The position numbers were made by a program, and so were the translations under genes. Below the pieces are notes generated by a model, which saw only the letters and a list, made by a program, of their open reading frames with translations, did no database searches and was not told the origin of the DNA. From Gordius sp. MW1 (Eukaryota > Nematomorpha > Gordioida > Gordea > Gordiidae), in the NCBI GenBank assembly GCA_964036665.1, contig OZ038526.1, positions 2,976,001 to 3,040,000 on the forward strand: DNA of 64,000 nucleotides, given 5' to 3'. Below, piece by piece: positions 1-64,000 of the stretch. Within the stretch, counting starts at the first letter, position 1. Every line of letters starts with the position of its first letter.

Positions 1-243
1 CAGTAGCCAGCGGACGGTCAAAAAGTCATATTAATTTCATCATCTATATAAATAACATAATAACTTCTACTATTTTAAAGCCAGCATGGTATAGTGGTTA
101 TAGCGCAGGCTTGTGAACTGGAGGTGTGGGGTTCAAGTCAGGGAGGGGACAAATTTTTTTTTTTAATTTTTTTAAATTAAATTAATATTTGTTCATGTTA
201 ATACCAATGATAATATGAATTTTTGACCGTCCGCTGGCTACTG
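1..243. mobile_element. MITE-like element with long TIRs and tRNA-like core
   Basis: The first ~33 bases (beginning CAGTAGCCAGCGGACGG) are repeated in inverted orientation at about 211-243 with one visible mismatch, so this is a short inverted-repeat element. Its left target duplication lies outside the window, so the superfamily is not assigned. Between the TIRs sits a tRNA-like segment (80-150). A tRNA-derived SINE captured between transposon ends, or an element carrying its own pol III promoter, would both explain this. Confidence 0.8.
80..150 (+). other. tRNA-His-like pol III core (probably not a functional tRNA)
   Basis: An A-box-like string (TGGTATAGTGG, 87-97) and a B-box-like string (GGTTCAAGTC, 130-139) are spaced as in tRNAs. 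A GTG triplet at 113-115 sits where a histidine anticodon would. The acceptor and T stems pair poorly by eye, so I read it as a tRNA-derived promoter or SINE head inside the flanking inverted repeats rather than a working tRNA gene. Confidence 0.5.
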
Positions 244-2600
244 ACCAATAAAAAAATGACCATTGGCCAAATAAATCGAAATTTTTTTTCGTTTTTGAAT
301 TGGTTAACATTGATAATTACCCTATGTCCTCCCCTACAAGGGCCTATAACTAATTAACTAATTATTTTGCATCTAATACCCCCTATAGGCATTCTCGCCC
401 CTTCCCACCTTTCTCGCCCATAAATTGCATAGCAAATATGCTACGTTTATACGGAGTATAGAAGAGTTCCCCCTTCCCCTCTTCCCTTCCCCTACTCCCC
501 TTCCCTTCTCCCCCTTCCCACGAGGGCCGAAGGCCCGAGTTAGTTTATAGGATTGAAATATGACGCATTGAAGCTAAATTTGTATAGTAGATTAATCGTA
601 AACTTTTCAAAAATATTTAATTCCTCACCAATGAGAAATTCTCCCTCCAATTGGTATATGAATATACTTTTTTATTCATTATAAATAACAAATGTTTTAC
701 AAAATAAATCAAAAATAACATAAAGGGCCCACCCAGATCAAAAGTCTATAATTTTATAAAGTTTTTTTGAAAATTGGGCAAATTGTTTTAAGCCTACTAT
801 TTCCTATTTCATGATGCGCCTATTAGCTTGCTATAGTCATGATAGATTTAAATCTTTAAAACATAATTATGTTTTGCTGGAAATGATATAATGGCATCAA
901 GTGTGTATGACACTGTTTTAACATTTTCCCCTCACGACGTGTTTAATCAGGGGTTAAAAAATTCAAATTTATAATCACGATAGTGGTACAGAGGCTGAGT
1001 ATTTAAGCATTTCATTTTCTCTTGTATATTAGTAAATCTTCCAGCTACTCATTTTTACTATAAAAAAGTTGCAAATGAGAAATATCTTGACCCATAACAA
1101 TTTATTCGATTAATCGATAGCATTTAAACTCAGGTAAATCTATGCCAAACATGGTTGATGATGGAAATCATCAATATTTTTTAAGCGATTGCTAAAGATA
1201 AAATATGTGGTTATTTATTGAGGAATTAATATAATTAAAGAGGTTGATGCATTTTACATATAAATCGCCAAATTATGAATATATAAACTAATAAATACTT
1301 TATTAAATATCTCAAAAGGGGAACGTTTGCGAGATAGTAAGTAAGTAATAAGGAAGTGTAAAATACTATATAATCGCGAGCTAATCGAAATAATACATTA
1401 AGTCAATTATCATTTAGTGGTGAATCAGCGAGCTATATGTGATAATACAATTAGGTTAATTAACGTCGCGAAGTAGTATGCCGCAAGTTATATAAAATAA
1501 TACAAATGAGTCATTAAAGTTTGGAAGTTAACTTAATGTAATATGCCGCGAGCGATTATTCAAATAGTAGTGGTTACTACAAATACTTCGCTGGGTAAAA
1601 ACGAAGTTTGTACAAAATTAAAAAAAAAATTTGGTTGATGTACGGGAGGTGTAAGTGTTGTTGTTGTGTGTTTGATGGTTGAGTGAGTGATGCTGTTGTG
1701 CTATCCAATATATTAATAATCCACATGCCGCGGGCAGACGCATCTATATTAGAACCGCAAACGGTCACCAACTAAACCGGTCAGCGGTGGTGAGAACGCT
1801 GGTAGTAATGTCTTTGTTTTGCCGAACACAGTCTTTGCTCGTTGCAAGAGGCCATGAGGTGTTGGTTGTGTTGAGATAAGGTTTGTGATTAGGGCCATGC
1901 GCAGAGCAGTGGTTGGGCGTTCGGCAGACGTTGTTGTTAATTATTTAGAGGTGTAGTAGGGCATCATGGCTTTCCTCGTAGAAACAATCAGGTAGGTAGG
2001 CAACTTATCACAACAGTCAGACACGTATTGCTCGAGGTTAGTTGAAAGGTTTAAGTTGGTTGTTGCAGCTCGATCGTGTCTTTACAATATTTGTATTGGA
2101 TGCCGGATTGACAAAAATAGTGTCCAATATCTGAGTTGCATTATTTTAACAAAAGAAAAACAAGACGCCGTTACTTAAGGGAGTGTTCTGGGGGAGGTAA
2201 AAAAGGGCTCCCCCTATGCACGAATGAGCGCAGATACATAAGCCAAATATCTATATAGGAAATGGTATTCCATGTCAGAATATTTATGACAATTTTTTAG
2301 AATATTCCTTGGTTTAAATAAATTTTATATGTACCAAAGACTGGCATAAAAAAAATAATATTTTATTATATATTTACTATAATTAAATTTATTATTTTTT
2401 AATGTGAACATAATAAAAGCGTTAATCTTTTAGAGATTTAAGCGCTGTCTATATGATCTGACGTCACAAGCAATTTTATTCCTACCCTGCGCCCTATGCC
2501 AAGTATGATCTATATTGGGAACCCCTCTAAATCCCGAAACGCCAGAATCCCGAAACTACGATTTGGCCACGACTACGCTTTCAAATTTCCATATGTACGA
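244..2600. other. Gene-free stretch with C-rich low complexity
   Basis: About 380-530 is a CCCTTCCC-type pyrimidine tract. About 1330-1570 has loosely repeated GCGAG/ATAATACA units. About 1620-2100 is locally less AT-rich with TTG/GTT-rich sequence but no ORF I recognise. I see no gene. Confidence 0.5.
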
Positions 2601-2609
2601 TTTCAAAAT

Positions 2610-3235
2610 TCCATATTTCTGTTTTTTTATTCAATATTAAACTTTTAAGGTTTATAATAAATTATAAGATGGTTCAACATGAAGTTTATGCTTGGTATAT
2701 TGGCCTCAATCCAAAAAGTAAAGAAACTTCATGATAAATGTTAATATATAGAACTGTTTCTGTTTTTTTATTCAATATTAAACTTTTAAGGTTTATAGTA
2801 AATTATAAGATGGTTCAACATCAAGTTTATGCTTGGTATATTGGACTCAATCCAAAAAGTAAAGACACATGTTAAATGTTAATATATAGAACTTTATATG
2901 ATTCCAATCAATCCAAAAATAAAGAAACTCCATGATAAATGTTAATATATAGAACTGTTTCTGTTTTTTTTATTCAATATTAAACTTTTAAGGTTTATAG
3001 TAAATTATAATATGGTTCAACATCAAGTTTATGCTTGTTATATTGGACTCAATCTAAAAAGTAAAGACACTTCATGATAAATGTTAATATATAGAACTTT
3101 ATATGATTCCAATCAATCCAAAAAATAAAGAAACTTCATGATGTTAATATATAGAACTTTACATGATTTTAATCAATCCAAAAAATAAAGAAACTTCATG
3201 ACAAATGTTGTTAATATATAGAAATTTATATAATT
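2610..3235. repeat. Tandem repeat, ~150-200 bp units with ~60-bp sub-units
   Basis: A unit beginning TTTTTTTATTCAATATTAAA recurs at about 2612, 2763 and 2963. It is followed by shorter repeats of a segment around AAAGAAACTTCATGATAAAT and TTAATATATAGAACTTTA. The copies differ by substitutions and small indels. No coding frame is shared between copies. Confidence 0.8.
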
Positions 3236-3499
3236 CAAATGAAATAGCATGTTTAACTTTAATGTAAATGTTTTAATTAATAATTAAGTTTACCACACAA
3301 ATATTTATAATAAATAATAAAATTCAAAATTAAAGAAACTTTGTGATTAATGTTGTTAATATTTAGGATTATATATTTAAAATAATGAAGTAGTTAGATA
3401 TTCATAAATTACAACACAAATAAATATATTAAATATTTTATTTTTACATTTGTATTACACATATGTATTACACATATTATAACATTTGTATTACACATA

Positions 3500-4690
3500 T
3501 TATAAATTTTAAAAAATGTGGTGCAAATATAAACAATCTATTATCAATATTCTCCACTAAGAATGGAGTTCCATTTTTAAGGTAGTGGCAATCTCAAGGG
3601 AGAATTATATCTTCAATTGTTTGAGGTATTTTAGGTCTGTTTTTATGAACAATTCTATTCAGTGTTTTGATCACGGATTTCAAAGACGGCAGAGCATGTG
3701 GGTATTGCCAAATATCCTCAACTTCTTCCCTTCTTTGGTAAATCACATCATTGTATACCTAAATAGATCAATTATTATAAGACCAAAGACATATATTTAC
3801 CTTTGTAATTGATTCCCTGAGACTATTTTGCATAGCCTTCTTTAAATTACTTTTTGTCAGAAGGCAATGATACTCATCAGGTTCATGGTTATGATTTTTT
3901 TTATTTTTGCTAAATTCTCAGAAAATATTAGTCTACAAGGACATTTTGAATGCCTGCATCGATAATAAGTGCAAGTTTTTGTAGATTTGTCAACTACATA
4001 AAGATAGTTATTAAGGACTAAAATGTTTTTCCCTTTTTGGGATGGCAAGAATGTTATATCTAAATTATAGTGTGGTTACATAAACTAAACATAAAATGAA
4101 TTTACTTTGGGTATTAACACGTGGTGTACAGGCCTGTTCAATGACATCTAAAGCATCATTGTTGGAATCTATTTATAAATAAGATAGTTAAACATTAACT
4201 ATGTTACATTGAATTATGTCAAATTACTTGCTACAATATCATTTGGTGAGTTTAATGTGGCATCTTGACTTGAATCTAAAATAAATAAGGATTTTAAAAA
4301 ATATACTCAAATCTCTTACTTCCATTAACATCTGATATAAGGGCTTGTTAAATATAATCTAATGAGTTCAATAAAATTGCTTCTTGACTTAAATCTAAAA
4401 AAAATTCAAAAAAAATACTAAAATCTTTTACTTTCTTGATCCTCTATGGGTATGGAGATATTTTTTACAACTAAATACTTAATTTAAATTATAAATTTCT
4501 TACTTTGCTGACTATTTCTGATGTTATTTGACAATTATTAGATTTAAGCACAACCCTTCCTGGGCATTGAAATTTACTGTACTTGCTGCACTTATAATAC
4601 ATTTGTTCATTTTTTCCCTCTTTAACATTGATATAATCATCATAGTTAAAGAGGGTTAAAATGTAATGTTTTCTCTTTGGTTTTTTAACC
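3500..4690 (-). pseudogene. Decayed FLYWCH/MULE gene (paralogue of the 9.5-13.2 kb gene)
   Basis: Two FLYWCH-type zinc fingers are readable: one at about 4690-4504 (YYKC...C.GR pattern) and one at 4062-3850 (PSQKGKN start, then YYRCRHSKC and HNHEP). Between them lie small exons with GT/AG borders (4394-4320, 4275-4228, 4168-4106), all starting after AG|AT and encoding S/N/D-rich peptides. Introns are 44-59 nt. Downstream, a ~42-nt intron leads into a helical segment ending in NGTPFLVENIDNRLF, which aligns with NGERFLLHNHDNRLL of the 10-kb gene. The MULE catalytic core is absent. There is an in-frame TAA in one linker exon, a one-base slip in the A run of the second finger and a TGA near 3580, so it is probably dead. 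The architecture finger-linker exons-finger-MULE start is the same as in the intact-looking locus. Confidence 0.75.
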
Positions 4691-4929
4691 CTACAACAAT
4701 ATATTTACGCTTGAATACTAATGCTTACATATATTTTCTTTGTTTTGAAGATTTTGCGTCAAAGAGATTCCCACGTTTTCATGATATTAAGTACAATTTA
4801 ACATATGTTAAATTTGGCGCGGGGGGGAACCATCTATATTATAACTAACTTTGGCTTTCTATTAAGTAACCATATGGTAAAATTTTAAAGGCCTGTCCTT
4901 GCTCTAGTGCATCTAATGTCAATTTGGGA

Positions 4930-5365
4930 TAAATACAGCTTAGACTTGCCATATGGAAATGAATATGAGGCATGTTGAGCATCGACTTAATGAAATAGGA
5001 TTTGGGATATTGGCCACGCTTGAATGTGGTCGACTATTCGTTGTGGATTTTGAACATGATTCCCCAAACCTATACCTGTGCTGGTAAAATCGCAAAGACC
5101 CTTCCGCTTCAGCTCGAGAGGGCTTCCCCAAGTAAATTTATAAACTTAAATTTTTTAGGATGCTTCGCAATAAAGTATGCAAATTGCCTTCTTGGTTTTG
5201 GAACACTATCCATCCATGAAAAACAGCCGAATGAGATTTAATGATGTGATTTGCCAATCGGCTATGGAAAACAATATTGGTAGAAGTATCCTGAGAGAGG
5301 AGGTAACCCAAGATCAGTGGAATAAGATGGAGGCCCTAATACCAGATCTGCTGAAATTTTAGATT
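4930..5365 (+). other. Unassigned coding-like segment
   Basis: A frame from about 4953 (MEMNMRHVEHRL..., containing LATLECGRLFVVDFEHDSP) runs into a stop near 5087. A second frame (5177-5362) reads VLEHYP then DVICQSAMENN and ILREEVTQDQ. A possible 27-nt GTAAAT...TTTTTAG intron lies at 5132-5158, but I could not join the frames cleanly. Residue composition looks protein-like and less AT-driven than the surroundings. I do not recognise the family; a transposase relic or a decayed host exon pair are both possible. Confidence 0.3.
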
Positions 5366-5369
5366 ATCA

Positions 5370-8335
5370 AAGGCCCTTGGTCAAAACACCTTTGTACTAG
5401 TTTATCAGGGAGTGAGTTATTTTCACTGGACATCAGCAAAACAGAAGCTATACATAAGTCATTAGAAAGTCGATTGATGTTTGTATCAAGTATAATACTA
5501 TTCTTTTTTTAAATTCGCTCATTGCTTGAGCTGTTAGAATTAGTTCAACCTATTTTATTAGCCAAAATGTGACTTTTCTACAACTTTAAGTAACACAAAA
5601 GTGCCTAAGTAAATAAGCAAACTAGTTGTTCAAAATTATGTAATGAAACATTGAAAACATTTTACAATTGAGTTTGTTAACTGTTTTTGGCAGAATATAT
5701 TTATTTTGAAATACAATCTGACCATCATTTGTTAACTGAATAAAATGAGTTTCTAAGTATAGGGCCCTGCTCCCCTTACTTAAAAGCTTAACACAATGAG
5801 TTTTTTATACAAAAAATTTTTTTGCTTATAAGCTTAAAAAATAGGATCTTAAAAAATCTGTAATTTATAAAACATGATTATATGCTAGGTAACTTAATTC
5901 TTAGAATTATATATGGAATTGATTTCCATTTTTTAATTTAATTTATGTGAATACTAAAGTTTTGGTAGTTTTGATATGAATTAAATTTTTGATGTTATAT
6001 GATCTCTTATTGTTTCATATAGATATATTGTTCTTTTATTATAATTATATGCTAGGTTAAATAATTATGAAAATTAAGGGTGATCTAATTTCTAATAAAT
6101 GTCAAAGTTGCATATTTGTTAGGATTATATTCTATGTTAATTTATTAATTGTTTCATAGTATAACAGATTTGTAATCTTTAGTAGATGAAAGTCTTAAAC
6201 CTGGCTTAATCTATTCTATAGTATTTAATTTTATATTTTTAACCACTTAAATATTAGAATAATCCTACTGGGTATCAATCACACATTATATTAATTTAAA
6301 CCTTAGAAATTTAATTGTCATTTATTAATACTGTTGAGCCTCTTTATTATTTATAATTTATCCCTATTTGAATATTTTTTTTTTTTTTTTTTTTCTACAA
6401 TATAAAGAAACGCTAATGTTAACTTATATCCAAATTTTTTTTAATATTGAATTTTATAAATAACAATCAATTGTAGCATTTTTTGATTATTTTACCTTCT
6501 TTAGCGCTTATAATCCTGATTAATTTGCAGATTGTTGGTCTTTATAATTTATTCCCAATTCTAATTTATAATTAATTTATTTACATTTACAATAATTAAG
6601 CATGGAAATTATATCAAATTTATGTTAACCATCCAGTATTAGCTTTAAATAGTATAGCTTCTTTATTACAATTTATCGTTGTAAGAATTTTAATTATTCA
6701 AATCTTGATAAATAATTTAAAGTAGTTTGAGTACTCTTGCAATCCTATCTCACATATTTCAAAGTTAGAAGTCTATCCCCTAGACATAAGGCGTCAATAC
6801 TAATATACCGAGATAGGGACTAACCCCTTCCCACGCATTTACATTATTCGCACTAATATTCCTTCTCAATGGGTGGTCCGGACTTGATATCTCGAATCCG
6901 GTACAAAAGATAAAAATTCAGAAGACAAATATAATGTATGTATCAAAATTATTATGTAGAAATATCATATGATTTTAAATTAAATTTATATAAAATACAA
7001 AATGTAAATAAGATTTAAGTTTATTACTAAATGTATAACAAAAAGATAGAATGATTATAGATCGCTAAGAATAAATTTATATATAATTGTAAATAGGTTA
7101 ATATGAATAACAATGTTAAATCGTAAGGTATTCAAATATTATACTGCAATGTCTGTTGTGTATTTAAATTATAATGAGGGATGTGAATAAAGTCATCTAA
7201 ATCATAAAGGTACCAATGTTCTAATTAGGTAATAGTATATTATAAGTAGTTTTATTGTGTTATATGTTTTTTAAATGGATTATAAACATATAATAAAAAC
7301 AAATGCTACAAAATAAGTTTATATATAAATGATATATTTTTTAATTAAAGTTATATTACTACAAGAATACCATAAGGTTAATAAAAAGTATACTTGTTTT
7401 TTATACAGTATTATAGGTGATATTTAAAGGAAATTTTACAAATCTATAATAGATACAATATATTATATGTTAAACAAAATTGTTTAATATGTGCAACGAG
7501 TCATATTTCTATATGCTAGAGCTATAACTAATGAAGAAAAATATGGAAAACTTGAAGGTAATGTTGTGTCCTCCCCTATAGAAATTATCATATACAAACA
7601 TCTCCTCCTATAGAAATTATCATATACTAACTTCCTATACAAATCCCCCCACCCCCCACTGCGCTGCTATACAATACACACGCGTTGATAATCGATCACC
7701 CCCTCTCCGTACTTATATTCACAAGAGTTGTAAACTTGCGTATCTCATACCCCCCTCCCCCCTTCTATCTAGATACTTTAATTGCAAGTTCGTATCTTAT
7801 TTAGGTCGGATACCCCTTTTGATCCCGCATTAGCATAACATCTGTGTACTAATTTCGATATAGATTTCAGTAGTCCCCATTGTTTTTTACGCGATATATT
7901 AGAACCATCATTATTTCACTTGTAATATACAAAAGTTTTCACTTGTAATATACAAAAGGTAAGTCTTTTGTTTGCAATTTTCAATAAAATTTAATTTAAG
8001 AGTTTATGCTACAGAAAGTAATATCTGTGGCAGAGACCACCACTTTTCACAAAAACTTCTGATGATAAAAACATTTTTTAAATCACATCTTTCAAGGAAT
8101 GATAATATGAATCCGCATCTTTTCTTTGTGGGATTCTTTGGTTCGTTATTATGATACTTATATAATATTCTTCGCTGTTTACTTCGTCGATTCTTTGGGA
8201 ATTATTATATGTAGTTATAAAGATAAATTCGGAAATTGTCAGCCCCTACTATAGATATTCTCATACAGTGGTCTAAAGATATCTCCCCTCGCCTGTTTCT
8301 TAATGTAACCATAATTCGGTTTATTGCATTAAAGG
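5370..8335. other. AT-rich intergenic stretch
   Basis: Very AT-rich with a long T run at ~6380 and no convincing ORF. Around 7560-7640 a short direct repeat (CTATAGAAATTATCATATAC, twice) and C-rich patches occur. I see nothing else. Confidence 0.5.
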
Positions 8336-8339
8336 ACCT

Positions 8340-8818
8340 TTAAACAGTCGCCGTTGCCAAAGGTATTGTCATTAGTTTGGCACCGAATCGTTTCAACTCT
8401 TCATACCACAAATCGCATTTTTGAATAAATTTTAAAGGTGTTTCTGATCCATTCAAAGTAGCCGCAAGAAATTTGTTTGATTTTATGTCGGCATAAAGAT
8501 ATTCTTCGTCACCGCCGTGAAAATGACGACACATCATTTTTACATCTCTCGGATCTGTTGGAGCCTCTCAAAACTCTGGAAAAATGAGCATCCTGAAATA
8601 AGCTCAACTGCAGATTGATTGAACCTATATTAATTTCAGATATAAGTCTTAGTAAACTTTCCCAGAGATTCTTTGCAAGCTTTATTTTCACTAATGTCAC
8701 ATTTCAGTGATACTTTTGTCAATGAGGCATAATAATTTATAAAAAAAAGTTTTAAATTTTGCCCATGTTTTTCACTTTCAGAGACTGAGCAATCTGCCAA
8801 TACACTCATCTTTATCAA
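8340..8818 (-). CDS. Unidentified spliced gene (3' part uncertain)
   Basis: A minus-strand start at 8808 (MSVLADCSVSESEKHG...) reads to SLTK, then a GT...AG segment of 34 nt (8680-8713) splices in frame to LAKNLWESLLRLISEINI, giving a smooth amphipathic helical protein. After that two continuations are possible: straight read-through (GSINLQLSLFQDAHF), or a further 32-nt intron giving GCSFFQSFERLQQIRE. A separate frame downstream (8537-8340, RHFHGGDEEYLYADIK ... ending IPLATATV, stop at 8340) also looks coding, and AATAAA follows the stop. I do not recognise the family. Exon structure at the 3' end needs transcript data. Confidence 0.5.
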
Positions 8819-8839
8819 TGTATATTAATAAAATAAAAA

Positions 8840-9466
8840 TAACTTGCATAATTTTAATTACCAGCATTTTTATCATAAGAAAAAGAAGAGACAGTTTTCC
8901 CCAGTCCAGCAGAATTCCAATTCTCATCTTGACCTAAAACATGAAAATATATATAATACTTCTATATTAAAACCAAAATCTTTCTTGCCGATTTCAGAGT
9001 TCATGCGAATTTCACTGCTGGAAGCAGAATAATATCTGCCTTTAACTTATATATATTTAAAATATCTAATGCCTAAAAATAATTACCATAATTCCCCATA
9101 GTAAGGGATAAAACAAGAGTTTTTTTTAATTCAGTCCCATCTTTACCTATTACAAACAAACATATTCATGTCTTATTTTAAATAAACACAAATACCCATA
9201 CTTTATTAAAATTATTATAAATTAAATCATATCTACCATCTTCTTTAATGTCTAACCGCATTTATTAATTTTAAAAATTTATATGCAAAAAACAAACCAA
9301 TAATTTAAAATTAACGGTAGAGAATATAAAATTTATGTAATTTTTTTAAATGGTATAAGTCTCTTAAAACCTGGTAAATATTTTGCAAACTTAAGAAGTC
9401 ATATTCTACAACATATTTTAATTTTATTTATTGGAATTACACAAAAATATATTCATAAAAAACAAA
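8840..9466. other. AT-rich spacer
   Basis: Lies between two minus-strand genes. It contains no ORF with protein-like composition and would hold the 3' end of the MULE gene's transcript and the promoter of the 8.3-8.8 kb gene. Confidence 0.4.
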
Positions 9467-12400
9467 TTAATTTTGACTAGGATTTTCGTGCGATTCTAAA
9501 TGTAAATAGCTCGCGATAGTATCGGAATATGAAAAAATATCAGTATTATTACAATTGCTTTTATAATTAGTGATAAGTCTATTTATTTGCGAATTAATGA
9601 TTTTATATTTTTTATTATCCTCGTATATTTGCTTTCCTTGATTTATGTGTAGCATGTTTATGTCGTTTTTTTCCTGTACGGCTAACAGGTTTTCAATAAA
9701 TTCATATATGACGGGATGGGCTATCCCAATCAAGCATTTTAAGGCATGGTGAAAGCCTTCTAGATGGTTGTTGGTACGAGGGCCTTCGGCGTGAACCCTT
9801 TCCCACATAGTATATGGAAAGATTGCACTGGGTCCTACCCAAGTATCTTTAATATACTTAAACCAGTCTGAGGCCTCTGGTATCAGACTAATTTGCGATA
9901 TGCAATCGTTATACAACAAAATAACGTGATCAGGTAACAAAAAAGGCACAGCTAATATTCGTCGTATGAGTCTAGATCTGATAGGCCCAGTGTCCGCATT
10001 TTCCGGAAGATCGCCTGCGAAAAATGGAATAGACAGCCTTTTAAAATTAGTATAAAATGTAATCATCGTACCTTTAACATCAGCATCAGGGAATGAATCC
10101 CGCAAAGCCCTCACACTGGCTTGCTCAAAATCCACTTGTACATACCGAGGACGAAGTGTTAAAGAATATTGAGTACACAGATCTTTAATAATCCCAAAAA
10201 GCAAAGAATATGAGGTTTGACATTTATCGGGTAAAAGGGCAAATATCACAGGAACCATGTGATCCTTGATATAACAATGTACAGTGTACACCTATAGGAG
10301 TGAAAATAACAATAAATCTGTAAAATAAATATACTTGTTTGAAAAGTTGGGGACATACATAGTATGTCCCATCAGCATATAAATTTCCCGCTTCGCATAA
10401 AATTTTCAAATTTTGGGGGGTACCAAATACTAACAATCGATTATCATGATTGTGCAGTAAGAACCTTTCCCCGTTGTTTGAAAATCTATGCTCTGGACGA
10501 AGCATTATATTATTCTCTTTGGGGATTGGGTATCGATTGATAGTCATTCTCTTTAACGTAATTTTTACTGATTTCAGGGTAGGGGTAGATTTTGGGAAAA
10601 ATTTTAGGTCGGGGACATCCCGCAGCCTTTGCGCAATCACTCAATGATATATCGAGGACAATTTTTCTTTAGGATTGTTAAGAACTTCCGTTTTTAACAT
10701 ATTTATAGTCATAAGGAACTCATAATCGCCTCGAGGAGGCTCATGATAATGGTCCTTGGTGACCGTTGCAATCTCAGTCACCTGAGCTTTCCCTTGGCAT
10801 CTTTTGCTACGGCATCTATAATAAGTCGTACCATTGGAATGTTTTATTTTATTATATAAATATCCTCTGAAATAGAGAATTACACCCTTTTTTTGAGATG
10901 GTAAAAATCTCATGGCTGTAAACAAATATTAGCTATTTATAAGAATATAAATAAGTTACGGGGGCATGTTGCTTGGATATTTTGACAAGCATCTAATAGG
11001 AGTTGGGCATCATTAATTGTTACACTGGGACTTGGTGTCAGATTTGTAATGGACGATAATGGTCTATAAGAGACACTGGAACATGAATTAAGAACTAAAT
11101 AAAAAATATACAAAACTCAATCATAAATTACTTGGAGTCATATTTGTAATAGAGGTAGATGTTGTATAAGAGACATTGGGACTTGGTGTCAGATTTGTAA
11201 TGGACGATAATGGTCTATAAGAGACACTGGAACATGAATTAAGAACTAAAGAAAAAATATACAAAACTCAATCATAAATTACTTGGAGTCATATTTGTAA
11301 TAGGGGTAAATGTTGTATAAGAGACATTGGGACTTGGTGTCAGATTTGTAATGGACGATAATGGTCTATAAGAGACACTGGAATATGAATTAAGAACTAA
11401 AGAAAAAATATACAAAACTCAATCATAAATTACTTGGAGTCATATTTGTAATAGGGGTAAATGTTGTATAAGAGACATTGGGACTTGGTGTCAGATTTGT
11501 AATGGACGATAATGGTCTATAAGAGACACTGGAATATGAATTAAGAACTAAAGAAAAAATATACAAAACTCAATCATAAATTACTTGGAGTCATATTTGT
11601 AATAGGGGTAAATGTTGTACAAGAGACATTGGGACTTGGTGTCAGATTTGTAATGGACGATAATGGTCTATAAGAGACACTGGAATATGAATTAAGAACT
11701 AAAGAAAAAATATACAAAACTCAATCATAAATTACTTGGAGTCATATTTGTAATAGGGGTAAATGTTGTATAAGAGACATTGGGACTTGGTGTCAGATTT
11801 GTAATGGACGATAATGGTCTATAAGAGACACTGGAATATGAATTAAGAACTAAAGAAAAAATATACAAAACTCAATCATAAATTACTTGGAGTCATATTT
11901 GTAATAGGGGTAAATGTTGTATAAGAGACATTGGGACTTGGTGTCAGATTTGTAATGGACGATAATGGTCTATAAGAGACACTGGAATATGAATTAAGAA
12001 CTAAAGAAAAAATATACAAAATTCAATCATAAATTACTTGGAGTCATATTTGTAATAGGGGTAAATGTTGTATAAGAGACATTGGGACTTGGTGTCAGAT
12101 TTGTAATGGACGATAATGGTCTATAAGAGACACTGGAACATGAATTAAGAACTAAAGAAAAAATATACAAAACTCAATCATAAATTACTTGGAGTCATAT
12201 TTGTAATAGGGGTAAATGTTGTATAAGAGACATTGGGACTTGGTGTCAGATTTGTAATGGACGATAATGGTCTATAAGAGACACTGGAATATGAATTAAG
12301 AACTAAAGAAAAAATATACAAAACTCAATCATAAATTACTTGGAGTCATATTTGTAATAGGGGTAAATGTTGTATAAGAGACATTGGGACTTGGTGTCAG

Positions 12401-13161
12401 ATTTGTAGTGGACGATAATGGTCTATAAGAGACACTGGAATATGAATTAAGAACTAAAGAAAAAATATACAAAATTCAATCATAAATTACTTGGAGTCAT
12501 ATTTGTAATAGGGGTAAATGTTGTATAAGAGACATTGGGACTTGGTGTCAGATTTGTAATGGACGATAATGGTCTATAAGAGACACTGGAACATGAATTA
12601 AGAACTAAAGAAAAAATATACAAAACTCAATCATAAATTACTTGGAGTCATATTTGTAATAGGGGTAAATGGTCTATGAGCCAAAGAAGTTCTAAAGTTA
12701 TCAAAATTTAGCACTATAAAAGTTTTTAAATGGATATATCTTTAAAGAAAACTAACCTCGAATATTTGAAGGATTATTTGAAGAGAATCTTACAATTGAA
12801 CTTGTCACAGAGGCTATTATAAAGTTTAAAAAAAATCAAAAATATTTACTTTCATTGCTTGTTATATTTACTATTAAATTTGGAATAGTAATAGCTTGTG
12901 TTATTCCTGCTATAAAATAGATATATAAAATAAAGGACTATAAAACATTATACTTTTATGTGGTATATCCAAATGTGCTTTAGTAATAAAATATGTGGTC
13001 CCATGCTTTATTGCTCTCCCTTTACAATTTGAATTACGGCATCTAAGGTATATTTGACCGTTTTTTCCTTCATTGTATTTTACATAATAAAAATTTTGAT
13101 AAAAAAAAAGTTCTTTCTTCCTCTGAGTTAACATACCTATAATAAAGATAATAAAAAACAT
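9467..13161 (-). CDS. FLYWCH zinc-finger / MULE-transposase gene with tandem exon array
   Basis: Minus-strand exons, read with GT/AG borders and conserved phase 1: FLYWCH finger 1 (12954-13134; YLRCRNSNCKGR), linkers 12850-12909, 12757-12813 and 12642-12713, ten 114-nt repeat exons (12491-12604 down to 11132-11245, period 151), junction exon 10960-11094, then 10335-10915 with FLYWCH finger 2 (YYRCRSKRCQGK, H.H) and the transposase N-terminus. Next come 10072-10291 and a last exon from 10037 to the stop at 9467. MULE signatures: LYADGTYYVCP (first Asp), YVQVDFEQASVRAL, CLFHFSQAIFRKM after a 34-nt intron, PRTNNHLEGFHHAL. Two lesions: an in-frame TGA at 10641-10643 (a C-to-T change would explain it) and a frame slip near 9955-9990. 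All 15 upstream exons are open. Likely nuclear and DNA-binding. It could be a mobile MULE or a host gene derived from one; no TIRs were found. Confidence 0.8.
10960..12642 (-). repeat. 151-bp tandem array = duplicated exon + intron units
   Basis: Exact period 151 bp. In each unit the minus strand reads TTTCTTTAG | 114 nt | GTAATTTATGATTGAG. The 114-nt blocks are at 12491-12604, 12340-12453, 12189-12302, 12038-12151, 11887-12000, 11736-11849, 11585-11698, 11434-11547, 11283-11396 and 11132-11245, with partial units at both ends. Each block encodes 38 residues made of two ~19-residue sub-repeats (VSYRPLSSITNLTPSP and VSYTTFTPITNMTPIL), rich in Ser/Thr/Asn/Pro. Copies differ by single substitutions only; none shifts the frame or destroys a splice site. 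Introns (37 nt) are almost identical as well, pointing to recent expansion or homogenisation. Confidence 0.92.
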
Positions 13162-13204
13162 AATTTCTAATATACTAGTTTGAAAATTTGAAATTCTTCA
13201 CTTC

Positions 13205-13270
13205 GAAAAATTAATGATGATGTGATGATGATGTGATGATCAATTCATGATAACTCATGATGTGTTAATG
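13205..13270. repeat. Degenerate TGATGA microsatellite
   Basis: Repeated TGATGATGTGATGA-type units upstream of the minus-strand FLYWCH/MULE gene and just before the LINE. It may be part of that gene's promoter region; nothing further is visible. Confidence 0.6.
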
Positions 13271-14441
13271 ATGAGTTGCCTTTTGTAAAGTTGCCTTTTG
13301 ATCGGAAACGGATATCTCTCCCTCCTCCCACTCCCTATTCTCACGCTTACTACAGGCAGAAATCCTACCCATCTTACTATGGTTGTTTATGCTTTTCCTT
13401 TTTACCCCCAACCCCCTCCCCTTCGAGAGTATTCTCTATGTGCAAGACAAGAAATAGCTACTCTATATTATACAAATTTATTATTCTCCTGCTTACGCTC
13501 CCGGAAGAAATCTGGCGTCATTACCCAAATATGAATTTAAAAATAGGTCGAGGCGCCCTCTTATTAAAATATTTCCCTACAAATATGGGGTTATTACCAT
13601 TAATCAACTGCCTGTACAAATACTTTCTAAAATGCTATAATATATAAAAACTTTTACCCTAATTCACCACACTTGATGATAATGTCTAACACTCTCAGTG
13701 AGTCTATTAAATTTTACTTCGGAAATAAAGATCAATTTATTAAACGGGTTTAATTCTGTCCCGACTCTACAATGGAATTTGCTACGGGCCGAGTCGGATT
13801 TCTTTGTTTAAAATGGTCGAGCACGCAATCCCTTTATTATGCTCCGACGGAATGTTGTCCCGACATCATTTCTATAATTTCAAGAAATGTAGGCTCAAGA
13901 GTTCTAGTTACATTGGAAAGATATAGTTTTTACGGGCTTTAATAAGTTAAGGTTAGAGTAAATAGGCTATTATGGGTACGTCTAGTTATTGCCTCTCCGT
14001 TTTAATTTTTGCCTGGTGTCGTTGTTTTAAAAAAATAAGATTTTCTATTGGCGTTAAAGCTGTTGCCCCGTTCCCCTCCACGTCTATTTCTTGCGAGCAG
14101 TCATAATGTAGCTACTCTATTTTTAACAAATATATTATTCTCCTGCTTAATGCTCCTGGAAGAGATCTCCTTCAATACTAATACGCACGATAAATACCAG
14201 AGGGAAGTAGATTGGCGCCTTCTCTATAAGGATAAGTCTAAGCCCACCCCTCTTCAAAAAAGGTCTTATTTATATTCAGTAATTTAAATACATTCTCACT
14301 TCTGAATTTTTAACATTATACGAAACACAACTACGTTTGATTTCAATACCTTTCATTTCTGCCAGCTCATTAAGGATTAAAATTCATTGTTAACTCGGTT
14401 CCATTCCACCCCGACTTTCAAACTCTTATCCTCCAATTATA

Positions 14442-17361
14442 ATGATATTAAAACTCGGATCTTTAAATACCCAAACGCTAAGGGAACCAGGTTCCTTGCA
14501 GGCCCTTACTTTATTTGCCTCCCACCACTGCATCCACATTTTCTGCGTCCAACAAACAAGATACCCACATCGAAAAGTCCTCCCCGTTAACGATTATGTT
14601 TTCTACGCCACCGAGTCTGGCCAAGAATCTGCAACAGGGGTGGGTACATTTATCAAACGCGACCTCAAGGTTATTAGCGTTGACTACGTGAACAATAGAC
14701 TTTTAATCATTCACCTACAAATAAAAAATCGGTGTGTTTCAATTTTTAACGTATACGCTCCCCCCTCTTCCAAAAATTTTCAATCGATGGAATCCCTCCT
14801 GCAAAACATCACAGATAAATTGAAAGCTAAACATATTAATATCCTCGTTGGTGACTTCAATGCCTCCGTCCAACGATCACTGGGGGATAATAAATTGGTA
14901 ATTGGCCCTAATTCTATAGGTCCGACTAACCGAAATGGCAAACTGCTCAAAAAATTCTGCCACAATCACAAACTAAAGATAACCTCAACTTTTTCCGACC
15001 TTCCTCTAGAAAACCTAATCACATACCAAAAAAACGAAAATCACCGAGGTACCCAAATTGATCATATAATATGCCAATTAAGAAACCACAAAATGATAAA
15101 GAACTTTCACACCATTCAGCCTATCTTAAATACAGATCATTTTGTAATCGTAGCAGATCTCTTTATTAATCCCTCCTCTCTCCACACGTCAAAAAAACTT
15201 AAAAAATACCCATCTGGAGCTAACATAATCAGAGACATCTCTCAGCTTGTGCCCTCATTACAAACAGCCTCGAAGTCACTTGGGGATCTTGCCCCTCTCT
15301 CAGTCAATGACCATAATGACTTGCTAGCGAAGTTTTTTACCCCATCCCAGAGTAACCTTCATGTCAACATCAAGTCCTGGTTCTCCATCGATACCATTAA
15401 TTTACTCGAGACCCGTTATAACGTTTTTAAGGATAAGACACTTAGAAATAAAAAAGCATGGGTCCAAGAACTCACAAAAAAGATCAAAGCTGCAATAAAA
15501 AAGGACAAGGCTAACTACTTATCAAGCAAACTAAAAGAAGCAGAATCTGCGGCTCGTACTAACAATACACACACCCTTTACAAAATTCTAAGGAACATCA
15601 CCGCAAAATTTGCCGATAAACATAACTACAACACAATACAAAATGAACACAGCTCCAACGATTCTTTGATCCAAACCGAGGCTTGGGAGAACCACTTTCG
15701 TTCCATTCTAGATCGCCCTTACTCAATCCCCTGTTCTGACATATTCCTTGACTTTATTAACAACTTTAAAACACCGACCACCCCTTGTATCAGATTAGAA
15801 CCTCCCTCCATGAATGAAATAAAATCCGTTTTAAAATCCCTCAAACTTCATAAAGCTCCTGATGCAGACAGAATCACAGCTGAAGCCCTTAAGGCTGATT
15901 ACACCCTGTCTAGCGAACTCTTACATCAACTCTTCACAAAAATCTGGCAACAAGAGCTCATCCCTCACGCTTGGTCTACTGGTCTACTTAGTAAAATCTA
16001 TAAAAAAGGAGACCCATCTCTTCCCGACAATTATAGAGGGATCACAATCATAAATAACATTTCCAAGGTTTTTATAAAAATAATATACAGGAGGATTTAT
16101 CCATTCATTGATGATAATTTAAAAAGTAACCAAGCCGGCTTTCGTAAGTCTAAAACCACAATTGAACATATCCTTACCCTTAAAAATATTATTGACATCT
16201 CCTCTAAATCTAAATCACCTTTAGTGCTAACATTTGTCGACATTCAAAAAGCTTTCGACTCCCTCTCCCATCTTTACATATGGGAATCTTTATGCCTACT
16301 AGGAATTCCAAAAAAAAATTATTAGACTTATTTTCTTTCTCTACAAGGATATGAAAGTGGTCATAAAACATCTACACCACCGCTCAAACCCGATCCAAGT
16401 CAATTTAGGAGTTAGACAGGGATGTCCACTATCTCCTCTACTATTCATTACGGCAATGGATCTCATAATAAAAAGATCCACCCTGCCTTTCGACGGTCTC
16501 CACATGAACGGCACCAAACTGTCTTCACTGCTTTTTGCTGACGATTTATGCATCGTATCAGATTCAATTCTTAAAACACAGAACTTTGCCGATAGGTTCG
16601 TCTTAGAATGCAAGAAAGCCGGTTTAATAATTAACCCAATCAAGTCTAACATGCTAACTATTAACTTACCCCACCAAAATACTACCTTGATTATCAACAA
16701 CACATTAGTTCCCTTTTCAGATTCAATAAACTACTTAGGAGTGACCCTTTCTTCAGATACATACTCCCACCAAGATGCCTCTAATAAAATAGCTAAAGCA
16801 CTAAAGAGATTTTATTCCTGCTATTCGATCTGGAAATCTCACGAACTAGCTCTACCAACCCGCCTCCGTCTATTCAAAACCACCATACTACCGGTATTGC
16901 TCTATGGATGCGAAAGGTGGTCCCTAAAAGGCCCGACTCTTAAAGCTGCCCAAACCAAACTTAACAAAATGCTAAGAATAATTTGTAAAATATTCTACCC
17001 AGTTGTAATTAGCAACCCAAACCTTTGGACCCTTTGTGAAATCCCTCCCATTAAAAACATAATAATATCACGGAAGTGGAACTTCTTAGCCCACCAGACT
17101 AGACGCAATGGACTAAACATTTGCTTAAGATCAATACTATGGAGACCGCCCCAACTAAGAAATCTAAAATGTCGAGGATCCTGGATCCACAAAACTTTCT
17201 CTGAACTCCGCTCTCTCAACCACGAGTGGAATACTATAATCCCCATAATGCAAAACAGATCCGCTTGGAAAACCTTCTCTGCCTCCAATTTCCCCACAAA
17301 GTATCCCCTCCCGGCCGCCTCAACTTCGAATAGTCTCTCAACTCTACTACATCCCAGATAG
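14442..17361 (+). pseudogene. LINE endonuclease-reverse transcriptase ORF (one frameshift)
   Basis: Residues ~1-260 are an APE-type endonuclease with GSLNTQTL, VGDFNAS and GTQIDHIIC. The motif usually written QET reads QQT here, so the catalytic Glu appears replaced by Gln. The reverse transcriptase follows (residues ~450-800) with intact FADD. The frame breaks in a nine-A run at 16310-16318: upstream the protein ends ...GIPKKNY, and one base fewer would continue as IIRLIFFLYKDMK into the second frame (from 16351). Otherwise there are no internal stops over ~2.9 kb, so it is young but probably inactive in cis. Confidence 0.92.
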
Positions 17362-17424
<63 letters not shown>

Positions 17425-17425
<1 letters not shown>

Positions 17426-17750
17426 AGCCTGAGTTCTGGGTTTCAAACTAGTTAACCATGGAGAACCTTCTAGGCCTTACACCGAAATCTGAGTGGATAA
17501 TCGGTAGCCCCTCAACCCAACTGCATCGTAAATAAGCCCCAATCCGACGCCCAAACTAGCTAACCAGGGATGGAGAGCCTCCTAGCGAGTACCACAATCT
17601 GATTGGAGAAGCGGTAGCTCCTCAAACCAACCACATCGGAAAAACACTTTCTTTCCACACCATCGATCCGTGAGCCCGAGGCCGACGCTCTAGCGAACAA
17701 TGGAAAACCTTCAAGTCCTCTTACCGCAATCTCAAGGAAGTGTCGTATCC
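17425..17750 (+). repeat. 3'UTR tandem repeats of the LINE (~115 bp x3)
   Basis: Three diverged units share the pattern ACTAG.TAACCA.GGA, then GAGAACCTTCTAG, then AATCTGA.TGGA.AA.CGGTAGC.CCTCAA, beginning near 17427, 17540 and 17665. The third is truncated. They lie between the stop codon and the (ATAC)n tail and are part of the element, not host sequence. Confidence 0.7.
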
Positions 17751-18124
17751 TTAATATTTAATATTTATATGCTTATATTAGTCTCATGTATGGTCCGCTT
17801 TTGCTTATACTTTAGTGCTTCTTACTAACAGTACTGACCTTCGCTTTAGTATACTAACAAATTAACCACTAACCTACTAACAACTGAACACGTAACCTTT
17901 GGTTAGCGTGGCCCGAGATGCACCAATGGTGTTAGATGGGACTCAATCTTAGCTTGCCGATTTAGCTAAGCTCTTGTTTGTCATCGGGGCTTATACATAC
18001 ATACATACATACATACTATTGTTTAACTCGAATTTAAGGCAAAATTAGCTGAATTTGAATGCTATAAGGATTATTAAAATTTCATTAGAAATAACTTTAA
18101 GATGACATGTGCTGATTTGGACTA

Positions 18125-18388
18125 ATTTATATGAATCGGGGTCAAAATAGCAGAAAAAAACAGCAGAATTGGTCAGAACTGGTCAGCAAGATTTTAGATA
18201 ATCAATATATTAGAATTAAATCTCAAATGGGGAGGGAATTTGATGTGCATCTAATCCTAACCCTGACCCTAACCTAAAACGCTGACCTAAAACACTAACC
18301 CGAACCTTAACCCTCCTGACCAATCTTGATCTGACCAGTTCTGACCAATTCTGCTGTTCTGCTATTTTGACCCGGTCCCATTTATATG
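18125..18388. mobile_element. MULE-type MITE with perfect 9-bp TSD, 5' of MTG1
   Basis: A 246-bp element (18134-18379) is flanked by identical ATTTATATG copies (18125-18133 and 18380-18388). Its arms pair over ~55 bp (GTCAAAATAGCAGAA... and its complement, with a small indel); the outermost ~8 bases do not match. A 9-bp duplication is typical of the MuDR/MULE superfamily. The core contains CCTAACCCTGACCCTAACC-type sequence shared with the element at 35.9 kb. The right TSD contains the ATG at 18386, the most upstream in-frame start of MTG1. Confidence 0.85.
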
Positions 18389-19657
18389 CACCCGCAAGAT
18401 CAGCTGTTTATGGCTCTCCGTCAAGTTTATAAGTTACCCAAGGATTTGATAACAACTTGGTATCCGAAGCATATGGCTAATAGTAAACTAGTTAATATAT
18501 GCGTTGAATATAAAAGGCATGAGAGAAATGCAAGCAAAACTAAGAATCATAGACATTGTTATTGAAGTACATGATGCTAGAATACCTTTTACAGGAAGAA
18601 ATCCTAATTTTGACCAATTACTTAGTATTAAACCAAAAGTATTAGGTATATTTATCAATTAAAAATAGATGTTTTCATAGTATTTAATAAAAAGGACTTG
18701 GTGGATACTACGTATGAGTACAAAATCATAAATAAGATTTGTTTTAATGAAAAAGAGTTTTTAAAAATAATATTTGCCAGTGCAAATGATCCTAATACAA
18801 GCACTTTTAAAGATATCATACCCATGGTAATTGATTTTGCTAAAAGTGGTAATAGGTAAATTTTTAAATTGTTTTTTGCATGGAATTAGATTTAATCGTA
18901 CAGGGAGTAATGAATTAAATCTGATGGTTATTGGTATCCCTAATGTTGGTAAATCTTCCATGCTAAACTTTCTGCGTAATAGATATCTAAAAAGAAAAAA
19001 GGCTTCAGCCGAAGGTAGAAAATATTATTTTAATATAAACTTATTCTAGGGCCTTATGCTGGTGTAACAAGGTCAGTCTTAAATAAAATTAAAATACATT
19101 CTGATCCTAAGATATATGTCATTGATACCCCTGGTATAATGACACCCCATTTCAATAATTCTGAATCTTTAATGCGATTGGCACTGTGTGCTGCTTATAA
19201 AGACTCTATATTAGGTGAAGAATTAATCTGTGATTATTTGTTGTATTGGCTAAACAAAAGGCACCTCTATGACATCTACCTTAAAAATCCAAAATTATGC
19301 TCGCCTCCAAATTCAGAATCACATAACCTGCTTTTAGATAAGATACAATCCTATGTCCCAAATCAAAATATGGATGAAATATCTGAGAATATTACATTTG
19401 CTAACGCACACATATCACCTAAACCTATTGACAATTATATTGAATTTCTCATGAGGGTTGCAATATCAAATGGTCAATTTAGGAAAGTTAAAAAACAGGC
19501 TGATTCAACAAATTTACATACATTGCACAATTTTGCATATTCTATTGATCCTCATTATGAACTTAGACCTGACATTTCAACTGCAGCCAAATATGTGCTC
19601 AAACTATTTCGAAGTGGGCAATTGGGAAGATTTCTGTTAGATGATGATATGTTATAG
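18386..19657 (+). CDS. MTG1: Mitochondrial ribosome-associated GTPase 1
   Basis: Five exons: 18386-18482, 18517-18645, 18681-18855, 18890-19014, 19050-19657 (stop TAG), giving 377 residues (369 if ATG 18410 is used). Introns are only 34, 35, 34 and 35 nt, and the splices reproduce the alignment with animal MTG1 without gaps. Circularly permuted GTPase order as in the YlqF/RbgA family: WYPKHM entry, [14 protein letters not shown]4 FNKKDL, G5 ASAN, G1 [10 protein letters not shown]3 DTPG. The C-terminal helical domain ends [16 protein letters not shown], as in homologues. The protein assists late assembly of the large mitoribosomal subunit at the inner membrane. The start is ambiguous: both ATGs are in frame, with a stop at 18368. 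It looks intact. Confidence 0.93.
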
Positions 19658-19659
19658 TG

Positions 19660-21251
19660 TACATTATATTGACTTTCTAACACATAGATGCAATAAATTA
19701 TTGAATTTGTTGTTATAACTTGCATAATTTTTAATTACTAGGTTCAGAGAAATATTTAGTTGATAAAAATGTAATTTAAGGTAGTAAATATTTGGTACAA
19801 ATTTAAGGAATTCGCTATTGTTTAAAACAATGGAATAGCATGAGTTTTTAGTACAGGTTATTAATCTTCAGATCAGTTAAAATCTCAAACATTTTAAAGG
19901 TTTTATAAAAAATGTAACTTTATTACTAACTTAATATTACTAGAGAGGGGTTTTACTTGGATTTCAGCAATTGTTTTTAATTAACGATTGGATCTTTTAA
20001 TATATTTAGCTCCTTTTTAAACTAGTATTTAATAACCTTCTAATTATTGCTTTAAATTTAGCTAGGGTAAAAAAAAATTAATTGATTCCTCTACCCCCAA
20101 AGGAGCCAGAATTTTTCTCTAGGTAGTTAAATTAAATTTAAATCTAACCAATTAATTTGCAAGTTATTGGCTTTTGACAAATTTCAAAATCGCTGTTCTT
20201 AGCACCTTTGATGGCAAAGATTTTAACAACTTGATGTATAAAGGAAAAACTAAAAAGATATTTGTGTTTACTGTAATAAACACTATTAGAATCTGCAAAC
20301 AGTTTGCCTGTTGATTTTATAAGTCCAGTATTTGTTGATCAGTGTGAATATTAAAATGGAAAAATAAATCCTATCATCTCTTGATAAAATAAAGCAGACT
20401 AGCTTAAAATGTATGTACCTTCTCCCACCCCAATTAACTTCTATACGATAAGATTATTATTTTATAATAAATTTAAAATTATTTGAGTATTATTAATAAC
20501 AAAGGTACAAATAACTCTTGTTTATAACCAACCACGCCGCAAAGCTATGTGCTTTGTAAGTGAGATAATTTGATTTATACAAAAGATCAAAAAAATTGTT
20601 TACTTATTCAACTACTTGTGTTCAGTTCAAAGGTTTCACATAAAATTTAGGTAATGCCAAATTTTATTTTTTTTAATTACAAAATTTATTTAATTAAGAA
20701 GGTTTTATTAATCAGTTGCTTAAAATTCATTTATTTGTGATGATTAGTATAATTATCCCTTTAATAATTTTGCTAACTGGCAAATTACTGTTCCAATACA
20801 TATAAAGAATTGGGTATTTTATTTTTAATATTTTCCCTGATTTTTTTAAAGCCATAATTTTAAATCTATTTTTATATTTACTTATTGAATAAGTAATGCA
20901 ATATTCTCAATTAATTTTGAACTAAATTTGGGGTTTAATCTATTTTAGAATTCCCTTTGATGCTCACTGCCATTATTACTCCATTTTAGACAATTTTTTT
21001 ATAGTCAATGATGAAATATGTTAAGTATATCTATTTTCACGTTTGAAGTAAAACTTAAGTTTAGTTGGCATTTTAACTTTGTTTAAGGTAACAAATAAAT
21101 TCTGAATCTTTCTTCGGCAGGCAACGAATATTTTTTTATGTAAGTTCGAAAGAGTTTAGGATCATTAGGATAAAGCATCAAATATCTAAAAATTGCACTT
21201 TTTCAAACATTTTAAAGCTTTTTCTGTAATTTAAATATAAAAGCGAGTTAG
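19660..21251. other. Gene-free AT-rich stretch
   Basis: 3' flank of MTG1. No protein-like ORF and no repeat boundaries I can define. AATAAA-like strings occur shortly after the MTG1 stop (ATGCAATAAATT near 19688). Confidence 0.45.
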
Positions 21252-21849
21252 GGCTCAACTAAAACCCTGCACCGGGCAGAATTTTATAAAACAATCGGGG
21301 TTCGGGTCGGGCCTGATGAGGCTGCCCGACCCGAGCCCGGTCCGAATTGAATTAAAGGAAACTAATCTTTTATGAAATATGATTTAAATAAACTCTACTT
21401 GATATTAAATAATTATCTTCGCACAGAATACATAATATAATATAGCTTTTGAACTTTAGCTTTTTTCCCCTGTCTATGATAATATAATTGACCTGAATTG
21501 CAAATGTCAAAAAGTTTTTTATATGGAAGTGTTAATAAAATATTTTTAAAGTTATGCTTTTAGTTTTAAATTATTAGCTAACTAAATTGTAACGAGTCAA
21601 AATGAATTTTTTATTTTAAACTTATCCTAGTTTTAAATTACGAGTAATAACAATCTATGCATTTTTTATTTAAATGGTAAAATAATTTTCAAGATAAAAA
21701 TTTTCAAAAGATTATTTGAAAAATCGGGTCGGGCCAAAAAGGAAGAAGTCTTTCGGGTTGGGCTCGGGGTCGGGCGAAATAAAAATGGAGAAATCGGGCT
21801 CGCGGGCTCGGCGAGAAGAAATTTTATTTTGCAGGGCTCTAGGCTCAAC
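21252..21849. mobile_element. hAT-type element with GC-rich subterminal arrays
   Basis: Element 21260-21841 (582 bp) is flanked by identical 8-bp GGCTCAAC copies (21252-21259 and 21842-21849). TIRs are TAAAACCCTGCA and TGCAGGGCTCTA. Just inside both ends are runs of GGGTCGGGCC / CCCGACCCGAGCCCGG around an AT-rich core. An 8-bp duplication and short TIRs fit the hAT superfamily. Non-autonomous: no transposase is visible. Confidence 0.88.
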
Positions 21850-21899
21850 CTAGCATGAGTATCCATTATAAGATTAACTCAAACAACGACATCTGGCCT

Positions 21900-22071
21900 C
21901 ATGGGCGTAGCCAAGGTTGGAACTAAAGGGGGGGGGGGTGATGATATAGGGAGTGGCAAAATGACAATAATTTGAAAATTTAGTCATAATTATATCAAAT
22001 TTTAATGAATATTTGAATTTAGAGGGGGGGGGGTAGCCGTTTCTCCCTGCCTCCCCCTGGCTACGCCCATG
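21900..22071. mobile_element. G-run MITE (CATGGGCGTAGCC family)
   Basis: Ends CATGGGCGTAGCCA...TGGCTACGCCCATG. The TIRs are followed inward by long G runs, with an AT-rich centre (~160 bp). One of the clearest copies of a family with at least fourteen members in the window. Confidence 0.88.
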
Positions 22072-23042
22072 TCTGGATTAATAGAAAATTTCACCTAATA
22101 TTTAATGAGCCTTGGCAAAATCTTATCACACATTTTATGGCTATTTTTTCGAACCACGAATAAGACCATAGTTTTAATTTTTAATCACTTTAAAGTGTTA
22201 TAAAAGACAACTTCAAGTTAAGTTATACAAAGTTCAATAAGTTTTTGCATTAAAAATAATTTATCTTTCAAAAAGATTTATGTACTGATGGAAGTATAAC
22301 CGTGAATTTAAACAGGATCTTCAATATCTCAAGTTAGTCATTTGACTTAATTACATGTTTAACTTCGGAATAATTATTATTTTTATAGCATCGTTTATTA
22401 TCTAATTCAAATTTTAAGATCAAAAATAATTGTTACTAAGTCAACTTTGACCATATACTAGTGTTCCATTTATATTCTTTTTTGTGTGTGTTTTTTACGA
22501 GACTTAATAAAATCTATAGTGTAATTTGTTTGCAATAGACAGACACTTTATCTCTAAACACCCTAAACCATCATTCCTCAATTGTGGTGAAATCTTAATC
22601 GTTAGAGTTTGCCGTATAAAACAAATAGTTCTAATAATGGAAATTTTATTTTAGATATATTATTGTTAATCAGGTAAAGTGTAGATTTAACTTTAATGAG
22701 ATATGGGTTGGCCTAAAGTTATCAAATTCTATTTGAAATTTAAATTATTAATTAACAAATATTAAATTCACTGATTTGATATGAAATATTGAGATTCGCC
22801 ATATATAGGGATGCACTAATTCGATTTTCGTCTCTAATTGAGGTCAAAGTCATAGATGGTGAGCTAGTTTGGGCTCTTGACCCCCTCCCAATGTTTTTCT
22901 TTGAGACGTCACTATATAAACAAGTTTTCGATGCTTCTATAATTCACAACTTGAAATTGTTGTCCATATTATCACCTTTCGAATTTTTCCAATTTTAAGC
23001 AATCTTCATTATGAGCTATTAAAGCATAAGATTATTCATTAT
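22072..23042. other. AT-rich spacer
   Basis: No gene and no clear repeat; 22789-22998 is open but of AT-driven composition. Confidence 0.4.
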
Positions 23043-23200
23043 CATGGGCGTAACCAGAATTGGAACTAGAGGGGGGGGGGAATAAAGCTTAAGGGAGGAG
23101 CAAAATGATAATTTTTAAACCTTAATTATATTAAATTTTGACGAATTTCTGGATTTAGAGGGGGACAGCCCCCCCCCGCCACTCCCTGGCTACGCCCATG
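23043..23200. mobile_element. G-run MITE
   Basis: CATGGGCGTAACCAGAATTGG at the left, CCTGGCTACGCCCATG at the right, with G and C runs inside each end. Confidence 0.87.
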
Positions 23201-23707
23201 TCCATATTGTAATACTCAATTATGCAAATAACTTTTAAATAAACTTTGATGACAATTGTATTGCCTATGGATACATGAAATCGATAAAAATGTTTATATG
23301 AATATGTCGTTGTCTTATTTAATATTTTAAAACTTATAAGGATTGCTCAAAAAGGGTCAAAAATATTAGTATAGTTACTAGATTAAAAAACGGTTTTTGC
23401 AACGCTCGTATGTCCTTTACTCAATTTATACAATAAAAAGGAAGTGATAGATAACTAAGTTAATAGCTAGATGTTGAATATATTTATAGGTATCTCACCA
23501 AATTAAAAACCAACCAATTTAAATAAAATTTAATTTTAAATTTCTTGCATAATTAATATATCTATCGCCTAATTGTAATGTAAAATTTTCAAACCACAAT
23601 CAAAGGAAGGACATTCCAAATAGAACAATCAAAGCCCACTCGTGCCATCGAATATGTTACTCTATCGAGGCAAATGTAATCATGATCGAGAGAGATTATA
23701 CGTCAAA

Positions 23708-23855
23708 CATGGACAAAGCCAAGGGGGAGGCGGGGGGGGGGGGCGGCCAATGACGAAAAGAAAATTTTTGAATGCAAATACCCTTAAAAATTATTTTTTT
23801 TATGTTTTGCCCCTCCCTGCCCCCCACCCTAATTCAAAACCTGGCTACGCCCATG
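23708..23855. mobile_element. G-run MITE (diverged left end)
   Basis: Left CATGGACAAAGCCAAGGGGG with a G run, right CCTGGCTACGCCCATG. The interior res embles the TGACGAAAAGAAAATTTTTGAATGC subtype also seen at 58.5 kb. Confidence 0.8.
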
Positions 23856-24335
23856 ACGTCAAATATTAATTTATTAATTAATTGCTATGCAAGGGGTTTA
23901 TATTTAATATGTTTTGATAAACACCCAAACTTGGGCATTAAACTCATTTATTTTATTACTTTGCCGTGTTTTTTTAATAGTGATTATAAAATTATTTAAT
24001 TTAAAATCTCATACCTAGCGGTTTACCTCAGCTACGCAACGTTGCGTTCCACGTGGTCGAAGGTGGAACAACATTTTACACAAGGAAGGCTCTGTCGAAA
24101 AAACTTATCACTTAAAGTACCTCATTGATCAATTACATTTTTAAGGCTGATTTCAGTAATGTTAAGTTAGCTTAGCGTAGCGCTTTAAATTATGAGACTT
24201 GTTTAAAACCATACAAGGGTATAAGAGAATTTATTAGTGACTTCGACTTGTTGTTGGACTTGGAAGATATTAACAAATGATTTTAAATCTTACAAATAAA
24301 TTTTACAGTTGCCGGCCTTATTTTATATATTAATT

Positions 24336-24503
24336 GCCGGGCGTACCCAGATTTTGAATTAGGGGAGGGGGGGGGGCAAAACGTTTAAAAGTTCATTTAG
24401 AGGGGGCAAAACTTAAATTTTTTAAATTTTTCAATGATTTTGCATTGAAAATTTTTTTTCTCGTAAATTAGGGGGGGAGGCGGCTCCCCTGCGTACGCCC
24501 ATG
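24336..24503. mobile_element. G-run MITE (GGCGTACCCAGATTTTGAATTA subtype)
   Basis: CGGGCGTACCCAGATTTTGA at the left and TGCGTACGCCCATG at the right. Shares its interior (AAAACGTTTAAAAGTTCATT) with the copy at 36.69 kb, so this is a distinct subfamily. Confidence 0.82.
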
Positions 24504-25224
24504 TTAATTGCATATAATCAGCAATGTAGTTTTAGTAGATGTTTTGCATATAAAATGATAGTATCAAGTTTGTATAAAAACAACTCACGGCCTACAATGT
24601 AGGCTATAATGGTTATAATTAGGTTAAGAAATAGTTAGAAGATTTACTTTTTCTATTTATTCTATAATTTTTTTATATAGTACACCTTGACCAAGTCACA
24701 TACCAATCGCCAATGTACCTTAGGTTTGATGGATCCATCGACAATGGTAAATGCCTTCTACACAATTTTCGGCCATGAAAAAGTATAAACAATTCACTTT
24801 AAACGTTTTACCATATGGAATTCATTGTTATTGACATTAGGGTAGCCAGGATTAAAATGATTGTTTATAAATATTTTAGCCATCAACATAGAAAAGAATC
24901 TGGCTCCATGTTTACACATATTAACTATTTCATGACAAATTGTGAATGGCTATTGACGTTTAAAAAATGTTGTTGAGCTAACTAAGGGATCGGGTTATCG
25001 ACACATTCTTCTATCAATTAAATATTCCCATTACATGACGATGACCGCTGTAATATCGAGTTATTTTATAATTTAAGTATCCTTATTTTCGCCCATACGT
25101 CAGTCAGGTCAAAAATTATTGATGACCGTAAAAAAAGTTAGATTTATTTAATTTGCCACAGACTTTGATCTGTATGTCAGCTTCTAGGCATAGATTTTGA
25201 CGATTGATAATGAAAAGCGCCTAG

Positions 25225-25740
25225 AATCATGTGTGGGCCGTCAGAGGCCCGAGATTACGGGCCAAGACCTTCGGGCTCGGGTCGTGCGTACATTTTTTAT
25301 TCTATTCCTAGCACCCCCCCCCCTTCCTATCTACTATTATTTTTGGTTAAAAATTTATTCCCATTCGCACACACACATTTTTTATTAAAGAAAAATAATA
25401 ATTATAAGTAAATAATTTAAAAAGTTTATATATTTTAAATGGTAATAAAAACATAGTCAATTTTTAAATTAGTATTAAAAAACTTATACTTAATCAAATT
25501 GTAGGGATATCTATTAATCAAAATTTAGACACTACTCATTCTTGTTTCGTAATCGCAATATTTGGCAATTAAAAACTCATTACAAACTAAAAGGAAAATA
25601 GATTTTTAATTAAAATCTGCCTAAAAGTCAGGGTTGTAGCTAAAAAGCGCTACTTATTGACCGGGCTTGAGTCGGACTAGGGGAAATGAAATAAAAAACA
25701 TCGAGCGCGAGGGAAAAAAAGTAATTTTGCAGGACTACAA
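25225..25740. mobile_element. hAT-like GC-subterminal element, degraded
   Basis: GGGCCGTCAGAGGCCCGAG/TTCGGGCTCGGG at the left and GACCGGGCTTGAGTCGGAC...GAGCGCGAGGG, TTTTGCAGGACTA at the right, around an AT-rich core. It matches the architecture of the 21.26-kb element, but the left terminus is diverged and no TSD could be read. Confidence 0.55.
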
Positions 25741-25853
25741 TTCATAATCTATATTCTGTACATGCTTTAAAACAGTTCACGTTGCGACGCAGTGTTAATA
25801 AACCTCGAGCATTTCTGCATCCGTCGTATATAACGGGTTTTACTTAAACGAAG

Positions 25854-26136
25854 TTAGGGCTTGTCTTAATCGGATTTTGCTGCGCAGCAAAAATCGTTGT
25901 ACGGGTTATAACATAGCCTGGTCTTAACTACGAATTCACAGCAGATTTACATTTCAGGCGCATAACATAACAGCGATTAATCTCAAGAGTTGAAATAAAC
26001 AATAAAACTTTTTAACTATCAAAAAACAAAATATTAATAATTACAACCGAGTTTGACACATAAAATTAAATCGGATATTTGATAAATATAAATTCGCGCC
26101 ATTTGAATCTGAATCCGATATTAAGACAAGCCCTTA
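25854..26136. mobile_element. Harbinger-type MITE, unoccupied copy
   Basis: Element 25857-26133, TIRs GGGCTTGTCTTAAT / ATTAAGACAAGCCC, flanked by TTA on both sides (25854-25856, 26134-26136). A 3-bp TTA duplication fits PIF/Harbinger. It contains GTTATAAC once (25905-25912), exactly the site where the sister copy at 26.79 kb carries a P-like insertion. Confidence 0.85.
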
Positions 26137-26485
26137 GATGTAACAAAGAAGGAGGAAGTGAAGCGATATTATCTTTGTTCGGCCACCCATTCCTAACTAT
26201 TGGAGGCACGTTAAAAATGTGCCCCTCATATGATCTTAAATCGCAACTTATCAACAAATTTATGCCATATAAACACTTTTAAAGCGTATGCTTAATATTA
26301 AAACAACATCGTCACATTTATAATAAAAATAAATTTGTACAATTCATATGGATATTCGTGAATAAAAGGCTAGTTACGCTCAAACAAAATTTTTAATAAT
26401 ATATATAGTAATCAATTGAGGTGCAGGCGTGGGCTTAACATGGTTTGTCATAGTTGAAACTCGTTATGACCAAATTAAATTCGAG

Positions 26486-29400
26486 CTATTTTAAATCGAT
26501 GAGATCTAAATCACATTGGTAGCCGTGAACCCCAACGCTCGAAACTATGTAAAGCATGAGGCGGCTACTATCCAAATCATCTATTACTGGGTGAATTGCG
26601 TGAATGGGGTAATGAACGTCCAAAATATTTTTAGGTTCTACGCGTAAAAGTTGTTCTTTGCCATTTTCTCCCTCTTGGCCATAACAGTACGAGAGTAATT
26701 TCTGGATATGAGTAATTAAAGGAAGGATGAACATATAAAACCGCGCATTGTATCAAATGACTGTGTCAACTACAATTTATGCCAACGCTTTAGGGCTTGT
26801 CTTAATATGGGATTTTGCCACGCAGCAAAAATCGTCGTACGAGTTATAACCATAGACTACATAGACTGCCCATGTTATATGTTCCATATGGCAAATTGTG
26901 TGTGAAATTTGCCTCCATTTTGAATAACACTACCGTCCTATATCACATAATGGCGTTTTGCGCTGTACCGTTTTGTTCGAACAGGAGAGGTAAAGAAAAA
27001 AATTTTTGATACCATAAATAAGTAAGATATTACAAAATATATGATATTTTTAAAAATTTATTATTGACACATTTCATAAAAATTAAAAATGTAAAAACTG
27101 TAATGATGTTAAAATTTTTTAAAAATATAATATATTTTGTAATATCTTACTTATTTATGGAATCAAAACCATTTTTCTTTACCTCTCCTGTTCGAACAAA
27201 ACGGCACAGCGCAAAACGCCATTATGTGGTATAGGACGGTAGTGTTATTCAAAATGGCGGAAAAAAACACACATATTTTATACCGTGATGAGCAGTCTAT
27301 GTAGTCTATGGTTATAACATAGCCGCGTCTTAGTTTCGAATTCACAGCGGATTTACATTTCAGATGCATAACATACCAGCGATTTTGTAAGATGCAACAT
27401 TTTTCGTAAGCTAAATGCTGTATGATATGATTTTTAAATTTTACGTTTCAACAAAGTTGGATTTAATAAAAAATGTTGAAATGAACAATTAAATTTTTTA
27501 TCATTAATAAATAATAATAATAACACTCGAGTTTGACCCATGAAATTGAATCGGATATTTAGACAAAGATCAATTCGCACAACTTAAATCTGAATTTAAT
27601 ATTAAGACAAGCCCTTAAAGTTTAAAAATTAAATGAGAAAACGTAAAATATGAAAATAATAACCCCGTCGTATGTCCCAATAAACATTATAACACTTTGA
27701 TCATTCTTTCCCTGCAAACATTTTAGACGGCCGGACTCTAAGCATGCATTGGCGGTTATAACGCCATGCGCCGAGCTTTCACCAAAATATACAGGATTGA
27801 GTTTTTCTTCTTTATCCCAGTGTCTAAAAAAATTTACAGCAATCAGCAAAAATATGGGATAAGCTGTAATTTATATAAAAAGCAATGATCTATCTAAAAA
27901 CTCAATGCTTTTAAGTTTAGATAAAGGATAAAAGTGTAATAATAGAAAATTTATGGCAGATTGGGTGTGGAGTTTACCAGATTACTTTGTAAAGATAAAG
28001 GGAAATCTAACATAATCTTCTAAATCTCAACTCGGTGTATCATTTCTCCAATTTTTGGCAACACATTTTTCAATTTTAAAAAAAGCTTAATGGCTTCAAA
28101 AAAGTATATATTAAAAACATAAGAACTAAATATTTGTAATTTATATTCATATACTGATTAACAAATTGTTTGTAAATATAAATCTATTAATAAGTTAAAA
28201 TCAACGAATTTTTTAAACATGAACTCTTTTAAGCGAGGTGGTTTTATTAATGTCTCTTTAAAATTGATAAAGAAAGTGGGAGGAAAGGGATTCAAATCAT
28301 TTGGTCAGTTTGTGACCATTAAATAGAAGTTGTATTAAAACAAAGGAATAATGTGGGAAAGTGGTTAATGCAATATTTTATAAAATAAAACTGTTAACCG
28401 AGCGAATATTAGTTAGAGAACAATAGCGAGTGAAATTGCTGGTAAACAATGTCTTGTTTAAACATTAAAAAAGAGAGCATTAATAAAACCACTTGCTTAT
28501 ATAAAGGATTGAACATTTGTGAGCATATAAGAACTTCTAGATTTACATCCTCACCCTAAAAATATAAAGTAAAAAGTTATTACCTGAAAACACAAGCACC
28601 ATTTATAGAGCTTGAAACAAATAAACTTAAAGCCTGATTGTCTAAAACACACAATTTGGTCATAAAGAAGAAATGAAGTTACCAGAATATATTAATTTGC
28701 TATATAGGGCCATGTAACCTTGGTTGACCTCCCATTCTCTGATTATTGCTAAAGAATAAAAACCTTATGCACTTTTCAAGCTTTTTTATAAAAATATAAA
28801 AAGATTAATTAAATTTCAATATAAGTCTTATTGTAAATAATTATGAAAAAATTTAATGTAAATATTTTATGAATATTTATATACACATTTACTGTTTAAT
28901 AAAATATCAACTTTAAAAATTCTAATAAGGCCATTTTGACTAGCAATTACAGTTGTCCTTAAGTTGCACAAATCATTATAATAAATATCCAAGCTGACTA
29001 TACTATAAAACTATTAAAAATTAAATAAATATACTATACTTTAATTTAGAATGAAATAATTCTATGAGTGGTTCAGTGTTTTGAATTGCAAATTCATTGT
29101 TGTAATATCTTAAAATCAGAATTCCAAAAGGATGTAAAGTTACTAAAAAGACATGCTCATTTTTAAGATTTATTATTTCCCCAGGAAAGGAATAAATGTA
29201 ATATGGTAGTTTTGTAAGTTTAATAGTGAATGAAACAAAATTTGCAACTAGCATGTGCTCATGCCAAGACAGCAAATTAATAGACACTTGATAAGAATAA
29301 TCCTTATTTGTTGTCCCTAGAATTAAAAATGTGCTAGATTCAACACATTTTGTTTTTGCAAATAATATTTCCTGATCTTAATAAATGGTTAATTATCTCA

Positions 29401-29583
29401 TAATTTGTTATTACATTCCAAAGTTAGAAAAATTTCACTCAATAACTTGTCATGTGGATCAACATAATATATATTTTTTAATGTAGATAAAATTAATACA
29501 TTAGCATCTTTTGTGCACAATAAATCACTACCATGACTGTTAGATTGTGATTTAATTTTGCAAAAAAATAACTGCTGGAACAT
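26486..29583 (-). CDS. KPTN: Kaptin (KICSTOR complex subunit)
   Basis: Seven exons: 29415-29583, 29040-29376, 28893-29002, 28683-28748, 28584-28641, 27664-27823, 26486-26701 (stop TAG); 371 residues, and every splice keeps frame. The protein starts MFQQLFFCKIKSQSNSHGSD (human kaptin has FSSQSNVYGL). It continues with beta-propeller-like strands (VIASQNGLIRIFKV, LSLFVSSSINGACVFR) and ends with FIGTYDG|KLLSYCYG and a YIVSSVGVHGYQ strand aligned to LAVVSLKGVHILQ. Introns are 38, 37, 144, 41, 760 and 962 nt. Kaptin is a KICSTOR subunit; KICSTOR tethers GATOR1 to lysosomes and restrains mTORC1 when nutrients are low. An in-frame stop lies upstream of the ATG. Exons 1-5 are AT-rich, exons 6-7 clearly less so. 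The last intron holds a nested transposon pair. Assignment is by motif alignment from memory, hence not certain. Confidence 0.85.
26790..27617. mobile_element. Harbinger-type MITE interrupted by a P-like fold-back
   Basis: Outer TIRs GGGCTTGTCTTAAT / ATTAAGACAAGCCC with TTA on both sides (26790-26792, 27615-27617). It is the sister of the 25.86-kb copy but split by the 460-bp insertion at 26851-27310. Lies wholly within the last intron of kaptin. Confidence 0.85.
26843..27318. mobile_element. P-element-like fold-back with THAP start in both arms
   Basis: Element 26851-27310 begins CATAGACTACATAGACTGC and ends with its complement. It is flanked by GTTATAAC on both sides (26843-26850, 27311-27318). 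Each arm contains an ORF start reading MAFCAVPFCSNRRGKEK, the beginning of a THAP C2CH zinc finger (C..C spacing), in opposite orientations; the rest of the transposase is missing. THAP domain plus 8-bp duplication fits the P superfamily. The arms are near-identical over most of ~200 bp, apart from the segments just inside the outer TIRs, so they would form a large hairpin. Confidence 0.82.
28100..28560. other. Intron 5 of kaptin, AT-rich
   Basis: Part of the 760-nt intron (27824-28583). No repeat or ORF of note. Confidence 0.6.
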
Positions 29584-29664
29584 AGTGATTATAGAGTTTT
29601 TAAAACATAGGCCATATCCAAGCTAATTCAAAATTTGAATAATGACATGTGATGCAGGGGTAAC

Positions 29665-29989
29665 GCAATGACCAATGTTACACGATCCATATTCTTGTAC
29701 TGTATAAGCGATCTCATATTCCATTTTCTTATTCGATCGTAAAAATTAACAAAACGCCGATTTGTGTTTTTCGCAATCGGAAAAACACAAATCGTAAGAA
29801 ATAAACAAAATTTCTTACTCACTTTTTCATATTGTGATTTCGGTCTCGCAAGGGCAGGTTTTGTAGGTTAGGGTTAGGTCTTTTGGTTCAAGATACATAA
29901 TTACTTTCTTTGGATCGAATAAAAAAATGGAATGTCAGATCGCTTATACAGTACAAGAATTTGGATCGTGTAACATTGGCGACGCAACA
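29665..29989. mobile_element. MITE upstream of kaptin
   Basis: Long imperfect TIRs: CCAATGTTACACGATCCATA...CTTGTACTGTATAAGCGATC at the left and the complement at about 29930-29980. An inner palindrome (CGATTTGTGTTTTTCG and complement, 29758-29794) sits in the core. It ends ~80 bp upstream of the kaptin start and so is likely part of its promoter or 5'UTR. TSD not resolved. Confidence 0.75.
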
Positions 29990-29999
29990 ATTGATACAA

Positions 30000-32560
30000 G
30001 ATAAAAGGTGATACATCGAAGCGTAATGCTTAATACGGGAAAGATGATAAATAGCTAGTTATAATCCAAACAAACATACAATATTCCCCAAAGGTAAAAT
30101 CTCTATGGTAAAAGATTCGAATATGTAAAAAATGTGTGTTATCACAAAAACTTAGTAAGGAGTGCAGCTGCTGTATTCTTTTGCACCTTGTCTTTACATC
30201 ATTGGCTTTACCACGCCCTTAATTTTTTCCTATCTCCCTTGTCTACATTTTGTTATCAAGTCTTTAGTTCCCGTTCTTTTTAGCTATTTTCTTATCTGTG
30301 GTAATAAAATTCTTCTCATCTAGTTGTCCTATGCTGAATTTTTTCTTAATTACCCAATTTAGTGGTCATTTAAAATTATGGCTTTAGCTAACACATCGCA
30401 CCTTTGGCAAAAATGTAAAATAGGGATCTATACAGAGGACAGGCTTAGTGTTTCGATCTCGTCTCGGTCTCGAAAACAAAATCTCGTCTCGGGAGCGATT
30501 ATAATCTCTATCTCATCTCGTCTCGGTCTAAAAAAATCTCGATCTCGTCTCGTCTCGATTTTAAAAAAAATATATAAGAAATAAATGTTTCTCTTGTATT
30601 AAAAATATTAAAAAAGTGTTAAAAAATCCTAATGGCAAACTTTTATATTTTTTGAAAAGTTTTATACACAAACCTTTTAAAGATTTAGCGGGACACCACA
30701 TCTCATTGACAATATAAAGATATGAATTAATTTATAAAGGCAACATTTTTCATGGAAAGTGCAGACTTAATAAGTATAAATAAATTTAAAGTATTAAAAA
30801 TAAATTTTGATTGTTTTAGCAACTTATAACATTTGTATAAAATCAACTGTGTTTGTCAACTAATAATAGACTTAGAAAATTATAAGTTCGCTTATAGTTG
30901 ACTTAGTTGCATAATTGAGCAAATTGTGATCCTTCTTTAAATCAAAGTGCACGTATTTGATTTTATGACAAAAATCATTATAATCAAATTTGTATTCTAA
31001 TTAATTACCTTTTAATCTAACTAACTTAGCCATTAAAAAGTAATGTATCTAATACAGTAAAGGTTCGTATATTTAATTTATATTGCACAATTATAGAATT
31101 TATAGTAAATGTGAAAAGTAATGCATATAACAAAACTATGTATTTACATAAAGTCTTATTAAGGTTCAAAAGTTTGGGAGGTGTACTATTAGTTGAAGCA
31201 TAAGAAAACTCATAATTTAAGATTTAATTTATTACGGTGTCATTAAATACTCTATTGTACTTTTAAAATCGTTAGGCGAGTGCTCAAAAATCTCACCTTA
31301 GCTTAACTTGTTTATTTATTAAACTAACTGACCACCAATATATAATTACCATATCATGCAGGATGAGTAACTGCGAAATTCAAATATGCTTTAGTAGTAT
31401 GTAGTATTCCATCCGAACTCATTCTAAGCCTAACATTTTGTAATCTTTATTTAATAATGCTATGGATACAAATATGTGATAAATATATTATAAAATAATC
31501 ACATACCCTAAGGGTCAACCATACTTAGGTAAATGATTGCTAAATTTTAATTTTTTTTGCAAAAATATATAATATTTATTACACTTATAAATTTTTTTAA
31601 TATCAAATATATCCATACATATTGATCTACACTTGATACCTTAAATGGAAATCATGCAAATTAAAATATACAATAATTTACTACAAACTAACGATCAATA
31701 AAAAGTCGAGATCTCGCCGAACACATCAAAATGGTGGAAAAAGGGTACACATTTTGTGCGTTGTGAGCAGTCTATCTATTCTATGAATGTAAGTTTAGTT
31801 TATTTTCATTGTAATGTATTTTTAAAAATTCATAAATAATTACGAAAGCAAACAAATTAGGCTTAATTTTAATTTAACCTTTTGTGGGTTTAGATTAATC
31901 CATTTGATAGTTTTTTTTCCTATAGCTGTTTGTCACATTTAGTGGTCATTCCTTGTAGGTTCTCCATGTATTCCTGTACTTACACCAGCTTCGCTTTAGC
32001 TTGTACCTTATCAAATTTAATATTTTTATCTGGATCTTGTAAAATTATATTACGATAGAGAGATTAAACATTTCCGAATTAAGCTTCTTCTTTATACTGC
32101 CATCTACATTTGAAATTATCTATTAATGTGAATTTTGCATTTATCTTGTAAGCGGGTCTATAAAATAAATTAGACTGAATATAATAATTCCATGGGCTTA
32201 AACATTAAGAGGGACGGCTGCCCTTAATTTTTAATTTCTTATCAATTTAACTAATTATGGTTGAAATTTTAATATTTCATCGTCTGCAGCCCCAAATTCT
32301 TTTGAAACATCTCATGTAATTTAATATATTTTTAATATTTACCAATAGAATCCATATTAAAAAATATTAATACGGCGTAATATGAAATTAGGTCCATATT
32401 TACAGCATATTAACTGAGCATGAGTAAGTTGGCGTTTAGCTATTATTTTTGATCTAAGTGTAAGAATATTCAAAACAAGCTAAATTAGTGTCTTAAAAGG
32501 GAACAAATATGGCTAAATGGTCATTTATAACTAAATTAATAGTTCAACTTAAGGTATACA
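30000..32560. other. Gene-free stretch with CTCGT repeats and P-like fragment
   Basis: 30445-30565 holds TCTCG/CTCGT repeats (GTCTCGATCTCGTCTCG). A short complementary GTCGAGATCTCGCCG at 31706 might be its other end, but that is speculative. About 31725-31787 resembles the right end of the P-like family (AAAATGG.GGAAAAA ... GAGCAGTCTATCTATTCTATG). Otherwise AT-rich with no gene. Confidence 0.5.
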
Positions 32561-32579
32561 TTGAGATTAACGTTACAGG

Positions 32580-33110
32580 AACCCATCGCTGGATGACCAT
32601 CTAAGGTGCACAAAAATGGACCGATTTACTACCTCGGCTTAATGCTACACAAAGGGGAGGTTGGGCAACAGAAGTCAATGCCCGGATTTAAAAAAGATGG
32701 CCTAAATGACGAAGTGTATCCAGTGTAGTGTGCGACATGAAGATGCCAATATGATTGAAGAACAAAGCTCACGAATCCATCGTAAGACCGGTGCTAGCAT
32801 GGGCATAAAACGTTACTAAAGAGAAGTTATAGCAAGTCACGGAGATGAGAATGATACGGTGGCTTACCATATGAAATGACCGTCTCAGGGCAAAAATGGG
32901 TATATATCCTATGGAAGACTATTTAATATACTAAGAGGGGGGACCTATGATGTAAATCTAAATGGAGGTGCGGGAGATACGAGGGGACTGCCTCGTGTCA
33001 TGTGGAAAGGGCAAGTAGACAAAAGGATGAAAACTTAGGAGCTTACTCGGGACATGGCGGTTATCAGGATGGAAAAAGCTTAAGCTCCACTACTGTGGGA
33101 CCTAAAACAT
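32580..33110 (+). pseudogene. RTE-like LINE fragment (C-terminal part)
   Basis: Less AT-rich island. One frame reads SIVRPVLAWA, another TEMRMIRWLT, another KGQVDKRMKT, the order of the C-terminal region of RTE/BovB-like reverse transcriptases. Many frame changes and stops; a dead 5'-truncated copy unrelated to the 14-kb LINE. Confidence 0.65.
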
Positions 33111-34553
33111 AAAGAAGAAGATATGAATGAAATTTGGTGCCTATTCCATCGAAGGGAAAAAATAACACCCGAACTACTTTAATTTAAACTATTTTTAAAA
33201 AGGAAATTATGAAAGTTTGGAGTAATTTATTTAACTAATTGAAGATGTATTTCTTACTATCATAAAACAAGTGGTTTTACAATAATAAAATCAACACTTG
33301 CTTTATTCTTTATTTTAAAAAATGAACATAAAATGAAATACATGTATAGATTCTATATAAGCATAACGAAGGTTCCAAATATAAATTTTATAATGTATTA
33401 ATCAAAAGAAGTTAAATTGTTACTTAACTCTGACTCATACCCTAAAGTCTAGCTAGGAGTTCTATTTATTCATGGTTATGGATGTGATAATCTTACGCCT
33501 TTCTAGTATGATTTCATGTCGCCACCATGACTGCCAGTGGCGTAGCTAAATTTTGCAAAATGATTAACGGTTTTCCCCTAATCTCAAATAATATACCATT
33601 TGATTGAGCTGCTGTTTAGAGCTAATACGTTAAGTTTCAATTGCTTGGCTTTTTTTCATTGCATGTTTATAAATAACAAAGCAGAAATTTAATATAAATG
33701 GTCGCTTAGCTCAATATGATTTACTTATTCAAAAATTAATAAATACAATTTTAATATATTAAGTTAAGATATATTAAATAATTTCTTAGGCGGCCAAAAG
33801 GGCCAAGGTTATTTCCTAAATGGGGGGAGGCCGAAGTGCCTAGGATTTTGCACTTTGGGGGGGGGGCAGCATGCCCCTTAAATTAAAAAATTGTTAATAT
33901 TTAATTAAAATTTAATAAAAGTGAGATAAACTTTTATTATCTTATCCCTATCCAACTCATCATTACGCCCTGTAATTCAAACCCTGGCTAGACCCATGTA
34001 TACAATGAATTTAGAATTTAGTGACAAATTTTAGTGTATTAATACATTATAGATATAATTGTCGGCTTTGTAAAAATCTTTTTATTAATATATAAGAACC
34101 ATATATCTTTTATTATTATTTAACATATAAAAATATATAATATTTAAAATAATATCAGGTATCAAATTTTATTTAAAGATTTGCCGAGCATCTTATATCA
34201 CTGTACACTGTTTTATTCGAAATTCCTTGTTTCCTATTAGGCAAATTAGAGGGTGGCTTGATTTTGTATGAGTAATTCCGACATTTGACAAACGTTAAAT
34301 GCATGTGATGTATAACCTGGTGTAATCAAATTTAAAAAAATATTCATTATAATCAAGATGAATGTATGTTTGGCCCTAGCCAGGGGGAACAGAGAGGGCA
34401 ATTGACCGCCCCCCCCCCAAATATATTTTTTGATATATTTAATTAAATTAAAAATTTAATTAATCGACATTTTGCCAATCCCTACCCACAAATCCTATTT
34501 AAATTTTATTAATTTCAAAATTTAATACTAGATATTGTTATATATTACCTTAC
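33110..34553. other. 3' side of the GPCR gene: AT-rich with MITE debris
   Basis: G-run MITE pieces at about 33534-34001 (GTGGCGTAGCTAAATTTTGC ... CTGGCTAGACCCATG) and 34370-34440. The missing C-terminal exon(s) of the GPCR should lie here or further left; I could not find them. Confidence 0.5.
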
Positions 34554-37500
34554 CTCAGAATTAAGGAGACAGTATAATAGCGCCACTAGGAACCCCTATG
34601 AAACATAATTTTTAAAAACATTTTTACTAAACTTTTTTGTTTTAAGAATTTCTAAATTTAATCTTTGATTTGTTACTTGCAATCCATCGATAAGTGTACA
34701 AATGATCCAATACAATTCCCATACCCTATGTCTAGATTGCGGTCGATATATAATAAATAGAAGTTGTACGCCAAATAATGGTATAAGAATCATTGTGGCT
34801 TTAAGCGTTTTTCTAAATTTCATAAAATTACATGCATTTAATGTTTTGTAGACGACGTCATAATTTAAACAATTGAGGTTTTATGTAAAACTTACTTGAA
34901 ACATATATTCGTATTTTGATTTTTATAGCGTAGCCGGGTCAATAATATTTTTATAATATTACAGAGGAACCCCAAATTAATCTAGCCGTAACGTAATATA
35001 GAAAAACAATCGATAAATAATATTCAAACTTACCAACAAAGCCAAAAAACTGACGCCATTAATAATCCATTCCAAAGAAGTGATTGGCAAGATCCAACAT
35101 CTACAGGAATGGATTGAATTATTTCACTATAACATTATTACCCTTCAGTTGATTTCTTCCTTCTCATTAAAGCATATATAACTAGAGGAAATAACGGACA
35201 AACTAAAAAAATAGTATGAACGAAAAAAATCAGTCTTCTATATAAATTAAAATCGAAATTGAAATGATAACACCATGGAAAATTAATTAAATATTTATCA
35301 TCTCTTCGTACATTTGCATTTTCAATTAAAAAGGTATTATCTTACATATTTTTGCTTTACCAATTTAATAATATTTCAATATTATTGTTTTCTCCAAGTT
35401 TGGGGATGGAAGTGAAATAATGGTATTTACGCTTGACATTATAAAAAAGTTTTGTTTGACTTTTAATGATAATTTTTTAATTATATATATATATAATATA
35501 TATTAAGCTTTATATATGTTATTTATATAATGATGAAACAGGTATATATGTGATTAAACGAAGCCATAAGGAAGGGATATACAAAAATACATGATAGAGC
35601 GATGGGCGTAGCCAGCATTGGAATTAGAGGGGGGCAATAACGATTTAGGGAGGGGCAAAATGATCATTTTTTGCAATTTTAGCCATAATTTTGATAAATT
35701 TCAACAATTTTTTGGATTTAGAGGGGGGCAGCTGCCACTCCTTGCCCTCCTTGGCTACGCCCATGATAGTAACTTTTAAACTTTATGTATAATATTACAA
35801 AATTAATAGAGTTCACCTGCCTTGCCAGTTGCCACAATGAAAAATTGAGTCGGTAATACTAATGTCTTGGGTTCAAAATGTCACAGTCCAAAATGTCACA
35901 CGAATATCACGAAAAATTAAATCTCAAATGGGGAGGGAATTTGATGTGCATCTAAACCTAACCCAAACCCTAATCTAAAACGCTGACCTAAAACACTACG
36001 AAATGGAAATTATGCGCTTGCGCAATGAGTAATTGCGAATCTCACGATATGTGGCTTAGTTGCATTTTGGACTGTGACATTTTGAAATGATACCAATACT
36101 AATACATATAGAGAAAAATTTACGATCCCTGGACGTAGTAATAGTGAGGGAATGAGAGGCAGTATGGTGTAATCTTATAAATATATTAACTTTTCGCTAC
36201 CAAAATGATAATAAAACACTTGTGCCCCCGTTGAAATCAAGGCTACGCGTATAGAATGGTCTATCAATTCAATATAAATCTAGAGCTCATTTAAATAGAT
36301 ATGACTTATGCATTAAACAATCAAAAAAATATTAATTACCTATAAATAAATGTTGTGTGCTTGCTTCTCTTTAAAAATAATATATATAAAGTTGTTCGAT
36401 TAAGCCTGATTGCTAAAAAGAAGGAAAGCTATGCTACTAAGAAGAAGCATTATATAGATGACATTGTTTAATAGAAGTTTGAGAGCGCTGAAAAGTATCG
36501 TAAATATATCTTTCATAAAATAAAGATCTATTAACTTTACTAACATTATTATGCATTATATAATATACATTTCTACGACTTTATTTAACCCAAATGTCAA
36601 ACGTCAGCTTCCTAAATCCTTCCAATTTTTCATAAATAAAGCTCGCCTTATTACAAATATTAAAAAGTAATTTACAGGCTTGATATCATGGGCGTACCCA
36701 GATTTTGAATTAAAGCGGGGGGGGGGGGCAAAACGTATAAAAGTTCATTTAGAGGGGGACAAAACATAATTTTTTTAAATGTTCAATGTTTTTTCATTAA
36801 AAAATTTTTTTTTCGGTACGTTCATGCTTGATATGTTGCATAAATATAAAAGGATGGACGGACAACCAAAAGCGAGCCCATAAATTGCATAACAATTACA
36901 ATTTTATAATTTAGGTCAAACCCTACAGTTTTAACCTCATATAAACATGTAACATAGGCGTAGCAAAAATTTAGTCAAGCCGGAATATATAATATCGAAA
37001 GGTTTGGTTTGTTTAATTTAATGCTGATAAATCTATGTTATCTACATAACGGTGGCCTGCAATTATTTGGGATTTGGGCTGATAAAGGTAGGGGAGACCG
37101 GGGCTACTTTAGCCATAAAAAATTATATCGCGTTTTAAAAAAACTAAAAATTACATTTCCAAATTTTTTGTTGGAATATATTTTTAAGGTATATTTTTAC
37201 TATAGGGAAAAAATTTGGAGGGAAATAAGTCATAGTTTTCTCACAAAATAAGTTTAAAAAAACAAAAATCCAAAAAATTTCAAAAATGCCAGGGGCTAGT
37301 CATAGCCGATAGATTAACTCTGACGTTTTCACTTCTTAGTGTATGCTAACTCAAATCAATAAAAAGAATGTCTCATTATAAAAAATGTTGAAAATGCAAA
37401 TGTAATATGATTGTATTTTATATAAAACAAATAGGGTCAAGATGACAATCTGACTTAAGAACACTTAAAAGACGGATTTAGCAACGGAAAAAAACTTATA

Positions 37501-40500
37501 GTCGTTCTATAATGTATAATCATAGTCTATTTCTATTCCAAATACACTAAGTTAGATTATTAAACAAAATGTTTTGTTTTTTAAATCTTGTCATTTGTAA
37601 GAAACAATGAAAAATGGCTAGCAATAGCCCCTCTTCTACTAGCCCCGACCTAGAGAACTGCACGGGTGACCCGAGACCCGACCCGACCCGGGCCCGACCC
37701 GACCCGGGCCCGACCCGACCCGGGCCCGACCCGACCCGGGCCCGACCCGACCCGGGCCCGACCCGACCCGGGCCCGACCCGACCCGGGCCCGACTTGACC
37801 CGGGCCCGACCCGACCTCGGGTCGGGTCGGGTCCAGGTAGAAAATTAGAAAATGATTTCGGGTCGGGTCGGGTCGGGTCCGGGTAAAAAATTTGAAAATG
37901 CTTTCGGGTCGGGTCGGGTCAAATTTATAGAGTCGGGTCCAAGGTTTATACATTGTAAAAAACACGCGAGACCTATTTTTTTAATTAATGTTAATTGCTA
38001 AGCAAAGAGTGTTTTTAAATATCGAAATGCACAATTAATTTGGATCATTCATTTATTTAATTCTCTTCCTCTTTTTTTAAATTTTAAAACTCCAAACTCT
38101 GAAGTGCTAGCTAATTCTCATCACTAATTCAAACTACATAAATTACTCATGTTTTTAATTTGACTATTAAAAGGTAAAGTATTTCAATAAAGTTATATTT
38201 TAAATTTTTTTAGTGTTAACAGTGAAGTTTTAGCTAATCCTCATCGTTAATTTAAATTACATTTAATACATAGCCAACTTAAATGTAAGTTATAATTTTA
38301 TAAATTTTTCATGTGCAATTTTTTTTATAATACCTTATAATTATTTTAAGGTTTCATATCAAAAGAATTTATCTTAAATTGCACTTCAAACTTAAAACAT
38401 TTGGACAGTCACTATAAATTTCATCTTATTTACTATATTGATTATAATCAGCTATATATTAATGGTTTCATAATAACAATAAATGGATGTTAAATAGTTG
38501 TCTCAAGTCTATAACATATGAGCAGTTTACTTGATATTAGGAAACTAAATATAGATAAATAATTATGAGTTTTTTTTCACCATCCCCTTTAAAGAATACA
38601 AATCATCATGGCTTTTATTAATCGATTTAATTTTACACACGGTAATTTTCGCGCTCGAAAGTAATTTTTTTATAATTTTTCGGGTCGGGTCGGGTTCGGG
38701 TTGAAGTTTTTAAAAGGCTTTCGGGTCGGGTCGGGTTCGGGTAGAAAATTTGAAAATGATTTCTGGTCGGGTCGGGTCCGGGTAGAAAATTTGAAAATGA
38801 TTTCGGGTCGGGTCGGGTCCGGGTAGAAAATTTGAAAATGATTTCGGGTCGGGTCGGGTTCGGGTTGAAAAAAAGTGACTTTGCAGTTCTCTACACCCCT
38901 ATTTTCATGAACAATTAAGATGTTATATTGCATATAAAAATTTAATCATTAGAAGGTTTTTATATAAAAAATCTCCCTTTATAAGATAAAGTTAAATTAT
39001 TCCAAAACATACAGCCAAACAATTTTTATGTGCGAAATAAAAAAATTTGTCAAGGCTACTAATAGCCCCAAAAAATCGTTTTTTCTCAATAAAAATTTTA
39101 AATTTTTTTTTAAACAAAAAATTGTTGACTTATACCTTATGGAAAAATACATATATGGTTTAAATTTTGATTTAATATCATTATTATTTTAAAAAATAAG
39201 TATAACCCCGATCTACGATTAGTCCCGGTCTCCCCTACGTGACAAATTTGGCATAGAGACGTTTAAGCTTAGGTTCCTTTAAAAGCCACTATAGATTATA
39301 ATCAAAGGATTTAGATAATTTCCTAAAGTAAAACTTCTTTTTATACCAAATAGCGTTAGTTTTATCGTATAAAATATCAAAATAATTAAAAAGAAATTCT
39401 AATTTATCTAAAATTTTATTTAAAAAGAGCCATTAATTAATTAAAGCGGACCAAAGCCTTTGCACATTTATATTGTCGAAATTCATGGTATTGCTTTACC
39501 ACCGCTTTGACAACAGTCCCATAAATCTTCATAGAGCTCGAATACAAACATAGTTGACTTCAAAAATAAGTTGCACAGCGTAAAATTTGTGCACAAGCTA
39601 CTAAACCTTATTTATAACATCGATGATAAATTCTTACATAAGTATTTAAACAAAACGATCACATTAAATGAACTTAAAGTATGTTTTTATGATAAGCACA
39701 TTCGGGTAAAAAGTGTCACTCTAGATATTAATTAACACGGATTATGTTAGAATTAAAAGGCGGCCTTTCGACCGAGTAGTTCCTATTTTTTTTAGCTTTT
39801 ATTGAATTTAAGATTTCTTTATAGCTATAATTTTCATTTCATCCAGTTTTAGAGCATTCGAAACATTTACAGATTAGAGATCTGATTTTAGATTAAAAAT
39901 AAAACGTTACTGACGCTCTTATGCTACGCTACGCATGTGTGATGAAAAGAAATTTGGAAATCATTCAAAACTGTAACAACATTGCTAAAATAAGTCGCGC
40001 TGCGAGATGATATAAGGAGATGTGTGACCGAAATTATTAAAAGATATATTCAGAGATATGCTATATTTGAACAAATAGATAGGGGAGACCGGGGCTATTT
40101 CGACCGTAAAAAATAGAAAAGACCTAGAAAACATTTTTCAACCGATTTTCATATACTTTTTCCACAAAAATGTTCTTGGCTACAATGTTTATTTGAGGGG
40201 AAAATATTATAGCAACACAGTTGATCTATTTTTTATAGTAAAGCTTTCAAAAAAGACAACACGTATAACTTTGAAAAATGACCAGGTTCAACGTGTTTTT
40301 CAAATTGAGCTAAGGTGTCCGCTCTTGTTTAAAGTCAAAAATGTATAAATAACTTAAGTGCATGTGCTTAAATCGCTAAAATATAAAAAACTTTTAGTTT
40401 TATAAATATAATAATTTTTTAATGAGATAAATGTTAACTTAATTCATCTGTTCAACGATTTCCTTTAAACTGATATCATTTTTTTGCCCCCAAAAATGAT

Positions 40501-43500
40501 GTCCTTTTTGTTTACAGGATACAAAGTTAGTTTTTTCATATCAATTATCCATTTATATTAATAAATGAGTAAAAAAAACGATGGCCCCGCTCTCGATAGC
40601 CCCAAAGCGTTCATTTCATTTTAAGTTAAGTTTAAAGATCCTTAAAATCTTAAAAAAATAACTATTTACAAATAAATCATATGAAAAAGCAGATTGTTTT
40701 TTCTACAAATTATTGAAATGTTGAAGGAACACGTCATTTCTGAATAATTTATAAAATTCCAACATTTTAAAATTGTTAATAGGAGTTAATCCAAATTTTT
40801 TTCTTGCCCAATATGTGACTTAATAAAGTAAATTTATGTGCGGGCAAAAAAATATAAATGACAAAATTATTTGAGAGGACGTCTATGACCCCGGTAAACA
40901 TATATCCCCGGTCTCCCCTACTTTTAAAAGAAACATTGTCAGGATTCGATTAGCATGAATGGGGCGACATAAATAACGGACCTATTTTTTTGTAAACAAA
41001 TATATTTAAGGAAATACTCTTAAAATCAATTTACCCCATCCTATGATGTAGTAATGAATTAGAGTGACTTCTTTCCGGAACGAGTTACTTAGGAGCCTGT
41101 GCAAGTGAAGTCCTTCACAGAACATCCAAAAATAGGAGCTCGTGCGCGTATATTTGGTGAGAATCACAAAACTTTTGCACAATATCTGTTTAAATATGTC
41201 ACTATTATTTTTTGATGTTGTTAAAAAATTACGTTATAATGAGAGGAGTTAAAGTTAAGTGATAAAATGTTTATATCGAAACAATTATTGATTACGGCTT
41301 ATTACATGATTTTCATCGATATATGGATTTTCCGGCAACATTATCGTCAATTTGATAATGATTATTTCAAAAAGGATAACGCATATCGAGTGAGTCAGCA
41401 AAGACGTTAGCAGATTCATGTGCAAAGTGACTCTGTGACATTTCAATGACCTGAATAACATAAAATCACCATATAAATTTATTTAGAGAAATATATAATA
41501 CAAAATTTGCAGTTTGGGCCTCTTAAAGGCTCAAAATATTATTATTTTCAATTATGAGCCTCTAAATTCCTATAACTTATTGAATCGTTAACAATTTATA
41601 TTGGTTTCTTAAGACTATAACAAAGATGACATATTTTTCCATGAAATTTATTAAACCAAAGGCAATTTAATTAAAAATTAAAGATTGAAAAGCATTGAAG
41701 CTAGCTGTGAAAAATATTATATTCAATAGTTACTTATATGTAAGGAAAATGATGAGCGATGGAACGATCGTTAACACACTGATAGCGTATGAGCCAATCC
41801 TAAAATTTATCCATCTAATAAATATCTAAAAAGTTGGCACATTTAAAATTGACTAAATTTTTTTTATCATACTTTAAGATCTAAGCAACTGCTGTAATTG
41901 CTCCATTCTTTAAATCGATCATTGTACGGATCATATATTTGAAACCATGAGCCATTCGATAAGCATGTTTTGGCTGCCAACCCACCTCATATTTAAAAAA
42001 GTCAAGATTAGCGAAACTCTCAATTTGCAAAAAAATGAATTGCAATTTTTTACTCGAAAAAGTTTTTATTTAAATATTACTTTATTTATCAAATAAAAAA
42101 CTGAAAATGTCAAGAGAAACCCGATAAAAATAGCCATCAATTTAAGAATGCTCATTTTATTTACAATTTTCGGTCGATCATATATTATCAAGGACTATTT
42201 CATAATAGGATTAAAATTTAAGCAAGTTTTATATAAGTTGAGTTAAAAAAATTAAATTTCTTAAATATTTTTACAGGACCTTAAAATAAAAATCGCCTCC
42301 ATTATTTTCACCGTTCTGCATAGATAACCTTGAACCTCATCGAATCATGATTCTTAAGATGCATCTTATAAGAAAAATCATCATCATTATATGATTGAAC
42401 AAAAAAGACAAAATAAGGTGAAAGTTCTCTATCAAGTTAAATAAACGTTAATTGCACGCAATTAATGTAAAATTAACAGGACATGACCAACTAATTTTGA
42501 ATAGCGAGTGGCTATAGATAATATTAGATGGTAAAATATTAAATGTCACTTAAAAGCAAACTACGCCTTTTATGATTTTTAATGGAAAATTTGAGCCGAG
42601 TTTTTGGACAAAATTGCATATTTGTAATTACCATAAGAAGCCACTTCCATTACGCTGTGACTTCCATAAACGTATGAAGAGCAAGAGTTGTAAGACACCT
42701 TACCCGGCTTGGTTTCTTGCCAACATTGCCAACCGTCCCAAGTGCTAGGACAATCCCTTTTAGTTACTAAAATAATTGGATTTTTCACATTAGTGCACCA
42801 TTAAACCTACAATTTAAAATATTTATGGACATGGGCGAAGCCAAGGGGGGGGGGGGCAGGAAGGGGCGGCTCCCCTCCCCCTTTAATCCAAAAAACCGTT
42901 AATATTTAATATAATTATGGCTAAAATTACAGAAAATGATCATTTTACCCCTCCCTAAATCATTATTGCCCACCTCCAATTCAAATCCTGGCTACGCCCA
43001 TCTTTGTGGATATGCTTAGTGTGGTCAAAATGATCTCAAATCACTTAAATGTTAAAATTAAAAGGAATTAAATATCTTTTTAGATAATTTCTAAAAAGGG
43101 TGTAGTATGAGTGTTTTACAGATTATAGCACATAAGGGATGATATGAATTTTTTCATTAATATACCCTTTTCCCTTTATAACTTAAAACTATTTGCTTTG
43201 ATGTGAAAAACGGAATTTATAATATAACCGTTAGGTTCTACGTTCATTGATTAAATTATAGCACCTCACGTATGGAAATATAATAATAGCAGGGGTTTGA
43301 AAAACGATTAAAAATTCCCTTTGAAACGAGTTAATTATTATTATACAATTCTTCACGATCTACATGTGGCGATGGTGGTTTTGAATAGTAATTAGATTAC
43401 TTGGTTTTGTTAATTATATAAACACATTTTTAATTTATTTATTCTGATTACAATATATTCATAGACTCTCTCTACAGGAGTGCTGGGTCCTTTTGATTGT

Positions 43501-45568
43501 TTTCTGTGCTTAGCCTATTTTTAAATTGGTACTAGTTCTTGTTTTAATAAAGAACAAAATAATGCCTTTTTAAATTTAACCAAAATTTCGATAGAGATAA
43601 TAAAATTGGGTTTAAGATAGGGCAGCTGCCCATTAGTATTTTACAAAAAAAGTCTTTTTTATCAAATTTACTATTTTAGCCTTAAAATTCACCATATTCA
43701 TTAATATTAAATGACCATCTTCTAATCATTCATTTTTCAAGTATGATATTTTATAATTAAATTAAAAAGTTAAACAATTTAATATAAAAACGACATTGTA
43801 AATGATAATTTTAATGAATTCTTGTTAGGGATTTGCATTTTGCACACCGGTGTTCAAAAATGCGTGCAAAAACTAATTTGTACTTTGAGCTATTTAATAC
43901 ATCATACTTCACTAACACACTCTACAATTATTATTTAAATTCTTAATCCTAAGCTTAGAGTTTATTTCTAACAAAACCTGCTGTCAATTATTCCTTTCAA
44001 GTTTATCACCACTCAAATTAATTAAGAAATTTGTGTAAAGTGGTTTAGATAAATAAATAAATTAGCAGCATAAAGGACAAAATTGAAAGTCCCGCACAAT
44101 CATTTCTAAATTGAGGATTATATTAAATGACGTTGTGACATTGAAGAATGATTAAAATGTCCTGAAGTAATAAAAGCGTTTTTAATTAATAACAAATTAA
44201 TCAAAGATAGGGTTAATTTTATGATGTAATAAATGCTTTTAAACTAAAACGACAAGCATCTTTTCAAATGTCAAATTTAATCTCAAACTAGTAATATGTA
44301 GAGTTGTTAAATTGCTAACTTTCTTCAAACTCCAGACGCGAGCACGGACACTGACTTGCTTAATATGCGCGTTAGCACAATATGTGCTCGCTGTTCAGTG
44401 CACTAGGCAGAACAGTAGCATAAAAAAATGCTCGAGGGCCGAGCAGAAACTCGAGCAGATGGTAACTGGAATTGAAGAAAGTTAGCCATTTAACAACTCT
44501 TGTAATATGTTTGCAAAAGTTTAAATGTAGGATCAATATAACCGACATGTATATAAATTATAACAAATATTTTGATTTTGAACTACATAACCAGAGAGCA
44601 GCCATTTAAAACTGCAAGCCTAAACTACCCACAAAAGTGAAGTGATGCAAAAATTGATAAAACACTCTTGTAATTTGATAACAAACAGATCCATATTGCA
44701 TGCTTATGTCTCCTGTCCTGATATTTATTAATTTAGAAAGATTAAATGCCTTCATCGTGGCCTTAAAATTCTTTTTAACAAGTTTCCAAAAACATTTTCC
44801 TTGGCTCACTTTATTAATTATGATTAATAAACATCAAAACCCATAAATTAAGTTTTATACATTATAAGTGTATACTCGTTATTAAAAATGGCTAAGATTT
44901 TAAGTGGAGCCTAATCTAAGGGTATATTACTAACCATTTATCGAATCGATTTGAAATCTCGGCATTTTGATTTGTTTGCAACAATCAATCGATGCCCGAG
45001 CACATTTTAACCAAGCGATAGAATCTTGTTGGGAGGGGAACAATAATCTGTTCTTATTGAAAATAATAATGTCTGTTAGCAAATTTGTTTTGTGAGAGAC
45101 TTCCTGAGAACTTTCTGCAAAGTCCTCTCCCTCAAGTGGATAATAGTTGCTATCAACTTCTTCTTCATACCAGGAATCGTTAATTTGATTATTAGATTCT
45201 GGGAAGAGATATTTGTAACATCTCAAACTTGCCACGTTGTAAAATTTAAACTGCCTCAAGTAAGAACCATCTTCGTTTCGGCATACATACTCCGTATGAT
45301 TGTCATCAGCCCCATGTTTAATCATTTTATTTTTAATGGTGGGGGAGCTAGTTTTGATCCTTGGGTATGTGATGGGTAAATAACGATTAAAAAATGGATT
45401 AAGTTCATATATCGATAGCTGTGCATGATGCGAGGAGATGTTTTTTTGTACAATAAGCTGCTCGTTTATGAAAGCTGCTCGACTCCAAAACGCATGACAA
45501 GTCCATATTAATATAAATCGGTGATCCAGAATTAAAACTATCACAGCGGAAAATGATGAAATGACCAT
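34554..45568 (-). CDS. Class B (secretin-type) G protein-coupled receptor, 3' end not found
   Basis: Eleven exons joined in frame (554 codons): 44935-45568, 42632-42766, 41873-41985, 41734-41825, 41306-41450, 41035-41185, 35142-35202, 35034-35100, 34896-34981, 34677-34812, 34554-34595. Exon 1 has a signal-like hydrophobic start and a long N-terminal extension, then AWLKCARASIDCC. Exons 2-3 complete the hormone-receptor domain (CPSTWDGWQCW; NGSWF; WSNYSSC). Then TM1, TM2 (LKCHRVTLHMNLL), TM3 (YFWMFCEGLHLHRLL), IIGW in TM4, the loop Cys-Trp (GCWIL), TM5, TM6 (KATMILIPLFGVQLLF) and TM7 in a 42-nt exon (GFLVALLYCLLNSE), an exon size typical of this class. A peptide-hormone receptor, calcitonin/DH31- or PDF-like; subtype uncertain. 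Introns range from 41 to 5832 nt. The C-terminal tail exon is not located. Confidence 0.92.
35601..35765. mobile_element. G-run MITE
   Basis: GATGGGCGTAGCCAGCATTGG at the left, TTGGCTACGCCCATG at the right; short G runs and AT-rich core. In intron 6 of the receptor gene. Confidence 0.87.
35855..36103. mobile_element. MULE-type MITE with perfect 9-bp TSD
   Basis: Element 35864-36094 (231 bp) flanked by AATACTAAT on both sides (35855-35863, 36095-36103). TIRs TTCAAAATGTCACAGTCC and complement. Its core (TAAATCTCAAATGGGGAGGG ... CGCTGACCTAAAACACTA) is nearly identical to that of the MITE upstream of MTG1, although the TIRs of the two are different. Confidence 0.87.
36687..36826. mobile_element. 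G-run MITE (diverged right end)
   Basis: CATGGGCGTACCCAGATTTTG at the left with a G run. Right end only GGTACGTTCATG. Same subfamily as the copy at 24.34 kb. Confidence 0.75.
37089..39237. mobile_element. TA-flanked element (GGGGAGACCGGGGC TIR), host of a nested hAT-like element
   Basis: 37091-39235, TIR GGGGAGACCGGGGCTA / ATTAGTCCCGGTCTCCCC, flanked by TA. A TA duplication suggests a Tc1/mariner-like origin, but no transposase is visible. The nested hAT-like element occupies 37651-38893. A second copy with the same ends is at 40082-40918. Confidence 0.78.
37651..38893. mobile_element. hAT-like element with (CCCGA)n / (GGGTC)n subterminal arrays
   Basis: TIRs TAGAGAACTGCA and TGCAGTTCTCTA. 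From 37675 to ~37925 and from 38680 to ~38870 the ends consist of CCCGACCCGGGC and GGGTCGGGTCGGG units in opposite orientation, with an AT-rich core. Flanking duplication is not exact. The proline/arginine-rich open frames here are produced by the repeat and are not genes. Confidence 0.75.
39240..40079. other. AT-rich part of GPCR intron 6
   Basis: No exon of the receptor is needed here (phases already match across it) and no repeat is evident. Confidence 0.5.
40080..40920. mobile_element. TA-flanked element (GGGGAGACCGGGGC family), second copy
   Basis: 40082-40918 with TIR GGGGAGACCGGGGCTAT and TATCCCCGGTCTCCCC, TA on each side. AT-rich, non-coding interior (837 bp). Confidence 0.8.
42830..43001. 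mobile_element. G-run MITE
   Basis: CATGGGCGAAGCCAAGGGGG at the left, CCTGGCTACGCCCAT at the right, G run of twelve at the left end. Confidence 0.85.
43002..44934. other. GPCR intron 1, AT-rich
   Basis: Most of the 2168-nt first intron. 44606-44809 is open on the minus strand (KNFKATMKAFNLSK...) but has no recognisable motif or splice support. About 44325-44480 contains an imperfect inverted repeat (TAGAGTTGTTAAATTGCTAACTTTCTTC and complement at the end), a possible MITE. Confidence 0.45.
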
Positions 45569-48500
45569 TATATCAAGAATAATAAGTGAAATGGAAAGCC
45601 TCCTTCTTTGTGGCTTAAAGTGTACATTAAAAAGGGATAGATTTTTGGGATGGGGTTAGTAACCAACCACTAATTTTAATTAAATTTTTTCGTAAGCTTT
45701 ATTCTAACCTGTGACTTTTAATCAAAGGTACTCTGGATATAATTAATTTATGAGCAACTCTTAAGTTAATTGAATGGTGGGTGGTGTATGATATAATCGT
45801 TTGGAAAGTTAATACCTTGATTGAAAAGTGTGATTAGTCATTTAATAAAAAGCTTAAGGTTGCTAGTATTCAAAGGGTATTAAACACTTAATCATATGAT
45901 ATCATACTCATTGTTTTTAAAAATGCCCCAACCTAAATTTTTTTAAACTATTGTAGCCAGCAAGATTGATCGACACTTAAGTCAACAGTTCATTCGCATA
46001 TCTAGAGAGGCGTAAATCATTCAGCCTCTGACAATTTAAATCGAATTTGATACGATTCCCACAACTACACTAATGGAGACAACCAGGCATCAAAATATCG
46101 CTTGTGGGCTCATTTTAAATGACGATTCGCGCTTAGGAGTCTTCGTTCTCCTTACCATTCCCCGGTAAAAAATAAAATCCAACTAGCCCTTCACTTCACA
46201 TATCATAAGTAGGACAGAGCTATCGATTAGAACAAGCTCATCTCAATGTTTGACATATTATATTATACACTAACTAACTACATTTAATTTTATTGGTAAA
46301 CGTAATATTTTTGCTCTTATGTACAGTCTCTGTTTCTTTAATATTGTGAAATGAGGGAAGTTGAGTAGAAGCAGGAGATATGATTTTATTGTTTAGATTA
46401 AGCGCGTAGTGACCGTCGTCCTAGTTACCCTTATAGAGGTTAATTGTTTAGTTGTGTAATTATATTTTTTGACAGGCTTTAGAGGGAAAAAATGAACATG
46501 TGCAGAAGCATGACGTTTGAAGAGTCGTTTAGGTTAAATGTTCACTAGTTTAAAGGCACATTAAATTGCATTTCTGCAATATATATTATTTAATAGCCAA
46601 AGAGACTGAAATTTTGGATATTTATAACTTTTTGTTATATATTTAGTTTATTATGAAGTACCATAATAAAGGTTTACACGTTGGAGCTAATTGTTATTCA
46701 TCTAGCATTAAATAATGGTGCTTTTAACATTTGAGTTTCATCCCCCTAATCATGCATGTTTGGTCTTAGTGTGAGGGGGAAGGATATAAAAATATTAAGA
46801 CGTAATATAACATGTGACTGTGAGTATGTACACTTATATATTGATTTATGTAAATTTAATTTGTAACAAACAATGCATCCGTACACTCTATGGCTGAATT
46901 ATAGCAGGTTTAAATTACGTCTCATAACTTATCATCTGACTGAGAGACCTAATCCCTTGACACTGCAGGACATAGTGAACGTGATGCGAATATTCTTAAC
47001 AAGCCTCAAAGCAACCATTGGTATAATCGGCTTCCCTATCATACAAACAATTATTAGAATTAATCTTTGTCAAAAAATGTCGTGCAAGTCTTATTAATGA
47101 ATGTCGTTGAGATATATTTGTTTTGTATCCTTCATTTTTGCCATGTTTACTCGGTGTAAATTTAGTCAAGTTGGCGAAGGTATTTATGAAGAGGATTGAT
47201 ATCAATGAGATTTAACATTTGATCACAATTGATTTAATATTCAAAGCTTAAATTTTACTAACTAACTATATTCAATTCTTATGCGCCGTTATATTTTACA
47301 GTACGTCTTAAATACATAAAAATAAAATGTATTTACCAGTAACTAGACCCTTTGTATTTTGTTAAATATTGGGATTTGGGGATTCCTATAAATCATTTGT
47401 AAATTTTAGAATTAGTGAATTATGAAAGTCTTTTATACATAGTATGGATAAGCAGCGTTTAGGCAAACCTTTTACTAATATCTTTTTGTATTATCAAATT
47501 CGGTCGAATAACTTTATATTTAAGCACCACCACCAGTCATGCCTATAAAGATTTTTATAATATGTGAGGTAAAATCCCAAATTATTATATTTTTGTTGAC
47601 AATTCAATTTACTCAGGGTAGCCTTGCAGGTCAAAAAAATTGAATCATATGATAAAAAGGTTTTTAATTTATCTCATAATTCCTGTTTGAGATACAATAA
47701 AACATATAATAATGCCCTTAGATTCTTCTAAAATAGAGACCTGCGACGAGCCTCTTTAAGTCAATCAGCCTTCCATTTACTCTTATCAGACAACGAATTC
47801 CGCATCTCAGGAGGCCTAAGAAAATGTTCACTATGCTATAATTCTGTGCGATCAAATGGCCATCATGGCCTTCACTGTTGGCAACAAAGCCAGGTATTTT
47901 CGCCATGCCGCGGTTAACAAACTTATGCATTACTATTTTACTAGTTGGGTTTTCTTCCATTCTCGAACCCACAGGCCTCTGTTAATATAACAAAAGACCA
48001 TGGTTAAACCCTAGCTGCTTGGGAAAATGGAGTCTGTTTTTGGGACTATACATGTACCACGTATTTCCCCATCTACTCAAATTAAAAATTCTCATTCTTC
48101 AGCCGAGGCACTAAAAATTGTAAAATACTCGGAACCTAACAATATTAAAATTTTTTGTCCCATTGCGGCAACCACTCTCTAAACCTTTGGTTCCCAAGCC
48201 TTAAAAATTATTTAAAAAAATAGGGAAACAAATTGCTTTGCTATCTCATGATAATTGCGAATCTATTTTTATAAGACAGAAAATCGGCATAACTATTTGT
48301 AATCATAATTTAATAGAAATATCGGAATGTTTTTAAATTTTTTAACTTTTTATCAATTTCAATCATCTTCACAAAATATGTATTCTTTCCTTAATAAATT
48401 AAAACATCACATTAATTTAAAAATAATAAATCATCAGTAAATTCGGTCTCAGACGAGTTCTTCTTTCTTCTACAGGCGACATGCAGTAAAAAGTTTTATT

Positions 48501-49667
48501 CACTTAGAAGCACTTGTCGTCGGAATAAATAAAACCATAAATGCCCAGTAAAATAAAGTTAGAAACTTATCAAGATTAAAACAGTTATAATCTTCTTTGT
48601 CAACCATTTTTATTATGTTAGTGTAGTGATCTAGAATGAAAATCTAAGTTATATTTTATAGAGGGAACTTGATAAAAAAAATCACCTTTAAAAAAGTTTC
48701 TTAAAACCTTACATAAATCTGTTATAAAGTTTATCCAAATATTTAATTAACTTAAAAAGTTGAAAGATTGTTGAGGGGTATCATGGAGTGGATAACGTCC
48801 TCTTACACTCTAATTTATCTTAAAATTTTATAATGCGCCTTTTGACATCGATTAAATGAATGAAGAAGGAAATGTAATTTTATTTCATTACCAAACATAA
48901 ATTTATTATAAATTAATAAAAAATTATAAAAACACACTTTTGTTTATACTTCATAATACATAAATAAAATTCTAAATGATTTTATGACGGTCTTAAGCCT
49001 AACCCGAGCCCGCAACGTTGCACTATAACGCGTCTAAAACTGAACCGCGGGCTGGGCCGTAAATGACTCTAGCGCTAACCTTATTTCAGCAATAAAAAAG
49101 TGATAAGCTTTGCCCCATACAAATGTGTTATTAATCGAAATTCATGTAGACACGATATATAATTTATAATCAAACATTAAACTTATTTGACGCACATTAG
49201 AATCAAAATTTGAGAATGTGAGAGATAACGCCAATAACGTAATGCGTAAATGGTTTAACCATATTCAAAAAATCAAAATATCACACAGAAGTTGGATAAA
49301 AGATCGCGCAAAATTTTACTAAAGAAAACGCAGGTCTTCAACAAAAGCAAAGAGTAATATCATGGAAAAAAAAGAAATGATTAACGCATACAACCTCGGG
49401 AAGTAGAAAAAATGGATAAGATAATTCATTACTAAAAGTATGTCTCGGAATTAATCGTTAAAAAAATGTAGAGCCACCGGTGGAGTATTTAGGGTGGAGG
49501 CATTGTTAAAGCCTTCAGAGGGGTAAGTAAATCTTTCAAGCACTCTGGCAAGTTAGTGTTGTAGCAAGGGGTATTTGGATTGAAACAAAAAAGTGCAATG
49601 TAATCGTATATCGGTTTAATGTATAAAAAAGAGGGAGAGAGGAGAGAAGTGTAAGAGTCTTGATCGT
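45569..49667. other. Intergenic, promoter side of the GPCR and 3' side of GDH
   Basis: No recognisable gene. A minus-strand open frame at 47718-47972 (KIPGFVANSEGHDGHLIAQN...) lies in a slightly less AT-rich block and is unassigned. 48985-49075 is a GC-richer remnant with GCCCGCAACGTTGC and GCGGGCTGGGCC that resembles a hAT-like subterminal array. Confidence 0.45.
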
Positions 49668-52600
49668 TTAGGCGAAGGTTAGTCCGGCATCCTTGTAACT
49701 CGTGAATATTTTGTCGATGGCGTATATGAAGGCAGCGGTCCTGACGTCGAGCCCGAGCTTGTGTTCTTCCATAATTCGTACGATGTTCTAAGGGTTTATA
49801 ATATTTGCAACAACAAAAATTTTTCATTAGGACTCAAAATTATTAAAAAAATAACATCTAAATTGTGACTTTACCCTTGCAGATCGTTCCATAGTGTATT
49901 CCAGACCGGAATGGACGATATCCTTTTCAGAGGCACCCTGTCATTAATAGAAACGCAATAGGTATGAGCAATTTTAAAAGCGATCGATATCGAAAAACTA
50001 TGTTAAATTAGCTGCTCACCGCGATACGTTTTTGGAAGGCTGCGGTGGGTACTATGGGGATATCACCAAATTTATTAGCCAAGGACTCTTGCACGCTCCC
50101 TGTACCATAAATAAAAAAAAAATTTTTGTTAGAATTGGTTAGATGCAATTGGAATTGTTTTGAAGATAAAACGATATCAAATTTTAGTTCCTTTCAGATT
50201 CATTTCTAAAAAAAGCGGTATGCACGAAATTGAATAAAATTTGTCATTTGCTTTAACAATGTTCCCAATAATTTATAGATTTAATCAAAAGGCGAGAATA
50301 AAATTTAATATAATGCACTTAGCAAATCCTTATTCAATGTATATTAAAGTAATAATTTTATTGGATATTGGGATGCGAAGTAAGGCATCACATTAATTAG
50401 GAGGTTATAACTTCAATATCAGAACTTCGTCCCCAGCGTATTGCTAAGCGATTTTTCTATAAAATTCGCTTTCACGTACTTAAGAGTTGGTAGTTGGAGT
50501 CGCGTTCGTATTTGAAGTGCAGCCGTCCATAACTGACGTGGTTGAGGTTCTTGAGCCATTCGAAGTAGGAGACCGTAACGCCGCCCGCGTTTATGAATAG
50601 GTCGGGTAGCACTAACACCTTCTTGCTCAGTAAGAGGGAATGGGCTTCGGGAGTTATGGGACCGTTGGCACCTTCGGCAATCACCTACCCCGCGCATTTA
50701 AAAATGTTAAACATTAGTGATGTTAACATGGACGTAGCAAAGGGTAGAGACCTGCAAAATCGATTTTTTTAAGGCCCTGCCCGGCCCGGAATTAAAATGT
50801 GGAAATAGGCCCGGCCCGGGCCCGTATTTTAGCATTTTTAAAAACAAGGCCCGAGCCCGGCCCGGGCCCGGAATTTTAGTAATTGCAGAAACTTAATCAA
50901 ACTTAATTTTGGTAAAAAATTTTATTAAATAATAAAACGCACATAAAAAAAATTATAAAATGATAATAAAACTATTTTGAAGCAAAAAAACACATGCATC
51001 AAAAATTTCCGTGTTTTAGATTTGTTCTCCGCTCTTCATAAATGCTGCCAGCTGACGAAAAACACCTCTCACTTGAGGCCAAATCAGGTGTCAAAAAAAA
51101 TCTTACAAACAAGAGGGCAAAGCGCTAGAAATGCCCACTGTGGTCTTTCGACCAATCCGATAATTTTATTTTTTTCTCGTTGATCTTTAACTTTGTGTTG
51201 GTGTCAACTTCATTTTCTCTACCTCTTTCTTCATAGAAGATGTTTCATGCCATATCCATTCTACAAAATTGGGCTATTGAGGATATGAGTTCTTTTTTGA
51301 TTTTTGCAAGATTTGTAAGTTTTGCTAAAAGTGGCTTGCATAGGTAATTGTCCAATTTTTATTTTCCGGGACTTCTTTACAGCATTTATGTTTTTGGAGA
51401 TGGGTGTTCCATATTAAGCATTATCAAAACTAACATAAATATTGCCTATGAGCAGGAATTATAGAATAACACATTCCTGCAAATCTTACAAAAAACCAAA
51501 TTTATTTTCTAATAATCTTTTCCATACTTCACTCTTTTCTCTAAGATTTTATTTTACTTTATAAAATTCTTTCTGAATATTTTCAGCTATTAGCAGTAGA
51601 TTTTTTTTGTTCCATACTTAATTGTTTGTATATTAGAATAAGCGCGAAATGAATAAATGAGTGTTTAACAGCTTCAATAACTTGTAATTAATTTTTTGAA
51701 ATATTATAGATTGTTTTAAACAGAATAAAAGACTACTTTAAATTAGTCCGGGCCGGGCCTATAATTTATAAATTAGGCCCGGCCCGGAATTTTAAAGCCT
51801 AAAAATTTAAGGCCCGAGCCCGGCCCCGGGCTTTTCCGGGCCGGGACTCGGGCCGCCCGTGCAGGTCCCTAGCAAAGGGGGAGGGCAGGGTGGAGCGGCG
51901 GCTGCCCCCCTGTAAATCCAAAAATTTGTTGACCCTCCATAAATAATTATTGCCTCCCTCTAATCACAATGCTGGCTACGCCCATGGATGTTATTTAGGG
52001 CGTCTTTATAGGCCTACGCTGTTGAAAGGAATAAAGAGACTTAGTACCATCACCATCAAAAGAGTCTATCGTGAGAAACGCGTCCCTAGTCTAGGCATGG
52101 GCGTAGCCAAGGGGAGGCAAGAAGGAGCGATTGCCCCCCTCTTCCTTATAATCTCATATAATAATGGCTAAAATTTCAAAAATTGTCATTTTGCCCGTCC
52201 TAAATCATAATTGCCCCCCTCTAATTCCACTCATGGTTACCCCCATGAGTCTAAGGTCCCTTATTTAGTAATCCCCTCCCCTATGATCCTAAACCTTAAA
52301 TAATATTACTATGATGGGGCGAGGGTTTTAATTTTGTAGTGCCATATTTTCTAGCAACACCTAACCTAACCATTCGCAGCATTTTACAGTATTATTTTAT
52401 TAGCACACAGTTGTTAGTTATACATATTGGCACTAACCACAGCCTAGCTAACTCTGTTGGTTTGCACCACACGCACATTTGAATTCCTCAAAAGGAAAGG
52501 AGACTTATGCACACCATAATATCACGCCGCTAACAGACCCCTCAGGGCGCCCATTACCTAAATAGTCACAATTTAATTGGCCCTTAATTAGTTATGGTGG

Positions 52601-55600
52601 CCTATAGACTATGCCAAAGAGACGTTACCATAACGAAACGACGAAAATTATTGGTAAAATTATTAACAAAATAGAACGTTATCATCTCGTAGGTTGCGCC
52701 GAACACTTGAATGGCCTGCCTTAAATTTGAGCGTATAAGTTTGACCTATAACCCTTTTTCAAAAACAATTCTTTTTCACCTTACATCTAACTCAATATAG
52801 CCTAAAGCAACAGTCGCACTAAATTTAAAAAACAAATGAGTTTGACTTCTCACCGCCTACCTAGCTATTAATCTGCTCCTGAACCTTGTCCTAAAACATA
52901 GAAATTGCTAATGTGCAATCGTGCGATCGATCATGTTAAATTCTCAACTTAATTTTGGCACGAGGCAAAACGACTCACTTTGGCCTTGATTTTGTTGGCG
53001 TTGAATTTGTTGATGACCTTTTCACCGGCCGCGGGAATCAGAATGTCGCATTCGTCGAATATTAGGTTGCGATCTTTAACCACTTCGGAACCCTTGAAAC
53101 CGAATATCGTTCCGTGACTCTGTATAAGAAATATCACGGCAATTATACACGAAAAGGGGATAGGACCGAAGTCCATACTTGCCCCTACGATTGATTGTAT
53201 TTAATATAACGTGAAAACAATCCTTTTGGTCCTTTAACTAAACGCCTACGAAGATAACCGGCTACGTATAAGATAAATGTGCATAATCGTCGATCGTAGT
53301 ATTATGTATAACTTGGTGGCCTTTTCACCGACCAAAACCCGAGTTTTTAGCAAACAACTTTTCGGTCAGTCATACATCGAAACCATCTACGACCCTATGA
53401 GTTAATGGCAAAATTTGGAGTTGTTAAGGCTCGGGGTCCTTTAAAAAAAGTGTTTTTGCACAACGGAGGTGGTGAAATTAGTGCGTACGATTTTGTGATC
53501 TTCCAATTCTTTGGGGTCAATACCGGTGGGACAACTGATGCCACCGTCCTTCTCTTGTACCCCGATACACTTGGCGCCGGCCCGATGGAGATATCGCATG
53601 GAATGCATGCCCACGTTGCCAAAACCCTGAACGATGAAAGTTTTATCCTTGAGCCCTGGCTTTAGGCCCACGACGTCCATGAGGCTCTTTTGGTTGACGA
53701 AATTGTCCAAACCGTGGTATAGACCCTGCAGCAACAACAACAAAAAATTGTGTGAATGATGAAAATTTATCCGCTTAATTAACCCTCCGTTGGTCAGGTC
53801 AAAATCCTAACACGGATGGTAAAGGGGGTCATGATGACCCCAAACTTTTAATACCTATAACATTGTTGTATTATGACATAAACTTCAAAAGCCTAATACT
53901 ACAACTCTTATCTGTAAATTGATATATTAATCTGGGTATTTGAACAAGTGGTTATAATTTTATAATTACACAAAATTTCCCCCTATGTGACTATATTTAT
54001 TCATAATAATTTTTTCCCCCCAATTTCATAATTTAATCTATAAGATCATATAAAATAAGGTTGGAACTCATGGGCGTACGCAGGGGGGGGCGGCTGCCCC
54101 CCCCCTTATTTGAAAAAAAAAATTCAATACAAAAACCCTAAAAAAATTATGTTTTGCCCCCCCCCCCCAATTAGCCAGGGGGGCAGGAAGTCCGGCTGCC
54201 CCCACTGCCTAATTAGGGGAGTTGCCTTTTTTTTGGTCATGGATGTCGAGACCTTTTTTTTGCTCTCAAGAAATTTTTTGTTTTAATCTGCCCCCCCCCC
54301 TTCTAATTCAAAACCTGGGTAAGCACATGTTGAAACTATAAAGAAAATTTGGCATAAAAAAACCTAAAAAAAAAATAGAGATGTCCAAAGTCCAACCAAA
54401 CTTAGGGAATTTTTGGCCCTATGTTTTTAGAGTAAAAAAGTTACTACTATTCTTAGCCATTATTTTTCTAATTTTTGGACTTCAATTAAATTTTTTTAAT
54501 AGAAATACATTATAGAAGGTTAGAATTAAGAATAGCAAAAAAATCTAATTGTAAAATCTTAAAACAAAAATTTTATGAGACTCTAAAAATAGTGAATTTT
54601 GTGTAAAAAATGAGATTTCCTACAAGTTTTCTTAGTTTAAAATTTAAATAATTTTGGATTGAAAAGGTAAAGTTTAAAATAGTCAGTTTATATTAAACAA
54701 TGGTAATATAAGTTCATGATTTTTGTAAATTTGGCATAAAAAAAACATCAAAATAAAAAATTTTTTGTAATAAATGAGACTTTCTACACAAATTTAATAT
54801 CAAATTTAATTTGTTTTAAATTATCAAGAAAGTTTTAATTTAGTTACTTTATAAAAAGACATTATATAAGCTTATTAATATGATTTTTTAGTCTATTAAA
54901 TCCTAAGCTACTATAATATTAACTATAAAGTATAAACTCCTCCAACTAATATTTATTTATTTGGGACCACTTGACAAAATTTTATCTTTTTTTTATTTAA
55001 ATACCATCTTCAGACAAAAAAAATCAAATATATAGCACTTATTAATGTTAGACATGTTAAGATATCAAAATGCACAGGAAAATTTACGCAAATGAGCGCT
55101 TTTAAATACCACGTGGAAAAATAAACATGTTAAAATCTGAGTTTAAAAGTTAAATATCTCAAATAAAAGGAGACGTTTAGACAAAAATTCCTTTACAAAT
55201 AGGTGAAGAATAATGGTTTATGATAAAAACTTCAAAAAAAATGTTGAAGATTTTTTTGTTTCATATAGTGGAAGGTGGGGTCCTGGAAGACCCCGGGCAT
55301 CTAAAAGACGCTGTATCTTAAAACTATTTGATAAAAACAAACCAAATTTTGCAGTAAGCTACTGTAAGAATGAAATTATAACAATCACTAACTTAATTTG
55401 TACAACCTTAATAAACCGCTTGGGGTCCTTATTGACCCCACCTAGCCAACGGAGTGTTAACGTAATTAACGCTCGCGTCCCCATTAATTTATTAAACAAA
55501 AATAACATAATCAACGCTTTATGTATAGGATTAGTCACCTTTTTAAATAAGGCCGACTATTAAATAAGTGCCATTTAAGTTAAGAATTTTTATCTTTATA

Positions 55601-58600
55601 TTCAAAAACAATTTCAATTTTCATGATATATAATCGTTTATCATGCTTTATTGTAACTTTTAATTCACAGCATGCGCAAAGAGGTGCGCCACACAACACA
55701 AGGTTAAAAACAGCAAAGGAGAAGCGGCTATCCTTTTATATGCAAGGTTAAGGATATAAAATAAAGGGTTCCGCTAATAATTTAGTTTGAAGCAGTATAC
55801 ATACTTTATGTTTATACTTACTAAAATAAAAATCTCAGCGCCATATTATTATGTTATTATTACATTATGAAATATCATAAATAAGAAATTACTTCCTGGA
55901 CGGAAAAAGCAAAAAATAAGCGGAGATAAGTAGTGTTCAAGATTGCTTAACACAAAACTATCCTAATCCTAAGCCGTACGTACACATAAGGAAAAACACG
56001 CATCGTTGAGAATTTCTGATAATTGAATACAACAAAGCACGTGTTTCCTTGTTCAAATTCCTAAGGCGGGGAATTCTAAGGCCAGAAGAATGCCTAAATA
56101 ATATGGCGCGCTGCAACTTTGAACGCTTACAATAGATTCAAAACTCAAACAATTGCCTTTACCTATATGACACATTTAAGAATACAATATCCCAATAAGT
56201 CAGGGTCAGGGTGAGAACTCATGTGACGAGACAGCTTAAGGAGATTTAAAAAAAAAGAAAATTTTAACGCTTCATAGCAGTTATTAAAACGATACACTAC
56301 AAATATGTATGGAATTAAGCAAAGCGCCTTTTTTAAAAGAAAAGCTTTATATAAGTATTTTTAAAAAATGGCTTAACCACCTCTTCGGAGTAATTTTAAT
56401 TTGACTTTAAGTTAAAAGTTAATAGACGATGTTAGGCATGGCTGCCATGCCACAATTTAATATTGACATTAAAGCGTACCCGTCCGGTCGCAGAAGTTCG
56501 ACCGTGGATCCCGCCCATAGATATTGGTTTACCCGTGACGCAGGCGTGGGCGTTGATATCCAAGTGACCTGTACGTATTAAAATTGGACAATAATAATAT
56601 TTTATCGATAAATCAATTAAAAAGAGTCGATCAGACCAACATGCCCAGATGAAGTTCTGGAGCAGTCAAATGCATCTAGCTGATAAATTTTCCTGTCAAA
56701 AATAGTTTTATGAAAATTTATGGCCCCCTTTTGCTGTGTACCCGTGGAAAAATGTCATGTTAACATTGCGATGCAATTTGTGAGTAGTTAGAGCGAGAAT
56801 GATTCATATGATCAAGCCTTGGCCAATTCATTCTCCGAATTTTGTGTAGCGTAGATAGATGTATAGCTGGGGGGGGGAAACTAATTTATAAATGTGTATT
56901 AAATAATTTGGCTTACGTATAAAGGAACTCACTCCACTCACGTTACGTTTTTCGTGTAAATTAAGGAAATTGCGCTTTTTCAGGAAAGCTATTAGATACA
57001 TTTGGCTAGCGGGACACATTTTTTTGGTGGACTTTTATAAAACAGGTGATCTTTATTGCTTACAAATTTATCATAGAAAAACTTTTATCTAACTAATAGC
57101 AAAAATCACACACATCAAATCGACTTTCTCCCTATATACCCGAGGGACGTATTAAGGCAGAGCCTACGACGTCACATAGCATATGGTGTGTCGTGAAATT
57201 GCAATATTTTGAGAATTAAAACTGCAATATCCACAGAAATGTTTTATTTATTTTGATCTTTATTTTTTTATGTTCTTACAATTTTAACTCTAGGAAATTA
57301 ATGCGTTTGAGGGTTAGCTAGCGATAATGTTTAAGCAAATTAAAAGTTAGTAGGTTATAAACCAATGTGCACAATCGATATCTAGTGTTGTAAAAACGGC
57401 TGGTTTTGTTTGGTTCACCTTCGGTTTTGGTTGATTAAACATAAAAATACCAAAGGTTTTTTGGTCTGTTTTTTTGGCATTATGTTTAGTCGACTAAACG
57501 AAGCCTAGCCGTTTTACAATAAATATTAAATTATTGCCAAAAAAACGAAATTTGTAAGAGTAATATATAGACATAATATTAATCGGGCATTAAATAATAC
57601 AATTGAATCAATATAAAATTTTCGCAAAAATAGCAGCGGTAAAAGGCGAGACTTACCGACGGTCATGGCGTAGGTGTCGGCGACCCAAGCCATTTCTCGC
57701 GCCCCGGTTCCCATATCAGGTGCGGGCACGTCGATGCCCGGCCCTAGAATAGTTCAAAAATACAACGCCTCATTAATCAAACAAACCAGCCCCGTGTTGT
57801 TTTACACGAAAGCCCGATTATACAAATAAACGCTTCGAGTTTTAATTTGCCTTCAAAATTTTGTAGGATTTGTAAAAGGGGGAAATAATTTAAAATTGGA
57901 CAAGGTTTTGCCAAAATAAAAAATTTCCCACTTTCAACGGCGGGAACTTTTGAATTTGCGCTTGCCTCCTCCACTCTGATAACAAGACACATGAGTCAAT
58001 TTTCATGGGCGTAGCCAGGATTGGATTTAGAGGGGGGGGGCAATAATGATTTAGGGAGGAACAAAATGATAATCTTAGTAATTTTAGTCACAATTACACT
58101 AAATTTTGGATTTAAAGGGGGGGGGCAGTCGCCCCTCTTTACCACGCCGTGGCTACGCCCATGTCAGTTTTTATTGTATTCACTACTCATCCATATTTTT
58201 ACGATATATTTCAAAATTCATGCATATTTTAGATCGGGGGGGGGGGTTTGTTTTCCCCTCTGGCTACGCCCAGGAGTGTAAATTTAACATACCACTATGA
58301 TGCAATATGTGTGGGTGCAATTACAATATAAAACGTTGAAAACAAATATTTGCCATGATGTAATTGGTAAATAACTGCATGCCTAAGCCTATGTGGTAGT
58401 CAAGCCCGGGTGAGGTGATAAACGCTCAGTAGAGTCAAGGTTACAGGTTATAGATTTTGGTAATTGTGTCAACCAAAAGTTATGAATTAAAATTGTAGAA
58501 TTGAATTTACATCAAAATATCCATGGGCGTAGCCAAGGGGGGGGGGTGGCCCCCCTCCCCTGAATGACGAAAAATTTTTTTTTAATGCAAAAACCCTTAA

Positions 58601-59745
58601 AAATTAATGTTTTTCCCTCCCTAATTGAACCTTTAAACATTTTGCTCCCCCCCCCTAATCCAAAACCTGGCTACACCCATGAAAATATCATTAGTTAAGA
58701 AACCTAAGTGGAATGAGATTTTGTTTTAAATTAATGTGATAGGTTGGTATAATTAATTTTTAGTGTATTTATTTTTATCTAATAGAGCATTAAGATTTAA
58801 CGGTAGAAAGCTTAGGATTTACCTACATGGGTAGACTTTAAAAAATTTGGCTAACAATCGGTAAATTCACTTAGTTTTAAAATCCTTGTAAAAAACCAAC
58901 ATTACAATAACTTTTTTAACTTCAAAATTATATTTAAAATTAATTAAATTGAGTAAGCAAAATAAATAAAAAATTGATTAATATTGCAAAAATAAAACTT
59001 ACCAATAAAGCCCTTTTTGGCTAGTTCAATTGTAAACCTCCTTGTGATTTTCTCAATTTCTGTTTCAGAATAAAGTTTGGGATCAATCTTCACACCAGCT
59101 TTAGCACCACCAAAAGGTGCATCAACAACAGCACACTTGTAAGTCATGAGAGCTGCTAATGCTCTGACTTCATCTGCATTTACATCTTCACTAAACCTTA
59201 TACCTAAAAACAGATAAATTAAATAAACCAAATTTTTTACCTCCTTTACAAGGTGTCCTATGTTGACTATGTTGAGCTCTCCACCCATATATCATTTCAT
59301 AATGCCCATTATCTCGCTTAATGGGGAATGCTACAGCAAGAAAATTGTGGCATGGTTGTATGACTTTGAATATTCCCCTGATTTTTCGTACATTGTTTGC
59401 ATGATCCTCACCTTTTTTGGCATATTTAGCAGCTAAGGAATCTTCAAGGTAAGAGCAAGCTTTGATAAAATAAGTTTCAACCATCTCAAAAAAGCTTGGG
59501 TTATCAACATTGGGATTTTGGCTTTTAACATAATCTCGAGATAGCCTTAAGGGTTCATTGTGAGATATAGTATTGCAAACGAAATTCTCTGTATGGAATT
59601 TACTTTTTAATGCCAAGTATGAACATTTCAGATTGTTATTTAGACTGCGCATTTGATTTTTACTGATATTGCTTAACATTTTATAAATCGCACGATTCGG
59701 AGGAAGGTGTTTTAAAACATATGATGAAGAAGTTGTAGTAAACAA
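49668..59745 (-). CDS. GLUD: Glutamate dehydrogenase, mitochondrial
   Basis: Complete 10-exon gene, 575 residues: 59241-59745, 59003-59203, 57657-57743, 56480-56568, 53489-53725, 52979-53119, 50480-50684, 50020-50099, 49875-49937, 49668-49787 (stop TAA). Every splice has GT/AG and keeps frame. The N-terminus is basic, Ser/Asn-rich and acid-poor (mitochondrial targeting). Landmarks: [71 protein letters not shown] (nucleotide binding), [32 protein letters not shown], a short antenna, and the final [20 protein letters not shown] ... DAGLTFA. Catalyses glutamate + NAD(P)+ to 2-oxoglutarate + ammonium in the matrix. Introns 37, 1259, 1088, 2754, 369, 2294, 380, 82 and 87 nt; the large ones hold transposons. 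Exons 1-2 use AT-rich codons, exons 3-10 are noticeably GC-richer. Confidence 0.98.
50728..51985. mobile_element. G-run MITE split by the hAT element
   Basis: Left part CATGGACGTAGCAAAGGG (50728-50744), right part from GCAAAGGGGGAGGGCAGG to GGCTACGCCCATG (51872-51985). The 8-bp duplication made by the insert identifies this as the older target. In GDH intron 6. Confidence 0.82.
50737..51879. mobile_element. hAT-type element with CCCGGGC subterminal arrays, perfect 8-bp TSD
   Basis: Element 50745-51871 flanked by GCAAAGGG (50737-50744, 51872-51879). TIRs TAGAGACCTGCA / TGCAGGTCCCTA. GGCCCGGCCCGGG-type arrays inside each end; AT-rich core without transposase motifs I recognise. Confidence 0.88.
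52096..52247. mobile_element. G-run MITE
   Basis: CATGGGCGTAGCCAAGGGGA at the left; right end ATGGTTACCCCCATG is diverged. In GDH intron 6. Confidence 0.8.
52250..52978. other. Remainder of GDH intron 6
   Basis: Less AT-rich than most of the window, but no ORF, TIR pair or other structure that I can support. Confidence 0.4.
53779..55460. mobile_element. piggyBac-like element, non-autonomous
   Basis: TTAA at both ends (53779-53782, 55457-55460). TIRs CCCTCCGTTGG.CAGG and CCTAGCCAACGGAGTG. Short palindromes just inside: GGGGTCATGATGACCCC at the left and TGGGGTCCTTATTGACCCCA at the right, a common piggyBac feature. No full transposase: the plus-strand frame at 55213-55563 ([21 protein letters not shown]) might be a C-terminal remnant. 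A G-run MITE is nested at 54069-54329. Lies in GDH intron 4. Confidence 0.78.
54069..54329. mobile_element. G-run MITE, internally duplicated
   Basis: CATGGGCGTACGCAGGGGGG to CCTGGGTAAGCACATG, with a second internal GCCAGGGGGGCAGG...GGTCATG arm, so it looks like two overlapping or tandem copies. Confidence 0.7.
55461..56479. other. Right part of GDH intron 4
   Basis: AT-rich, no features that I can support. Confidence 0.4.
57387..57520. mobile_element. Short MITE (TTGTAAAAACGGCT TIR)
   Basis: GTTGTAAAAACGGCTGG at the left and CCTAGCCGTTTTACAAT at the right, with inner GGTTGATTAAACAT / ATGTTTAGTCGACTAAAC pairing. About 134 bp, in GDH intron 3. Confidence 0.65.
58004..58163. mobile_element. 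G-run MITE
   Basis: CATGGGCGTAGCCAGGATTGG to GTGGCTACGCCCATG; interior close to the 35.6-kb copy. GDH intron 2. A right-end fragment of another copy lies at about 58235-58272. Confidence 0.9.
58522..58681. mobile_element. G-run MITE (GACGAAAAATT subtype)
   Basis: CATGGGCGTAGCCAAGGGGG to CCTGGCTACACCCATG; interior like the 23.7-kb copy. GDH intron 2. Confidence 0.88.
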
Positions 59746-61067
59746 ACAAAAGACACACCTTTATTTAATTAACCAATGGCGATTCGTTTATTAAGTTAAT
59801 TATTGACATATTTAAATTTATGAATTCTCAAAATGATAAAAAGATATGGTTAAGTAATATAAGGCATTAAATTAAATTTATTATCATTGTCCTTTATGGC
59901 ACCCTTAAACTATTTAAGTTGGCTTAGATTGACGTGTTTAGTTACAAGAAACAATAAAATCTAAAAAATTAATAGACTAAGCAACCGAACAAATCCACTT
60001 GAAATATGATTTAATAATCAATAAAGTTTATTCTGTTGGCATAATAGCATAAAGCTTCTAAAAAATTGTGTTATCAATAATCATGCTCCAAATATTAAAG
60101 TTAAATTTATTGCTTTACCCAAATTTAGAAGTAGATTACGATTAAATTTGCATTCTAGCATAATGAATAACAATTTGTAGTCCCAAATAGGGTTATTATT
60201 AGGGGGTGCGAGGAATGATAATCGAAATGTAAATTTAACAAGATAATTTTATGCCTACGCGATTATATACACATGTAACCTACCACCAGGGCCCCACAAA
60301 TTCTGATAACATTTAGAGAGAATCTGCTCATTCAATTATCTTCTTACGAAATTCTATCCTCTATTTTGCGTGTGAATAGAGTGGAGTAAGAGGAGAGCCC
60401 GCACCATTTGATTAGGGATCTATTCGACCCTGCCTCAGCCCGACCCGATTGAGTTTTGGGCCGGAGCTCGAGCAAAATTTAATAAAATAATGGGGCCTCG
60501 CGTTTGGTTCGGGCCTGATGAAACGACCCTACCCGAGTCCCGAGCCCCGCCAGAATTGAACTAACGCAAATTAATCTTTTATAAAATATGATTCAAATGA
60601 TAAAAACTTCTCCAAGTAGCCAAGCATACGACATTGTGATAGCTAACACCTATTTTCAAAACGCGAAGATCATATTTTAGTCAATTTGACCTGAACATCG
60701 TCCACAAGTTATGAATCTTGACAGAAAAATATGAACTTCGAATTCGATACGAAAGACTAAAGGATACGTCGATGAACCAAGAATACCAACGAAAAATCTC
60801 CTCAATCTTGGGTGCAAGAAATTGCACTAGACGACGATTGGGGGACGCTAACTGAGGGCATAAAGGAAACAGCGATACGAATTTAAGGACAGAGCAAAGA
60901 TGGCAAAACTATGAATATACTATACAACTATTGTGGTGGAATCAATTGGATAGGGATTTTATCAAAAGGATGAAAAACCTACCTAGGCGGTGACATAAAA
61001 AAAAGTCGGAGGATTATCAATAGGGAGGTAAAGAGAGCCGCGATGAAGGCCGTTGCAATCATAGACT
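59746..61067. other. GDH upstream region with hAT-like remnant
   Basis: AT-rich promoter side of GDH. 60425-60560 holds CCCGACCCG / GGGCCTGATGA / CCCGAGTCCCGAGCC sequence like the ends of the 21.26-kb hAT element, as a remnant without readable TSD. 60600-61050 is non-coding; nothing else identified. Confidence 0.5.
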
Positions 61068-61536
61068 AGATAGACTGCTCTGCCATATGCATGCCATATG
61101 GTAAATTGTGCGTCAAATTTTCCTCCATTTGGAAGACAACAACTGGTGTATTTCAACCAGAGGTCAGAAATGCCCCGCCCGGCCCGCTGCCCGGCCCGCC
61201 CGGCCCGGCCCTCGGACGGGCCCGGGCGGGCACGCTGATAAGATTCGGGCAATTTGGGCATGCCAAAAATTTTATCAAATTGATTTTCCTCGAAAAAAGA
61301 AAAATTCGCTTATAAACAATTTTGGGCCATAATAAATTTGACTAGATTTTTTTCTATCGCTTAAATCCTTATCGTACGTTTTTAAATTTTATTTTATTTC
61401 AAATAAATTAGTTTAACTGGTTTATCTCAAGATCAAAAATTTTTAATTTTCATATTATATTATAAAAGAATAAAATGACGTATCAAAAAACATATATTAA
61501 AATAAATATATTTATTTATATATTAAGATAAATAGT

Positions 61537-61957
61537 AGAGATGCACCGATACCAAGTATCGGCATGGTATCGGCGCCGATACCTTGCCAAAAGAATCGGC
61601 CCGATACTTTGCTAGTATCGGCAATTACTAAGCCGATACCTTTTTCAATATGAAACTCAAAAAATAATATTTATAGTATCTCCTACCATTAAAAAATAGA
61701 GGACTTTTTAAATTTTTTGAAAATTGTTTCATTTGATTGGCTATAAATATTTCTTTACAATTGTTTTATCGTCAAAATTCTGATCTACCAAAATTTGGAT
61801 GTGACTTAATTTATAATATTTAATTTGCATATATTTTTTAGTATAAAAATGTTTTTTATTTTAAGTATCGGCATGGTATCGGTATCGGCAATAAAATCTT
61901 AAGTATCGGCTGGTATCGGTATCGGCATAAAATAGTGGTATCGGTGCATCTCTAATT
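61537..61957. mobile_element. MITE with TAGAGATGCACCGATA ends
   Basis: TIR TAGAGATGCACCGATACCAA with GTATCGGCATGGTATCGGC repeats inside, and the complement ending GGTGCATCTCTA. Such ends resemble hAT MITEs of other animals. Flanks ATAAATAG / ATTAAATA are similar but not identical. Nested in the preceding element. Confidence 0.82.
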
Positions 61958-62020
61958 AAATAGATTTATAAATGTAAAATTTCTTTTAACTGATAAATGA
62001 CAAAATTTATTATTTTAACT

Positions 62021-62391
62021 AATGGCGTAAATGACGGGGGGGGGGGGAACGGGAAATTCCCTCCCCACAGATTTTTTATGAAAAAATTATTTTAGATCTA
62101 AAGTTTTTATTTTATAGTTGTGCAACGTAACTGACCAAGTTAATTATTTATAATGACTTTCTTTATGCTTTATACCAGATTTTATAATTTTAATGTTGAA
62201 ATAAAAATGTTATAAAATTTTTTTGGATTTCTACTTTATAGTTGTGCAACGTAACTGACCAAGTTAATTAATTATAATGACTTTCTATATGTTTTATACC
62301 AGATTTTATAATTTTGACGTTAAAATAAAATGTTATAATAATTTTGGAAATTTCCCCCCCCCCCTGAGGGAGAATCCTGGCTACGCGCCTG
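62021..62391. mobile_element. G-run MITE, expanded by an internal ~110-bp duplication
   Basis: Ends GGCGTAAATGACGGGGGG and CCTGGCTACGCGCCTGACG. Inside, a unit from TTTTATAGTTGTGCAACGTA to the second poly-T is present twice (about 62112-62215 and 62230-62340). Nested in the hAT element. Confidence 0.72.
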
Positions 62392-63429
62392 ACGTAATAT
62401 GATAATATCTAACGATTTAAAGTGCTACTCTATTACTATGGTAGTAGTAAATAGTGGTTAAAAGATTTTGGGATTGGATAATTTCTAGTCTAACGGGCAA
62501 ATTTTATTAATAAGGCCGGGCAGCTCTAATGGTTTGGGCATGGCTGAGCGGACACTTAGAAGGGTTCAGGCGGGGAATTTAGTTAAAACTTTAGACCGGG
62601 CCGGGTTTGGGCAGAAAAATTTTAACAAATCCGACCTCTGTTTGCGACATCACAAATTCGGGACTAACGGACAAATTTAATATTTCGTGCCGGGCAATTC
62701 GGGCAGCTTTAACGATTCGGGCGGGCTCGGGCGGACACTTAGATGGGTTCGGGCGGGCAGATTAATTATAAAATCGGGCCGGGCCGGGTTCGGGCTGAAA
62801 AATTCTAACAAATCTGACCTCTGATTTCAACCATGTCATTTTGCGCTATACAGTCAATTTACCTTACTTATTATTTTAAAAATTTGAACAAACGTCAATA
62901 TATAATATTATACAAAATATAGATGGCGCTATATTATTAAACGAGCTTTCATCACAGTCTTTACATTTTTAATTTTTATGTATTGTGGAAATGATATTTA
63001 TTTTAGAATGCTGTTTTTGATATCTACCCAATTCAAAAATTTTTAATATACCTTTTGTTTATACATCCTCAAGAATAAAGGATCTTATGTGTTGAGAGGA
63101 TTTCTGTCCGGTCAGAATGGTGAAGATTTTGAATTATAATTTAAAAAATTTGCTAATTGAAGAATAGAATTTGTTCTACATTTTGATTTTAACAAAACTA
63201 CTATCAGTATCAAAGAATGAAAAATGGTTTTTATGATTTGTATATATATATCAATTATCGATTCATTACGCGTTGTGCATGCGTACACAAAAATCATTAA
63301 TGCGTGATGGGGACATAATAATATACGGGAGAAGTAATACACCACGTAGGAAAAAAACAACATAACAAAGCGTGGGGATATGGAAATGGGTGCCACAAAA
63401 TCATTTAATTTGCAAAAGTGGATGTTATT

Positions 63430-63590
63430 TAAATGCTCAGTAATAAATTAAGAAATGCTCAGTAAACTGTGCTCAGTGTTTTTTTAAAGTGCTCAGTTAA
63501 AATTCAAAATTGCTCAGTGAATTCACTTTAAAATGCTCAGCTTTAAATTAAAAAATGCTCAGTTTTTTTGCTAAAATGCTCAGTTATATA
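63430..63590 (+). repeat. Phased cluster of eight TGCTCAG motifs
   Basis: TGCTCAG starts at 63434, 63456, 63470, 63490, 63511, 63534, 63556 and 63577. Most spacings are 20-23 bp, about two helical turns, with one of 14. The spacer sequences are AT-rich and mostly not conserved, unlike an ordinary tandem repeat. This could be a protein-binding array or a very old decayed minisatellite. Confidence 0.75.
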
Positions 63591-63679
63591 AATTCATAAT
63601 TTGTGATATTAATTTAATTTGCGCTTATATTTTATAAATAATATTTTAATTGGTATATATTTTTTTTGATAAATTAAGA

Positions 63680-64000
63680 ACTTTGCCCCCTCCCTTTTTT
63701 GTCCCGTTGGTCCCCCCCCCCCCCCACCTTATTGTTTATTTCTCACCAGAGGGGAGGGGGGTGATTTGCCCCCCCCGTTCTTTTTTACCCTTTTTCTCAC
63801 CTGGTAGGAGGGAGGTGGATCCCCCTCTTTTTTACCCTCTTTCTTACCTGGGGAGAGGGGAGTGATTTGATCCCCCTCCCTTTTTCCACTAGCCCCCTTA
63901 TTTTTTACCCTTTTTCTAACCAGGGGGGAGAGGGTTAATTTGCCCTCTCCTACTTTTTTACCCTTTTTCTCACCTGGGGGGAGGGAGGTGATATTACCCC
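63680..64000. repeat. C/T-G-rich minisatellite (~60-65 bp unit), runs off window
   Basis: At least five diverged units of the form TTTTTACCCTTTTTCTCACC then GGGGGGAGGGAGGTGATTTG then CCCCC. The unit contains both a polypyrimidine and a G-rich tract. The open frame over it is repeat-generated. Confidence 0.8.

Follow-up and report, generated by a model that had tools for sequence, protein, structure and literature searches.

An intron-bearing, protein-coding minisatellite probably lies in the N-terminal linker of a FLYWCH-MULE transposase gene of Gordius sp. MW1

Introduction

Tandem units of one exon and one intron that are homogenised together are known from host genes, namely those for spider flagelliform silk, the kringles of apolipoprotein(a) and NBPF, and the exon-intron units of these genes measure hundreds to thousands of base pairs. 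The zinc-finger array of PRDM9 is a coding minisatellite of variable copy number that lacks introns. For transposons of the MULE type, target duplications span 8–11 bp.

Among MULEs with a FLYWCH finger, Muta1 of Aedes aegypti encodes 504 aa with one FLYWCH at residues 24–92, and Muta target duplications measure 8–9 bp, according to the accessible part of the description (PMC5225508). Minisatellites have also been recorded within such elements. In Rehavkus, whose transposase has a PHD finger, the minisatellite is placed before the 3' TIR in the text and "in Cterm" in the table, and in aphid Phantom it follows the transposase ORF, as given in the accessible part of the source (PMC6446971).

The window analysed here is a stretch of 64,000 nucleotides from Gordius sp. 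MW1 (contig OZ038526.1, positions 2,976,001 to 3,040,000). The element that it contains is a FLYWCH-MULE transposon with a tandem array. It resembles Phantom/Muta, as far as these are covered by the accessible text, in its FLYWCH finger N-terminal of a MULE transposase, in target duplications of 8–9 bp and in the D-D-E motif, which was read in a young family of this genome and in a Gordionus protein. Unlike Muta1 with its one FLYWCH in that text, it carries two, the additional one lying further 5', and its linker is made of many exons and contains the array. The two termini of the window copy match each other over a short stretch and imperfectly, which may be a further difference from the Phantom/Muta FLYWCH MULEs as described there. 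With Rehavkus and aphid Phantom it shares a minisatellite within a MULE-type element, but the window array is coding, bears introns and lies 5' of the catalytic domain, whereas introns in their minisatellites are not mentioned in the accessible part of the source (PMC6446971). Of the features that define Rehavkus, a PHD finger and a minisatellite before the 3' TIR, the window element shows neither, as no PHD finger was found among the Pfam matches of the scanned transposon pieces and the array stands on the other side of the catalytic domain. In contrast to the silk, apolipoprotein(a) and NBPF genes, the MULE units are mostly 78–238 bp long, lie in transposase genes and comprise several different repeat sequences. 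PRDM9 is similar in having an in-frame tandem repeat that changes in copy number in a DNA-binding protein, but there the repeat is the DNA-binding part and has no intron per unit, whereas the window repeat is a linker with introns.

No intron-bearing coding minisatellite in a transposon was found described in the literature on MULEs, minisatellites, tandem exons, silk and nematomorph genomes, mostly in its freely available part. FLYWCH MULEs, minisatellite-bearing MULEs and host genes with exon-intron repeats are already known, and it is their combination in the transposases of many families that appears, as far as seen in these sources, to be new.

Structure of the Gene and of the Array

The features of the insertion are as follows (positions of the window).

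6894..13310, minus strand: whole MULE insertion of about 6.4 kb, with ends common to three other insertions at unrelated flanks
8 bp at the ends of 6894..13310: target duplication GAGATATC, read by eye
12954..13134, minus strand: exon 1, with the ATG and the first FLYWCH finger (PF04500, 25.0 bits, cut-off 23.6), entered in phase 0 and closed by a GTATAA donor
12850..12909, minus strand: exon 2, linker, 60 nt, phase 1-1, hand model
12757..12813, minus strand: exon 3, linker, 57 nt, phase 1-1, hand model
12642..12713, minus strand: exon 4 (72 nt), an incomplete repeat unit that borders the array on its 5' side, hand model
11095..12604, minus strand: array of ten 114-nt exons with 37-nt GT..AG introns, the exons running from 12604 to 11132
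10960..11094, minus strand: exon 15 (135 nt), an incomplete repeat unit that borders the array on its 3' side, together with unique linker INDAQLLLDACQNIQ
10644..10915, minus strand: second FLYWCH finger (PF04500, 34.5 bits, 10913–10644) and start of the transposase, open until the TGA at 10643–10641
9467..10640, minus strand: transposase region, with a MULE match just below the cut-off, split over two stop-to-stop frames (10224–10640 and 9467–10291)
7561..7956, strand not given: nested insertion

The hand model starts with the ATG at 13134, ends with the TGA at 10643 and comprises 16 exons. Its 15 introns are GT..AG throughout, and after exon 1 the remaining 15 exons are entered in phase 1. 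A script-made model of the window gene was dropped for its implausible introns, one of which skipped the TGA, and the hand model that stops there was kept. An intron may join the two transposase frames. The ORFs of the window copy contain the motifs DG, VDFE and NNHLEG, and the MULE domain (PF10551) reached 25.5 bits in 9467–10291 and 26.3 bits on the relative L047, in both cases slightly below the cut-off of 27.6. At the site of the TGA, all six relatives that aligned across it, out of eight taken, have a sense codon (L010, L011, L013, L047, L049 and L050), and the window copy is therefore decayed. The stretch 7561–7956 counts as a nested insertion because it is missing from all four other copies aligned there (L009, L010, L011 and L013). 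Target duplications were read by eye at three of four insertions examined, with 8 bp in the window, 9 bp at L009 and 9 bp at L010; none was found at L011.

Tandem Repeats Finder (TRF) reported a repeat at 11022–12671 with a period of 151, 10.9 copies and 98% matches. When the minus strand is cut at the acceptors, 12604–11095 yields ten complete units of 151 nt, which begin at 12604, 12453 and so on to 11245 and are each made of the exon and an intron GTAATT..TTTAG. The units carry 0 to 4 substitutions each against their consensus, exon and intron parts alike are nearly identical between units, and GT and AG are intact in all ten. After splicing, units 1–10 together with the 114 nt from 11094 can be read without a stop in one frame, against 23 and 24 stops in the two remaining frames, and the unspliced minus strand of the array has 27, 31 and 30 stops in its three frames. 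We regard the array as coding.

The original prediction had read the plus-strand 151-bp repeat as minus-strand 114-nt exons and 37-nt introns, which proved exact both in TRF and on cutting at the acceptors. It had also placed the partial flanking exons and both FLYWCH exons in one frame. The hand model and the Pfam matches agree with this joint frame, which is ended by the TGA at 10643, left unmentioned at the time. Its division of the exon into two 19-residue sub-repeats was replaced by a 63-nt and a 51-nt part (21 and 17 residues), the best reading in view of L013, a relative whose exons measure 63 and 165 nt.

Probable Splicing of the Array Introns

Introns of the host were taken from HSP60 and CCT genes where the joined frame reads as a known protein, with identity beyond the Pfam family judged by eye. 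Six loci were modelled, of which L061 and L063 were left out as they gave no clear protein. The HSP60 introns measure 35, 34, 37, 35 and 36 nt, and those of the CCT genes mostly 36–41 nt with some of 47–48 nt. Introns of 34–41 nt are common in these genes, so that an intron of 37 nt is ordinary in this host, and the objection that the array intron is too short to be genuine was rejected. Since the HSP60 and CCT introns are of the same size, the host very probably splices the array introns as well.

Unit Number and Turnover

Four more places in the genome (L009–L012) carry 151-bp arrays of the window's repeat. Among copies of the window's family, family A, full units number 10 in the window, 7 in L009, 5 in L010 and 4 in L011, and the latter three are 97–99% identical to the window over the aligned stretches. 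The make-up of the units also differs among the four copies, and L009 has six identical units in succession. L010 and L011 have similar unit strings that differ in length by one unit, share a deletion in the transposase and each have a stop codon in the first array unit. L012 is an inverted pair of 5' fragments with units of 148 and 149 bp, and the acceptor AG is altered in one unit. More distant is L013, with 91–95% identity to the window over aligned unique stretches; its exons of two sizes are separated by the same 37-nt intron. As near-identical insertions differ in unit number and make-up, recent expansion or homogenisation of the array, claimed in the original prediction, was supported. 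The same holds for its claim that copy number can change without loss of frame, since each unit is an exon of 3n nucleotides in phase 1-1 with one complete intron and gain or loss of whole units therefore preserves both frame and splice sites.

Another family is, judged by its sequences, very young. Its 25 anchor matches are practically 100% identical over a FLYWCH exon stretch of 431 bp, and many of them lie head to head. In the copy at C7:6438400-6444689, two genes diverge from a near-palindromic centre. Here 17 exons lie between 18 introns; 16 of the 17 are 78 or 132 nt long and open in the phase-1 frame, and one is broken (80 nt). Every intron is 29 or 32 nt long and contains TACTAA. No first FLYWCH was seen in this copy, and the predicted protein starts with the array. 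Array matches accompanied 24 of the 25 anchors, and the arrays span 785 to 2,860 bp over 23 matches. These spans are lower bounds, taken from matches of at least 87% identity among those listed of 266, and leave out an outlier of 3,675 bp that joins two separate arrays.

Arrays in Related MULEs of the Genome

The genome compared amounts to 211.8 Mb in 12 contigs and contains at least 152 transposase matches. TRF was applied to 17 gene-oriented sequences and 30 further loci, some of which are the same places. Tandem arrays were found 5' of the catalytic exon in many MULE families, with periods of, for example, 92, 98, 101, 110, 123, 151, 155 and 237. Some MULE loci, such as L022 and L031, had no array in the stretch surveyed. 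A feature unique to the window locus was thereby rejected, as the same and other arrays occur at further MULE loci. Of the view in the original prediction, the position of the array in a FLYWCH-MULE gene stands, and the feature belongs to many related elements, not to this gene alone.

Sixty TRF units were tested with a fixed rule that demands an acceptable donor and acceptor, an intron of 25–60 nt, an exon of 3n nucleotides and a frame open round the circle. Of 44 arrays upstream of a MULE, 33 pass on the gene strand and one on the opposite strand, with 7.5 passes expected from shuffled units, and 11 of the 44 fail. None of 11 arrays elsewhere passes (0.5 expected from shuffles). The count leaves out five arrays in duplicate loci and includes three that were flipped as parts of an oppositely oriented gene; unflipped, it becomes 30/44 versus 4/44. 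Five of the 11 arrays elsewhere were assigned by hand, including two of L021 that are upstream by position and built of the repeat at 2706–3158 of the window, hence their class; counted as upstream, they give 33/46 versus 1/46, with 0/9 elsewhere. One array alone proves little, because most passing units also pass in 12–37% of shuffles (0.215 for the window unit), and the 44 upstream arrays fall into families and are thus not independent. By family label, 11 of 14 pass with every array or with the main array. Family E fails (in L043, checked by hand, three of seven acceptor positions are pyrimidines where four are demanded), as does the 237-bp unit of family J, and in family M one of three arrays passes, doing so on both strands.

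Exon slots were read in 29 sequences including the window, with one intron pattern per family that was fitted after the family had been seen. Of 118 slots, 106 are a multiple of three, and 102 of these have an open phase-1 frame as well, gaps below 20 or above 260 nt being left out. The 29 were drawn from 48 gene-oriented sequences; six of the other 19 are duplicates or part of a joined copy, and L036 and L054, both array-bearing, are among those left out. The pattern missed introns in units of 236–238 bp. The original prediction had named related copies without preserved frames and splice sites as evidence against it, and in this reading both are mostly preserved. A gene-model script that knows GT..AG and stops and is ignorant of repeats placed phase-1 array exons in the window, in L056 and L034 (six exons each) and partly in L055. 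In L051 it took in no more than the first linker exons, and the array is missing from its models of L029 and L048.

The window array lies between two FLYWCH fingers, and the models of L047 and L049 also begin with first-finger sequence before the array. Among ten repeat peptides compared in 45 pairs, only C–F (z 8.4) and G–I (z 3.0) are clearly alike, and the content of S, T, N, P and Q is 44–69% in all ten.

Selection on the Units

A comparison of dN/dS between units had been proposed with the original prediction, and pN/pS counts gave weak evidence for selection. Purifying selection within the window family was sought by such counts among its 114-nt exons and was not found; all differences between the nine distinct exons are nonsynonymous (over all pairs, sd 0 and nd 74). 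Ratios that would fit weak constraint were obtained for family B (0.44 for 60-nt and 0.58 for 63-nt exons), for family D (0.48) and for the 63-nt part of family A over all copies (0.60), all from small numbers and non-independent pairs, with family G left out. These figures prove little, because L013 and L014 by themselves give 0.91 for their 63-nt exons, family E gives 1.15, and the wrong frame of the B 63-nt exons yields 0.54 (right frame 0.58). The counts point at most to mild past constraint on the units, relaxed in the decayed window family.

Proposed Explanation and Alternatives

We have good confidence that the array, which sits in the N-terminal linker region of the FLYWCH-MULE transposase gene, is a coding minisatellite whose units contain introns, with the following model of turnover and tether. 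Arrays would lengthen and shorten when units undergo unequal exchange or when replication slips between them. Neighbouring exons would fuse by deletion between direct repeats CAAGT, losing one intron and 12 nt and keeping the frame. The product would be a disordered tether rich in Ser, Thr, Asn and Pro beside the DNA-binding finger or fingers. As its length would be free to vary, expansion would be tolerated and mainly frame-breaking changes would be purged.

That the array is a plain non-coding satellite, with splice signals and frame arising by chance, is hardly credible. Shuffled versions of the window unit do pass the fixed rule at the rate given above, but the joint frame from the ATG across both fingers, the phase shared by 102 of the 118 exon slots and the asymmetry of 33/44 versus 1/44 between strands speak against chance, and on these three grounds this reading was rejected. 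An improbable alternative is a role at the DNA level. The arrays would then persist as series of binding sites, for transposase or for transcription, and would have inherited the open frame incidentally from the exons that gave rise to them. The near identity of exon and intron alike between the window units would fit such a role, as would the minisatellites of Rehavkus and aphid Phantom in the accessible part of their source (PMC6446971) and the 12-bp subterminal repeat that occurs 9 times in the TIRs of the active Muta1 of Aedes, as partly available to us (PMC5225508). However, the Muta1 repeats are terminal in that text, whereas the arrays here lie between coding exons, and frame and GT..AG are kept although the array sequences differ between families.

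Closest to the tether model, and given almost an even chance, is the view that linker exons expand like any minisatellite, that length has no function and that the frame is kept only where the transposase is needed. It accepts a spliced coding array and disputes only the role of its length. The nonsynonymous drift in family A and the weak signs of constraint elsewhere are in line with it, and the altered units and acceptor of L012 are what would be expected after constraint ends. Against it, many families show expansions 5' of the catalytic part that keep to one phase and have the same compositional bias, which points to a demand shared by these families or, failing that, to a shared tolerance. 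A broader form of the tether model is put forward only tentatively and is rather unlikely. Here, the MULE transposases of this lineage would own a dedicated hypermutable segment, made of linker exons that are symmetric in phase 1 and of introns measuring about 29–44 nt. This segment would repeatedly grow into family-specific arrays, and changes by whole units would vary the length of the tether. If true, this would be a frame-safe device for fast variation, in target or end spacing or for escape from host silencing, of a kind that the literature surveyed, as far as seen, reports for no transposon.

Under the preferred reading, a satellite-like array can be protein-coding and still expand freely, because exon and intron duplicate together. 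The case would also test what tiny introns allow, as exons of 3n nucleotides in phase 1-1 with introns of about 35 nt turn a segment of a gene into a minisatellite whose copy number drifts without frameshift.

Related Proteins

Eight proteins were found for the transposase, seven from Gordionus (31–40%) and one unnamed ENA record. Gordionus belongs to the Nematomorpha. A homologous Gordionus protein (35%) carries PF10551 in the database listing, which gives the Gordionus protein P0001 both FLYWCH and MULE. A D-D-E triad was found as D-66-D-122-E in the young-family copy and as D-66-D-121-E in P0001. For proteins like residues 525–639 of the model (its end with linker and second FLYWCH), none of 26 candidates had E ≤ 0.01, and none of six pattern-matching stretches in viral contigs was confirmed as a viral relative of the transposase. 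As read by eye, P0001 has a INDAQLLLDACQNIQ-like motif immediately before its FLYWCH and begins in the linker stretch that corresponds to the one after the window array. Genes with such arrays could be hidden by repeat-masking, and P0001, which starts after the array position, may serve as an example. The window also contains a glutamate dehydrogenase that is 75% identical to that of Gordionus sp., with the others at 58–68% among the best 120 of 7,998 matches.

Inverted and probably duplicated copies

An inverted fusion of the window's FLYWCH-MULE element was identified in the same genome at locus L012 (G000:C1:3194000-3203999), where two 5' halves of the element lie in inverted orientation and are joined at the array, and the transposase part is missing. 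The array units of this copy have already begun to lose length and one splice site.

A head-to-head arrangement was also seen in many matches of the very young MULE family (G000:C7:6438400-6444689; L068, L067 and L045). In the one copy that was read, at G000:C7:6438400-6444689, the centre is near-palindromic, and from there two genes diverge, each with its own array.

Two further loci, L014 (C5:6683000) and L015 (C5:6590500), have an identical match pattern and are separated by about 92 kb; they probably represent a segmental duplication that includes MULE copies.

Other features of the window

Further repeats and genes were found in the window:

3899-4051 (-), further FLYWCH finger (39 bits)
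14394-17424 (+), LINE-like element whose two overlapping frames encode an endonuclease and a reverse transcriptase
18492-19657 (+), gene for an MTG1-like GTPase
37668-37920 and 38678-38871, G+C-rich GGGTCGGGTC-type minisatellites
50475-59760 (-), host glutamate dehydrogenase gene, exons dispersed across about 9 kb

The further FLYWCH finger is part of a different repeat, for which several genome matches score equally. Read on the coding strand, the LINE-like element is followed by a run of 47 T, not A. The minisatellites are G+C-rich although the genome is A+T-rich, and similar arrays are present in L013, a locus with a relative of the window's element.
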